A stretch of DNA of 64,000 bases from Hydractinia symbiolongicarpus (taxonomy: Eukaryota > Cnidaria > Hydrozoa > Anthoathecata > Hydractiniidae). Shown piece after piece: positions 1 to 64,000 of the stretch (its first letter is position 1; every line of letters begins with the position of its first letter). Both the position numbers and the translations under genes were made by a program. The stretch covers positions 20,970,501 through 21,034,500 of the forward strand of contig NC_079879.1 in assembly GCF_029227915.1 (NCBI RefSeq), in the 5' to 3' direction. A model generated the notes under the pieces. It saw nothing but the letters and a program-made list of their open reading frames with translations. It was not told the origin of the DNA and searched no databases.

Positions 1-1766
1 GATAGCTGGCCTTTAGGGTGCTCCCTGGGAATCTACATGCGTAGTCAAAATATTAAAATTGGATTGTTTAAGATTGATATATGGGAATAACATATGACAA
101 TCTGTTTAACATGCAGGGAACAATAATAATAAAAATAAAAAGCTTTTAGAAAATATGAAGGTCAGAAAGTGACCTGAAAACCTCAACTTGACACCACCTC
201 ACCACTTCCAAGTCCCAGTGGCCTTTGTCAACTTAGTCCTGGACTGGGATTGTTTATGTGCAAAAATTGGCCTTCGTGAACGGTCTACAAACTACGCTCG
301 AGCGCCAATAATACAACCCGCAAAAAACAGGGTACTGCTGGGATTCCGAAATAAAGCTGTGGCGCAACTCACACATAATAAAGTTATTAATATAGACATT
401 TTTCTCCTCAAAAGTACTGCAAAGTACTGTTTAAAAAAATTAAATGAAAATCATGTCAAGCAAAAAAAGCATGCTGATAACAAAACTTATCTCTTTCTGT
501 ATTTATTGTGGTATTTTACGGTACTATGTCATTTTGCGACACTGTAGGTAAGAATAAGAGGTTAAAAATTATTATAAATGAATAAAAAAAGTTAAAAAAT
601 GTGAAACTTACCTCACTTGTTGAAGTTTTAAAAAAACATAGTCAAACACACGGCCTCTGTATTAATTTTTCCTTAGACAATACTTTAGAGCATGCCTACA
701 TTATCTCGCAGCATTAAAAATTATAGTTTAATTATAGTTCATTACAGGACAATAAGCGAATATAATAGGCAAGCAAACGGAGTGCGTTCAAATCACTATG
801 AATTACATCGAGTGAATTCAAGCCTCATCTAATAATGTTTCATAAATCTTTCTTAAAAATATGGTGCCGAAAGGGAACAATCCTCAGTAAACCAAATGAG
901 CTTAAAAAAGCAATGCACAGTTATTAGCTCAATGACGTTAGTCGTTTGTGTCAAACGCCGAAAACATGTGTTTTTTTTTTCTAGTCACGGTAATAGACCT
1001 TTCCCGAATTTCTTAATTATGTCAAACTCAATTAAAGAGGTCGATACTAAAAATCCTTCTTATCCCTCAGTTTTTTAGCAAAAGGTAGATCAAATTACGT
1101 AATTTCGCCAATATTTCTGTGTGTCTAAAGTGCCTCAATTGCGAACTGAAAGTTACGGACAAACCCTTCATATAGCCGAGCTTTCTAAGAATAGCCTCGT
1201 TTTCAAAATAATTATTTTCTTTAAATCTAAATAAAATCTAACCAAAATATTGTATACCAGAATATCCTTTTATGAGCATAGAACTATTATAAAATTTTGG
1301 ATGACGTCATAATTGTCATAATTTGGGAAAGGTGTATTGGCTACGACTTTGCCACGTTAGTTTAACCTTAAGTGAGAAAGGAATAGAGTGCCCTCACCTC
1401 TTCTACTGTCCAAAACTTTAGCAAGGCGTGTAATTAGGAGGTGAAATTTTGAGAATATTCTTAACTTTCATTGCTGCTTGCGACAAAAAAAGATATATTT
1501 GAAATTTTTTTTTGTTAAATGCAGGGTTATCGCATTTCTTAGCCAGTAGTTATAATTTTATAAATTTTAAAAAGTACAGGCATATAAGAGTGTTTTAAAG
1601 ATGCATTTGTTATATAAATATATATCACGTGCATGTTGGGTACCAGGCGGTCACCAAGTTGTTGCTAAGGAGATAGATGTTTCTAGGACTAAATATCTAT
1701 ACTATAGTATAGATCAAGCAAAATGGCGGAATTTCTCATTTCAATTGCTTCCGCCCAGAACTTGGA
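1..1766. other. AT-rich non-coding stretch
   Basis: No gene is recognised here. Open frames at 188-547, 896-1078 and 1601-1798 have no recognisable domain or splice context. A perfect 20-bp palindrome lies at 1695-1714. An AAAT-type tetranucleotide run at about 1831-1853, just after this interval, looks like the tail of a LINE insertion. Confidence 0.5.
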
Positions 1767-1811
1767 GGATAATAAAAACGCAGTATTTAGTAGTGTAGTT
1801 GTCTTAGTTAT
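1767..1811 (+). repeat. Direct repeat, left copy (partner at 5022-5066)
   Basis: A 45-bp segment beginning ggataataaaaacgc recurs at 5022-5066 with about 4-5 mismatches in the same orientation. The two copies flank the LINE remnant, but they are too diverged and too long to be a normal LINE target-site duplication. They may be pieces of one dispersed repeat or traces of an older duplication. Confidence 0.6.
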
Positions 1812-1949
1812 CAATGTTGTACATGTTCGTAAATAAATAAATAAATAAATACATTAATGTAAAAAATACAAATGTGAAGCTTATCTGGCCCAATTCTCCT
1901 TAGCTTAGTGTAAGTCAGTGTTAACGAGACATGTCCCGGTCCTAAACCA

Positions 1950-4545
1950 TGTATGGAGAATTTGACAAAGAAAAAAGGAATACGCATATTTCATCAAAAT
2001 ATCAGAGGTTTATTACAAAGTTTTGAAAAAATCCAATCGTTTTTTGGTTTTTTGGTTTGTATAAGAACTTAAATTTATTAACACTATCCGAAATACATAT
2101 TATTATAGAAGTATTCCACAAAAAAGCCAAAAAGGTTTTTGTTGGGAGTTTTTACAGACCCCCGGATTGGTCAAATTATCCTCACGCACATTTTTACAAC
2201 AGTAGAAATCTTGAGACAATAATCTTTGGAGACTTTAATGTTAACTACGGAAATAAAAATGTATGCAGATAATTTAAAGACTTTAAAACTATTATATGTC
2301 GTAATTATTCAAATTACAACAAATCGCATATGTGCCGTGATCTTGAATCGGCAGAGTGGAATGCACTTTATGATATGACTGATGTAAATCGTGCATGGTC
2401 ATTTTTCAAAGATATTTAATAACAACGGTATATAATAAACATGCTCCCAAAATATCCAAACTAGTAAAGGGAAGACATTGTCCATGGCTCACGCAGGAAG
2501 TAAAAGGGCAGATTAATCATAAAGATCTATTGTTACGCAAAGCGCGAAGATCTAAAAATAAAAGTGACTGGACTTTATTTAAAATTACCAGAAACCACTG
2601 CAACAATTTAGTTCGAAAAGCAAAAAGAATTTACCATCAAGATTTATTGTACGAAAATCGAAACAATCCTCGAAAATTTTGGAAAGCTTTAAAGTCCCTT
2701 TTTTCGTCCAAAAATAAAACGCTTAAATCGTTAGTAAAACCTGTTGCTACCAAGCCAGTAACATTTCGAAAGCAAACAAATTTTGTAATTTCTTTAGTAC
2801 TGTTGCTCGTTTTATACCACTCGTCAATTTCGCTTGGAAACGTCAACAATAGAATCGCTTTAGAACTGAGGAAGTCTTTGAGTTTTTGTATGTCAGCAAA
2901 GTGTATACATCCAAAAAGAACTGAAGTCGTTAAAGCGTAACAAAGCAACTGGGTTTGATGATTTACCTCCTAAATTGATAAAGGACAGTGCCGAGATGAT
3001 TTCAAAACCAATGGCATTTATTGTAAATCTTACTTTAAAGACCGAAGTTATGCCAACTGAATGGAAAATTGCTTTGATCAGACTTCTTCACAAATCTGGA
3101 GAACGAGCAAATCCTGATAATTACCGCCCTATTTCAATACTGCCTGTGCTGTCCAAAATTATGGAGTGAATATTTAGAATCCAACCATTTACTGTCAGAG
3201 AAATAATTTGGCTACCGTAAAAAGAGATCGACCGTGCTTGCAACAGCATTATTGTTAGATGATGATGTAAGAAAAACTGCAGACAAAGGAAAAATTACTG
3301 GCGCGATATTCATTGACTTATCGAAAGCTTTCGATACCCTTGGGCACGCAACCCTTCTTGCAAAGTTAAAACAATATGGGGTAGGCAATGCCACACTTCA
3401 GTGGTTTGAGAGCTATTTGGTTGACAGAAAACAAATAGTTGGTTTTGACGATGACTTGACTGATCCTTATTTACGTTTCTTCAAACAAAATTTCTCAGAT
3501 AGAAGAATTGTTTAATAATGATTTAAAGAACATCAGCTCATACTTTCGTGAAAATGAACTTGTGATTAATTTAAAACCTGGAAAGATTAAGTGCGTGCTA
3601 TTTGGGACAGAAAAAAGATTAGCAATGTCAAAAGCTGACTTTGCATTGCTTTTTGACGGAGTACCAATCAATGTAACTACATCTTATAAATATCTTGGTA
3701 CAGTAATCAATCACACTCTTATCGGTCCGCAATTCGATAGTATGTACAAAAAATCCCTGTCAAAGTTAAGATTGTTGTGTAAACTCAAGTATTTCTAGAA
3801 CGAGGAAGCTATCGTTTTTATCGATCTCTCATACAATCTGTTATTCGATATAATTGCTTGTCATTTTGAAATTTACCAGCAACGCATTCACAAAAATTAC
3901 GATTCTTGGATAGACGAGCAATAACGATAACAAAAGATGCGAGTATCAACACATCAGGCATGATTAAAAAACATGCTGTTAAGTTGTGTGTATGGTGATT
4001 GTTGCTCGAATTTTGATAATTATTTTACTTTAAACTCCCATAATTTATCAACTAGAAATCAAAATTTTTTTTTAAAAATTCCTAAAATAAAACTTGAGTT
4101 TGCTCGGTCGGGTTTCTTCTTTCAAGGAGCTAGGCTTTTCAACTCCTTGCCCAAGGAGATCCGGCAGAATGGACATGAGTTCAGTAAAAAGTTACTAAAT
4201 TTTGAGTTTAGATAATTTCTTTGAGTATTTTTTATACTTTAAGTTTTCTCGTAATACATCTTTTAGATTGTTCATGGCGACTTGTTCTAAGTTACACTTG
4301 TCGAGATAGTCTTTCCTGCCACTGTTTCTTCTGGTCGTTACTTTTCACACGTTTTGGCTAATTTTTGCGTTTACCATGAGTTTTTGAGTATTTTTTTCAG
4401 TTTAATACTTTTCTTGGCATTTTAAATAATTACTAACTATATTTAACGTATGCATAAACAGGACGTATATTAATAACAGTATTTTTTACTGAAATAATCA
4501 TCTTGTATTAAATTCGGAAATAAATAAATAAATAAATAAATAATA
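1950..4545 (+). mobile_element. Degraded non-LTR retrotransposon (LINE, CR1/L2/Jockey-like)
   Basis: Conceptual fragments in several frames show a LINE ORF2 in order. An endonuclease start (RIFHQNIRGL, then LLTLSEIHI) at about 1970-2110 is followed by endonuclease motifs YRPP and IFGDFN near 2150-2245. The linker between endonuclease and reverse transcriptase (PWLTQEV, NPRKFWKALKSLF) is at 2395-2720. Reverse-transcriptase motifs follow: PDNYRPISILPVLSK (about 3112-3160) and IFIDLSKAFDT (3310-3342). A C-terminal block FFFQGARLFNSLPKEIR sits near 4115-4165. The 3' end is a run of AAAT tetranucleotides at about 4518-4545, typical for CR1/L2-type tails. Stops, frameshifts and internal deletions run throughout. 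The YADD catalytic box should lie between 3470 and 3508 and is missing. The copy is dead. Confidence 0.85.
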
Positions 4546-5021
4546 ACGATATCGAATTTTAACCCATCCTCCTGCCTAGTAATTAACCCCCGTAGATTTT
4601 CTACTAATCTACAACTTTGATTCAGCTAACAGTCATATTTTCATTCTAATATCACATCCTTATTACGCTCTTTTAGAATCGTTACAATATTTTACGTCTC
4701 AAAAAATATATTTACATAATATAAAAAAAAAAAAAAACAAGCAGTCAGAAGGTATTTGCTTTTTTTCTCCTGAGTTAAGTGCAAGTTTTACTCCGAGATT
4801 TGTCTTTTACAAGAAAAAACTTTTCAGTTCCTCGTAGGCAAATGAGGTTGGTTTCATTTACCTATTTTTTTAAAAAGAAACCACATAGAAACGGCATTTT
4901 TCTAAGCTTAAAGTGAGACACTAACCTTCACGAAAATTACGTAACGAAAATAAATACGATTATTTTCTAATTTGCTTTGCTCAACCGAAATTTACCTTGT
5001 TTATTTTCTAAACTCCATGCG
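4546..5021. other. Non-coding spacer
   Basis: AT-rich sequence with a short poly-A tract near 4724-4738. I see no gene, RNA or repeat that I can name. Confidence 0.5.
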
Positions 5022-5066
5022 GGATAATAAAAACGCTATATTTAGTAGTGTATTCGTCTTAGTTAT
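5022..5066 (+). repeat. Direct repeat, right copy (partner at 1767-1811)
   Basis: About 90% identical to 1767-1811 and in the same orientation. It ends in gtcttagttat as the left copy does. See the left copy for interpretation. Confidence 0.6.
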
Positions 5067-5129
5067 GTTTCTAAAAGTAGGGGCGAAAGAGTGTTTTAGA
5101 CACCTAACCTTTCAGAAAAAGACTTACTA

Positions 5130-5640
5130 TTGTCATCTTGCACTTATCCATCTTTTGCCCTTCCGGATCTTCGCCGTCCATGTATTTTGGATAATCTGTT
5201 TGGTACTCTTTTCAGAGTGTTTACTTCTCCACATTTTGCATACGCTTCCGGGAATGCTTCAACTAATTCTATTAAATTATCTTCTCTTGGGAGCAGTGAT
5301 CAAATGGTTTCTGATAAAGTCTTTAAATTTTGTAGGATTCTGGTTTGGTGATTGTGCTTGTTGCTGTTTTTCAAATTTCTGGGCAAGTATTTCTCCAATG
5401 GCCGAATCTTCCACATGTGAAGCAGGCTCCTCAGAGCTTTGGTGCGTTTGTAATGCTTATTCTCCCAATCAACCACCTGGTTAGTATCCACTTGGTTGGT
5501 AGCTTTGGAACCTTTCTGGTGGCTAGGAGTATTTGAAAAGGAAAAACGATTCTGAGGAGTTAAACTTGAAATATATTTTTTATTTTTACAATTCTCGGTC
5601 TTTTCCAGTGCCTGGTTTCAGCCTCCTCAGTTCTTTTTTT
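5130..5640 (-). pseudogene. Unidentified minus-strand coding remnant
   Basis: On the minus strand, a frame from about 5491 down to 5300 reads VVDWENKHYKRTKALRSLLH and continues past a stop into an acidic then basic stretch (LIELVEAFPEAYAKCGEV) at about 5160-5280. Composition is charged and protein-like, unlike the AT-rich noise around it, and local GC is higher. I do not recognise the family. A retroelement or transposon fragment is likely given the surroundings, but this is inference. Plus-strand open frames over the same bases are probably shadows. Confidence 0.3.
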
Positions 5641-5899
5641 GTCCTCACCATCGGAAGCAAGATGTAGTATTCATCCCCCCTTCGGAAGACCTACTTTTCG
5701 GTTGAGGATTTGGAGTATCGTATGTGGAAAATGGATTTTGTGTGGGAAAAGGAAACAAAAAACAAGGGCTTCATCAGGCGCGCACGCCTTGTTTCTTATA
5801 CCGCTTTTTGTACGAGTAGTAAAATTGATCCATGGTAGAATCAATGCTACATTACCTGGTGCTAGCTGTTACTCATTATGAAAGATATGTTTATAACAA

Positions 5900-6719
5900 A
5901 TAGGTTATCATTACATAAATTTTTCCTAATTTGTTTTTTTTGGCGTATTTAACAGATTTATCAAACGAGCGATAAGGAACTATGTGCGGTGATAGCGAGG
6001 TTATTAAAAGAAAGAGAAAAATCGTGTTTTATCCTTGCGAAAGAAGGCTAAGTCATGTGACTCTATGGGTAATTATAATTGGTACGCGAATTGAATCTGT
6101 AATAGTGGGATTTTAATTAGTTGAGAGAACCACTACACCTCGGGTAAGTGACGTAGTGTACAATTTATGACCAGTAAATATCAAACAAGGCAGAGGGACT
6201 GTGCTAGAAACGTGGAACACGCGCACTTGCGGGTAATTTAGCTGTTTGGATAGCGCGAACCGTGGATATAATCCGCATACAAGAATAATGGCTTAAGTAT
6301 GAAAGCCAAAGAAGAAGTTAAAGGTACTCAGACAGACTTTCTTCTCGTGCATACAGACTTTAGAGACGCATGCGTTCCGAAGATTTGCCATGCGGATGTA
6401 AAAGATATTCCAAAAACAGTGCACATGTTAAAATGCCTGTGATTAAGTTAGCTCTATTCCTGGGAGCTGTTTAAAGGTTGGTAGGTTATAAACTAAGCAA
6501 CCGCACAGGGGTACGCAAGCCACGCGGTGAGTAAAAAACAACAAACTCACAACAATACCATAGTTTGTGTAACACCAAATATACAAACGAAAGGCCGGGC
6601 AAACCGAAAATAAAGTATCCAAAGATTACAACAAAAATTTAAGTGAAAGCATGGTGGATATGGGAAAAGCAAATACAAATGTGTATTGACAATACAACAC
6701 AAGGAATTACTAAGTGTTG
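5900..6719. other. Non-coding stretch before the duplicated unit
   Basis: Mixed-composition sequence without recognisable coding potential. A 60-codon minus-strand frame at 6547-6729 is low-complexity hydrophobic and not supported. Confidence 0.4.
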
Positions 6720-7379
6720 TGTATAACATGTTAATTCGTTATAAGTAAAATAGTATTCATTTCATTTGATTCGTACCACGTGGTAGTGGTAATCGCCTGT
6801 GCTACATTTTATTTCATAAGGATACAATCGGTATGTATCGTAGTGAGTTGCTTCAGTAAAATTTTCATAATAATTGACGTTAAGTTAGCTACGTTCTTGT
6901 ATTGCTTTTTTGTATTTGTGTATTTTAAATGTATTTAAATACATTTTTTTTGTTTGCACCCTGAGAAAGTCAATTTTTTATTTTTTATTTATTTAATCAC
7001 TAAACAAAATTTATTTTTGGAAAAATCGATTTTTTTTGTCACCAAGTACAACGTTAAGGTGTGAGGACACTTTAACGCAAGCATTCTTCTTTTTGGAAAA
7101 GTCTCAGTCCCAGCCTTCAAGTAAACTAGGTTCTAGGTTATATGCTGATTAATATTATTAAAAACATCGTTAAAAAGTTGTCGTCACTAAATAATTTTGG
7201 CGTTATTTTCAGTAATATTCAGAACTGTATAAACAGAAAAAAAGGATATACCCTGTGATAAGTTTTTTTTCTTCTTGTGAAATCCTTGAAAATACCATTA
7301 GCTTTCCAACGTTCTTTGGTTTTTCTATTAATTTTGAATCCCCTATGATTGAAACCTACTTCCGGAATCACATATCGAG

Positions 7380-7718
7380 ATGTTCAAATCTTGTTGCTTC
7401 TCGTTATTTCCCTTTGTCAGTATGCGTTCCAATACAAGAACAACTGGTCAGTGGGATGACCAAATCATTTTGCGCATTGTTTTTAGTACAATTTCCACGA
7501 ATTTTATTTCTGTCGTTAATTTCAATGTTGTTGCTTTTGTTACCGTTGCTGGTGTCTGTTGGTCTTCAATCGGTGAGAGTTCCTCACTCAATTTTGCACT
7601 GCAGAATGTTTATGATGCGAGAACATGTTTTAACCAAAAAAACACCGTAAAAGGAAGAAAAAATGTTTCTTCTAAGCTGCATATAAAATTGATTCGAAAA
7701 ACTGCTTCGAATCAGTAG
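7380..7718 (+). other. Open frame upstream of gene A, shared with unit 2
   Basis: A 112-codon frame beginning MFKSCCFSLFPFVSMR has a counterpart at 26953-27255 in unit 2 that stays open for 100 codons despite about 8% divergence and an indel. It lies immediately 5' of the TATA-like site of gene A. No domain is recognised. It may be non-coding sequence that happens to be open in both copies, or the remnant of an older gene. Confidence 0.25.
7682..7688 (+). promoter_or_regulatory. TATA-like box upstream of gene A
   Basis: A TATAAAA heptamer lies about 155 bp before the gene A start codon. The same heptamer sits at the aligned position in unit 2 (27262-27268). The distance leaves room for a 5' UTR of roughly 120 bp. 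Function is inferred from position only. Confidence 0.35.
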
Positions 7719-8739
7719 AGTTAATCAATTAGTGAAAAAGCAAAACATGAATTTTTACGACAAATTTTTATTTGCTTGTACGACTTTCAGTTTCAACATT
7801 GTTACAGACAAGAGCTTCATTAAGAACATTTCTTCAGGAAAATGTATTTAATACTTATACTACCAGGTAGATTATATTATAATTCTTTTTGAAACCTGTA
7901 TTCAGGAATATTAGAAATTATCTTTAAGTTTGATTTCTATATTATTAACTTCTTTTCTCAGTATCCCTTTGTTTAAGTACGCATACTTTTTTTTCAAGAA
8001 CATTTTAATAACAATTTTGCTGTTTAGTGTTCATACTATCGACATTGTCACCGATATATTGCAAACCACTTACCAGCGTCCAAATACTTCAAAAAATCAA
8101 AAACAATTTAGCAAACCAAGTTAACAAATTTTGTTCTGTAAGTATACCCTTTTTCTTCAATCTTAAAACTAAACCAGGTATTGATCACTACACAATGTTT
8201 CAAAGTCTGTTTTTAACCACAATGTTATAATGTTCTTTTCCAGTTAAAACCTACCAAAAAAGAGAGTGAAGTTTTGGATGCATATAAAGATGCTCTCGCA
8301 ACGAACAAGGTAAGGAAATCATAATATTGTGTTCTGTTAAACAATCCTGGTAATTTGAGAATCTTGTACCACTGATTAAAATAATGTATAGGATTGCATG
8401 CTTTTAAGGAATAGTTAATTAGTCATTGCGGTGAAACATTTTTGATCACGTCGTCAACTCTTTGCTTTCCAAACGTGTGCGCTAAACCAGCCTGACGGAA
8501 TAGATCCTAAGCGGTCCTTAGTGGCCCATTCACGGGATGTAACCTGTTATTTCCACCTGTAACCAAGTTATTTGTCTCCAAGGTTTTAAATTCAATGCAA
8601 TTGCGTTAACCATCTCAATAAGTTTCATCAAAGTCAATGTTTTGACGTCAAAAATTTTAAATGACGAAAGAGATTTTCACGTGATATTTAAGGAAATTAA
8701 ATATCATCCCTTTACCTATAACACAATTAGTTATTAGTA

Positions 8740-8850
8740 AGTTACCTGAAGATGTAAAGTTTTATTTACGAAAAGCTTCGTGTATTTTATTGTAAATTTT
8801 GTATGTTCTTCTATATAATAATCCTACTATGCCAAAGAAAACAATTTTAA
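8740..8850 (+). mobile_element. Short LINE-tail-like insertion replacing exon 3 of gene A
   Basis: Between sequences that align to unit 2 (to about 8738, and from about 8855) unit 1 has only about 110 bp where unit 2 has about 720 bp including exon 3. The bases read LPEDVKFYLRKAS in one frame, resembling the conserved C-terminus of LINE ORF2. The call is tentative because of the length. Confidence 0.3.
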
Positions 8851-9629
8851 TGTCAACAGTCTTTCGGTTCATTAACACAAAATATGTTAAAAGAGCTTGC
8901 CATCGCTTTGATATCATTAGTAATACTTTGTAAGGACACATAATGTATTAACCTCACTACGTATGCAATTCATATTTCTATATGCTGCAATCAAAAACAC
9001 TTGCCAAAACAGGGACTGTAATAATCACTTCCTTTCGCGCGTACTTCCTTCATGACTAAAGGTCTCACCATTTGACTGTATTTTCCGCCATAGCGCAAAT
9101 AAACCCATGAGATTATTTGTTTAAGTGTGCACACTTTAGCAAAATTAGGACTTTTGATGAACTAAACATGCCCCAACAAAGACCTGGCGAAATTTTTTAG
9201 CTATAGCGGAAAATGCAGAGAAATTAAAACCAGCCTTAAACCTACGCCTTTATGGTTACAAAACACAGATATGTTTTTGCAACAACTAAACAACTAGTGG
9301 AACAGCTAGCGAACGTCTCTTCAAGAATACCTTCTCAAACGAGAAGCAAGTTCTCCATTCTTTTTTCTTTAAATCTCTTTGAAAACAGTGATTGTCCTAG
9401 CATATGTGCTTACTTGTTTTGTAATTGACAACTTTAAAGAATTCCATCTTTCAATAACGTCACGAGTTATTAGACATTACCCAAAACCACAATAATTTTT
9501 TCTTCTGATATCTTAACGACCATTTATAGATGTTTCTGTTACTTATTTCTTCATACGCTAAAAATAGAAGGTATGTTGTAAAGCATTTATATAAGAGCTT
9601 TTTTATCCTTAGGACAGAAATTGTAAAAC

Positions 9630-9632
9630 AGA
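9630..9632 (+). repeat. CACTA target-site duplication, left (aga)
   Basis: Three bases aga precede the CACTG terminus; the same three follow the CAGTG terminus at 12915-12917. Three-base duplications are the hallmark of CACTA/EnSpm insertion. Confidence 0.85.
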
Positions 9633-9959
9633 CACTGCATGAAATTCGGTGTTTTCCAATTTTCATAAACAGATAACTTTGTACAATCAATATTCAAAAA
9701 AACAAAAACATGATGTTTTTGAAATTAGTGCTTATTGATTTTAAAAAACATTAAGTTTTAAGTTTTTACAATGCAGAAAAAAATATGTTATGTTTTCGTT
9801 ATTCGGAAAACATGATAAGGCAATGTTTTCTGTGTTATAGAAAAAAAATACTTTAGGTTAACGGTCCACAATAAAATATTACATTTTTATGTAAATATTA
9901 CATAAAAGTTGAAAACTTCATGTTTATGCATTTTTTTTTTTAATTTTGTTATTGAAAAC

Positions 9960-10260
9960 TAGTCGATAAAGTCCGTGGAAAAATCCACTTCGGCAGGAGT
10001 AAAATGGGACATAAAACCATAACTTGAATTTTGATGACGTTTGCAGAGCTTGAAACGCTAATAAAGAAAACGTATATGATCACGCGCTTTTGACAGACGT
10101 TTAGGAATTACAAAGGTTTAAAAATTTAAACTACATCGTAATTACTGCATTAATTTGAATTAACCTGTTGACATGCATTTTCCGCCGACTTCAAAGAAAA
10201 ACGAAAACATTCACTTTGCCGACATACTTTTCGTATTATTATAAGAGATATGTTGTGTGA
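9960..10260 (+). repeat. Dispersed CCGTGG-family repeat nested in the CACTA element
   Basis: Begins actagtcgataaagtccgtg and shares modules with 13850-14090, 28251-28680, 30935-31600, 56869-57126 and 59457-60120: the actag...ccgtggaaaaatcca head, a cataaa/acgctaat/gatcacg...ttttgacagacg module, and a cggc...tcaaag(g)aaa module. Class unknown; no coding capacity seen. Confidence 0.55.
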
Positions 10261-10712
10261 AAGTCTGCTCAAGTTTAAGAAACAAGCTTTTGTTTCATAA
10301 GATACACGATTTTAATAAACATAAGGCAAAAATTATGAGTACTTTTAACTGCTAACTTATAAAATATTGAAAAAATTAAAAAAATTATAAAAGAGAATCG
10401 AAATAATTCTCCTTATATGAAAATTATAACACTGTTTTTCATAATTGATTTGTATTTGCAAGGTTTAATCACATATAACGTGGATACAAAAGAAAGTTAG
10501 TTATATTATTCATGTAGGCTGGACCAATCGTCATAAACTAAACAGATTAAAAGCAGGGGAAGTTAGAAATTTATGTCATTTTAAAACTTAGCAACCCTTT
10601 AAAGAAAAAAAATTAAGATAATAACTATGTGCAAAATATAATAAAAAACATTTGGCTTCAGAGGTCCAAAATAAGAGAAAAAATAAGAACAATTAAAGAA
10701 CAGTTTAAAGCT

Positions 10713-12130
10713 TTAAATTGAAAAAGTTAAGAACTTTTGAAGGCTTTTTTTAAGTAAAATGATTTTATAAAAAATGGGTACATTATTAAATCCCAATAGC
10801 TTTTCTTCTACACGAAACAACACAAACGTCTTTTCCATGTAGCCTTGTTTGTATTTAAATGAACTTTGATCTAATGCGCTGCACTGGAATAAAATTTGCA
10901 GGCCCGCTGTTCTGATACAGGTTTTTGCACCAAACTTCGAGCGGTTTCCCATGAAAAACTTTGTTACATCAGGAGTGTGATAAAACCAATCAACGTATGC
11001 AAATAAATGCTCGTAGTGCTTTCCTTTTACAATTAATCCATGTTTTAGAAAAAACATGAGTCTTCCTGGGTGTGGAAAATGGTACATCTCACTAGATGGC
11101 TGATTCGTTCCATGTTCATTACCCCAGTATGCAACCACAAAACTAGAATTAACACTTCGCGAATTGTATGAGCCAAGAACTTCATTGCCTATAAATATCT
11201 CGCTTGTTTTCCAGCCAGACTTGGGTAAAGAGTCTCATACACTTTTGTCAACTGCCATAATAGGTATGAATCAAGGTGGTAGATAAGAAGCTTTTTTGGA
11301 TAGGATACAACTTTTAAGTCAACCCAACATTTTTTTCCAATAGGATCAAACCTTCTCGACGAACATTGTAGGTACAAGAGAAGCTCATGTGATAAAATAT
11401 CATTCAAAGCTCCCCTTTCTTTGTGATTATTGAGAACATTATCAATACAATCAATTATTGGTTGAAATTCATCACCAACATCATGTCGGTTGTTAAATAC
11501 ATGATTATCTCGAATAAATCTGTTCATCATTTGACACTCTACATTTCGTTTATTAGTAGGTATGCTTCCAAGAATCCCATTGTATCTACATTAAAATAAT
11601 AATATACTTTGTTAATGCATATTCTGTATGATTCCAGTTCTTAGAAAAATAGCTCAAACAGTGGATTACATAAAAAAGTCATTGATTAGGACATGTGTGT
11701 TGGTAGAATATTATCAGTGTAGAATTTAAAAAACATATATTGCATCATACCTTTTAAAACTGAATAACCAGAATGAATATATAGGTCCATAGTCCAAGAG
11801 ACATGCCAATATATGACCATGCAAATGCATATTGGGTGTAACCTTGTGTTCACCATAAAGCTGCTGAAACGATTTACCAAAACGTATAAGGTAGTTGTCA
11901 GCAATTTTTATGTCATCCTCCGTTAAAGCTCTAACACATAGATATTGACATGCAATAACAAAATTTCTCCAACAATTTAAGTGTTCTTTTGGTATTATTC
12001 CTTTGAGTGCATACAAAGAAAATAAAATAGTCCAATTTTTTAACTCGTCAGCAGTGAACATATCAGCCTCCAATTTTGCTGGCAGCTTCCCAATGTCAGA
12101 TGGAGTTTTTATCGCATCAACACGATTTAA
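10713..12130 (-). pseudogene. CACTA/EnSpm transposase C-terminal remnant
   Basis: Minus-strand exon 12130-11751 includes DELKNWTILFSLYALKGIIP, then NCWRNFVIACQYL and HKVTPNMHLHGHILACLLDY, ending SFKR. It splices with GT-AG over 11750-11586 (165 bp) to an exon starting at 11585 that reads YNGILGSIPTNKR and MMNRFIRDN. This is the conserved block after the DDE region in EnSpm transposases. A frameshift near 11220 separates it from the continuation at 11138-10713 (FVVAYWGNEHG, then FPHPGRLMFF). The catalytic N-terminal half is absent. The match to CACTA termini around it supports the assignment. Confidence 0.8.
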
Positions 12131-12350
12131 GTACTAATATTTATTTCCATATATTATATTTTAGCTACTAATATTTATTTCCATATTGTATTATATTTAA
12201 TTACTAATATTTTTTTCCATGTATTATATTTTAACTACTTATATTTATTTCCATTGTACTTTATTTTAGCTACTAATATGTATTTCTGTATTGTTTTAAA
12301 TTTAAGTACTAATATTTATTTCCATGTATGATATTTTAACTGCTAATAAT
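12131..12350. repeat. Subterminal tandem repeat of the CACTA element
   Basis: About six units of 34-42 bp, each built around tactaatatttatttccat with a variable spacer, lie between the transposase remnant and the right terminus. CACTA elements typically carry subterminal repeats bound by their transposase. Here the units are longer than the usual 10-20 bp motifs. Confidence 0.7.
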
Positions 12351-12914
12351 GTATTTTGTGTTCAAAATGCAAGTTTTCAATAAAATTTTTTATTTGCTCA
12401 TACCCAATCCGAATATTACTAATCCTTGTATAAGTTCCATGAAAATTATATTCAAGCAGTACGATTTAAGAAGGCATAGAATTTTACGAAAAGCAATTTG
12501 TGCTGTATTTTAAAAAAATGGAAAAATGGCATCATCTAAAAAACATTTGATGAAAATCCAGTGCTTTTTTTTTCAAGAAGTAATAAACATGTTCATAAAG
12601 AAAATCATAGAACACGAAGGTTCTGCGCGTGCTAGTCATATGAAAACATCCTGTTATCGCTGTTGCTAATACTGATAACTCAAACTTTGTGACGCTCTAT
12701 TTCTTGAAAACTTAAAATAATCGTTCACCATGAACATATACAAAAACTTTGTGTTTTAGCATGTCCTAGGAAGTCCCGATACTTTCTCTTATCGTACATC
12801 TGATAATACACTTAAACATTGAGTTATATTTTTCCGAAAACCTTGAATAACTTCCTCTTTTTGTGGATTATCGTATGTTTTCAGAGGACCGAAAAGGTTG
12901 ATTTTCGCGCAGTG

Positions 12915-12917
12915 AGA
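12915..12917 (+). repeat. CACTA target-site duplication, right (aga)
   Basis: Partner of 9630-9632. Removing the element and one aga restores a continuous exon 4 that aligns to gene B. Confidence 0.85.
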
Positions 12918-13849
12918 GAACACGGTGATGAAGAAAAATATGGAATCGTTCAGTAATGGATTGAAAAACAAACTCGATGCAATAAAGCAAAAAAATAATC
13001 CTAAATGAAATTACAAAAGTATTTTTACTATTATTCACAAGTAAACAATTTTCAGAACAAAAAACCCAGGGTGTTTTTGTTAACGAATTTAATGCTAAAT
13101 AATTTATTTAATTATACTATCTTCTCAGATATTCCCCCCTTTCACCAACACATCAACACTTATCACAAAGTCCTTCGTTTTGTCTAATTATTGGAGTTTT
13201 GTATAATATCCTTCATTTCTCTCAACACAGTCTTGTAGTTGTTTTAGCACCTCAGATGGGTAGTTGTTTAGCCACTAGTTACTTGTACTTTTAGATGTGT
13301 TTCCGAAAGCAGAGAAAAATTTTGTATCATATATTTGTTTTGTCTTTTTAAAGAAGCAGTCCAGTAAAAAAATCGATTCTTTATAACCCTGTTATTCCGA
13401 TGTAGTATTAAAAAGTTCACAAAGAAATATTTTCTTTTCGTCCGAAACTTGCTGTGATATTTAGGAAAAATACCTAACTTATTTGTTTTTAAATCCAGAA
13501 TGTGTATAAAATACCACTGATTGAGTGATGGCGTACCTGGTGAAACAGGTTTTTATGTGTTATAGAAGACCTTTTTTAGTTCCTTTGTTCTTAAATCTTT
13601 TTTTAGCTATTAAGATATTTAAGATTACAAAAATATATAATCCGGAAGCTTTTGATGTCATATCATGTCTGTAAAAATACTGAAATCACAATGTCAATCT
13701 AATTAAGGTTAAGGATATAACAGTCCCTTCCGACGCACAGTTAGCATATTTAAAAATCCCAGACTCACTAGATAATTTTTCTGCGAAATATATTTTCTAA
13801 AAGATGTAATGATTTCTCTAGAGTACGATATATTATATTTATTACTAGG

Positions 13850-14090
13850 CGTCAAGCCCGTGAAATAATACACTTAGGCATAAGCAAAATTGAAAAGATT
13901 CGTCATTTGAATTTTGCAGTGACCCGTTCATATACACCAGTTAATTAATGTCGCACCGTAACGTCTAAAATATTAACAAACAAGACATGCTTTTTTCGGC
14001 CAATTTAAAGGAAAATTAAACACGTCCACCTTGCTTCTTACAGACAGACAGAGGGACAGACGGAAGTTGCCTATTAATATAGGCGATAAA
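13850..14090 (+). repeat. Dispersed CCGTGG-family repeat
   Basis: Starts gtcaagcccgtgaaataata, contains the ccgtaacgtctaaaatatta and cttttttcggccaatttaaagg modules, and ends in a cagacagacagagggacagacgg tail followed by ctattaatatagg. The first 100 bp align with 30935-31030 of unit 2, so this marks the right end of the A/B homology. Confidence 0.6.
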
Positions 14091-17000
14091 GGGTTTCTAA
14101 AAAAAATGAAAAATCTAAACTAAAAAATACATCCTTTTCTTGATAATTTTCTTTCTAACAAAAGTAGAAGGACACATGATTATTAGTTCTTTAAAACAAC
14201 CAACAAATTGTTATGTTTCCAAGAAAACACAAAAATGGTGTGCAAGAACAAGCTGTTGCTTTTTTGATTTTAATAATATTATCCCCCCCTTTCCCATTAC
14301 TTTAACCGTCACGATACTTTCCTCTTTTGCATCAAAACGTTAAATAAGGGCGTTTGGTCCAGATTTAATAGGTTATTAACACTCTTCACACCATATTCTG
14401 TCTCAGGTAATAGCCGGGAGAAGGATGTCAATATAAGAAACCACGAAAAAAAGTTAAACAAGATAAAAACCAAAAAAAAGTATAAATACGAAATATGCTT
14501 GGACGGTTTTGATGCGTGCTGTTTTTGATAAACACTACACAAATAAAGAAGTTTCAGGACATGTGACAGGACATTCTAAAGATCTTAAACGCCAAAAACA
14601 ATTTGTTTGGAACCTATCCATGTAAGTTTTCAGTACATTTCTCACAACTTTAATCGGGGAAAATCCATCGCTGTAATGTTTGAATTTAGTAGTAGGGCCT
14701 ATGACTAGTTTTAGGTAGAATATGGGGTATTAAAGAATGAGCAAAAAGAAAAAATTGCGTTCATTGATTTTGTATCCATAATATAATCAACATAGACACT
14801 CACTATGCTTTTAAACTAATCCCTTACCTAAAAAGAGTTTCCGAATATTTTGATACAGCTAGATAACGATACTCATTCCTTTTAGGAATCCTTAAATGAA
14901 GTGATAATGAAGAATGTTGTACACTGCAATTTCAGGCGAGTGACTTAATTATACCAAGTTGTTTTATAAGTATTATTATCGTTCAACGCAGTTATAAGCA
15001 AAGCAAAACTTACATTTTTTCGCCAACCGGAAAAAGCTTAAGAGAAAATCTCCCATATAGGGTGGTGGTCAAGATTTAGCATATCAGCAGCACTTTAAAA
15101 CGCAGTAAAAATTGTGTACAAAATTTTTTTGTGTTAAAAATAATACAGATCTTCACCATTCCTGCTGTTTTTGGGTTTCTTTTAATTGGGTTTATACAAC
15201 GTGCGCTCAAAATGATTATATTTGTTTCTTGTTATTAGAGCTCATTTCGTTAGTTGTGACATTTCATTTTCATTTTTAAATCGATCAAATAGAAGACTAC
15301 TTACTTTGACCAAGTAAAGAACTGTAAAATGGTTTAAGAAAGCTTAAATAATGGAAATAAAATAATTATATGATTCAAAATGAAATTAGTTATATAATAG
15401 TCTTGTGGTCCCATTTTAAATTATACCTATTTTCCAACTTGAGAAAATAAATAAATAAATAATGCTACTTATGATCGACTGTTGTAAAAATTAATGCACT
15501 GCTAACTATTTTAAAGTTAGTTAGCAAATGGAAAGTTCTTTTAAGATAATGGTAACCTATGTAGACAGCTAGTTGCTAGAATCAAGGTAATTCCTGTCAC
15601 ACTGTGTCAGTATAAATGCCGAAAAGTATGTGAAGGTGTCCTGTATATACTATTTAACTCATACCTGGATATTGTTTTCCATAGATTGAACGGTTAAACC
15701 CAATAAAATGATTCATACGTAGCTGCAAGCTCTTCATTAGATCAAAATAAATTTTTTTGAGTCCCAATCATTTTAATGCAAGCTTGTTAAATAAATCTGG
15801 CACACAATGTGAGATACTAGCTACAGCAACAAACCAGAATAAGCAATGATCAACTAACTAATGCTGATGTGCGATTAGCTTGTTTTTTGAGCGAGTTATG
15901 GATCAAACATTTTGTGAGTTTGTGAGACTGATGCAATTTAAGCCACACAAAATCAAATTTCGACATCCCACAGGGTTTTATTAAAGCGTGTTATAGTTCT
16001 ATCTTGCTTCTGCGAAAACAAAAACAAGTAGGAAAATTTGGAAGTATATTCGATTACATGGAGAACATTTAAAACATGTCAGTTTAGTATATATTATTGC
16101 TTGTGGTGGAAAAATATGCGTTAATAACTCACCACGCTCCTGTACCCTAAACTAACTTAAATTATGGATTAAGTTGTTATTGTAGAGAACATTCTTCATT
16201 ATTAAATTATGACTTTGTAAATTAATATATCTAAAGGTGATAGTGAAAAAACTTTTTGAGTATGTTAATTTTGGCGAAGATATTAAGTATTGAATGTTTT
16301 CTTTAAGAAAATAAGAAAAGAATAAAGCACATTGTTTTGGTGAAGTGAAAAAAGTGTTGAATTGAACTCAAAATTTATGTATGTACAGCGTTGTTATTCT
16401 TCCCTTCCCTTTAAGTTTAACATTTTTAAAAGAAAATAGTAATGCATTGCTTATTAAAAGAAATGTCACCACATATTTTTTTTGGATCATGTGAAGTTGT
16501 TAGCTACTAATACTTTAATTTGTTTTTTAAATTAAATTGTAATGTTTTACGTTCTTTTTTAACATAAGAAACCTTACAAAAATGCTGGCCATTCTTTCCA
16601 CGACAACTTTTTATTACTTTCCAAAAACACGAAACACACGCATTACACATTTTTTACGTATTATGTTACTCTGATAAGAATTTTAAATTACGTAGAGGAT
16701 TTTATGCATTTGTTTTTTCAAGCCAAATAATTAATGTCTCCGAAACTATGATATAGAAAGTACAATATGAACATCAAACAAAAAGACTAATCGTATTCTT
16801 CGAACAATTTTTTATTTGATATTGGTTATAAAAACAAGGAAGTTAATCAATGCCTCCCCTGTGTTACGTTATTCAATAAAATTGTTTCGTTATGTTAGTT
16901 TTCGGCCAATTGCGAATTAAAGTTGAAGCAATAACCTTGTTACAGAACCCAATGTCAAGATCATGCTGTCACAAATTCCGACCGCTATTAATAATGCTAG

Positions 17001-18589
17001 CGAAAGCTTTGCTTCCTGCGTTATTTAATTTCGCCCCTCCCCATTAACTTTCCATAGGTTTGTCTAAAATGAATGTACATCACAAAAAAAAACAAAATAG
17101 CAGCAATAATTTTTGTTTGCGTCAGCACTATTTCTATGACATCATCAAAAGCTTGATATTTGTCCTAAATGCCATATCTGTTTAAAATTCTATTACTTTA
17201 GTTATAGAGCGAATTTTTATCTTCTGTTTCCGAAAGCTACGTAAAAGTTTAATATGTCTTCCGGTTTTTACAAAGATCGCATAAAATTTCAGTTTTTCCC
17301 GATTTTCGGGTAAAATAAAAAAATCGGGAATCGGGTTAATCACGTGTCCAAAATATGCTATTAATAAACTATTTCAGTCAGAATCATCGCTGATGCATTT
17401 CCATTTGGACGGAAGAGGCTGTTCTGGATTAATAGTTTTTTTATTTAATTAGCTTAAATAGCTTTCTAATTATTGAATAATTTGTATCGTTCTGTTCCAT
17501 TACGATTGCATTTAGTACAAATTGTTGAATGATTTCTAAACAGATTTGTGGCACTACTTAGGATGTTTTATAAATTATATTTTTGTGGACGGATAATGAA
17601 GGAACACAATCGACCACCTACCACCCAACAGTAATTTAACTTATATTGGTTTGCATCACTAGAGTAATAACAATGCTCATTTCAGGAACTTTTTAGTTCT
17701 ACTGAACTCATTTACAAACGAATGTTCCAGAGCAAACTCCGAGGTCAAGTCGATCAATGAGCACAACTCAAGCGCCGCCACATCAGCGTGATTAATATTT
17801 CGGGAATAAGTTACAATTGTTCTTGATTAGGATGTGATTAAAAATTAAGAAGCCTGAGATATTTTAAAAGTAAACATGTTTTACCTAAATTAATGTTTAT
17901 CCCTTCTTATTTTAACCAAATGACCCCATAATAAATTACAGAAAGTAAACTCAAAGTTTATTGGCTTATTTTAAGCGCATGTTAAACTAACACAAAAAAT
18001 GTATGGCATAATTCAGTGCTACAAGAACAGACGAAAATGTAACATTGTCAAGAATGGTACGAAAGACATAAACAGTAAGAAAATTCATCTTCTTCAGATC
18101 TATATCCACAGGAATCCCCCTTTGTAGGAAGCATTTTTTCTCACGGACACTAATAGGTAACATTAGGTCTTGACATCAACTTAAATTCTAGAAACTCAAA
18201 TTCTTAAAAATTTTTAAAATGAGAAATCTTTGTGTCACAGTTGCCGTAGTTTAACAAAGTACACAAAGTTCGCCCCCTTTAGATGGGGTATTGTTACAAT
18301 GATTTGGCTAAAACTGTTTCATTTTCTATTTTTCCTCCAGCCAAAATATTTTGGAGTGGGATGTCACCTTTAAGTAATTTCTTTTTAAGTTCCGTATTAT
18401 ATAATCTATCTTAATCTGGTGTTTGAAAATTACGTATTATTATGTGCCTATATACAAATCAGATAAGTTAATTAGTGAACAAGTTAGTTTAATTCTTAGC
18501 ATACCATGACTGTGATCAAATGTTTTTGTCCCAAAACATTCGATTTAATCAAGAAAAGCGAATCATGATTTCCCACGCTGGCTGTTTCG
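14091..18589. other. Non-coding interval between genes A and C
   Basis: 4.5 kb of AT-rich sequence. Unit 2 has only about 0.7 kb at the equivalent place. A tetranucleotide AAAT run at about 15446-15462 may mark a LINE tail. No coding exon, RNA gene or complete element is recognised. The small frames at 14140-14343 and 14309-14542 are not supported. Confidence 0.45.
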
Positions 18590-18630
18590 CTGTCTCCATC
18601 ACATGATGTTTCGTAAGTCGCTTTTTTCAT

Positions 18631-18640
18631 TATAAATATA
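18631..18640 (+). promoter_or_regulatory. TATA-like box of gene C
   Basis: tataaatata, about 65 bp before the gene C ATG, within a block (18593-18660) that is strongly conserved with unit 2 upstream of gene D, including the same cattataaatataaaaaaaa string near 31720. The position is suitable for a core promoter with a 5' UTR of about 35 bp. Confidence 0.5.
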
Positions 18641-18702
18641 AAAAAAAACACAAGTATATTGAATACAACTGATATAGAAGTGAAAGGCACTGTGGTTGCA
18701 AA

Positions 18703-19757
18703 ATGTTTTCGTTTTTAATTCTAGTTGCTGTGTTTTGTTGCATACCAATTAACATGCATTGCAAACCTCTCACGGCAAATCACATCTTGCTAAAAATCCA
18801 ACACCGATTGATTACACAAGTTAACCACATTTGCAAAGTAGGTATATAGAATGCTTCTTAATATAATGTTTTACGGCCATACCATAATAGCAAGCATCAT
18901 CAGATTCAAATGAATTGCATTTCTTTTCTTAGATGAATCCAGCTCGAAAAGAAAGTGAGTTACTATATCCATATAGCAAAGCAGCTAGTACTAAGAATGT
19001 AAGTTTAGCACATCTTTGTTGAGGAAAGATGTTTTGTAAAGTATTGTATTTAAATACATTGATTTAGTTTGCTGATTTAAAAAAAAATGTTTCACAAATA
19101 ATGGCTTTTTGATGGCTCCCGAGAGATGTTATATTACAAAGTGCATATGTTAAGAGAACTAGTAAATTGAAAGCTGTGCTCATTCTCGTGTGTTATGTAT
19201 AATAACAAAAACACATTAATATAGTAAATAACCAGTTAAACCTGCGTAATTCTTTAATTTATTATATATAATTTTTAGATTTTGCAATGGATGGATGTTA
19301 ATAGGATAATGTTAGAGAATTTCATCAATGTGACAGATCAACTTATTAAACGTAAATCTAACTTGCACATTCTAAAGGACAGTATGTCGACAACATTAGG
19401 CCACTTTCATAAGTTATGCGAGGTGAGGTGTTATTTCTTTGTGGTGTAGGAGCTACCTAAAACTTGCAGCTCTCTTTAACGCCGGTCAAAGCTGTTTTAA
19501 ATTTTGTAATTTTTAAGTGCAAGAAACTATCGCTTTCAATGATTTAATACATGTGATGCTTCGTTTTCTAGCATAAGGCCTGTGTTACGGCCGATACCAG
19601 CTTGGGAAAAAAAATTCAATCGTTTAATAATAGATTGAAAGATAAAGTCGATGCAATAAAGCAAAAATTATTTCTAAATGAAGTTATACAAATATTTTCA
19701 CTATTATTTACAAGTGAACATTTTCCAGAAGAAAAAAAACAGGGTTTATTTTGTTAG
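18703..19757 (+). CDS. Gene C: intact secreted helical (cytokine-like fold) protein, 176 aa
   Basis: Four exons joined by GT-AG phase-0 introns: 18703-18837, 18933-18998, 19279-19422, 19572-19757. Residues 1-20 are a signal peptide (MFSFLILVAVFCCIPINMHC). Residues 21-45 form an amphipathic helix with hydrophobics every 3-4 positions (ILLKIQHRLITQVNHIC). Exon 2 (46-67) is polar and loop-like. Exon 3 (68-115) has two predicted helices (WMDVNRIMLENFINVTDQLI and HILKDSMSTTLGHFHKLC) with a glycosylation sequon at Asn84. Exon 4 (116-176) has a long heptad-like helix (KKIQSFNNRLKDKVDAIKQK) and ends GLFC. Cysteines 20, 44, 114, 119 and 176 are all conserved in gene B. No known family is recognised by sequence. 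The exon plan and phases equal those of short-chain helical cytokines, which suggests a secreted ligand; that role is inference. Its duplicate, gene D, is dead. Confidence 0.8.
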
Positions 19758-19964
19758 TAATTTTTAATTAACAATTTAATTTTCTTCAGTCAATAGATAT
19801 TCTCTTCAGTTAATAGAATATACGAAACTACTAATTTAACATCACAGGCAAAAATTAGGTATCAAAAATACTTGTGCCTAAACTCAAAGATGAAGATCAA
19901 TCAAAAAAAATTGTTTGATATTACAAGATGGAAGCTAAAGATTTATATTATTTATTGTTTACTC

Positions 19965-20000
19965 AATTATTTATTTATTTATTTATTTATTTTTATTCTT
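19965..20000. repeat. TTTA microsatellite
   Basis: A run of tetranucleotide ttat/ttta units after gene C. The homologous position in unit 2 (32828-32852) has a shorter run, so it predates the duplication and has changed length. Confidence 0.8.
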
Positions 20001-22670
20001 TATTTTTTAATTGGCAAATATATTCTATTGTGGGTAGAGTTTTTAAACTATTCTATCATCAGATAATAATTTTTTTTGCGCAGCCAAAAGAAAATGTTTT
20101 AACAACTTTATTACGGTTAACTATTAGAAAAGTTATAATTTTTTTTAAATTTTTTATTTTTTAGTAAGTTAGGAAATTTTTTTTAAAAAATTTGTATTTC
20201 TTTATAAATATTTTTACTTAGGAAATATAACAATGTAATAGTTGTAGGAAATACTGAAATATTGAAATAGAAGTCCATTAAGACTGCTAATATATGAATA
20301 GTTTTTTTTCTGCTTTAAAGCTTCAAGGAGAAGAAAGAGCAAAATTACGTTTTTTTCTTATTTCTTCTTCTATTCTTCAATTGCTTGTTAAAAAAATTTA
20401 TTTACAGGCCGCTTGCGAAAAAATATACTTATTTACATGTCAAAGCCGACCGGCCTAAAGCTTTGCAGGTGTACATAGCTACGACAGAAGGTTTAACAAT
20501 ATTAGATTATCGTCAAAGGTCTTTTGAGAAACAAACATGAATTGACAGGTTTTGCTGAGGTCACCTGTTTAATGAGTAACTAAATGTTTTTACCCTGTAT
20601 CTCCTTCGTTTTTTTGCACAGTATGAAACCGTGATTATGCTTAGTTTATATTTAGTAATAAACCATTATCAACAGCCATTAAGCGGACGACATTACATGG
20701 ACTCCTTCAGAACAATTGCGAGTGTGGCATAAGTTTTTATATGTGAAAGGAAGGTAGACCAATCATCCTATTTTAATTTCTCTAATCTTGGGTTAAAGGT
20801 CCTACAATAGGCATATTTTCACTTTATTCTTGGAATGCGTACATACAAAGCCCTTCCTATTAGCAAATCCGTATTATGTGTCTAAAGGGACAGTTAGACG
20901 TTAACAATACATGTCGCTAATCGTACTTAAATGCTCTTATCGTGATGTAAAAATAAAAAATTTTAATTAAACGCCTGTTAAATATTCTATTCTTCTGTTA
21001 AACTTATATAATAAAATAAGCTTTGGAAATTCTCAAACTTGATAAAAAGTCAAATTATCAGATTCATAGAGCAAACTAAAAATTTGGTACAACATATTTT
21101 GTTAACTTTATACTATTGATTTTTGTTTGATACCGAGGTTAATAAGTAAAACTAAAAAATTATGAATAGCCATAAATATATTGCTACGATTTTTAAATCA
21201 AAGTGCTTACCATTTTAAAATAATTGAAAAGATTTTCAACATGGTTTTCTTTCTGTCAAATATAAATTATATACCTTTTAGTTATACTAGCGTCCTTAAT
21301 GAACTGTTGCAAATTACAAGTGACTAATTAACAAAATTACCTTCGTGTAAGTAGGAAAACGGTTAACAAGTCTAATAAAAATTCTCCCAGACTAGTTCGG
21401 CCAAAATAAGAGAAGTGAAATACTGGTGTATATGCCATTAGCAACAAAAAGCATAACTAACTAGTTGTTAGACCTTTAAATTAATAATGTATCCATTTCC
21501 CTGTTTTTTTTAAAATAATATTTCGTGCATTTTTAATACGACATTAGTCTGTATGAGAGAGAGAAAGGAGGTATATTACTATACTAATCGCTAGCTGATT
21601 AAAATCCACCACTTAACAGATCGTAAATTTTGTGAATATTTAGCGATTCGGTTCCCATTTCGAACTTGAAAAATATATTATTATGAAAACCAGTCGACAG
21701 ACCGTAAATAAAACGTAAGTATAACTGTGAAACCGCGCAGAGAATGATATCACTAATTTGGTACAACTTTGAGGAATTTTCATGACATCATAATACCTAT
21801 ATTATTTAATGACAATGACTGAAAAGATAAGTGGTAATATCATTTCGGGCATACAACTGGATTATAAACAAAATAACCAGAAGCTTTAATAATTGTGAAA
21901 ATTAGAGGGATGTAAAACGATTTTCTTTAAAAACTATATATTCCTCTACACATTCCAGTAGACATCATCAGAGCGTATATTTTTGCAAATTAAAAGTTAA
22001 AATGTTGCAGTAAGTAAGCGTTTCTATGGATACATATGTATTATATAAAAAAGCTAATAAAAAATACCGACCTAATTCAACAATTTCAATGGGACTGATT
22101 GTTCTTGAACACTTACCAAAGTGTCATCCGTTTACCTTTTAAAATACAAAAACATTTTTCTTAATTTATTTGTGCATTTGAATCTCATGAATATTTGACA
22201 TCATTCATTGTACGAAAAAATTATTTCAAAATATGTGCCCAAAAATGACTTTGACGAAACTAATTTGTTTTCATTTAAAAGGTGTATTATGACGTTGTAA
22301 TATTTGTATTAAATGTGGGGTAATTACAAAGAAAAAATAATTAGTATTTTGAGTAGCCCGAAGATTTGTCACGATTCATTACTTACAGACTAAGTACAAC
22401 CTCTCCCATAACTTTTTTTTTAAGAAAAAGATTATTTGAAAATTGAAACTAGCTTAAATAAAGTACGATACGCTAGGGGCGAAAAATTAAAGATATATTT
22501 TTCTGAAATACTACTATTTTCACTTTTCACTTCAAACTGTCGCAGACAAATCATTATACAGATTATTTATCCCCAAAGGCTCTAGATTAAATGTGTAATC
22601 CCAAGCTTTTGCGTAAAAGTCAATCTTACATGTTTATCATCCTTCTAAAAGTTACTTTCATTTGATTGTA
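20001..22670. other. 3' flank of gene C, non-coding
   Basis: 20060-20960 and 22115-22670 align with unit 2. 20970-22090 is specific to unit 1 and replaces the stretch of unit 2 that holds orphan exon E. I see no exon in the unit-1-specific part. Confidence 0.45.
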
Positions 22671-22677
22671 CACAGAT

Positions 22678-22831
22678 GTAGTTGCCAATTTAGAAAATTC
22701 CCAAATGTTAGCAGTAACATTTCGAACATGTATAAAACAACAGTCTTTAAGACTTCCGGCATCATCTATACAACAGTTGATTCTTCTCAGGGGTTTGCAT
22801 CACAACTGGTAATTGCCATTAAAATGGTATA
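22678..22831 (+). other. Conserved segment with a possible exon
   Basis: After a ttgattgtacacag acceptor-like site, one frame is open for about 50 codons (start CSCQFRKFPNVSSNIS, later SGIIYTTVDSSQGFASQL) and ends in TAG. The aligned segment in unit 2 (about 34945-35090) has lost one base and has TGA in this frame. Conservation is high here relative to flanks. It could be a terminal exon of an unrecognised gene or a conserved non-coding element. Confidence 0.25.
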
Positions 22832-23699
22832 GTTGCGTTGACGTCATAATTGTAAAACATTCCGTTGCTTATGTTTGTTTAGAATTGCATTAACTTCGAT
22901 AACAACTAAACAACAACAAAAGTGAAAGTAGAAAATTACTTGTGAATTAATTAAAAAAAATTAAACTTGTGAAAGTTTGAATGAGTTACAGCCAAATTTT
23001 TAGCTATAACTAACTTGTTACGCATTACATGAATGGTTAATTTAACACTGAGATGCCTTGTTTTTGATGCTCTTCTCAATCGCTTGTAGCACTTAATACC
23101 CTGTATACATAGACAGTTTCACCGCGTGAAAAGGAGGCCTTAACCTTCCCCTTTTTTTGCTGGAGAATGTTTTTGCTTAAATTAAGTATGTTTCACTGTA
23201 AAAAGAACGTGATTTAGGGGTCCCAGCGTGTTTTTAAAGAAGACAAGTTTTCTTCATCACCTGATTATAGTGAAGGACATCTTTTCGACTTTCGTAAACT
23301 TCCTCACCTTGTTGGTGCCTTGGAATATACCAAAAACATTTCAGGAACATATGTATATAAAGGCATTAAAGTATAAGCATATTTTAAGCAGCATATTTTT
23401 CTCCTTACAATCACTCTTTTCTGAACACTGAAGCATCAATAACGTAGGCTTACAACGATATTAAGGAAAACAACTTAAGAGTTTTCAGACACAAGAATTA
23501 AATCGGACATCAAAGATCAACGTAGAAAATTATTAGCTTGAGCTCCGACAGACAATTTTACGCAAGCCTTTCTCAGGTTAGAGAAAAAGAATGATTTGGA
23601 AACATTTGTTGCTTATGAGAACCATTTTTATCTGGTCTCTCTGTCTGAGTTTGGAAGAAAAAATGTACATCAAAACTGGACTATTTGAAAGGTCTTAAA

Positions 23700-24094
23700 C
23701 AAATACAGAGTTAATCCACATATCCACCTAGAGTTGCGAGGACACCACAAGGCGTATAAATATCAGTGTGGAATGAGACTCCTATTTGCAAAAGATTTCA
23801 TGAGAAGCAACGACACTGAGATGTTAAGATGTTGGCAAAAAGTCAACAATCCATCAAGCTGTACAAAAATCCACAATTATTAGCTACAATATGGTCAGGG
23901 ACTGCAGCTGCGAACACGACAAGGATATATCACAACTGCAGCCATGCAATTATGAAGAAGCGGGTAGTTGCCTTCTAGATGGCTTCAACAAAAGATTTAA
24001 AAAGATATCAATAGTAAAGGTTGATACAATGGCTTTGGATCTATTCTGTCCGTGGCTTCCTTTAGATCTTTTGGTAAAAATTGTTGCTAATTGA
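23700..24094 (+). pseudogene. Fragment of a widespread cnidarian repeat ORF
   Basis: The frame at 23891-24094 reads QPCNYEEAGSCLLDGFNKRF then KKISIVKVDTMALDLF. This resembles the PCxHEEADTR...VDTDVVV block found in many uncharacterised, transposon-like proteins of cnidarian genomes (recalled, not searched). Here HEEADTR has decayed to YEEAGSC and VDTDVV to VDTMAL. It is partial, with no intact flanking sequence. Confidence 0.4.
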
Positions 24095-25046
24095 CATCGC
24101 AATACATTGTGGCTACAGGTTCCTGTCGAAATATGTTGTACAACAACATTAGCAAACGGTCTTCATTAGTTAATAACATGTCAATATACTGAAGGAATCA
24201 CATTTTATTTAAGGTTTGTGGCGTTGATGCTTTTCAATAAACTACCTGAAAGACTATTTTTATGTGTTTGTAACAACAGTAATCATCATTATGGATTGTC
24301 TTTATCTTTCCACTTATGCGATTGACCAGATCATTCCAGATTTTCAATTAGATAAATATTGATAGACACGAGAGTTGCCGTCCCTAAAGTCTCAAAAGCA
24401 AGTGCAGAATCGGTTAAGTGTGGTTTGCAAACGCAAATAGTGTAAGTGCAAAAGACATAATTTGCAAGTGCTTTTTTTTCTTGTTACGTGATCCATCACT
24501 AACCGTTTGTTACAAAGGTCACCTATTAACCTCGAACTCTTCTTTTTGTTTGTTATCTAGAATCTTTTTCTTGTCTGCCGTTGTTTGTTTTTTCGCTAAG
24601 AAATTTAGAATTGACGAACAAAATAGAATTGTATCGTTTCTCCTATTTCCATAACTTATAAAAACAAAATTAATGCAGCTGAAACAGGAAAAAGGGAGGT
24701 CCATGACGCTTTACGTATATACCAAGATCAAATAGACACTTCCATTTATACGATTTACTTAAAAGGAATTCTATTATTAATATTCCCTAAAACATTTCTT
24801 ATATCGAACTTCTAACTTAATTTTTCTAATCGAGTTTGCGAAAATGCGTCTACCGCACAATACAACGGCGATGTCATTTTGACATACTCTTGCATGTAAA
24901 AGTGATATCTGGAAAATTAGAATTTGCAGATGAAAACAACTGATGACGCATTTTTGTAAATAACCACAACAACCTAGCGTTTATTTTCATAATTTTACAT
25001 TTTTTACGTCCCTAATTTTGTTTCCATACAAAGTTCAATTTTGTAT
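24095..25046. other. Junction between duplication units
   Basis: Sequence lying between the last landmark of unit 1 and the first of unit 2. The duplication breakpoint should be inside it. Nothing coding is recognised; the frames at 24418-24654 and 24519-24704 overlap antisense and look random. Confidence 0.4.
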
Positions 25047-25200
25047 AAGATGTTAATTCGGTATATATAGAATAGTATCCACTTTATTTAAATTGAGCAC
25101 ATGGAACTGGTAATCGTTTCTGATACCTTTTATCTCATAAAGATACAGTCGGTATGTATCGGAGTGGGTTAAATTAGTAAAACTTTCTAAGTTAAGACCG

Positions 25201-26740
25201 TAACCATATTTACAGGGCGGCGTTAGTGTTTCGGTTGTTTGTTTTACCTATATTTACCCTTCGATACTCTTTAATTGATACTTCAGAGTCTGCTGAATTA
25301 GTGCTAATGCGTATTTGTTTTAAAGTATTTGTGAATATGTCCATCCTGTATGCCAAAATATTTTCGAAACAACTAATTTTGTTTTGAACTTGATACGTAT
25401 AAAAATTGTACGCCACAAAAATCACAATTGCCTATTTACTAAACGGCTATCCTGAAGACAACAAGCATCACAAAAATTGCGATGAACGAACTTAAAAAGA
25501 ATGCAAAGAATTTTGAACCAAGAAACAAAAGATCTAAACAAAGATATGAGTAGGGAAAGTAAATAATACATAATAATATTCGAATTAAAATAAAAGAAAA
25601 GAATTTTAAACTAATAATCAAAACATTGTAAACAAAGATACAAAGACGGAAATAGATTCTATACCTTGTTATTTGATATTAAACATTATCTATATTCTTT
25701 GTCCTCTGTGCAAAATATAACAAAAAATTGCTGATGTAGTAGAATACTCAGGTCGTGCTGATAAAATGTTATAAATAACTAAAAGTTTTATTAAAGTAAA
25801 CATTGTTAGCGGCTTGCAGTTCCGTTATAACATTTTCTTTTTACTGATGTCCAATCATTCATTTCCATAAATTCATTAAATATATTATATATCCTTACAT
25901 TAGAGACACTGTTAAGCAAAAATTGCAAAACACTCCTGAAAAACTTTCCTATCTGTGCTAATATTAACAAGTAATCTATAAGCACCTTAGCAAAAAGATA
26001 AGCACCTTAGAAAAAACTTGTTGTATATTGTCATATGTTGTCTGTTATTAACGGTACGCAGGCCGAAACATCGTAAACACTGTTTTTACCCAAAGTAATG
26101 ACGGGTGTCAATAATATAACTTGAGAGAATTAACTGATCATTAACTGATTTTCCAACAAAATAATAACTTTTATTAAACGCAAGTATGTTAGATCAATTC
26201 ACTCATCATTATTATTCATGCATTTAATATAAAGTTACAGCGCATTTAGAGCCGTTGTTTTACTGCAGGTCGGCTTGTGGGGTGGTGAAAAAAATAGAAT
26301 GGTGCTATTCATATCTCTGGTGAGACGTACAAGTTCTATAAGAACGTCTAATTGCACTTTTGAAGCCTTATAAAATAGATTTTAGTTGATGCCAAGAATT
26401 TTATAGGATTGGAAGAAACAAAAAAAAATTCAAAAAGTGTTTAGGAAAAGGGATGTGTAAATAAGTGTCATTCACAGACAAGAAATAGGTTTTTAATAAA
26501 CTCCTGTTACTTACTAACCAACTTGCATCCTCCATTGTCAATGCAGGTTCCTTAAAATATTTATCCTTTTATTCTAAAATATTTTATTTTAAAATATTTA
26601 TTCTTTTATGGCGAAAAAAATGCGATATTTATCTACTTGTGCTAAGAAAACACTAAGATGGTATTGTATCTGCACTCGTATTCTCATATAATCCATATGA
26701 GAAAGGTTATGAGTATAATTTTGGCTATATACTGTTTAAT
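25201..26740. other. Unit-2-specific non-coding insert
   Basis: About 1.5 kb between landmarks that are only about 270 bp apart in unit 1. It is AT-rich, with short repeats such as taagcaccttag twice at 25979-26011. No mobile-element termini or coding frames recognised. Confidence 0.4.
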
Positions 26741-26952
26741 ATTACTAGCAATATCGTCAAAAAGTTGTTGTCACTAAATAGATTTGGCGTTATCTTCAGT
26801 AATATTCAGCACAAATGATATACCCTGTGATAAGTTTTTTCTTGTTCTTGTGAAGTCCTTGAAAATACCATTTGCTTTGCAACGTTCCTTGCTTTTTCCA
26901 ATAATTTTGAATCCCCTATGATTGAAACATACTTCCGGAATCCCATATCGAG

Positions 26953-27255
26953 ATGTTCAAATATTTTTGCTTCTCGTTATTTCCCTTTGTCAGTATGCGT
27001 TGCAATACAAGAACAACTGGTCAGTGGGATGACCAAATCATTTTGCGCATTGTTTTTAGTACAATTTCCATGAATTTTATTTCAGTCGTTAATTTCAATG
27101 TTGTTGCTTTTGTTACCGTTGCTAGTGTCTGTCGGTCTTTCTATACAAATCACGGTGAGAGTTCCTCACTCAATTTTGCAGTGCGGAATGCTTATCTTGT
27201 GACAACATGTTTTAACCAAATATACACCGGAAAAGAAAAAAAATGTTCCTTTTAA
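26953..27255 (+). other. Open frame upstream of gene B, shared with unit 1
   Basis: The 100-codon counterpart of 7380-7718 (MFKYFCFSLFPFVSMR). The two reading frames diverge after FAVRNAY/FALQNVY. No domain recognised. It overlaps the putative promoter region of gene B. Confidence 0.25.
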
Positions 27256-27261
27256 GCTGCC

Positions 27262-27268
27262 TATAAAA
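27262..27268 (+). promoter_or_regulatory. TATA-like box upstream of gene B
   Basis: TATAAAA about 142 bp before the gene B ATG, conserved at the aligned position before gene A (7682-7688). Confidence 0.35.
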
Positions 27269-27409
27269 TTGCTTTAAAATTGACAAAATCAGTAGAGTTA
27301 ACCAATTGATGAGAAAGCAAAACAAGAATTTTTACGACAAATCCTTATTTGCTGTTGCGATAAATTTTCAGTTTCAACATTTACAGACAAGAATTTCATT
27401 AAAATAAAC

Positions 27410-30263
27410 ATGTATTTAATATTCATACTACCAGGTAGATTATATTATAATTCTTTTTCGAAATCTGTATTTAAGATTATTAGAAATTATCTTTAAGTTT
27501 GATTTCCATACTATTAATTTCTTTTCACATCCCTTTGTGTAAGTACGCATACTTTTTTTCAAGAACATTGCAACTAACAAATTTGCATTTTTAGTGTGCA
27601 TACTATCAGCATTGTCACCGACATATTGCAAACCACTTACCAGCGACCAAATACTTCAAAAAATCCAAAACAATTTAGCAAACCAAGTTAACAAATTTTG
27701 TGCTGTAAGTATACCCTTTTTCTTCAATCTTAAAACTAAAGCAGGTATTGATCACTACACAGTGTTTCAAATTCTGTTTTTAACCACACTGTTATAATGT
27801 TCTTTTTCAGTTAAAACCTGCCAAAAAAGAGAGTGAAGTTTTGGATGCATATAAAGATGCTCTCACAACAAACAAGGTAAGAAAAACATAATATTGTCTT
27901 CTGTTAAACAATCCTGGCAATTAGAGGATCTTGTAACACTGATCAAAATAATGTATAACATTGCATGCTTTTGAGGAATAGTTGATGAGACATTGCCATG
28001 AGATATTTTTGATGACGCCGTTATGTCTTTGGTTTCCAAACGTGTGCGCCAAACCAGCCTGACGGAATAGGTCCCAAGTGGTCCATTCACGGGATGTAAC
28101 CTGTTATTTCCACCTGTAACCAAGTTATTTATCCCCAAGGTTTTAAATTCAATGCAATTGCGTGAACCATCTCAATAAGTTTCATCAAAGACAATACGGT
28201 TTTGACGTCAAAAATTTTAAATGACGAAAGAGATTTTTACGTGATATTTTATGGCTCTGTTGCATAAAAGCCTGATCGAAGTAATGGATTTTCTACGAAT
28301 AGCTAAGAAGATATTATTCTTTAAGTCGCGTTTTTGTCACAAAAAGTCCATAGTTACTTATACAGGAGATGAATCAGATAGGAATTAGATACAAAAGTAG
28401 CTGACGTCAGTCTACTGTATTCGCGACGTAACGTAACGTCAGAAAGCTTAACAAAGAAGACATACTTAATTTTTTGAGGGGCGAAATTTAAGGAAATTAA
28501 ATATGATCCCTTTACCTATAACACAATTAGCTTATTAGATATTATAATAGACTAGCCGTTAAACCGTGGGAGAATCCACGGGGTCGTCAGTCTTTTAATT
28601 ACACCCTATTTCGTGTGTCCGTTCTACGACGCTTTTCTCGCGGACAGACAGACATAATACGGCTATTATTAAAGAGAATAGGTAAATACTCCGTGGAAAA
28701 CCAAAGTTAGGAGATATTTTGATGAAGTCATTGTTTATCTTTTCCAAATATAAAAAAAAATAATTTTTCAAAAGGTGGCTAACCTCTTCCTTTAAATGTG
28801 GAGAAGTTGAAGAATTCGCAAAAGTTTGTGTCGCGATACTTGTTAGATGAATTTAAAACAAATGTCCACCGATGCTCTTTTTGACGCAGTTTTTTAATGA
28901 ATAAGCACATAGCACGCCATCTTTGTTTTTTGACGACAAGCGGTAAAGTGGAAAGTGGAAGACTTTGCGTGCATATTAAAGATGTTATTTACTAATTAAT
29001 AGCTTACGACAGATTAAAATTACTTTCATATAATAGAGAGTTATATTTTTAGCTTTCGGAATGGATGGAAATTAACAGAATAATGTTGGAGCATTTTATT
29101 AATGCCACAGACTTAATAAACAAAAGTAAACCCGACGATGACTTGGCTATGATACAACAAAGCCTATCAACGACTCTTGATCATTTCCACAAATTGTGCG
29201 AGGTAATTTGCAACAAGTTTTTGTTTTTAAAATCTACACAAGGACATTGAACGTTCTGTGCTAAAACCACTGTAATAAAGTCAGCAGTCTTTCGGCTCAT
29301 TAGAACAAGATATGTTAAAAGAGCTTGCTATCGCATTGATGTCATAAGTACTACTTTGTAAGGACACCTAATATTTTAACTTCACTACTTATGCAATTCA
29401 TATTTCTATATGCTGCAATCAAAAACACTTGCCAAAACAGGGACTATAATAATCACTTCCTTTCGCGCGTACTTCCTTCATGACTAAAGGTCTCACCATT
29501 TGACTGTATTTTCCGCTATAGCGCAAATAAACTCATAAGATTATTTATTTGAGTGTGCACACTTTGGCAAATTAGGACTTTTGATGAACTAAACATGCAC
29601 TAACAAAGACCTGGCGACCTTTTTGAGTTATAGCGGAAAATGCAGACAAATTAAAACAGGCCTTAAACCTACGCCCTTATGGTTACAAAACACAGGTATG
29701 TTGTTCCAACAACTAAACAACTAGTGGAACAGCTAGCGAACGTCTCTTTAAGAATACCTTCTTAAACGAGAAGCAAGTTTGCCATTATTTTTTCCTTAAA
29801 TCTCTTTGAAAACATTGATTCTCCTAGCATATGTGCTTACTTGTTTTGTAATTGTCAACTTTAAAGAATCACCTCCATCTTTCAATGACGTCACGAGTTA
29901 TTAGGCATTACTTAAAACCACAATGATAAATATTCAATATGAAAATTATATTTTTCCTGAGCCTTTGTTCCGGTATCTATACCGCTTTTTCTTAGATGTT
30001 TCTGTTACTTATTTCTTGATACGCTAAAAACAGAAGGTATGTTGTAAAGCATTTATATAAGAGCTTTTTATCTTTAGGACAGAAATTGTAAAACAGGGAA
30101 TACGGCGATGAAGAAAAGGATGGAATCGTTCAGTAATGGATTAAAAAATAAACTCGATACAATAAAGCAAAAATTAATCCTAAATGAAATTACACAAATA
30201 TTCTCACTATTATTCACAAGTAAACATTTTCCAGAACAAAAAAGCCAGGGTTTATTTTGTTAA
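27410..30263 (+). CDS. Gene B: intact secreted helical (cytokine-like fold) protein, 178 aa
   Basis: Five coding exons: 27410-27434, 27595-27704, 27811-27876, 29053-29202, 30078-30263, all GT-AG. The first intron is phase 1 inside the signal peptide (MYLIFILP|VCILSALSPTYC). The other three are phase 0, at the same places as in gene C. Exons 1a+1b total 45 codons, exactly as in C; exon 2 is 22 codons in both; exon 3 is 50 (48 in C); exon 4 is 61 in both. Helix A is DQILQKIQNNLANQVNKFC. Exon 3 starts LSEWMEINRIMLEHFINATD with a sequon at Asn84. Exon 4 has MKKRMESFSNGLKNKLDTIK and ends QGLFC. Cysteines 20, 44, 116, 121 and 178 match those of C. Exon 3 and 4 identity to C is roughly 55-65%. The start was chosen because an ATT occupies the in-frame position upstream of exon 1b and only the mini-exon supplies an ATG. 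Function unknown; a secreted ligand is inferred. Confidence 0.8.
28251..28500 (+). repeat. Dispersed repeat inserted in intron 3 of gene B
   Basis: About 250 bp absent from the aligned intron of gene A (8680-8700 is continuous: gatatttaaggaaatt). It contains the cctgatcgaagtaatgg and cgtaacgtcagaaagctt modules of the CCGTGG family. It is flanked by the short direct repeat attt/aaattt. Confidence 0.6.
28537..28680 (+). repeat. CCGTGG-family short repeat in intron 3 of gene B
   Basis: Starts tattataatagactagccg, carries aaaccgtgggagaatccacg, and ends gcggacagacagacataata followed by cggctattatt. The ends form an imperfect inverted repeat (ataatag...ctattat). Gene A has no such insertion. Confidence 0.65.
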
Positions 30264-31674
30264 CTCATTTTATGCTAAATAATTTATTTAATTACTATCT
30301 TCTTAGCCTCCCCCTTTTCCCTAGCACATCGACACTTATTACAAAGATCTTCGTTCAATCTTATTATGGAAAACGTATATAATACCCTTCATTTCTCTCA
30401 ACACAGTCTTGTAATTTTTTCAGCACCCCAGATGAGTAGTTGTTTTGCCACTTGTATATTTAGATGTGTTTCCAAACGGATAGAAAATATTTGTAATAAT
30501 AAATTTTTGGTATTTTTGAAGAAGCAGTTCAGTGAAAAATTCGATTCATAACCCTGTTATCCACAAAGAATTATTCTTTTCACTTAACCTTGACGCGATA
30601 TTTACAAACAACACCTAATTCCGGAATGTGTGTAAAATGTTACTGATTGGGTTATGACGTCTCTAGTAAAATAAGAGGATCTTTTTTTAGCTCTTGTGTT
30701 CTTAAATCTTTTTACTTCTCAGTTCTCAAATTCTTTTTTAGTTATTTAGATATTTTACATTACAAAAATATAAAATCCAGGAACTTTTGATGTCATATCA
30801 TGTCTCTGAAAAAAATAGTTCCTTCAGCAGTTCCTTCTAACGCACAGTTAGTACAAAATTAATATTCTAAATATTAATTTTTTTTCGGAAATATATTTTT
30901 TAAAAGATATAACGATATTAGGACGATATATCATTGTCGTCAAGCCTGTGGAAAAATACACTTTGGCATAAGAAAAATTGAAGAGATACATCATTTGAAT
31001 TTTGAAGTGGCCCATTTGTATACATAAAAAATATTTAAAATTTTGTTAACATGTAGCATTATAAAGAGTTTGAAACTTAAATCAAAATCACATATAGGAT
31101 CGTGTGTTTTTAAGGTTAAGGAGATCTAAGCGTGTAAAATTTTTCTGAAGTCAGCAAAAACCACTAATGTAGAAAAAAGATAATTTGGAAAATTTGGTTA
31201 CTCGTTGTCTTTATTGTGTGTGACTTAAAAACCTGATCAAAGCAATGTATAGGGTTATCTACTTTTGACACGGTTAAGGAAATATAGGGGTCTAGATATT
31301 CGAAAGATTCGTCAATGTACAAAAATTTCATTTTAGAAATTCTTTAACCTGTTTTCTCTGGTGTATAGACCTTAAAAAACGGATGCAGAAAATGTATCAA
31401 ATCATGCGTTTTTGACAAACAGTGAAGAAAATATAAAGGTGACGTGAGCAAAAACCCACCAAAGTACAACTTTTTCTAAAAAAAATGTTCCTTTATTGTA
31501 TAAAGCATAAAACGCTGACCAAAAAATTGTATATGATCATGTACTTTTGACGAACGGTTACAACGGTTGCAGTATTTTAATGACGTCATCAATTCATCTA
31601 TTCCGTAACACAATGGCTGATCCCAAAACATCCTAATTACTCAAAAAAGAAGAAAAACGATTTTTCAGAGTGTC
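30264..31674. repeat. 3' flank of gene B followed by CCGTGG-family array
   Basis: 30264-30935 aligns with 13084-13855 of unit 1. From 30935 (gtcaagcctgtggaaaaata) to about 31600 lies a chain of related modules: tgatcaaagcaatgtatagg, ttttgacacggttaaggaaa, and again tgaccaaaaaattgtatatg with ttttgacgaacggtta, ending tgacgtcatc. It looks like two or three partial copies in tandem. No genes seen. Confidence 0.5.
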
Positions 31675-31963
31675 TGTTTCGCTGCATCCATCACATGATG
31701 TTTCGTAATTCGCTCTTTTCATTATAAATATAAAAAAAAACACAAGTATATTTAATACAACTCTGAAATAGAAGTAAAGAGCGCTGTTGTTTCAAAATTT
31801 TTCTAAGAGTTTTTGTCAAAGGTAGCTACATCTATTTTTCTTCTGCTTTGTATTCTTAAGAAGATATTATGTTGACTTTGAAAACGAAACGCAAACAATA
31901 TATATACCTAGATATTGAATGGCTACAAACATATTCGTTTTTAATATTGTCTTTTAAAATAAA

Positions 31964-32617
31964 ATGCTTTCATTTTTAATTCTAGTTGCTGTGTTTTGTT
32001 GCATATCAATTAACATGCATTGCAAACCGTTTACAGCAAATTACATCTTGTTAAATTAAAAAAATATATATGTTAAGAGAACTGGTAAGATAAAAACTAT
32101 GCTGATTTCCTGTGTGTTATATATAATAACAGACACACATTTAGTACATAACTATACTAAATAACCAGCTAAACATGCGTATTCTTTTAATTTAGCACAA
32201 TGTCTTTATTATATATAATTTTGAGGTTTTGCAATGGATTGATCTTAATAGGATAATGTAAGATAATTTTATCAATGTGACAGATCAACTTATTAAACGT
32301 AAATCTAACTTGCACATTCTAAAGGACAGTATGTCGACAATATTAGGCCACTTTCATAAGTTATGCGAGGTAAGGTGTTATTTCTTTGTGGTGTAGGATC
32401 TACCTGAAAGTTGTAGCTTTCTTCAAAGATGATCAAAGTTACTTTAAATTTTGTATATTTCAAGTGCACGGACTATCGCTTACAATGATTTTAATATCTG
32501 TACTAAGTCGATGCGATAAACCAAAAATTATTTCTAAATGAAGTTATACAAGTATTTTCACTATTATTCCCAAGTAACCATTTTCCAGAACAAAATAAGC
32601 AGGGCTTATTTTGTTAG
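31964..32617 (+). pseudogene. Gene D: broken duplicate of gene C
   Basis: Exon 1 (from 31964) has an intact signal peptide (MLSFLILVAVFCCISINMHC) but runs into a stop after KPFTANYILL. A deletion has removed the end of exon 1, intron 1 and exon 2, because the sequence jumps to intron-2 sequence (tatgttaagagaactggtaa, aligned to 19147). Exon 3 (32226-32369) has TAA after NRIM where C has TTA, and ends HFHKLCE. The front of exon 4 is deleted; the rest (about 32504-32617) still reads KLFLNEVIQVFSLLF and GLFC. The upstream TATA block is conserved. Confidence 0.85.
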
Positions 32618-34219
32618 TAACTTTTAATTAGGAATTTAATTTTCTTCAGTCGTTAATGGAACATACGAAACTGCTAATTTAACATCATAGGCAAACATTA
32701 GGTACTAAAAATAATTGTTTTTAATCTCAAAGATAAAGATTAATAAAATAAGCTTGAAAGATAATCACATTGTTTGAAATTACAAAATTGAAGAAGCTAA
32801 AGATTTATAATATTTGCTGCTTACTCAATTATTTATTTATTTATTTATTTTGCAAATGTATTCTATTGTGCGTAAAGTTTTGAAACTATAAGAAAGAACC
32901 AAGTCTCTATCATCAGATAATAATTTCCTTTGCACAGCATAAAGAAAATGTTTTAACAACTTTATTGCGGTTGATTATTAGAGAAGTCATGAATTTGTGA
33001 AAATGTTTCATTTTTTAATCAGTTAGGAAACTTTTAGTTAGGAACTTTCAGTTAGGAAATTTTTTTAAATTTGTATTTCTTTATACATATTTTTAGTTAG
33101 AAAGTAGAACAATAAAAGTGTAATAGTTGTAGGAAATATTGAAGTATTGAAATAGAAGGTCATCAAGACTCCTAATCTAAGAAGGGAGAAATATTACGTT
33201 TCTTCTTCTTATTTCTTTTCATTTCTTTTTCTATTCTTCAATTGCTTGTTAAAATAAATTAATTATGGGTTGCTTGCGAAGTAAAATACAATTTACCCAC
33301 GTGTCAAAGCTGAGCGGTCTGTATCCGTGGAGAAGTACATAGCTACGACAGAAGGTTTAACAATATTGGACTATCGTCAAAAGTCTTTTTAAGAAACAAA
33401 CATAAGTTGACAGGTTTTGCTTAGGTCACTTGATTAAACAGTAACTAAATGTTTTAAACTTGTTTCTCCTTTGATTTTTTGCACATTATGAAACCGTGAT
33501 TATGCTTAGTTTATGCATAGTAATAAACCATTATCAACTGCGCTAAAATTGACGAAAAATGGCGGACAAAAAATTGCGAGTGAGACATAAGTTTTAGCTC
33601 ATTTCTTTAATCTTGGATCAAAGATCTTACAATAATTTTATTCTTGGAATACGTACATACAAAGCATTCCTATTAACATGGACTGTTTGTAATTCTAAAT
33701 ATATGTGTAGTCATATTCAACAAATTATTTTGCTTTTTCTCCTAGAAGAAGAGGTAAAATTTCTGTTTCCGTTTCGTTGCCAAAAAAACACAGTAAATGC
33801 AATTTCCTTTCATGTCATTTTTTTTTGTAGTAATCTCTGAAAAAGCATTGATTGCTAGTAAACAATAACAAATACCTTTCGCCTGAGGTATGTGCATCTT
33901 GTGTTTATTACGAGGATAGCAGTTAAAATTTAGGGAAAATCCAATTGAAGATCAAAATACTTTAGCTGTGACGTGAATTTTTGACAGAAGCAATTCCGTA
34001 TTATGTGTATAAAGGAACAGTTAGATGTCAACAATACATGTCGCTAATCGTACTTAAATGCTCTTATCGTGATGCATAAAATTAAAATTTCTAATTAAAC
34101 GCATGTTAAATAAAAACCTTTCCAAAATTTAAGTAACATGTGATGTTTATGCCTATGTTGTGAGTACTTGTGAGTTTGTAGTGCAACTGCCGCTTCATTC
34201 TTTCTCTGGGATAACACAG
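32618..34219. other. 3' flank of gene D
   Basis: Aligns with the flank of gene C (about 19758-20960) including the TTTA run at 32828-32852. The frame at 33613-33840 is not shared in a coding way with unit 1 and is not supported. Confidence 0.5.
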
Positions 34220-34339
34220 TATGTAACACAGGGTAAAGAGTTGCAAAAACGGTTGAAATCATTCAGTGAACGTTGGAAAGTAAAACTTAATGTATACATC
34301 GAAGAAAATGTTGCTTCAGAGATGGAATTGCACAAATAG
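34220..34339 (+). pseudogene. Orphan exon E: last exon of a third family member
   Basis: After an acceptor-like gggataacacag, a 39-codon frame reads YVTQGKELQKRLKSFSERWK, then VKLNVYIEENVASEM and ELHK, ending TAG. The middle aligns with exon 4 of B (KKRMESFSNGLKNKLD against QKRLKSFSERWKVKLN). The tail is shorter and lacks the final GLFC. No exons 1-3 are seen upstream. Unit 1 has a different 1.1 kb here, so the counterpart is lost. It is either a relic or a far exon of a gene whose other exons are not recognised. Confidence 0.5.
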
Positions 34340-34944
34340 TTAGGTATTATCTAACAAAACAATAATAAGAAAACATTTCTGCTTCCAGTGACGCTTTTAT
34401 CGTAGATCTATTTTTTAATAAGCACTACATCCGCCTATTTTGTAAAATACAAAAACATTCTCTAATTTATTTGTGCAATCGAATCTGACATAAATCATTG
34501 TATGAAAAAATATTTCATATATGTGCCTAACAATGGCATTGACAAAACAAATGTGAGGTTTATTAAATTACAAAAAAACGATCAATAGTATTTCGTGTGG
34601 CCTGAAGATATGTCACAAATCGATTTCTGACAGCCTAAATATATCTTCTCTCCTAACTTTTTTTAAAGAAAAAGATTATTTGAAAATTGAAACTAGACCG
34701 CAAAATGTACGATACGCCGCATGCGAAAAATTAAAGATATATTTCTCTGAAATACTACTATTTTCAATTTTCACTTAAAACCAAAACTGTCGCAGACAAA
34801 TCATTATAGACATTATTTATCCCCAAAGGCTCTAGGTCAATTAGCGCTAGAAAAAAAAAGTAAAAAAGTGATCCTAATGTGTTGCAGAGAAGTGAACCTC
34901 ACATGTTTATCGTCCAAAAGTTACTTTTGTTTGATTTTGCAAAA

Positions 34945-35090
34945 CAGATGTAGTTGCCAATTTAGAACATTCCAAATGTCAGCAGTAACATTTCGAACAT
35001 GTATAACACAACAGTCTTTAAGACTTCCGGCATCATCTATACATCAGTTGATTCTTCTCAGGGGTTTGCATGACAACTGTTAATTGCCAT
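34945..35090 (+). other. Conserved segment matching 22678-22831
   Basis: About 93% identical to unit 1 but with a one-base deletion and an in-frame TGA relative to the frame open in unit 1. If that frame was coding, this copy is dead. Confidence 0.25.
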
Positions 35091-35486
35091 TAAAATGGTA
35101 TAGTTGCGTTGACGTCATAATTGTAAAACATTCCGTTGCTTATGTTTGTTTAGAATTGCATTAACTTCCTTTCAATACAACTAAACACCAACAAAAGTTG
35201 AAGTAGAAAAATTGTACAGCTTGTGAAATTTCAAATGAGTTACAGCCCAATTTTTAGCTATAACTAATTTGTTACGCATTTAATTAATGGTTAATTTAAC
35301 ACTGAAAATCCTCGTTTTTAATGCTCTTATCCATCGCTCGTAAAACTTAATATCCTGTATACCATATTCATAAGAAAAAGAGATAGTCTGATCAATCGCG
35401 CGGCTCTATTGTTTATGTTTTTGTTAGCAGAATATACCTCGTACTCGTACTCGACTGCACGCTCGTGTTAAAAAAGGCGCTTTTAA

Positions 35487-37724
35487 GTGGTTAGTTACTG
35501 TAAACATAGGATTAAAAAACATTTAAACAGAATTATTTTTAACATATCTGGCGAAAATTGCTCTATATGCGTTTCACGAAGGGCTAAATATAAAGGTCTA
35601 TCTATGTTTAGAGTTCCTGCTGGTGAGAATCAATTTGACAAGTCGTGGAGAGAAACGTTAGTTGCTGTTGTGATAAGAGATAGGGAAGTTGATCATGCTC
35701 TAAGGGATAGAATTCAGATACAATGAATCGTAATCACTCTATCAGAACCACACACTTTTTCCCGGTGCAATCCCTACAATAAACCTTCGTATCAAAAGTT
35801 TTCCTTCATCCTCCCCGTCTTCTGAGCCTCGTCAATCATCACAATCTGTTTTGCAGAAAAAAATTGAACCAGTGGAGAATGTCATTACTGATCGGTACAA
35901 GTCATTTATAGTTTTTATTTCTAAAACTCAGTTATTGAAATTAGTCGGTTGGAGTTTTACCCCTACAAGTGATTGTGTTTCTCTTGCCTCTCATGATGCT
36001 ATCCAGTCAGTTCCAGAGTATGAGATATATGTTGATAACAATCTTGTTTTTACTGTTCGTGTTTTATTATGGTCTGTTCCTGCTAAACACGACGTTTATT
36101 CTCAATCACTAAAACTTATTAAAATCACATATTTAACAAGATTAATTATGGATTTGAAATTATGCTCAGGTTTGACAGACCACTTTGCTGGTAGCTGTCT
36201 TAAACACTGTGTTCCAAAAGTATTAAACATCAAGAATAGCACTAGTGCACCTCTTCATCAAAGCAAATGGTATCGATCTCCAAATTGCATAGTTCTTATT
36301 CCACCTTCTTCTGCTTGGAATGTGTTAGGTCGGAGTCAAAAGAAAGCCTAAGTTTGAAAATTTAATTTCACCTGTCAAACTTAAAGCACCAATTTCCATG
36401 ACTTCTCCAGACCGAATCATAAAATCCCTTTAAAATCACCCGTTGGAAAATAAATAATTAAAGGAAGAGTTAAAGATGAAATTTCCACTTGTGCAGTTCC
36501 AGTTTAAAAAAGCATTGGTGATGATTTCATAAAAATTATGTCAACAACTAATCGCAAGATACCACCATTCATAAAATTTTTTTTGAAAAAGCAGCAGAAA
36601 TATTTATCATCATCGAAAACTGGTGTTCCCTATCATCCTATGATCATTCGTTACTGCTTGGGTTTAGCTGCAAAATCCCCAGCCTTTTATGGTGAGATTC
36701 GTGTTGACGATAAAAGAGACGTGGTTTCATGGTACTTCCTAGTAGACGTCGTTTGAGGGACTATAAGAACTATATTCGCCCAAAGCAAGGCTTTAATAAA
36801 GACGTTGTCCAGGAATTGTGTAATATGGTCTCGAAGTTCCAACCACATGAGAAATATGCAATATTATTAACGGATGAAAGGAAAATTCAAGAGAGTATTG
36901 TGTGGGATAAGCATAATGGTGATCTTATCCGTTTTGTTGACCTTGGTGATATTGATCTAAATTACGTTGCGTTGAAAAAGGTCGATGAAATTGCATCTCA
37001 TGTCTTAATTTTTCTCGTGAGAAGCATTGTAAATCCTTTAAAATTTTCATTTGCTTACTTTGCTACTACCAATGTCACGTCAATTCCATTTTTTCCTCTC
37101 TTTCAGACAGCGGTTGGCATACTGGAGGAGAAATGTGACATAAAAGTTGTTGGTGTCACAAGTGATGGGGCATCATCAGACTGAAAAATGCACCATATGC
37201 ACCTAAACATGACCCGTGTAACTGAAATAAATGCAGAAGTGGGTGTAACATACCGCACTTTGAATGTTATGGCGGATGAGGAACGGTACATCCACTTCAT
37301 CTCAGATCCACCACACTTAATTAAAACAGCCCGCAAATGACTGAGTAATTCACTTGCAGGAAGATGTACCAGAAGTATGTGGAATGATGGAAGTTATATC
37401 ACCTGGAACCATATTTCAAAGTTATTCCTTGATGACTTAGACTGTGGATTACATGCTGTTCCCAAAATAACAAATGACCACATCAAGCTCACACCATATT
37501 CAGTCATGAATGTACGTCTGGCAGCACAAGTGTTAAGCGAATTTGTCTTTAACGCTCTTCAATTGTATGGACCACCAGAAACTAATGCAACTGCCAAATA
37601 TTGTAATATAGTTGACTTATTTTTTGACTGTCACAACATCAAGAATATCAAAGAAGCAGCAATTAAACGTAAAGCATTTCTTAAACCGTACACAACAAAA
37701 AATTCTGAAAACATCATCAGTTAG
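35487..37724 (+). pseudogene. P-element / THAP9-like transposase, frameshifted
   Basis: In order: a THAP-like zinc finger remnant (ENCSICVSRRAKYKGLSMFR, then WRETLV) at 35487-35700; a linker with coiled-coil-like sequence at 35851-36351; HPMIIRYCLGLAAKSPAFY at about 36634-36690; LPSRRRLRDYKNYIRP at 36732-36779; KVVGVTSDGASSD at about 37143-37181; HFISDPPHLIKTARK at about 37294-37338; and a GTP-binding-insertion-like region (RSMWNDGSYITWNHISKLFL) at 37371-37430 onward. Frames change near 36351, 36750, 37184 and 37340, so it cannot make a full protein. Confidence 0.75.
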
Positions 37725-37939
37725 TGACCATAACCCTCCTCTGTCCTTCATATTTACTAAATCAGAATTTTTATCGTCTTCCATAAGACACAACTTTCCA
37801 GCTAATAAGATGTCTAAACTTTGAACTCCAAGCATACTTCTTGATTTTTTGATCTCCTAATGCGACGATATAGTGTACTAAATACATAACCACTTGGATA
37901 TTGAATTATGTTTTTTTCTTTGGGTGAAAAATTCACATG

Positions 37940-38506
37940 GGAAGAAAATTCTACAGTGCTTTTTTTACAGCTGAATTAGTGAGATGATACGTGATTAGCC
38001 ACTTCAAAACCAAGGAGAATAGAGTTTCGATTTGAAAAATTTCTGTAAACAATATCTTCGGACACAGATTTGTAGAAGGTCGGATAAAACTTTTCAGCCT
38101 CGCCTTTAAAACTACCAATCACATCTCTGACAAAACTATAGGAAAAGTTTGTATCATCGTTTGTAATAACATAATTGACAAATTCATTTCTGGTCTTCTC
38201 ACTATAGCACTCATCTTTAGAAAGTTTACTTGTACCTTAATGGGGCTACTTATAAGTAAGCTAAGTATAACGGATGGAGCTTGGTTTCAGCAGTAGTGAG
38301 GCTGTCTTCATTAAACTGGTTTTGTGGCTGACGATGTTTCGCATTTCGGCGCTTGTGAGCCTCCGTTGACTTTTGTATGCTTTGGAGCATATATCACAGG
38401 AAAAACTGCTTTCAAAAGGGTCGTCAACTATTCGTTTAACAATTTCGGACAATTCTTCAGTTAAATCACGATTCTTCTCTAATAAATCTTCATCAATAAC
38501 AGCCAA
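37940..38506 (-). pseudogene. Minus-strand C2H2 zinc-finger ORF in the P-element region
   Basis: 38506-38261 reads acidic/helical sequence then FSCDICSKAYKSQRRLTSAE, a C2H2-like finger in which the second His is not clear. Further down, about 38215-38000, the minus strand reads FVRDVIGSFKGEAEKFY and a frame-shifted continuation. It lies tail-to-tail with the transposase. It may be cargo of the transposon or a second inserted element. Confidence 0.45.
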
Positions 38507-38535
38507 GATTGCATCAAAATCATCTTCAACAAAGA

Positions 38536-39790
38536 AATTGACCTTCCCCTCTTTTTGCTAAAGAATGTTTTTTTAAATAAAGTATGTTTCAAAGCAAAAA
38601 CGGACCTGATTTACGGGTCCCAGCGGGTTTTTAAGAAGAAGAGTTTTCTTCATCCCCCGATTATGGTGTAGGATATCTATTGGACTTTCGTAAACTTTCT
38701 CACCTTGTTGCTGCCATGGGATATATCAAAAAACGTTTTAGGAAAATATTGTATAAATAAGCATTAGTAGTAGGATCAGATTTAACAAAATATAAGCATA
38801 TCTTATTGTTTTTAAAAGACGATTAGACGATTACAATCACTTTTTATCTGAACACTGAAGCATCAATAACGTTAACCTTTGAAACAACGTAATGTCGTTC
38901 ACTAAGTTAAACTTGTTTTAGCATTCTAATTTTCAGCAATTTATTCGCATTTGTGCGACATGTGCCCACAACACCAAAAAGCGCTTACCGTACAATTTCT
39001 GGGTATATTTAAAATAATTTAAGATACTAGATGATTTACCAGTGCGTAAATTATCAAAATAATAAATCGTTACTGAGTGCAATTAACATGCATTAACATG
39101 GATTGAGAATACAGCTATTTTAGTCAACCATAGTGAAGGAGTTTAGTAACGCAAAGAGTGCTTTCCAGGCTTTAATAACAGGCGTATGAACAGAATGGGG
39201 GCTAATTACTGGGCAGCTGCTCCCTCTAAATGGGCATTTGCAATTGTTGTCAATGGTGAAATATTAGGCCAGTCTCATGAAAGAGATGACTGCAAGCCCA
39301 AAAATTACACAGATTCAAAAGATTAGAAATCCTTTTTTGTGCATTTGTTTAGTTTGAAAATCCATTTCTAGAGAAGGTTCAAGACTACTGGACATTGTTA
39401 CCAAGCATACCCTAAAGATGTTTTAATCAAGTGAGTAAAGTTTAAAAAACAGATTGGTAAGAAAACTGTAAGAGAACGTCTTGTAAAAAGTTCTGCGTTC
39501 TTGTACAACGATATTAAGGAATACAACTTACGAGTTTTCAGACACAAGAATTACATCGGACAATAAATATCAGCGTAGAAAACTTATAGCTTGAGCTCTG
39601 ACAGGCAATTTTAAGCATGCCTTTTTCATTTTAGGCTAGATTTGGCAACGTTTGTTGCTTATGAGAACCAGAGTGTTTATCCACATATCCACCTGAAGCA
39701 GTAAAAGCAAAAAGAATTACTGGCACACCACAGGGGAAAAGTTGTATGAATATCAGTGAGGGATGGAACTACTATTTGCAAAAGTTTTTA
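38536..39790 (+). other. End of unit 2
   Basis: Aligns with 23130-23790 of unit 1 in blocks (gtcccagcgggtttttaaga with gtcccagcgtgtttttaaag), interrupted at about 38890-39490 by unit-specific sequence. No coding region recognised. Confidence 0.5.
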
Positions 39791-39914
39791 ATATTTAGCC
39801 CAACGGACTTACAAAAAGCATTAAGTTAACTTTAAACATGAAATATGTTCATTTTTATCTTAAATGGGTTCATTAACAACAATTTCTCCCGCCTTGTTAA
39901 CACAGAAGGTTACC

Positions 39915-40000
39915 AGTGAAGCGACTGGTAGCCTTGTGGTAGATCGTTAGTTTTCATTAATGGAGGCCTTGGCCCATCCGAGTCATACCAGAAACTATAA
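39915..40000 (+). repeat. tRNA-related SINE-like fragment
   Basis: The string tggtagccttgtggtagatc resembles a Pol III A box, and ggcccatccgagtcatacc about 30 bases on resembles a decayed B box. No cloverleaf can be completed, so it is not a functional tRNA gene. Confidence 0.3.
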
Positions 40001-40221
40001 AAGTCCGAATCTATCCTTTCTACTTGGCGTAGCTTATCAGAAAATTTAGACTTAAATTTTGCCAATGTTAAAGAACGCATTAAAAACACACTGAGCGACG
40101 ATCGAAATTTTAGGCTTTTGAAGAAAATTAACCTTGTCTACGCCGCTTTCTCGTAAAATGCATATAACAAAAATTAGCGCATTTTTACCGCCCGATTTGG
40201 GTTGAAAAAGAAGATTTGTAA

Positions 40222-40740
40222 ATACAGTTGACGCTCTCTAATTCGATATTCAAGGGAAATAATATATTCATCGAATTGGAGAGCTTATATACTGGGAAGT
40301 CTCTCTAATTTGATATTTGGGGGGTAAATTTTTTCCTGGAAACCTCAATTCTTGGGAAAAAATCTTCGATATTTTCCTGCTTTTTTTTATAAAGTTTTCT
40401 AAATCAATTGCCCTATTTTTATCTTTTAAACCACTTAATACATTATCTTCAAATTTTAGATATAAACTATGATCTTCAGTGTGTTAATTGCGGTCAACAC
40501 GTCATTGAGCGATGGTTTGGCAGGTGGCATCTCGTTGGTTCGTCACCATCGGAATCTTCATCACTTGAGTCATAGATTTACCAGATACTTCAACAATTAT
40601 GTCAGCGTCGGACAAGGCACCACTCACAGATGTTTGAGAGTCTACGTCTACAAGTTCTTCAGCCGATAATCGGTAATCCACACTGAAGTTGTTCTTCAAC
40701 TTTTCGAGACGATCTTAATTTTTTTACTACATTCTCCTCT
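40222..40740 (-). mobile_element. pogo/Tigger-like DNA transposon remnant
   Basis: The left terminus cagttgacgctctctaattc, followed by internal variants (cgaattggagagcttata, gtctctctaatttgatattt), is typical of pogo/Tigger/jerky terminal repeats. The minus-strand frame 40699-40502 includes LSAEELVDVDSQTSVSGALS and DADIIVEVSG, resembling the C-terminal tail of Tigger transposases. The rest of the transposase and the right terminus are missing. Confidence 0.6.
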
Positions 40741-40929
40741 ACTTCCAAATCAGCAGTCCCTAATAAGTAATGACGTCATCAAAGTATACAGAAAAAGAGG
40801 TCTAAAAATTTTCAAGCCCAATTCCCTGATATTGATCAATTAATAACGCATGCACAATAAAGACACGCTAGGTCGAGCAGAATGAAGTCTTCTGAAAAAA
40901 CAAATAATCGTATATAATAAAGAGAATGG

Positions 40930-42010
40930 AATCAAAAACTGTCAAACAATTAGTGATATTGCAAAAACCCGTGGATTAAAAGGGTAATATAGACTACGTA
41001 AAGCTGAATTGGTTGCCCTATTGGAGAATGTATCACAGAAACCAGTCGGACCTATAACATCAGAGGATATGGACGTCTTCGAGAGACAGGAGATAGCCAA
41101 GACCCGTCCAACCATCGGGGGTGAAATCAAGGAATGGTACAACTGGGTATTGCCCCCATCTGAGATGGACTTCTTCGAGAAACAGGAATTGTCTAAAAAT
41201 CGTTCCGTTGTAGGGGATAAGATACGGGAATGACACAACTGGCTTGTGGACGCGATTCCAAAGTCTATAAAAGAGAGGGTCAAGTGTACCTATGCAGCAT
41301 TCAAACGCGGGGTGATGGGGTTCTATAACAGGACAGCCAACACAAGGCCTACGCTCCATGATAAAGTAGAAAAGGAGACTGAGGTATACTATCTATATGA
41401 ACAGCCAGGGCAAGATTTTACACCTAAGGAACATAAACATGCTCTCCACAGGACATTCCGAAGTTTCTGAATTAATGGTATAGGAGGGGCAGACGTTGAT
41501 TGGTATATAGGGATGGTGCAATCAAACGTAAAAACCTTGGTTGGGGACCAGGTAGAAGATATAGGGTCGGCAAAGGTACAGTTATCCCTGTGGATTATGT
41601 GGAAGAAGCCCTCAATTATAGAGGGGGCTAATGATGAGTACATTGAGGTGAAGAAGGTTTTTCATAGCAATATGGCCTGGTTATTCCAGGGTAGCGACGT
41701 GGACGATGTGCTGGATAGGATGTTTGTGTTTGTGGATTTTCCACAATCGTGGAAAATCCGGCACTGCCCCGGAGTGGCTTTACAAAAATCCTATATCTTG
41801 ATGTAGACTTCAATACTATACCGTTAACGAGAGGTTCATCGTATGCTGAAGTACCAAAATGGGTAGCTTCTAAAAATGCAATTATTACCCCAAAAAATGA
41901 AGACTAGGAGTGTTTCAAGTGGGGCATTATAGCATCCCTGCATCATGATGAGATTGAAAAAGATCCACAAAGAATAAACAAGCTGAAGCATCATATAGAC
42001 ATAGAGTTCC
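40930..42010 (+). pseudogene. N-terminal part of Polinton-like polymerase ORF
   Basis: A short SAP/Rho-N-like segment (YRLRKAELVALLENV) at about 40987-41030 is followed by a low-complexity linker with two related repeats (MDVFERQEIAKTRP and MDFFEKQELSKNRS) at 41069-41210. Then comes a conserved region (KVFHSNMAWLFQGSDVDDVL) at about 41655-41714. It is broken by stops at 41231 and 41468 and by sequence disruption at 41734-41800, exactly at a perfect hairpin. This domain order precedes the DNA polymerase B core in Polinton-type proteins of cnidarians; that core is not present here. Confidence 0.5.
41734..41759. repeat. Perfect hairpin, 11-bp arms
   Basis: ggattttccac and gtggaaaatcc separated by aatc. 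It lies where the polymerase-type frame loses its expected continuation. Confidence 0.8.
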
Positions 42011-42126
42011 CAATAAATGATAAGAAGCAGTTAGGGCACTGTCTACTCACGTGGTCAATCTGTATGCCAACATGATTGGTAACTTTGTGGATATTGACAG
42101 TGTTGACGAATTGCACAGGGACATCG

Positions 42127-42165
42127 AAGAGGACCCTATAATCTCTCGGATTATAGGGTCCTCTT
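42127..42165. repeat. Perfect hairpin, 16-bp arms
   Basis: aagaggaccctataat (42127-42142) and its exact reverse complement (42150-42165) around a 7-base loop. Perfect arms in an otherwise decayed element suggest a recent origin. Confidence 0.85.
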
Positions 42166-42316
42166 ATCCATGACAGATCTCGGGGTCCTGGTGTATTGCA
42201 CCATCGGCAGATGTCTTGCACCGCTCCTGTTCCTGTCCCACACGGTCAGACACATGGGTAAAAAGAAACAGGAGAAGGAGAATGAGGCGGAGGAGGCGGG
42301 ACTGCTATAAGAATAA

Positions 42317-42616
42317 ATGAGTGAAGAAAATCAGAAGCAAGAAGAGAGAGTCATTACAAAGCAACCGAAGAAGGAGGGTCGTGTAGCATCGGGCAAGAGA
42401 CTTGCCGAATGGAATAGGAGGAACAAGGCAGACTTAAAGAAAAACGTTGGCAAAGGTACTTCACAGGAAGACAAGGAACCTGTCGCAAACCCTGGCAAAT
42501 CAATGGACAGTGTCCACATCTATGAATCCAACAAGCCGGTGGCTAATCCGGAGCCCCAACAGGGGAAACAGCAAAAAACCCAAAGAAATATCGATTTTTT
42601 TAAAATGCAGTATTAA
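42317..42616 (+). pseudogene. Small basic ORF of the Polinton-like element
   Basis: 99 codons, highly charged, with GRVASGKRLAEWNRRNKADL near the N-terminus. Small basic proteins of this type sit between the larger ORFs in such elements. It is intact as a frame, but its context is dead. Function unknown; a DNA-binding or virion-associated role is speculation. Confidence 0.45.
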
Positions 42617-42619
42617 TAA

Positions 42620-42874
42620 ATGAGTGCAAGCAACGTAACACCGAAGGAAAAGGAGATTTTAGATATGTTGTACAAGACGGTTGTGGACCTTGGTTTTACC
42701 TTTGCCTTTGCCGTGGCGGGAAAGAAATATTTTGACATAACGAGGCCATCAACAAAAATGGACACCAGCAATGTCATTAAGATGGTTGCTTATTTTTCAG
42801 CAGGGAGAGCAAGTCGTGAAATGGCCGTATCCAAAGGATGGTTACTGGCAAGTATAGTGCCAAAACCAGAATAA
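42620..42874 (+). pseudogene. Small hydrophobic ORF of the Polinton-like element
   Basis: 84 codons beginning MSASNVTPKEKEILDMLYKT, with a hydrophobic segment (GFTFAFAVAGKKYF). It starts 3 bases after the stop of the preceding small ORF, a compact viral-style spacing. Possibly a membrane protein. Confidence 0.45.
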
Positions 42875-42948
42875 GTGTCCAGTATTAACTCGCGTTTGTC
42901 CCAGAAACAAAAACGAGTTAATAGGGAAGAGGCCAAGCAGTGTTTTAA

Positions 42949-43608
42949 ATGCCTAAAATTCCTCGCCCGGAGCAGTTCAAGGCAAAGGGCAAAGGAGGTC
43001 AACTAACAAAAACATGCATCAAATGCCTTGATCTTGGGAGAATTTCAAAGGGTCATACCAGACATCGTATTTATATGCAACCCCTATATGAATTAATAAT
43101 TCTCCTCCAGGACCATATCCAGGCACAATTTAATGAGGGGTATACATGGGAGAACTTCAAGAGGCATGTGAATAATAAAGTACGCTTCAGATACAAAGAA
43201 ACGTTTAATAGTCCAACGCTTGCCGGCGTCGCCTTGGTATTACAGCGGGCACAGTATGCCATAACAAATGGATGTGTTATGTCGTAGGTATGCAAAAATA
43301 TATTGCCTCCACACAAGTTTAAAATTAGGACTAAAGGGCAACTTACAAAAACATGCATCAAATGCCTTGATAAAGCTAAAAAATGCGGACTGTATCAAAT
43401 AGAGATATAGATGGATCCCCTTGCTATCGATCGGGAAATTTGGGGACTTGAACAGGATGAAAACTATCTCATCCTGTATGGCCTACTCACATACCGCATT
43501 ATACCCCAATATATCGAACTTTTTGGGGATAGCCCGGAGAAGGCAAGGCTCGTTGAAAGGTATTGCAATGCACTGAAACGCCCTCAAATACAAGGCTCGA
43601 GGGACTAA
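42949..43608 (+). pseudogene. Two further small ORFs of the Polinton-like element
   Basis: 42949-43287 (112 codons) includes GGQLTKTCIKCLDLGR, a short Cys pair motif. An almost identical nucleotide stretch (caacttacaaaaacatgcatcaaatgccttgat) recurs at about 43339-43371, an internal duplication. 43411-43608 (65 codons) is acidic. Functions unknown. Confidence 0.4.
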
Positions 43609-43729
43609 GCTCTGCCCTACCTGTCTGGGGTCCTTGGTGAATAACCACGGGGGTACAAAGGCATGTGGGTCATACATTGGAGTACATCCAAAATTTCATA
43701 TTCGAAAGTGGTCGAATTATTGAATAAGT

Positions 43730-43890
43730 GGATGTCGTAAGCGTACCGCATACAGCGATCTTTACAGGTCCAACGTCTTGTGGAAAAACACGGCGTGTAC
43801 TGAACCTCCTGGAAAATGAATACAGGCACCACTATCACAATATAGTCATTTTGTGTTCAACAATTAAGGGTTTTGGCCCTCACAATTATG
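43730..43890 (+). pseudogene. Packaging-type ATPase fragment (Walker A)
   Basis: The frame reads VPHTAIFTGPTSCGKTRRVL. GPTSCGKT is a P-loop of the kind found in the FtsK/HerA-like packaging ATPases of Polintons. It is cut off after about 50 codons; no Walker B is seen. Confidence 0.55.
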
Positions 43891-44368
43891 CTTAATTCTA
43901 GTGAAATGCACATTTATCATGGTTCGGATGCAGTCTACTGGAAATGGACTAACGACCGCCGCCGACACCACTGCTTGTATGTGTGAATGTTAAAAGTCTG
44001 TAACACACCTTTGTATTTGATATTGGGTAAAATACTTACCTCGTGAAAAAATAATCTTTGTGATGTTCACCATATGGCTAGCAACCATTTGTTACTTTCT
44101 GTGACATGTCACCGTCACTTTCACAGATGATCAGTTATTCAATTTCTTGAACGTTTTTTTATTTTTATTTTAAGGATAATTTTCAAATATACTTTTCTTA
44201 AAATATACGTTTAAAAGATGAAAAAAAAATTCTACAGGTTGAAATAAAAGTGCATAAAATGTGTTTCTATTACCCTTCCTGAAAATTGTTGAAATTTTGA
44301 TTTGGTGTTGAAGAAGGTTTCCCTGCTAATTCTTAGGCTAGGGAGATACAAGATCAAAATCTTGATAA

Positions 44369-44605
44369 TATTATTATTCCGAATATTTTTACAGGATATA
44401 GCCACTTCAGTGTTGGAAATACTGTTATCAATGTGGGTCCTGTGTTCGGAATGTATACATTAAGTATACACCCAATTTCCCTCACATGGCATGGGTTGAC
44501 CCGTAGCTGTGGTAAAGGCACTTGCTATACATGCCCGCGCTGTGGACCGAGCCACAGACCTTGCAATTGCGAAGCGAACTCCATAAACACAAGGCCACGC
44601 GCCAC
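44369..44605 (+). repeat. Dispersed repeat, copy 1 (partner at 59188-59421)
   Basis: About 235 bp sharing tttttacaggatatagccac, ggcatgggttgacccgtagctgtgg and the tail gcgaactccataaacacaag with the copy at 59 kb, in the same orientation and at about 75-80% identity by eye. Open frames over it are shadows. Confidence 0.7.
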
Positions 44606-45442
44606 AATAATAAATAATTGTGCGAAGAATATCATATTATAACAGCTTCTACAACACCTCATGAGAACATTAAGACAATTCCAAATTTTTGGCCATTTTA
44701 CAAAGTTGGCAAAAAGCATCAACTACTTTTTCAGATGTCTAGGTGAGGTAAAGCAGGGTTTAAATTTCATAGTTGCACTTTCATACGTGTCCGCTCTACG
44801 GAATAATCTACTCCTGCGCCCACAAGGACCTCAACAATTGAGAAAGATGACCACGCTTACGTCAGCAATAGTTAGCATGTTTTGAGAGTTATTTCTATAC
44901 TAGGTACACGCAAAACCTTTTCAAATTCACTTATCAATGTTCATGCCTATCGTAGGACTTCGGATCTTAGGCTATTTGGTTACATGGTGCTCTTAAGACA
45001 TGATAATCGTGACTAACTTCAGCACGCCTGTTTTCCTGGTATTCAGTAACGTCGTGGCTCAGTCATTTATTATTTCGGTCTACGACCACTCTAGAGAATG
45101 GCCCTAGCAAATTTTAAACACTTACTACCAGGTTTTCGCTTGTGTTAAAATACCAACTAATAATGTGTTTATTTTTTTATTATATAGGAGGGGGGTCAAC
45201 GTTGCGGCGAGTCATTGTTTGTCCACACAGAGAAAGTAAAGATAAATCTATATATTGTGTTCTGTTTCTTTCAATAAGATATTTTTAATATTTACAATAA
45301 TTTTTTATACAAGATGCATTTAAAAATGTATATACATTATCTTTTTTTATATTAACATGGGCAAAAATTTACATATCAGCGTTCATTTTATCACTTAAAC
45401 TAGTTACGAAATTTCATTCTTCCATTGATTATGTTTACTGTT
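44606..45442. other. Spacer downstream of the astacin gene
   Basis: No gene recognised. On the minus strand an AATAAA (plus-strand tttatt near 45168) lies about 275 bp beyond the astacin stop and could be its polyadenylation signal. A short ORF at 44661-44885 is not supported. Confidence 0.35.
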
Positions 45443-47636
45443 TCAGCAATATTGGATGTCACAGTATTCCCAGCTTCGTTGCTTGTTACTTGACAACGTT
45501 GTGTAACACCATGGTCGTTCTTTATCACCTTTCGGATTTCGGCAGTAATTGTGTTTACCGAGACCGTCTTTATTTAAGTTATATGTGTGTGAATTTGGAT
45601 ATGTTTTATGCCAAGGTTGGCACATTACACCTTTTTCAGTATAATCTAACTTCCCCCTGTAATCTTGTCCTTTGGTTTTCTTGCTTACACAAGTTAGTTT
45701 TCTTTCCACACTTGGAAGTTTGTTACATTGATACATAGCACGAACTTTAGCAACATCAAGAAACGATAGCCCAAGCCTTTGACCAATTTTTGCCTTTAGG
45801 TATCGATATTTTTGTTTAATTTTTATCGTCGGTCTTCCATTTCTAGTGAACACATTGGGTCCGTAATGCATGATTGACCAAAAATCATAAGCGTAACCCA
45901 TACTTTCAGAGAGTGAAGCAATAGCTAAATTAGAAAATGGTGAATTAATTACAAAAACTTTATCATTACAGGTCATGAAAACTGGTGCACATCATTGCAC
46001 GTACAAAATGCATTGTAAGGCGATAATGGAAAGATTTTTTGCTTCTTTTCGTTAAAAGAATCAGCCAAAAAAAACTTTTTAAAACAAAATAACAGAATTA
46101 CACTTACCAAATTGCCTTTTATTTCCTCGGTCTATGTTTCCTTCTTGAATTTTGATATATTCATCTCGATCTTTTCTTGATTGTTCATGCCACAGTCCAA
46201 CAGCATGTCCTATCTCATGAACGACTGTACCGAATTCTGTGCAACCAGGACTGAGCGCGATTAATTGTTGACCAGGAACTGTTGTGTATTGATCCTCAGA
46301 GTCTATTCTTCCAATTTGAGACCAGCATCTACAGCAAATAATGTGTAATATTTAATACAAATAAGTACTGTGAGGTAAGCTTCCGTTTTCTATGGTGAGG
46401 GCAAAAAGTACCAGCTAAAAATTACTGCTCATGTTTACAATACCTTCTTTAGTGTACAAGTGTTAAAAAAATTAGGTGTAAATTTCCTTAGAAATACTTT
46501 TTTGAGAAATTAAAACACTAACGAAGACAAAAATAATACTTACGGTCCAGGAATTCTTGGTGTAAAAAGCAGATGTGGCACGTGACCGCCATTGAAAGAA
46601 GCTTTTCTGATTTTCTCCTCTCGTCCCACATACTTGTCTAGACGGACAAACTTTAGGCATCCCTTCAACTTTTTTTTCCAGTGTCTTAAAGCGTCTCTAA
46701 TGATTTCATGTTCTTCCCGATCTATATAATAAATCAACGAAGTACTAATTATTTCCTTGTATCTTTTAGAATTATTGACACAGAGTTGTTTTCTTTGCAA
46801 AACGATGTAAATTTATTCAGAAATTTCAAAGGGCCACGAAACGATAAACTTGTAATAATAAATACAATAAAATTATAAATTTCAAAGGATATAGCTAGCT
46901 AGCTAGTTTAAACGGTTTGAAGTTTTTTTTATTTAGAGATTTAAGTTGCTGTTATTGTCTTCATTAAAAACTTTTCAACTGCCATTTGCTTGACTTTCAT
47001 GTAAGTCACTAAAGTTGAAAACTAAGTGCAGTTTCGTAGGCCATTTAAGGTAAATAAAGTGCAAACAAAGAAACACATTGCAAATCACTGCTGTGTCAGC
47101 CAATCCTTCAAACACAATCAAGTAACTATGGAATTAGGAGTTTGAATTTACACTTACTGAAGCCATTATCAAATTTGTAGTAAATAATGTTATTCTTCCA
47201 TAAGTATTCTGGATATGCAGCTATTGTTGAGCGTCTTTTTCTGGACTTTGAAATGCGAGCAATCTTTAGCTTCAATTCTTGGATAATGCTTAGTCGAATA
47301 TCTCCTTCTACAACGAAAGAAAGTTCAAATTTGTACGGGAATAAGGAAGTTGAGCCTTTATATTTGTTAATTATTACAAAAAAATTTGGTGAGAAAAAAT
47401 ACAAAGCACGCAAATTTATCACTCACTATATAATGAGTGCCTAATTAAATATTAGTTATTTAGTTACTTTTATTATATCTGCGCTAACTGCGACACTTAC
47501 CATAAATTCTGTAGTCTTTTTTCGCAATTAAGTCTGTTCTAGTAGCAGCCTCAGTATCATGTTTCACAGCAGGCGCAGTGTTTACAGAGTACTGTAACGT
47601 GTAAAGTAATACGATCAAATATATACAGTATGCCAT
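45443..47636 (-). CDS. Secreted astacin metalloprotease with C-terminal kringle, 407 aa
   Basis: Five exons on the minus strand: 47636-47501, 47307-47158, 46721-46544, 46328-46108, 45981-45443. All are GT-AG and the split codons join in frame to 408 codons. Residues 1-21 are a signal peptide (MAYCIYLIVLLYTLQYSVNT). YEGDI (45-49) is the Asp-switch of astacin propeptides (FxGD). RKRR at 68-71 is a furin-like site just before the mature start. The catalytic domain (72 to about 314) has zinc motif HEIGHAVGLWHE (192-203) and Met-turn SIMHY (264-268). A kringle with its six cysteines (326-407: CVSKK, CQPWH, NYCRNP, PWCYTT, YCDIQYC) ends the protein. No ShK or CUB domain follows. Predicted extracellular zinc endopeptidase; the kringle may bind matrix or partner proteins (inference). 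All key catalytic residues are present. Confidence 0.92.
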
Positions 47637-47697
47637 TTCTGTGTGAACTCTTCTTTATTCGGTTACTGTTATCTCATGTAATTCGTTGTTTATTCCT
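47637..47697 (-). promoter_or_regulatory. Splice-acceptor-like site in the astacin 5' UTR
   Basis: On the minus strand, ttccttttgtgtag|gaata lies 59 bases before the ATG: a pyrimidine tract followed by TAG. It could be the acceptor of a 5' UTR intron or a spliced-leader trans-splice site, which hydrozoans use. No transcript data. Confidence 0.35.
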
Positions 47698-47699
47698 AC

Positions 47700-50600
47700 A
47701 CAAAAGGAAAAACATAGATTATACAAACATCCACATAAACTATTTACAAAACTTCACAGTAAATTTATGTAAACAATATAGTCACTAAGGAAGTTTTCAT
47801 TAACAGACAATTACATGTTTAATTAGTAGAAACTATTGATTAAAATAGAATTGCATAAGTTGAAATATAAACATTCATTAAAGCCCTTTTTGTCAACAAA
47901 AAGGTGCAAATTAATGCTTTCTTAAGCCCACTACACCATTCAAAGCCTACTCAGAGTTATTATTTCTGACACATACCACGCCGTGTCAATGATCAACTGA
48001 AATACAAAAACAAAAAACTTCTATTTAAATGATTAGTTCAGAATAAATTTACCATTATTCATAATTAATTTATTTATCTTTAATCTTTTCCCATAACTTA
48101 AATTAATCTAGATAAATAAACCGTCCTCTACGTTGATGTGAAAAGTTAACCAAAGGAAATGTAAACATGCCATCGTGTCACTCACTAAGAACAGGTAGTT
48201 TCACTACTACTAATAATAACGTTAAAACCACATTTTCAACATTTTCTAACATCTCTGGAATGCAAGCTGAATAGGAAAACAATCGACGTAATGTGTCATA
48301 ACACTAAAGAAACATATATTAAACAAACAAACACAAAACGAGCCTTTGTTTATTTTAAGGACCATGCACGCGCTATATTTTCTTATCATCAATATTATTA
48401 ACATTTTTATTGTTTTTTTAAACGTTAATTTATGTAGTTAAAAAACCACTTGACTTTCTTTTCAGGTTACTTTGAAAATATGCTAAATGTATTTATCATT
48501 TGTGACATGTTTCTCACGGCGGACTTAAGAATAAATGGATGGCACACTTTCTGTGGTTTGGCTTCGTAATGCAGAAATCGTGAATCATTATGTAACATGT
48601 GTTTATCTTCTCATGGTTATAAGAAATGTTATTAACCCTGTTAAAAACGTCAGATATCCATAAAGGAGCTTAATTAGTCCGCCTTAGGGCAAGCTTGTTT
48701 ACCATAGAAAGGATAATTCGAATAAGCTTGTCATTTTTACTAAAATTAAATTTTTGATATTAAGATCTTAAAATTATTAAATCGCTATTTTTATCTAAGG
48801 TAAATTTAGAATATACAACACATAGGGTGTATTCCTATTTGTTGAATATTTTAAATTAAACAGCTGGCACATATTGTACCTTTTTAACAAACTTTAAACT
48901 TTGACTGAAGCGGTTAGTTTTTTAAGAGAATCGAAGTTAGAAAACATTTCCTACGTTCTTATTTGAGAATTACCAAAGAAACCTAATAAAACTAAATCTA
49001 TCCCTTCTGTTTTTTAAACCTAACAAGGCCAACAAAAGTTTATTTTATCTTTCATACTATAATTGTTGTAAAGGAACAATCTAATTTTTTCAGCTTAAAA
49101 TGTTTAGTCTATGGTCACAAAGAATGTGTGTATTTTTATATATCCTCTTTCATCAAAAAATGATTGCTATTGACGATAAATTTTTATCTTTGGAATTTCC
49201 TTTTATATCAAACCTAAACTTCCTCTATTCATTTTTTTTCATTTTTTTGATAAAGAAATCTCTTTCATAAACGCCAACTAACATTAACCCCCGGATTTAG
49301 GTGATGATATGCATTCTTTTCTTTACAAAGAAATTGCAAATTAAAACATTGCGAATGTTGAGAGGGAGAAGGGGTGTTCTTAAGTAAATGTGTTTTTTTG
49401 TTGAGGATTTGTGAGCAACAAATAAAAAATGACACTAAACCAAATGAAACAAAAGATATTATATCTTAAAATTTTATCGTTTATACATGCACCATGAATG
49501 AATCAACTTTAATTACGACATCATCACCCGCTACAAAAACACCGTACCTTTGAATCCTTCACTTTGTGTTTCGTTCAACAACAGTTCTACGTCGAGACGG
49601 GTTATGAGCCGTAAACATACTTAGACTTTGTTTATATAATAAATCAGAGCAGGAAGTTTAACTATGTGGACAATTATGATGAAAGGATACTTGTGCTTGT
49701 GGTTGGGTTCCTCAGGAAAGCAACACACACCCGGATATATCTACGGTATATATCATAAAAAAATTCAGACGTTATCATACCCTGTTATCTTGTAATATCC
49801 TTTACCAAAAAGACTAATATCGATGGTACTACCGATGAAGCAATACGTTCATCCTTTTGCACACGTATAAGGAAGGCAATCACATAAATATGTCAGTCTG
49901 TTTCCGTTTGTGTGGAAAAAAACGTCGTTAACTTTTTATTACCACATTCAAATCACACAAAGCCGCTATGATAAATCAAATTAACATTCTCATGTTTAAT
50001 TTTTGTTTCGTGGTTAGAAGGTGAAGAGATTTTTCTAAAAAGTGGTGTTTCAGTTTGTTGTTAGTCTGGAATGCGAATTTGTTTGAAGTTTAGAGTGTGT
50101 TTGTTGGTGTGTGAGGTTATTATGTGAGTCAGTTGTGAATCTGATATGTGAGTTTATTGGTTATTATTTGCAACTGTTCATTCTTAGTTTTCTACTGTTC
50201 TCATTCGCGATATTGTTCCTTTGGGATATTTTTTGTTGACTAAGAAAATACCAATTACAGACATACAACCAAACCGAAAATCAAAATTAAAAAATTGAAA
50301 ACTAGGAAGAAATTTTAAAAGGAAAAAAAGTGATGATATAATTTTTTATTGTCACTAAATTTTCCTGTTGAATACTTTTCTCAGTGAACTCTCTCCTGGT
50401 GAGAAATAAATTGCATAAATCCTTTATTGTGAAAAAAACCCTTGTATTTTCAAAAACAGAATTTGTAAATCTTAAGTCATGCAGAATTGGAGTAAATATG
50501 AAATAGAGCTTTATGTTAAGCTTAGCAAAGAATTTCTTTTTTCTGATAAAAATAACAAGTAGTTGCAAAAAGTTTAGAAAAATAAATAAAAAAACCCGTT

Positions 50601-53600
50601 AAATCCTACAAAATCATTCTTGTTTTCTGTATTAATCGCACGACACATATTCATTGTTTAGAATTGCAAGCTAAGATATTTCATAAGGTTACAACAAGTT
50701 TACTTACTCTAAGCCTTTCCTATCCACCCTGTCTATAAAAAAAGTCAACAGTGAAGATTATCTTGCATACTTGATGGAATTAGCAAGGTCAGCATAGCGT
50801 GCAATAGGAAGTGAATTTTTCGCAGCGCACTAATTCCATCTTTTCCTTAATCGCATAATTTCCGACGCATAACGGAAACATGGATTACACTTTGGTTTCT
50901 TCAAACTACTCACGTCATTAAGAAAACTTTTTAATCTTTTTAACCTAATTGACTTTGGGCATATCTTCACGTAATCTTTTGGTGATGTGTTATACATTTT
51001 TTATCTTTGCTAGACTGAAAAAAGTTTATCGCGGAGTTATTGGAAATGCTCAATTTTTTTGTATGAAATCGCTTGTAACTATATTAGCTTTAAAAATATT
51101 TCCACGCAGGAATTGCATGAAAACGTGACGTACTGCACAATACAAACTGCAATCAATTTTGGATATCTATTCTCACCGGTTATTAAAGAGCAATACCGAT
51201 CACGACATTAAGACATTCATTAAAATGTCGCAAATGTTCCTAACCAGCCACCACGTGGGTTTTTTAAAAAAGCTAGTAGCAAGTTAATCAATTTCCACAT
51301 TCTAAAGTGCATTTTTCAACTTTACTATTGTCTATTGTGACGTTATATTTTACAAACTTCGTCTAAAATCACTATTGAGTTGATCTTTATGTCTGTTTTA
51401 CTATTTCCTAGTATTTTTTTTTTTTTACTTGTTCCGGTCACGTTAATTCAAATTGCTCTTAATTGAAATTGACGAAGCGCGTAACTGTAATTGATGTAAA
51501 GAGTTACCACTTGCTTTACCGCGTTTATTTCATTGAGAGCTATTTTGAAAGACTTTTGAAATCATTAACAGGTAGTTAAGGTTAAGTATTTCTTAAACTG
51601 ATTTCAACTGATTCTAAAAGTTAGTGTTCTAATGATCTATGTTTTCATAAAAACAAAACAAACGCCTTTAGAACTTTCCGTAAAACCTTTCTAACTAGCG
51701 TTTTGACAACGGACAAGTAATTACGTAAAAATCTCAGTCGATTTTAAGTTTACTTCAAAACACTTCAGTCTTCGAGTATTTGTTGTTTTCTAACTTCAGA
51801 GGTTGGAAAGGTAAAGGCTATTTTACGCTTCCGTTTAATTTAGCTACATTGATCGCTTGCTAGCTAGCTACTCTATTTGGAGGTCAAGCAGTTTTAAGCA
51901 TTTTTCTTTAAATGAATTTTTTAAAATCATAATTTAATAAAATATAGAAAAAAAGGGTTTGATTTTATATTTTAAATATGTTCGGCGTTGTGCTATTTTA
52001 GTGAATGCATTTAATCGTTGTTATGTGTATTGGAGGAAAACTCAATATTTGACGTAAAAGAGTTGAGTAGGAATTTATGCAAAAAAAAAACATTTTAAGT
52101 GGAGTTTGCGCAGAGAAGGAAGTTAAATTGTTCTTTTTTTAAATGTCATTATTTCGTAAACAAGTGTGTGTAGGCTCCTGCATGGTTTTCTTTTCGGTTT
52201 TGGAAATGAGTATAAAGGATAAAGTATAAAGAGGAAAATTTGTCCATGGTCAATGCACAAATAGTGCATAAGTTATTTGCTGCACTTCCAATTAAAGTTT
52301 CAATCAAAGAAACTAACCAACGTTAACTTCGAATTGCTAAAGGGTGCGAAAATACTATTAGCTACGACAGCTATCACCACTGTTCCTTAAAATTATAGAA
52401 ATGCAAAGCTTTATTTATCTTGAATATCATAAGAGCGATGTTTAACCATGTTTCAGTAAGAGATTATGCGGAAAATCACTTCTGTGCGAAGATAAAAAAT
52501 ATCAAAACCTTCAATACAAAGTAGTTAATCATCAAGTGCTAATAAGTTTATAATGTTTCCTTGCCTTGTTTGCAGCTTTTGAAAACAATCCAATTTACTG
52601 AATCAAAAGAACGCAACAGTATTAAGGATGTTTGATTTAAAAATAGGAAATTATTTTGTAGCGTATTATTTGTTATGGTGATTGAATTACATTAACGGCT
52701 TTGTATGGTCAAGCCAATCAAGGAATAAAGTTTTATTAAAAAATGTTTTTTGAATGGATATGTGGTAAACAAGTCACATGAACTTTTTAAGACGTCAACA
52801 AAGCTAGTCTTATTATATTTTTAACAATGGAAAGAATACGTTTTCGCTTCAAGTATGTAAACAACCAAATAAGCGGAAAACATTTTTTGTTTTAAAGCAT
52901 TTTAACATTTTACATAATATCATCGTCAAGATTTCGATTAGCTTCCTACTCAAATGCAGTTATATTCGACTATTCTCCTGCCCATAGGCGAAAGTTCAAT
53001 TAAATAGAATGGCTATTTTTAAGGTAGTCGAAATACCATGTAGAAAAAAACAATAAAATGCAGAATAATGAAGGAAACAAACAAACAAAAAAGAAGTAAC
53101 CAAAAATAAAAAGGTAGGGAAGTGTAAGTGTATCTAAAAACATATAAACGAAACTAATTAGCAGAAAGAATCTCCGGTGAGAAATTTCTCCAACTCATTC
53201 ACATTTTATAGTTTTAACAACAATGAACTTAACAAATTATGCACAAATAGACAAATCATAACATTTGCGAATTTTGACATCGCAACAACAGTAATGGACA
53301 TTGAAAGTTAAAAAAAAGAAAGCTTGCCAAGTAACACACGACAAACAAATTTTTGTTTATTTATAATTACAAAACCGGAAAATAAAATTCAAAGAACGTC
53401 TATATTCCAGCTGAGATTGGATGTACTTTTTCTTTTACCACTTTTTCCGTATTATGACTTTTTTAGGATTGAAGGAAATAAATGATGTTAAAGTTAATTT
53501 AATTGCAAAAACATAAAAGGGGAGAAATAAATGTTGATGGAAACTTAGCTAAGTAAGTTTTTAATATGTTGTTAATATTTGCAAAATCTCAGGATTAGCT

Positions 53601-54100
53601 TCTTCATAAACTATGTTCTGATAAGAAAAATCTATATATTATTTTTACTTACTTACCTATCCTTGCAGCTTTTGTTTTTCAATTTTTTTTAAGTTCACAA
53701 GCAGTTATCTGCTTTTCTTAGAAGATAGAAAAAATATTTTCAAAACGTGGCTAGTAAATATTACATACACGCAGTGTGGGAAAATATATACATACAACAA
53801 AACTTAAGTGAAAGAGATTCTTACTTTTATTGTGCAAAATTATATACTTACCACTTTAGCATGTCCTTACTTTATCGCTGCAAATTAGTTTTGCTCAATT
53901 GTTTGCTGCACGCCTGCTATTTAAAGTTTTTGTTGCTAATTACAACAATAGATCCACAATTAATTACCTGAAAATGATTAATTAGAAATACATTTTGGCA
54001 CATGATGTAATTGGATTATTTTGTGTGATGACATATCCATATGCACGCATTTTAGTTTTTTTTATTATAGAAAAGAGGGCTGACAGACACAGCGCCGTTC
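47700..54100. other. Long non-coding interval
   Basis: 6.4 kb upstream of the astacin gene, strongly AT-rich. No conserved exons, RNA genes or complete repeats recognised on either strand. Isolated frames (50302-50568 minus, 53747-53971 plus) are low-complexity and lack splice context. Enhancers of the astacin gene could lie here but cannot be identified from sequence alone. Confidence 0.5.
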
Positions 54101-54109
54101 AAACAACTA

Positions 54110-54560
54110 TTGTTTTAACCCCCGTGGTCAAAATTTCCATGAAGTGATTAAAGTTTCGTAAAGTAATTAAAAGTTAAGTAAATAGATAAGACCGAAATTT
54201 TTAAATTTAAAATTCAATAGAATTGCTCATGAGGTCCTGGTTCGACGAAAAGTTTTATATTAAAATACTCGCTATCTCTTTTTCCGGGGGTTTTGTAATC
54301 GAAAACACCATTAGAATCGCCCCCATAATCATAGTATAGACACCATTATAATCGCACCTATAATCATAATAAAGACCCCCGTAACTTTCATTACTTCATG
54401 TTAGCAGGCTGGCACGAAACAGCGATACAGGGAAAATGTACGACGGGTAAACCCCCGTGGAATTTGCCATGCTAACGACAAGTTCCATTAAAAACACCAT
54501 CAAATAGTGCTTCGTTAGCTAAAAATGTAGTGCTATATAAATAGCTGAAATAACTGTGCT
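54110..54560. repeat. Local repeat cluster
   Basis: Two tandem units of about 39 bp at 54306-54376 (acaccattagaatcgcccc and acaccattataatcgcacc, each followed by taatcataataa-type sequence) are flanked by two similar strings, cccccgtggtcaaaatttcc (about 54119) and cccccgtggaatttgccatg (about 54451). It may be a decayed transposon. Confidence 0.45.
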
Positions 54561-56868
54561 TGCCTTTATTATAACAACTACGGACAGACAAGAAAGAACC
54601 CTTTGTTAACAGCCATAAGGATTATACTTGCGGTTAGCATGCAGTCTAAATTGGCACAATAATGAGTGTAATAATATGCTCCATTTGTGCTAACTTAAGA
54701 CAATTGCTAGGGAAGCAGGGTGGCCACTTTGCAGGTTTTTTTTAAAAGATATTAAGCCTTAAACAAGATGCTTATACTTAAGATGTGAAATATAAAACGC
54801 ACCTATCTTGCTAAAAATAAAATGTCACATACTTTTTCTAACAAATTTATGGCTGACACATTAATTTACATTTGATCGTAATAATTTTAAATAGACACTA
54901 TTAGCTATTCAAAGACAGGCTACAAGGATTTAACTAGAGGAAGTGTTAATCGATCCATAGTTAATTTTTTCTCAGAAGAGCCAAACAAAGCATATTTACA
55001 AGTTAATCCGGGAAGTCACACACTAAAACCATTGACGCTGATTCTCAATCTGTTTTGCCAACAATATATGCGTTAATGCAAACGGCCATCCTTTCATCTA
55101 GCGGCCAGGATTTAGAACAGGTGAAATCATTCTTTAGCGGATATCATCGGGAACTTAAAAAAATATACTAGAAAGTGAGGTTTCCGTTTCGCAGAGTTTT
55201 CTCTCAACTTGCATATATTGCTTCAATATATGCAAGTATGTCACGGTTCTGGTTGTGAAAAAGTTAAAAGTTTTTGGTATTTTTAGATTTCAAAAAAAAC
55301 AACAGACAAAACTTCTAACGAAATAAGTCAACAACAAGGAAGTTTCACTGCATAGCCAATGCAGCATTTTTTTTAAAAAATTTCACACATACAATAATAA
55401 TGTTCTTCAATGTTCATTATCTATCGAATCTAATTTAATGTTGATGAGCGTCATCGAACATATTTTTTATGATAACGAAAATAAACCGTCTATAATTACA
55501 TTTTGGAGTAAACAATTACAAATTTAACAGCGACCAGTTTTAATTTAAGGTCGATGCAAAATCACCAATCAGATATTTTATACATTTAGAATATTGACAA
55601 AGAGAGATATAAAACCACAATCTTGTTAGGTCTGCAAAAGCCGTCATTACAATCTCGTTACATCGTTCCAGTAACAAGTCAGAAGAAGCCCAACATAAGT
55701 AAAAGGAGAATTATGGAAACCATATGTTCCAATGCGTGTCTCTTAACATTTAAGTGGAATTGACGATATACAACAAGGAGCATAAAATTATAAAGTATTG
55801 CATTCACATAGCCCATGTAGCTAAGAACGTATTGTTCTCTTTACATTGATCAATTCATTTGTATTTTAATGATCAGATAGATATGAATAGAATTTAAAAT
55901 ACCTCGTTTGTACAAAACGTTTATCACACCTCTCTCAAAAACCCTTACTCCTTCACTAATTGCGTTCTACAAAGACCTACGTCAGACCTAAATATAGTTT
56001 TGACGATCAGTCTCTCATCCTTTAATTGTCATAAATCACACCCTGTTGTTCCAGAGTCATTTTATGTATTACATTTCAATTTTGAATCAAGGATGCCTCA
56101 TCGAAAAAAGAAACGATCATAAAATAATCACACAACTGACAAAAAAAACACTTTAATCAAAGCAACCGCTAATGGCAATCACGTTAAAGTGACACTTTAA
56201 AGCTTGCCGTGAACGTAATTATTAATGATATACAAGTGATTAAAAGTTCATTAATGTTTTGACATTCAAAACATTGACGTCAATAATACCCGCCTTCTTT
56301 TCTAGTCGTTAATAACAACCTTGGTCTGGATACAACTATCTAAGTCTTTGCGGCTGCTTAAATGAATGTAAAATGAACGTAGATTTATGTTCCTTTTTGT
56401 TGTGTTCTAAGTTAAACTTAAATTGTGGTGTAAAAAAGAAACAAAGAAGTTGCTATTTGTCTCTGATGGTTGACATTAATTATTACATATTGTCTACATC
56501 GCACGCGTTGTTTTATCCGTTTTTAGGTACACAAGGTTCCAATTAAAGTTGACAAATAAGTAAATAATATTAAATCAAATTAAATTAAATTATAAGCAAA
56601 ATAATCTGTCGGGTAGCTAGCTACCTCTAAATTTTAACAATGACATTTAGCAACATTAATGGCATCAAAACAGCATTTCTCAGAGGTCATGCGAATCCTA
56701 AATTTATACATGCCTTCTTAATGTCATATAACTAAAATATATCTAAAAGACGTCATTACCGTTAAAACAGAAAATAAATAGAGTTTTTATTTGCATGTTT
56801 GGGTTTTGCATCTCTTGAAGGTGCGAGTAGTTTTCTATTGTTTTTAGTTGTATTTTTGAATTTAAACA
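54561..56868. other. Non-coding interval with one perfect hairpin
   Basis: No genes recognised. The hairpin at 55207-55237 is listed separately. Confidence 0.45.
55207..55237. repeat. Perfect hairpin, 14-bp arms
   Basis: acttgcatatattg and its exact reverse complement around a 3-base loop (ctt). Confidence 0.85.
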
Positions 56869-57126
56869 ACTAGTCGGCGGCCCGTGGAAAAATCCAGGTT
56901 TCGCCCGACCTTTTTTTATCGCATTGTGTGCGTCTCGCTACTTGCGGTATCATTTTACGTGACAGACACATAGACGTAGACAAGTATTATAATATAGACT
57001 AGTTGGTGGCTCGTGAATAAATCACAAATTCGCCCAGCCTTTTTATACCGCAATGTGTGCGTCTCTCTACTTGCGGTACTATTTTGCGTGACAGGCAGAC
57101 AGACGTATATGGGTAATATAATATAG
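56869..57126 (+). repeat. Two tandem copies of the CCGTGG-family repeat
   Basis: Copy 1 (56869-56997) and copy 2 (56998-57126) are each about 129 bp and about 80% identical. Both start actagt(c/t)gg, carry cgtg...aaatc and cttgcggta, and end in gacag-rich sequence and taatataatatag. They lie head to tail with no spacer. Confidence 0.8.
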
Positions 57127-59187
57127 ATATTTATGTTTCAAAACTTAAAATACAAGTAACAATTTTTCTTTCCAGACTTAAACCAGTATATTCAAGATGC
57201 TTGAGCCAAGTACTAACAAATAGTTTGATATAAGCGATATTAACATATCTGAAAATCCACTTCAAAGAATCAGTTTGACAAGCATAAAGTCAATATAATG
57301 AAACCCCTTGCATAGCCTTTACGAAACGCCTATAAATGCCATATTGAAATTATTTAAATCCTCGTTGGCAAAAATATTTCTTTCCTTCCGTTTATTCTTC
57401 CTCCAGGCTAAAACTTTAAGATTTTGTAAACAATATACGTCTACTTTTTTTTCTTATGCTTGCGAAGTAATGACGCACTTTGTTGCCACGAGAGCAGCAA
57501 AACAAATCGTTCATACGGGAAAGTATTTTTTTTCCTGTTTCAATGAGATGCCACACAACGAGCTTCACCAGAGTTTTTACTTTATACGGTTTTAACACTT
57601 ACTTGGTTTATTTTTAAATATCTTAATTACTTGTTTCATCAATCGCGTGGATAGGCGCATCATAGCAGACTTGCGTAAACGCTAGAAGATATTTATGCAT
57701 AGTTACAGTTCCAATTTTATGTCACCACAATAACATTATGACACATTTCTAATAAGTAACTTTTCCGGTAAAAATATTACAATAAATGTAGATAATAATT
57801 CTTAACGCTTAATATTTTTCACAGGAGTTAATATGTTTTTTCCTTAAAAATCATTAGACGCCGCCGTTTAAAAAAAAAATGGAAACAAAAACAAAACAAA
57901 TACGATAACAACAGAAAAAAAACAAATAACAAAAATAACTCACTTGATATTTAACTAGTTCCTGTTTTTTGATGCCCCTTTTGCATTAAAAAAAAAGTTT
58001 GTCTAAACTCAATATCTGAAAAACAATGTTTGAATTTTGCTAGGATGTTTATATGTTTCAAATTTCCTGATATGCAATACCCTGCTAAGCTACGTTGCTT
58101 GTAATTATTAACTGTCTCCAAGCAGTATGCAAGTGGATATAATCATTTTTTTTATTACTTTGCAGCGTTTTTTAGAAACACAATCTTTATTTTTAAGAAG
58201 GACGGATGGAAACAGTAGTATATAAGAAATATAAGTTTTAAGTAAACAAACTATTGCCAAGGTAACAAATTTAAAACAATTTTGTTTTGCCACTGAAATA
58301 TTTCCATTAACGTAAGACAACTTTTACCACCGCATTCACAAGCGCAAGGAAAACAAATTTTGAGATTCATACGTAATTGTTCAGAGAATAATAACAAAAA
58401 CGTACTTCTTCTTCTTCTTCTTAATATAAGATGTGGGAAAGACACTGTTTTGTTAAAAAATCATCAATATTGAAATTGATAAAAAGTGGAGGCAGTTTCT
58501 GTATTTAAACGTGATAGTAGGTGTGTGATAATCTTTATGTTTATAATCTTTATGTTAAGAGGACTTATACCAGACCTTTTTTCCCAAAATAAAAAATTTA
58601 AATAAGCAGTTTAAATTATTCAGTAACCTAACACAAACCAGTGGTGTCTACAACCGTCTTAATGTAATATAAACTGCTTTTAAGGTCTCACAAATTTTTT
58701 AATACCTTACATACAATAAAACTTGTTTTTGTAATCTAAGGTAACTTTCAGAAGGATTAAAAATTTAAAATGTTACAATTTAAGAAATATATAGATATGT
58801 TAATACCTTAGGCAAAACCTGTCAACAGAGGAGGCTTCTTTTACCCTTTTGCGTGTCCCACTTAATAGAGTCCAAATGGATTTTTTAAGTTTGAATGAGT
58901 ACGTTATATCTGGTAGAAGTGTAACTATTATTAGAACTTGAGCTAATACCTGCCTTCCCCCTTCATGTTGAAAGTATTTCCGTTGTAGCTTAAACACATG
59001 GTAGACCAGGACGTCGAAGTGTGTAAGGTACTCCCACTTTCTCAGTGAGCCTCACAACGCAGAAATACAACTATTGTTCTGTCATAAGCTTTTTATAACA
59101 TGGCATGTGGACAGTTGTATTGACTGAAATAATACAAAAATGACTAAATATCTTGCAACGCGTGGCTGGTCATTTATTTCTAAATTA
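57127..59187. other. Non-coding interval
   Basis: AT-rich. A TTC microsatellite lies at about 58407-58420. Small frames at 57308-57595 and 58108-58445 have no recognisable features. Confidence 0.45.
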
Positions 59188-59421
59188 ATATTATTATTCT
59201 AAATATTTATACAGGATACGTCAGTGTTGAAAACACTGTTATCAATTTTTTCTCTGTGTTGTGAATGTATACGTCATTGTCTACCCTATTTCGTGCACAT
59301 GGTATGGATTGACCCGTAGCTGTGGTAAGGCCTTTGCTAAACATGCAAGCATTATAGACTTAGCCTCGTACCTTGTGTTTCGGAAGCAAAGCAAACTTCA
59401 TAGGCACAAGTCTACGCGTCA
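59188..59421 (+). repeat. Dispersed repeat, copy 2 (partner at 44369-44605)
   Basis: Same orientation and module order as the 44-kb copy: tttatacaggatacgtcagt, gtatggattgacccgtagct, and a tail ending aaacttcataggcacaag. Confidence 0.7.
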
Positions 59422-59456
59422 CTAGCACCATTGAGCAGTATTTAGCCATTTAGTAC

Positions 59457-60120
59457 CAACTAATAAGCCCGTGGAAAAAGCCATGGCGCAGGTAAACAAT
59501 GAAAAATAAATCTGAAGACGTCAGCAAGAACTCCTCAATACACTAACCCTTTTTTAGAAATTTGTTTATATGTTGTTTACATTTGTTGTTGTTGTTGTTT
59601 ACATGTTGTTGTTGTTTACATGTTGTTTGCATTTGTTTACATGTCTATTGTACAGACCTAGAAACGCTGATCACAACAACATAAAGAACACATACTATCG
59701 ACGAACGGTTGCGAAGTCTAAAGGGTTTGAAAAACATTTTCTGCAATGTTATATATAAATTTGTTCAATCGTTGCCTCCGTTGTGTAGAGATTGAAGAGC
59801 TGATCAAGAAAATTAATAAGATGATGTATTTTGATGTCATCAACCCATCAATTCCTAAACGTGCGGGTTTTGGAAATTGGTCCAATTTTGGTCCCAGGTG
59901 GTTCCTATTCACCCAAACAGAACATGGCATCAGTTAATTTCACTCGTTTCCAAGATATTGTGCCTTAAAATATTAAGTGCAATGCAATGGCTTCACTAAT
60001 CATAATTATGTTATTGACGTAATTTAAAATGCGGTAACGTTGTGCCGTAACGTCTAGAAAATTAAAAAAAAAGGTTTACTTTTTTCGGCTACTTCAAAGG
60101 AAATGAAAATGTCTTTGTAT
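59457..60120 (+). repeat. Long CCGTGG-family repeat with TTG microsatellite
   Basis: Starts ctaataagcccgtggaaaaa and contains gctgatcacaacaacataaa, gacgaacggttgcgaagtct, tgatgtcatcaacccatcaa and gccgtaacgtctagaaaatt with cggctacttcaaaggaaatg: the fullest run of this family's modules in the window. A TTG/ttgtttacatg microsatellite (59577-59645) is embedded. Confidence 0.55.
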
Positions 60121-63100
60121 GTCAGAAGTATCGCGATTAAATTCTAACGTTTATCTAACTATAACTTTCTGTTTTAAACGCTAGACCCAATTTTGAATGA
60201 AATAGAATAACATGTATCACTTTTGATTAAGCCAACTTAACAGACAAACACCAGTTGCCAGAAGTGACATGCTGTCAAAAAAATCAACATTTTGTTTATC
60301 TGGTGCATAAAATAAACCAATTACCGGCACCTAATTACTTCAAATTTAATATATATTTGGCAGGTCTTCAAAAACACAATAAAGTGATAAAATAGCGCCT
60401 TTATCACCTTGACTGCGTTAAATATTGACTGGACATTTTGGCAAAGATCACAAATTTTGTTGTTATTGTTATTATTTTCAAAAATAAGGTCATTAGGAAT
60501 TACACACGAGCAAGGTAATTGAATGCATAAGCTAGTAAAGGGAAATTTAACATCCTTTACGATTTCCTTTCACACAATAACCTTCCAGACATCCTATAAT
60601 ATTGTGCATCTGCTGGCCTGCATATTTTATTGAGTGTCTTAAACAGAGTACAATGTACATTTGACGTGCACTAGAGTTGGAGGGTTATACAACAAAGTGA
60701 TTATGTGAAGAATACCATCTTCTCCATATTATAAAATTGATTGGAGGAGCCACAAGTGTACTTTTATGTAAACTGTAATTAAATTACACCTACGAGTAAT
60801 TCAAAACAAAGCCGCAAGACTAATTTAACTCATTATCTCTTTGAAAGCAGGAACCTGAACCACATGACCTGTTGATTATTTTTCAGTAGTTTTTTCACCT
60901 CTAATGTTGGCTTATCTGTTATTTTTTCTTCTTATTGTTTATATTCCTTGAAGATAGGTCGGTTGCTTTTTATTCACAACAGCGAAAGACATCAGCATAT
61001 ACAATAAAAGCAAACGTAATCCATTTTTAAGTTACCTTTGAATTGACTATTTTTAGCTTTACCAGTTCGTTTGCATGCTAGTTTATTGTTTACGTATAGT
61101 TTAACGTACGTACAATGGCACGTTGCGGAAAAAGTTTTTAAGGAAGTGCAAAGTTTTATAGTTAGAAAAATGATCAAAACAAACCAAAACATATTTTCGA
61201 AATTTGTCAAGTCTGTAAAAATAATTCGTAACATATCAGGGAAATTTGCAATTTTCACTCAATTTCTATATTCACAAAGTGATGATAAAAGGGGTACAAA
61301 AGTTTAGATCTTTATTTAGTTCTATTGCCATGAAAATATTTCAACAAATAATCTATATTTAGCAAAAGCATTTAAGAATCATTCTCTTTAATGTAAAAAA
61401 AAGACAAAAACAATTTCGTCCTCTTTTCTCCTTCAAATTATTGCGAAGTCAAACTAGCTCACTAGTATTTTAAAAAGCATGAAAACTCATAACAGTCTTC
61501 GTTACTATGCACATGATTTTGGACAAAATTTAACTCAGTTCAATGTCGATTCCATTTCAGTTAAAATGACCGAAAAAATCATTCTGCTCGAAAAGATGTT
61601 TGTGCAAACACGATTTACTCAAATTGACAATAAGTTCCACTGCACTGTCCCGTATTGCTTAAAAGATGTTGCTGTGGTTGAAATAATTTATACTGCATGT
61701 ACCCAACACAAACAAGAAGGAAAAATATAATGCCGATGTGATGTTATTAATGTTTTTAAAAATACCAATATACTTTAGTGCTTCCAGATGAGCTGAATGG
61801 TGCACGTTTGTCAGAAATATTATTGGCATTTCAACAAGATAGCTACTAGAATATTTAAGTCTTGGACTCTTTATTGAATTTCTTTATGTTTGTGTTATTT
61901 TCGTTGAAAAATCTCTTACAGTAAAGGAGTATTCGAACAAGTCTCTCTAGAATGCAAATCATACATTTTTTCCCTCATCATTTGATGGTTACAACTGTCC
62001 AATATTCCAATTGAGTAAGAACGAGCAGATTTTAATTAAACAAAAACACGGGTTAGCGCAAAAAGAGCAAGCAAATAATAATTTTTTCGCAAATTTTCAA
62101 GTCAAAAACGAAGGACGCAATTATTTTAAAAAAATGTGCCAAAGCATTGCTGCTATGGTAATGGTGAACTGGTTAAGAAATATTACGTAGCTAATAACAA
62201 AATAAAACGGAAGGGAGTTTCGCATGTCTTACCTAAAAAAAATTAAATTTCATATTTATATTATCTATCTAATATACTTATAGACAATTTAATTTCCTGT
62301 TACATCCAATTAATTTTTTTTTTTTTTAAAAAAAACAAGGAACCTTTGAAAAAATGAATATAATGAATGTGTGTCTGAATTATTACAGTATCCTTAAAGA
62401 TTGTTCGCAATTTCCTAACATTTTTCAAAACTTACTTAACTGTAAGGACAATAACACGCCTTGTACGCATTGATCACAGTTTATATGCCGGTACTAAGTC
62501 AGTTTATATATCCGGCCAGCATGCTTAAGAAATTTAAAAGGAATAACTTTACAGTTTTTGATCTTTAACCAAGTGTAAGGCCCATTATATAAGCTGTGCC
62601 GTGTCCACCTGAACTTATGAATTATTTTTCACAGCTCAGTTTAAGGTCGAACCGTGAACACCATTAAAATATCTATTCTAAATGAATGGAAATATGCGTA
62701 TGTCACAGCTAAGTCAACTGTGTGCCATAGCTCGGTTCGGCATGGCTAAGTATTGGTTTATAAGCTGTGTCACGCCGGGTTCAGTACATCGGTGTAGCGA
62801 TATGAAATTGAAAACGATTAACGTCTCCTCCTTCAATTTGTAAATAGAAACTCATTTATAGCAGGTGGTTACGAAAAGAAATACATTTTAGAGTTTTTTC
62901 TAATACGCACCTTTAATACATTCCTCCCACATCTTTTCTGTAAACAAAGTGATGCTGCAATTTTTAAATGAATAAGCCTTGTTAAAAATGTCCAATTTTT
63001 GTCCTCCTACACAGTTCTATTGATTATGTGCTTTTGGTAACATTTAAGTAGAGACGAATTACTTACGATGAGTCATAAGCCTGATATTTCTTATTCAATA

Positions 63101-63380
63101 TCTGGTTCGTTTAAATTTTTTTTGCTACTTTAGTAGTTACGGAGATTAGTTTTAATGCTGCGTCAAACCTAAAGAATAATGCAATAAAAAAGGTGGAAAA
63201 TCGAACCACACAAATTTAACTTTAGCGCATAATGGTGTGTCCCTACTGAATGTAACATCTAAAAATTACAACAACAACAGAAGTAAAAACAAATAGTTTT
63301 ACAGTTTATCGAAGATTTTTTTCGAAACCATCGGACACGGGAAAGTGATTTGCGCATTAAAATCGTAGTTGAATGAGTAC
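60121..63380. other. Non-coding interval
   Basis: Nothing recognised with confidence. The frame at 61479-61730 (83 codons) has reasonable composition but no domain and no splice context. 62590-62790 has several short inverted, ctgtg/cacag-type repeats that may be a decayed MITE. Confidence 0.4.
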
Positions 63381-63384
63381 TACA

Positions 63385-64000
63385 ATATACTCTCCGGTTA
63401 GCGGACATTATCGGTGTATGACTAAAGTGTCCGCTAAATGAAAGAGTCCGCCTTTTGTAAAGTTTAACATTTTAAGCCGAAAATTAGAAAATAAAGCCGA
63501 ATTTTGTATCACAAAGGAAAAATAACAAATGATAATGTAATATTAACATAATGATAACGAAAAAGACTTTCAATCTTTACAGATCTTTAAAGTCTTTCAA
63601 ATTTTATCAAATAATGGATAAATGATTAAAGATGTTATTTTAAAAAGTCTCTAGTCTCTCCTTAATGGAGAAAAGAGTTTCTCTTTCCTTTCTATATTTA
63701 TCGTTTATTTTTTCAGCTCGTCACCATCTTCGTCATCGTCATCAGATGAAATCTCTTCTATATTTCCAGACTCTTTTCGAATATATTCATCTACACATTT
63801 TTTTAGGGAGCTTACTTTCCAATCTATTTCATCTGAACTATTCATAACTGTCTATTTTTCTTTGCTTGCTATTGATTTTTTTAGACTGTCCGTTAATTGG
63901 AGCGAAAAAACCCCATGTTTGCTCTTTGGTGCTAAAAATATTGTCTACTAATTAGAGTGTCGATTAATTAAGTGTCCGGTATTTGGAAAGTTTTTTATGA
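63385..64000 (-). mobile_element. pogo/Tigger-like element running off the right edge
   Basis: The left end has actctccggttagcggacat and gtgtccgctaaatgaaagag. The right end, near 63885-63990, has inverted versions (gactgtccgttaattggagc, gtgtccggtatttggaaag). Between them, on the minus strand (63843-63703), a frame reads MNSSDEIDWKVSSLKKCVDE and an acidic tail EEISSDDDDEDGDELKK, stop. Tandem variants of a gac/gtccg(c/t)taat motif near both ends are usual for pogo/jerky-type elements. The outermost right terminus may be outside the window. Confidence 0.5.

Follow-up and report, generated by a model that had tools for sequence, protein, structure and literature searches.

In known short-chain cytokines, about 14-19 residues lie between helices C and D. 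Among invertebrates, the Drosophila Unpaired ligands and the Drosophila helical factor are secreted helical proteins that are cytokine-like by proposal or demonstration. According to the accessible text of PMC2654155, the IL3 and IL21 genes follow a five-exon plan, so that a four-exon plan is not universal among short-chain cytokines, and IFNL2/3 carry a short phase-1 exon 1' ahead of the main leader exon. Cnidarians are reported to have CRLF3, which resembles a WSXWS receptor and for which no native ligand is known (PMC6797617 and PMC12026705, available portions). In those same portions, the complete cytokine pathway is described as assembled within Bilateria (PMC12026705), and JAK and the cytokine receptor are suggested as Bilateria additions (PMC6797617).

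We analysed a 64,000-nt window of Hydractinia symbiolongicarpus DNA (NC_079879.1, 20,970,501-21,034,500; all positions are those of this window), in which a sequence-only reading had described two genes, C and B, as an undescribed family of secreted proteins with the gene plan of helical cytokines. Gene C (18703-19757, + strand) encoded a 176-aa product in four exons separated by three introns, each of phase 0, and gene B (27410-30263, + strand) encoded a 178-aa product in five exons including a split leader:

18703..18837, + strand: gene C exon 1, leader and helix A, 45 codons, donor GTAGGT
18933..18998, + strand: gene C exon 2, 22 codons, phase 0 at both ends
19279..19422, + strand: gene C exon 3, 48 codons, two helices
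19572..19757, + strand: gene C exon 4, 61 codons and stop, long helix, C-terminal Cys
27410..27434, + strand: gene B exon 1', start codon and initial part of the leader, phase 1 end, with a homologous exon in copy A
27595..27704, + strand: gene B exon 1, remaining leader and helix A
27811..27876, + strand: gene B exon 2, 22 codons
29053..29202, + strand: gene B exon 3, 50 codons, two helices
30078..30263, + strand: gene B exon 4, 61 codons and stop, long helix, C-terminal Cys

All exons of both genes kept an open reading frame, every intron ran from GT to AG, and the product lengths proposed earlier (176 and 178 aa) were upheld by these in-frame models. The two proteins were 53% identical, with exons of 45, 22, 48 and 61 codons in C and 45 (split), 22, 50 and 61 codons in B. 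The B exon homologous to C exon 1 had no in-frame ATG, so a fourth intron (27435-27594) is required inside the B leader; it was of phase 1 and fell after eight codons and one base. The description of three introns, all of phase 0, was therefore correct for the three positions common to B and C, but missed this additional leader intron of B. Judged from their sequence, B and C are genuine genes.

The B type and the C type were each represented in the window by one intact and one broken copy, the latter as follows:

7842-7866, 8028-8137 and 8244-8309, + strand: exons 1', 1 and 2 of copy A, a pseudogene, matching B at 58 of 67 residues
9613..9632, + strand: first 20 bases of copy A exon 4, upstream of the inserted element
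9633..12914, no strand assigned: insertion in copy A exon 4, with ends CACTG...CAGTG and AGA flanking both sides
12915..13081, + strand: remainder of copy A exon 4, with a frame change
31964..32616, + strand: copy D, a C-type pseudogene (part of exon 1, 31964-32053; exon 3, 32226-32369; part of exon 4, 32507-32614)

Exon 3 of copy A was deleted, a stretch between 8689 and 8848 standing in for B 28249-29276, and the ends and flanking 3-bp repeat of the insertion suggest a CACTA-type transposon. In copy D, exon 3 contained an in-frame stop, and exon 2 was not found by tblastn. A tblastn search with B and C for further copies over 100 kb on either side (20 stretches of 10 kb) gave a best E of only 0.18.

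The dN/dS ratio between B and C, which the sequence-only reading had named as a check, was below 1 and not near it, at about 0.16-0.26 for the mature part (NG86 0.285/1.74; YN00 0.32/1.23), values that are rough because dS was near saturation. Bootstrapping of NG86 over the mature part gave a median of 0.17 (95% 0.08-0.31; based on the 870 of 1000 replicates for which dS could be calculated), and substitutions at the three codon positions numbered 48, 27 and 75 over 157 codons (chi-square p ~1e-5). Exon 4 was looser (NG86 0.22/0.60; YN00 0.24/0.50) with a weak third-position excess (16, 10 and 18 by codon position) and a low dS that suggests gene conversion; the pooled dN/dS therefore mixes histories. 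In self-BLAST (E<=1e-5, matches >60 bases), the two genes aligned around exons 3 and 4 alone, and their introns did not match. The statement on introns rests on this comparison and not on a forced whole-locus MAFFT alignment, which placed none of the first three exons of B on C, misplaced exon 3, and had its B/C figures discarded.

Both proteins began with an N-terminal hydrophobic leader, a predicted secretion signal supported by mean Kyte-Doolittle values over residues 2-20 of 2.1 in C and 1.8 in B; beyond residue 22, no 19-residue stretch exceeded 1.1 in either protein. The five position-matched cysteines claimed earlier were all present (20, 44, 114/116, 119/121 and 176/178 in C/B), but Cys20 in our judgement probably lies at or adjoining the leader cleavage site, and the mature protein may therefore keep four cysteines instead of five. 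Similarly, the N-glycosylation sequon at Asn84 was common to both proteins, but the claim of a single site in each did not extend to B, which had a second sequon at Asn90.

AlphaFold2 modelled isolated exon 3 as a two-helix hairpin (pLDDT 87) and isolated exon 4 as a single helix of ~45 residues with medium confidence (pLDDT 69); from the latter model and from inspection of the sequence by eye, this helix measured ~39-45 residues. The models thus supported two predicted helices in exon 3 and one in exon 4 among the four amphipathic helices proposed earlier, but amphipathicity itself was weakly supported by the hydrophobic moment, which reached p<0.05 against shuffling in one of the six segments tested (helix A, 0.026; helix B, 0.07; helix C, 0.09; exon 4, 0.12 and 0.34; exon 2, 0.38). 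Conservation periodicity along the helices also reached p<0.05 in one of six segments. The A-B connection spanned ~25 residues with helix A taken as residues 24-43, outside the models; the B-C connection was 3 residues in the exon 3 model, and the C-D connection was ~8 residues when judged by eye and 2 in the exon models, the start of helix D resting on the isolated-exon model. As modelled, the pattern reads long-short-short, and its third connection leans against the long-short-long pattern of up-up-down-down cytokines. A Foldseek search of the exon 3 hairpin against the PDB gave 101 matches at E<=10 and none at E<=0.001; among the 50 listed, most were hairpins or pieces of bundles from unrelated proteins, and no entry carried a cytokine label. 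Since a two-helix hairpin cannot separate cytokines from other proteins, no inference was drawn from these matches.

No Pfam domain rose above cut-off for B or C, and B had no match at all. Phe_ZIP (PF08916), a domain of intracellular adaptors, matched C residues 111-164 (E 0.044, 14.8 bits) below its curated 25-bit cut-off, was absent for B, and was taken as chance. Four weak NCBIfam matches to bacterial families, all from B of the two proteins scanned (best E 0.0023), were taken as chance helix matches. PDB sequences searched up to E 10 gave three matches for B alone and two for the B+C profile, none of them a cytokine. The earlier statement that similarity to any cytokine is not evident was thus confirmed for Pfam and for PDB sequences (E up to 10), a lack that is not disqualifying because cytokines diverge fast. 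In a database of 5.8 billion proteins, B alone gave 45 candidates with none at E<=1, and the B+C profile gave 398 with none at E<=10; among viral contigs, 52 pattern matches yielded no confirmed one. As a control, a neighbouring gene found hydrozoan relatives in the same protein database, and a Logan-derived relative of that gene was present there at 95% identity. That B/C relatives are absent from the database may mean that the genes are weakly expressed, patchily present or left out of annotations. As judged against Pfam, PDB sequences and the protein database, none of which gave a significant relative, the term undescribed family stood. In the literature, a search confined to helical cytokines together with Hydra and Nematostella gave no paper; in the main text of the Hydractinia cell atlas (PMC11876637), the word 'cytokine' occurs 0 times. 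It is well supported that B and C form an orphan family: both proteins are under constraint, carry a leader and are helical, and neither has a relative in the collections searched. Such families are a source of lineage-specific signalling, defence or recognition factors.

Together, these results lead us to favour, tentatively, the explanation that B and C are working genes whose products are secreted, disulfide-bonded helical bundles serving as ligand-like or accessory binding factors. The two genes would have arisen within a small, tandemly duplicated family that appears to be restricted to this lineage. After removal of the leader, the mature protein would fold as a compact, almost all-helical bundle in which exon 1 supplies helix A, exon 2 a mobile segment, exon 3 the antiparallel hairpin and exon 4 the long helix, with putative disulfides from Cys 44, 114/116, 119/121 and 176/178 tying it together. 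The product is most likely extracellular and would bind a partner protein instead of acting as an enzyme. Homology to class I cytokines forms no part of this explanation.

It is less likely, though still worth weighing, that B and C are membrane-active proteins of defence or venom type, whose cationic amphipathic helices disturb microbial or prey membranes. Tandem duplication and loss are common in such families, the mature net charge was +9 for C and +3 for B, lysines looked abundant by eye in the first half of the long exon 4 helix, and the top PDB profile match on that helix was the antimicrobial peptide CAP18. However, the CAP18 match was not significant (E 0.44) and no better than chance, the charge of B was modest, no Pfam defence or toxin family rose above cut-off, and the cysteines and the two-helix hairpin favour a folded domain.

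A carrier function, in which an antiparallel helical bundle binds lipids or similar hydrophobic compounds in the manner of apolipophorin III and the secretoglobins, appears distinctly unlikely. The long-short-short loop pattern is consistent with it, and in a simple antiparallel bundle Cys 44, 114/116 and 119/121 would come together at the same end, but this cysteine geometry is itself conjectural, and no carrier matched in Pfam or PDB sequences.

We also consider it improbable that B and C are true four-helix cytokines of up-up-down-down topology with class I-type receptor signalling, whether as distant homologs or by convergence. Their predicted secretion, mature length of ~155 aa and predicted helicity would suit such a ligand, as would the three shared phase-0 introns, the 22-codon exon 2 and the very short turn within the exon 3 helix pair. 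The claimed helical-cytokine gene plan survived in its three phase-0 introns and 22-codon exon 2, but not in exon 4 or in the phase-1 leader intron of B. The split leader is not disqualifying, since exon 1' of B has a phase-1 parallel in IFNL2/3 (PMC2654155, accessible text), a point in favour of a cytokine, as is the cnidarian orphan receptor CRLF3 (PMC6797617, PMC12026705, available portions). Exon 4 is harder to accommodate: its 61 codons, encoding one helix of ~39-45 residues, exceed by 25 the cited 36, and of the IL-2-like exon sizes put forward earlier (about 49, 20, 48 and 36 codons) the last does not fit. Moreover, a C-D link of ~8 residues (2 by AlphaFold exon models) fits badly with an overhand crossover, the PDB sequence matches (3 and 2, up to E 10) included no cytokine, and Bilateria is named as the place where the complete pathway came together (PMC12026705, available portions) and suggested as that where JAK and the cytokine receptor were added (PMC6797617, available portions). 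The weakest explanation, that B and C are decaying or hardly used relics of past constraint with all four copies being lost, draws on the two broken copies of four and on the protein database without a relative, but is hard to reconcile with genes intact over at least 530 coding bases, clean splice sites and substitutions biased to third positions.

The boldest claim, that B and C are the first cnidarian four-helix cytokine-type ligands, with the exon-to-helix plan of vertebrate interleukins and possibly directed at an orphan receptor such as CRLF3, strikes us as very improbable. If it were true, the helical-cytokine gene plan would either predate Bilateria or have arisen twice; a four-helix cytokine fold would give Cnidaria a candidate ligand, CRLF3-type receptors being reported there with no native one known. 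Gene editing has reportedly been achieved in Hydractinia (PMC6122657).

Compared with known systems, B and C resemble Drosophila Unpaired and helical factor in general description, as invertebrate helical proteins predicted to be secreted. With the interferon-lambda and IL-10 family they share phase-0 introns between helices, whereas that family has five conserved exons and no sequence match to B or C; exon 1' of B comprises eight codons and one base, against four residues in IFNL2/3 exon 1' (PMC2654155, in its accessible text). From the short-chain class I cytokines (IL-2, IL-4, IL-3, IL-5 and GM-CSF), they differ in a 61-codon exon 4 with a single long helix, in a short C-D connection, and in that no sequence similarity was found in Pfam or PDB sequences. 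To our knowledge, their cysteine pattern matches no short-chain class I cytokine that we could name. The helical cytokine gene plan is a loose match, and B and C resemble immune cytokines only weakly; what they share with the short-chain class I group is small size, a leader and predicted helical structure, together with phase-0 introns, an exon 2 of ~20 codons and two helices in exon 3.

The sequence-only reading of this locus took the intact plus-strand genes B and C as secreted proteins with the gene plan of short-chain class I helical cytokines. The two gene models were as follows.

18703-18837, 18933-18998, 19279-19422, 19572-19757, plus: gene C, 176 aa; exons all in frame, separated by three phase-0 introns
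27410-27434, plus: gene B start exon (exon 1'), spliced in phase 1 to 27595-27704; total 178 aa
27811-27876, 29053-29202, 30078-30263, plus: last three exons of gene B, equivalents of the last three of C

No in-frame ATG was present in the B counterpart of C exon 1. The leader of B with its phase-1 start exon read MYLIFILPVCILSALSPTYC, and this exon and its splice sites were retained in the broken copy A. The claim that all three introns are phase 0 therefore held for those common to B and C, but B has a fourth, in phase 1.

B and C were 53% identical, with 58-76% nucleotide identity in exons. Self-BLAST of the window (E<=1e-5, matches over 60 bases) paired them in two places only: 19271-19351 with 29045-29121, near exon 3, and 19618-19781 with 30124-30289, near exon 4. 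Under the same limits their introns did not match each other. A whole-locus MAFFT alignment was set aside because exons were misplaced when forced. Across 157 aligned codons (156 amino acids and the stop), substitutions by codon position were 48/27/75 (chi-square versus equality, p about 1e-5). Taken singly, exons 1, 2 and 3 were saturated in dS and gave no computable value; exon 4 gave dN/dS of 0.22/0.60 (NG86) and 0.24/0.50 (YN00), with a weak third-position excess (16/10/18). The exon 4 DNA match extended 24-26 bases beyond the stop codon. The stretch 19618-19781 / 30124-30289, exon 4 plus about 25 bases past the stop, was more alike than the remaining gene; B-C gene conversion at the 3' end would be the simplest reading, and this is likely a conversion tract. 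Pooled dN/dS of the mature proteins, which mixes histories because of this likely conversion, was 0.285/1.74 (NG86) and 0.32/1.23 (YN00), with a bootstrap median of 0.17 (95% 0.08-0.31; 870 of 1000 replicates usable), below the value near 1 that had been named as counting against the proposal. Judged from these substitutions, the coding sequence is under constraint, of uncertain strength.

Two further copies, A and D, were found by tblastn in the window.

7842-13081: copy A; exons 1', 1 and 2 kept, exon 3 absent from the B-homologous stretch, exon 4 interrupted
9633-12914: insertion in copy A exon 4, about 3.3 kb, CACTG...CAGTG ends, AGA on both sides
31964-32616: copy D; exons 1 and 4 kept in part, exon 3 carrying a stop

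Exon 2 of copy D was not found by tblastn, and no additional copy was detected within 100 kb either side of the window (best E 0.18). From its ends and AGA flanks, the insertion was taken for a CACTA-type transposon. By eye, the ORFs on its minus strand (10713-11234, 11189-11590, 11726-12133) resembled pieces of CACTA/EnSpm transposase, but none matched a Pfam family at E 0.001. In pieces, the DNA flanking the copies paired 7136-13936 (around A) to 26723-31024 (around B), and 18529-23624 (around C) to 31621-39670 (around D). Since the copies are ordered A-C-B-D, these pairings suggest tandem duplication of a block with one gene of each type. K2P distances were 0.09-0.12 in the 5' parts of A/B (three segments), 0.25 downstream, and 0.09-0.22 for C/D (eight segments). 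A single event is plausible and is put no higher: to explain the low A/B 5' distances, either conversion at a later time or an independent event would also have to be assumed. Whichever the history, one intact copy per type is left (B and C), which fits use of both types.

Other features in the window and in the 10-kb stretches flanking it (L011-L018; coordinates after the colon count within each stretch) were as follows.

45443-46351, minus: astacin metalloprotease exons, then a kringle domain (PF01400, PF00051), by domain content a separate protease gene
36714-37184, plus: match to PF21787 (TNP-like RNase H domain, E 2.3e-22), probably what is left of a P-element/THAP-type transposase
2383-3798, plus: pieces resembling LINE-type reverse transcriptase; of two pieces scanned, 3207-3515 matches PF00078 and 2383-2940 has no Pfam match
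L011:3632-4600, L016:5618-6616, L015:8980-9999: long single-exon ORFs without a Pfam match at E 0.01; by eye, a motif resembling LPI.V...LPCFL.TKEVLK is common to the first two, and the third shows weak similarity
L013:6072-6527, L014:3140-3517: pair of GPCR-like exons, almost identical by eye, downstream of the window, the first matching PF00001; probably a recent duplication

The description of the family as undescribed stood in the collections searched. B and C had no Pfam match above cut-off, no significant match among PDB sequences and no confirmed match in viral contigs; NCBIfam gave weak bacterial matches for B only (best E 0.0023). A search of 5.8 billion proteins, which needs shared 5-residue words, brought up 45 candidates with B and 398 with the B+C profile, none of them a relative; this null does not equal absence from RefSeq. 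As a control, a TMEM241-like single-exon neighbour (L018:4080-5042, minus) found 27 proteins there, including a 95% identical Logan-assembly protein and named Clytia and Rhopilema proteins (best named relative Clytia hemisphaerica, 38%), so hydrozoan proteins are represented; none of the 27 bears the name Hydractinia, whose own annotation may be left out. B and C are a sound orphan gene family, and the cytokine label is over-bold.

Both proteins had clear hydrophobic leaders (mean KD over residues 2-20, 2.1 in C and 1.8 in B, on the KD scale alone), and leader and protein size would suit a cytokine. The five position-matched cysteines were confirmed, although Cys20 may be lost together with the leader. 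The Asn84 sequon was present in both, but was not the single site proposed, as B has another at Asn90. Four amphipathic helices were only partly supported by helix propensity and hydrophobic moments; in the moment test helix A alone, of six segments, beat shuffles (p<0.05). AlphaFold2 predicted exon 3 (exon alone, two-row alignment) as a hairpin of helices 2-25 and 29-49 (mean pLDDT 87.2, pTM 0.59; other four models 72-83), and exon 4 (exon alone, three rows) as one helix 2-46 with a low-confidence tail (69.4, pTM 0.39; other four models 56-68). Because prediction on isolated fragments often makes helices too long, helix D may bend or begin later than modelled.

We infer the topology as a whole from these fragments, in B residue numbering. 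Helix A was taken as 24-43, the segment of the moment test, without a model; about 25 residues through exon 2 connect it to helix B (69-92), followed by a turn of 3 and helix C (96-116) in the exon 3 model. The C-D link is about 8 residues if helix D starts near 125 (hydrophobic repeat, by eye), or 2 by the exon models. Up-up-down-down cytokines require long A-B and C-D crossovers; in IL-2, IL-4 and GM-CSF the C-D crossover takes some 14-19 residues, in contrast to the short link of B. The predicted connections lean against that topology, although 8 fully stretched residues could just span a helix of such length. A simple antiparallel bundle would bring cysteines 44, 116 and 121 together at a single end, and they would suit that arrangement better.

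We tentatively favour, at slightly less than an even chance, that B and C encode secreted proteins of helical-bundle type, restricted to their lineage, that act outside the cell. The probability left beside this and the cytokine reading is divided among three others: membrane-active proteins, carriers and relics. That B and C are helical cytokines is improbable. Of the proposed gene plan, the three phase-0 introns, small exon 2 and two helices in exon 3 agree with it, whereas the size of exon 4, with its single long helix, does not; the short C-D link and the lack of similarity to any cytokine (Pfam, PDB sequences, protein database) also count against it. So loose an exon plan can occur by chance; as a very rough estimate of our own, a tenth of genes would be expected to have three phase-0 introns. 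Published views also count against the cytokine reading. They have the complete class I pathway assembled within Bilateria (PMC12026705), with JAK and cytokine receptor added there, but with the four-helix bundle and STAT counted among components already in cnidarian ancestors (PMC6797617); gamma-chain cytokines are placed in jawed vertebrates only (PMC9465101). The cytokine exon plan is itself not fixed, since IL3 and IL21 have five exons in PMC2654155, where IFNL2/3 are also described with a phase-1 exon 1' resembling the phase-1 start exon of B.
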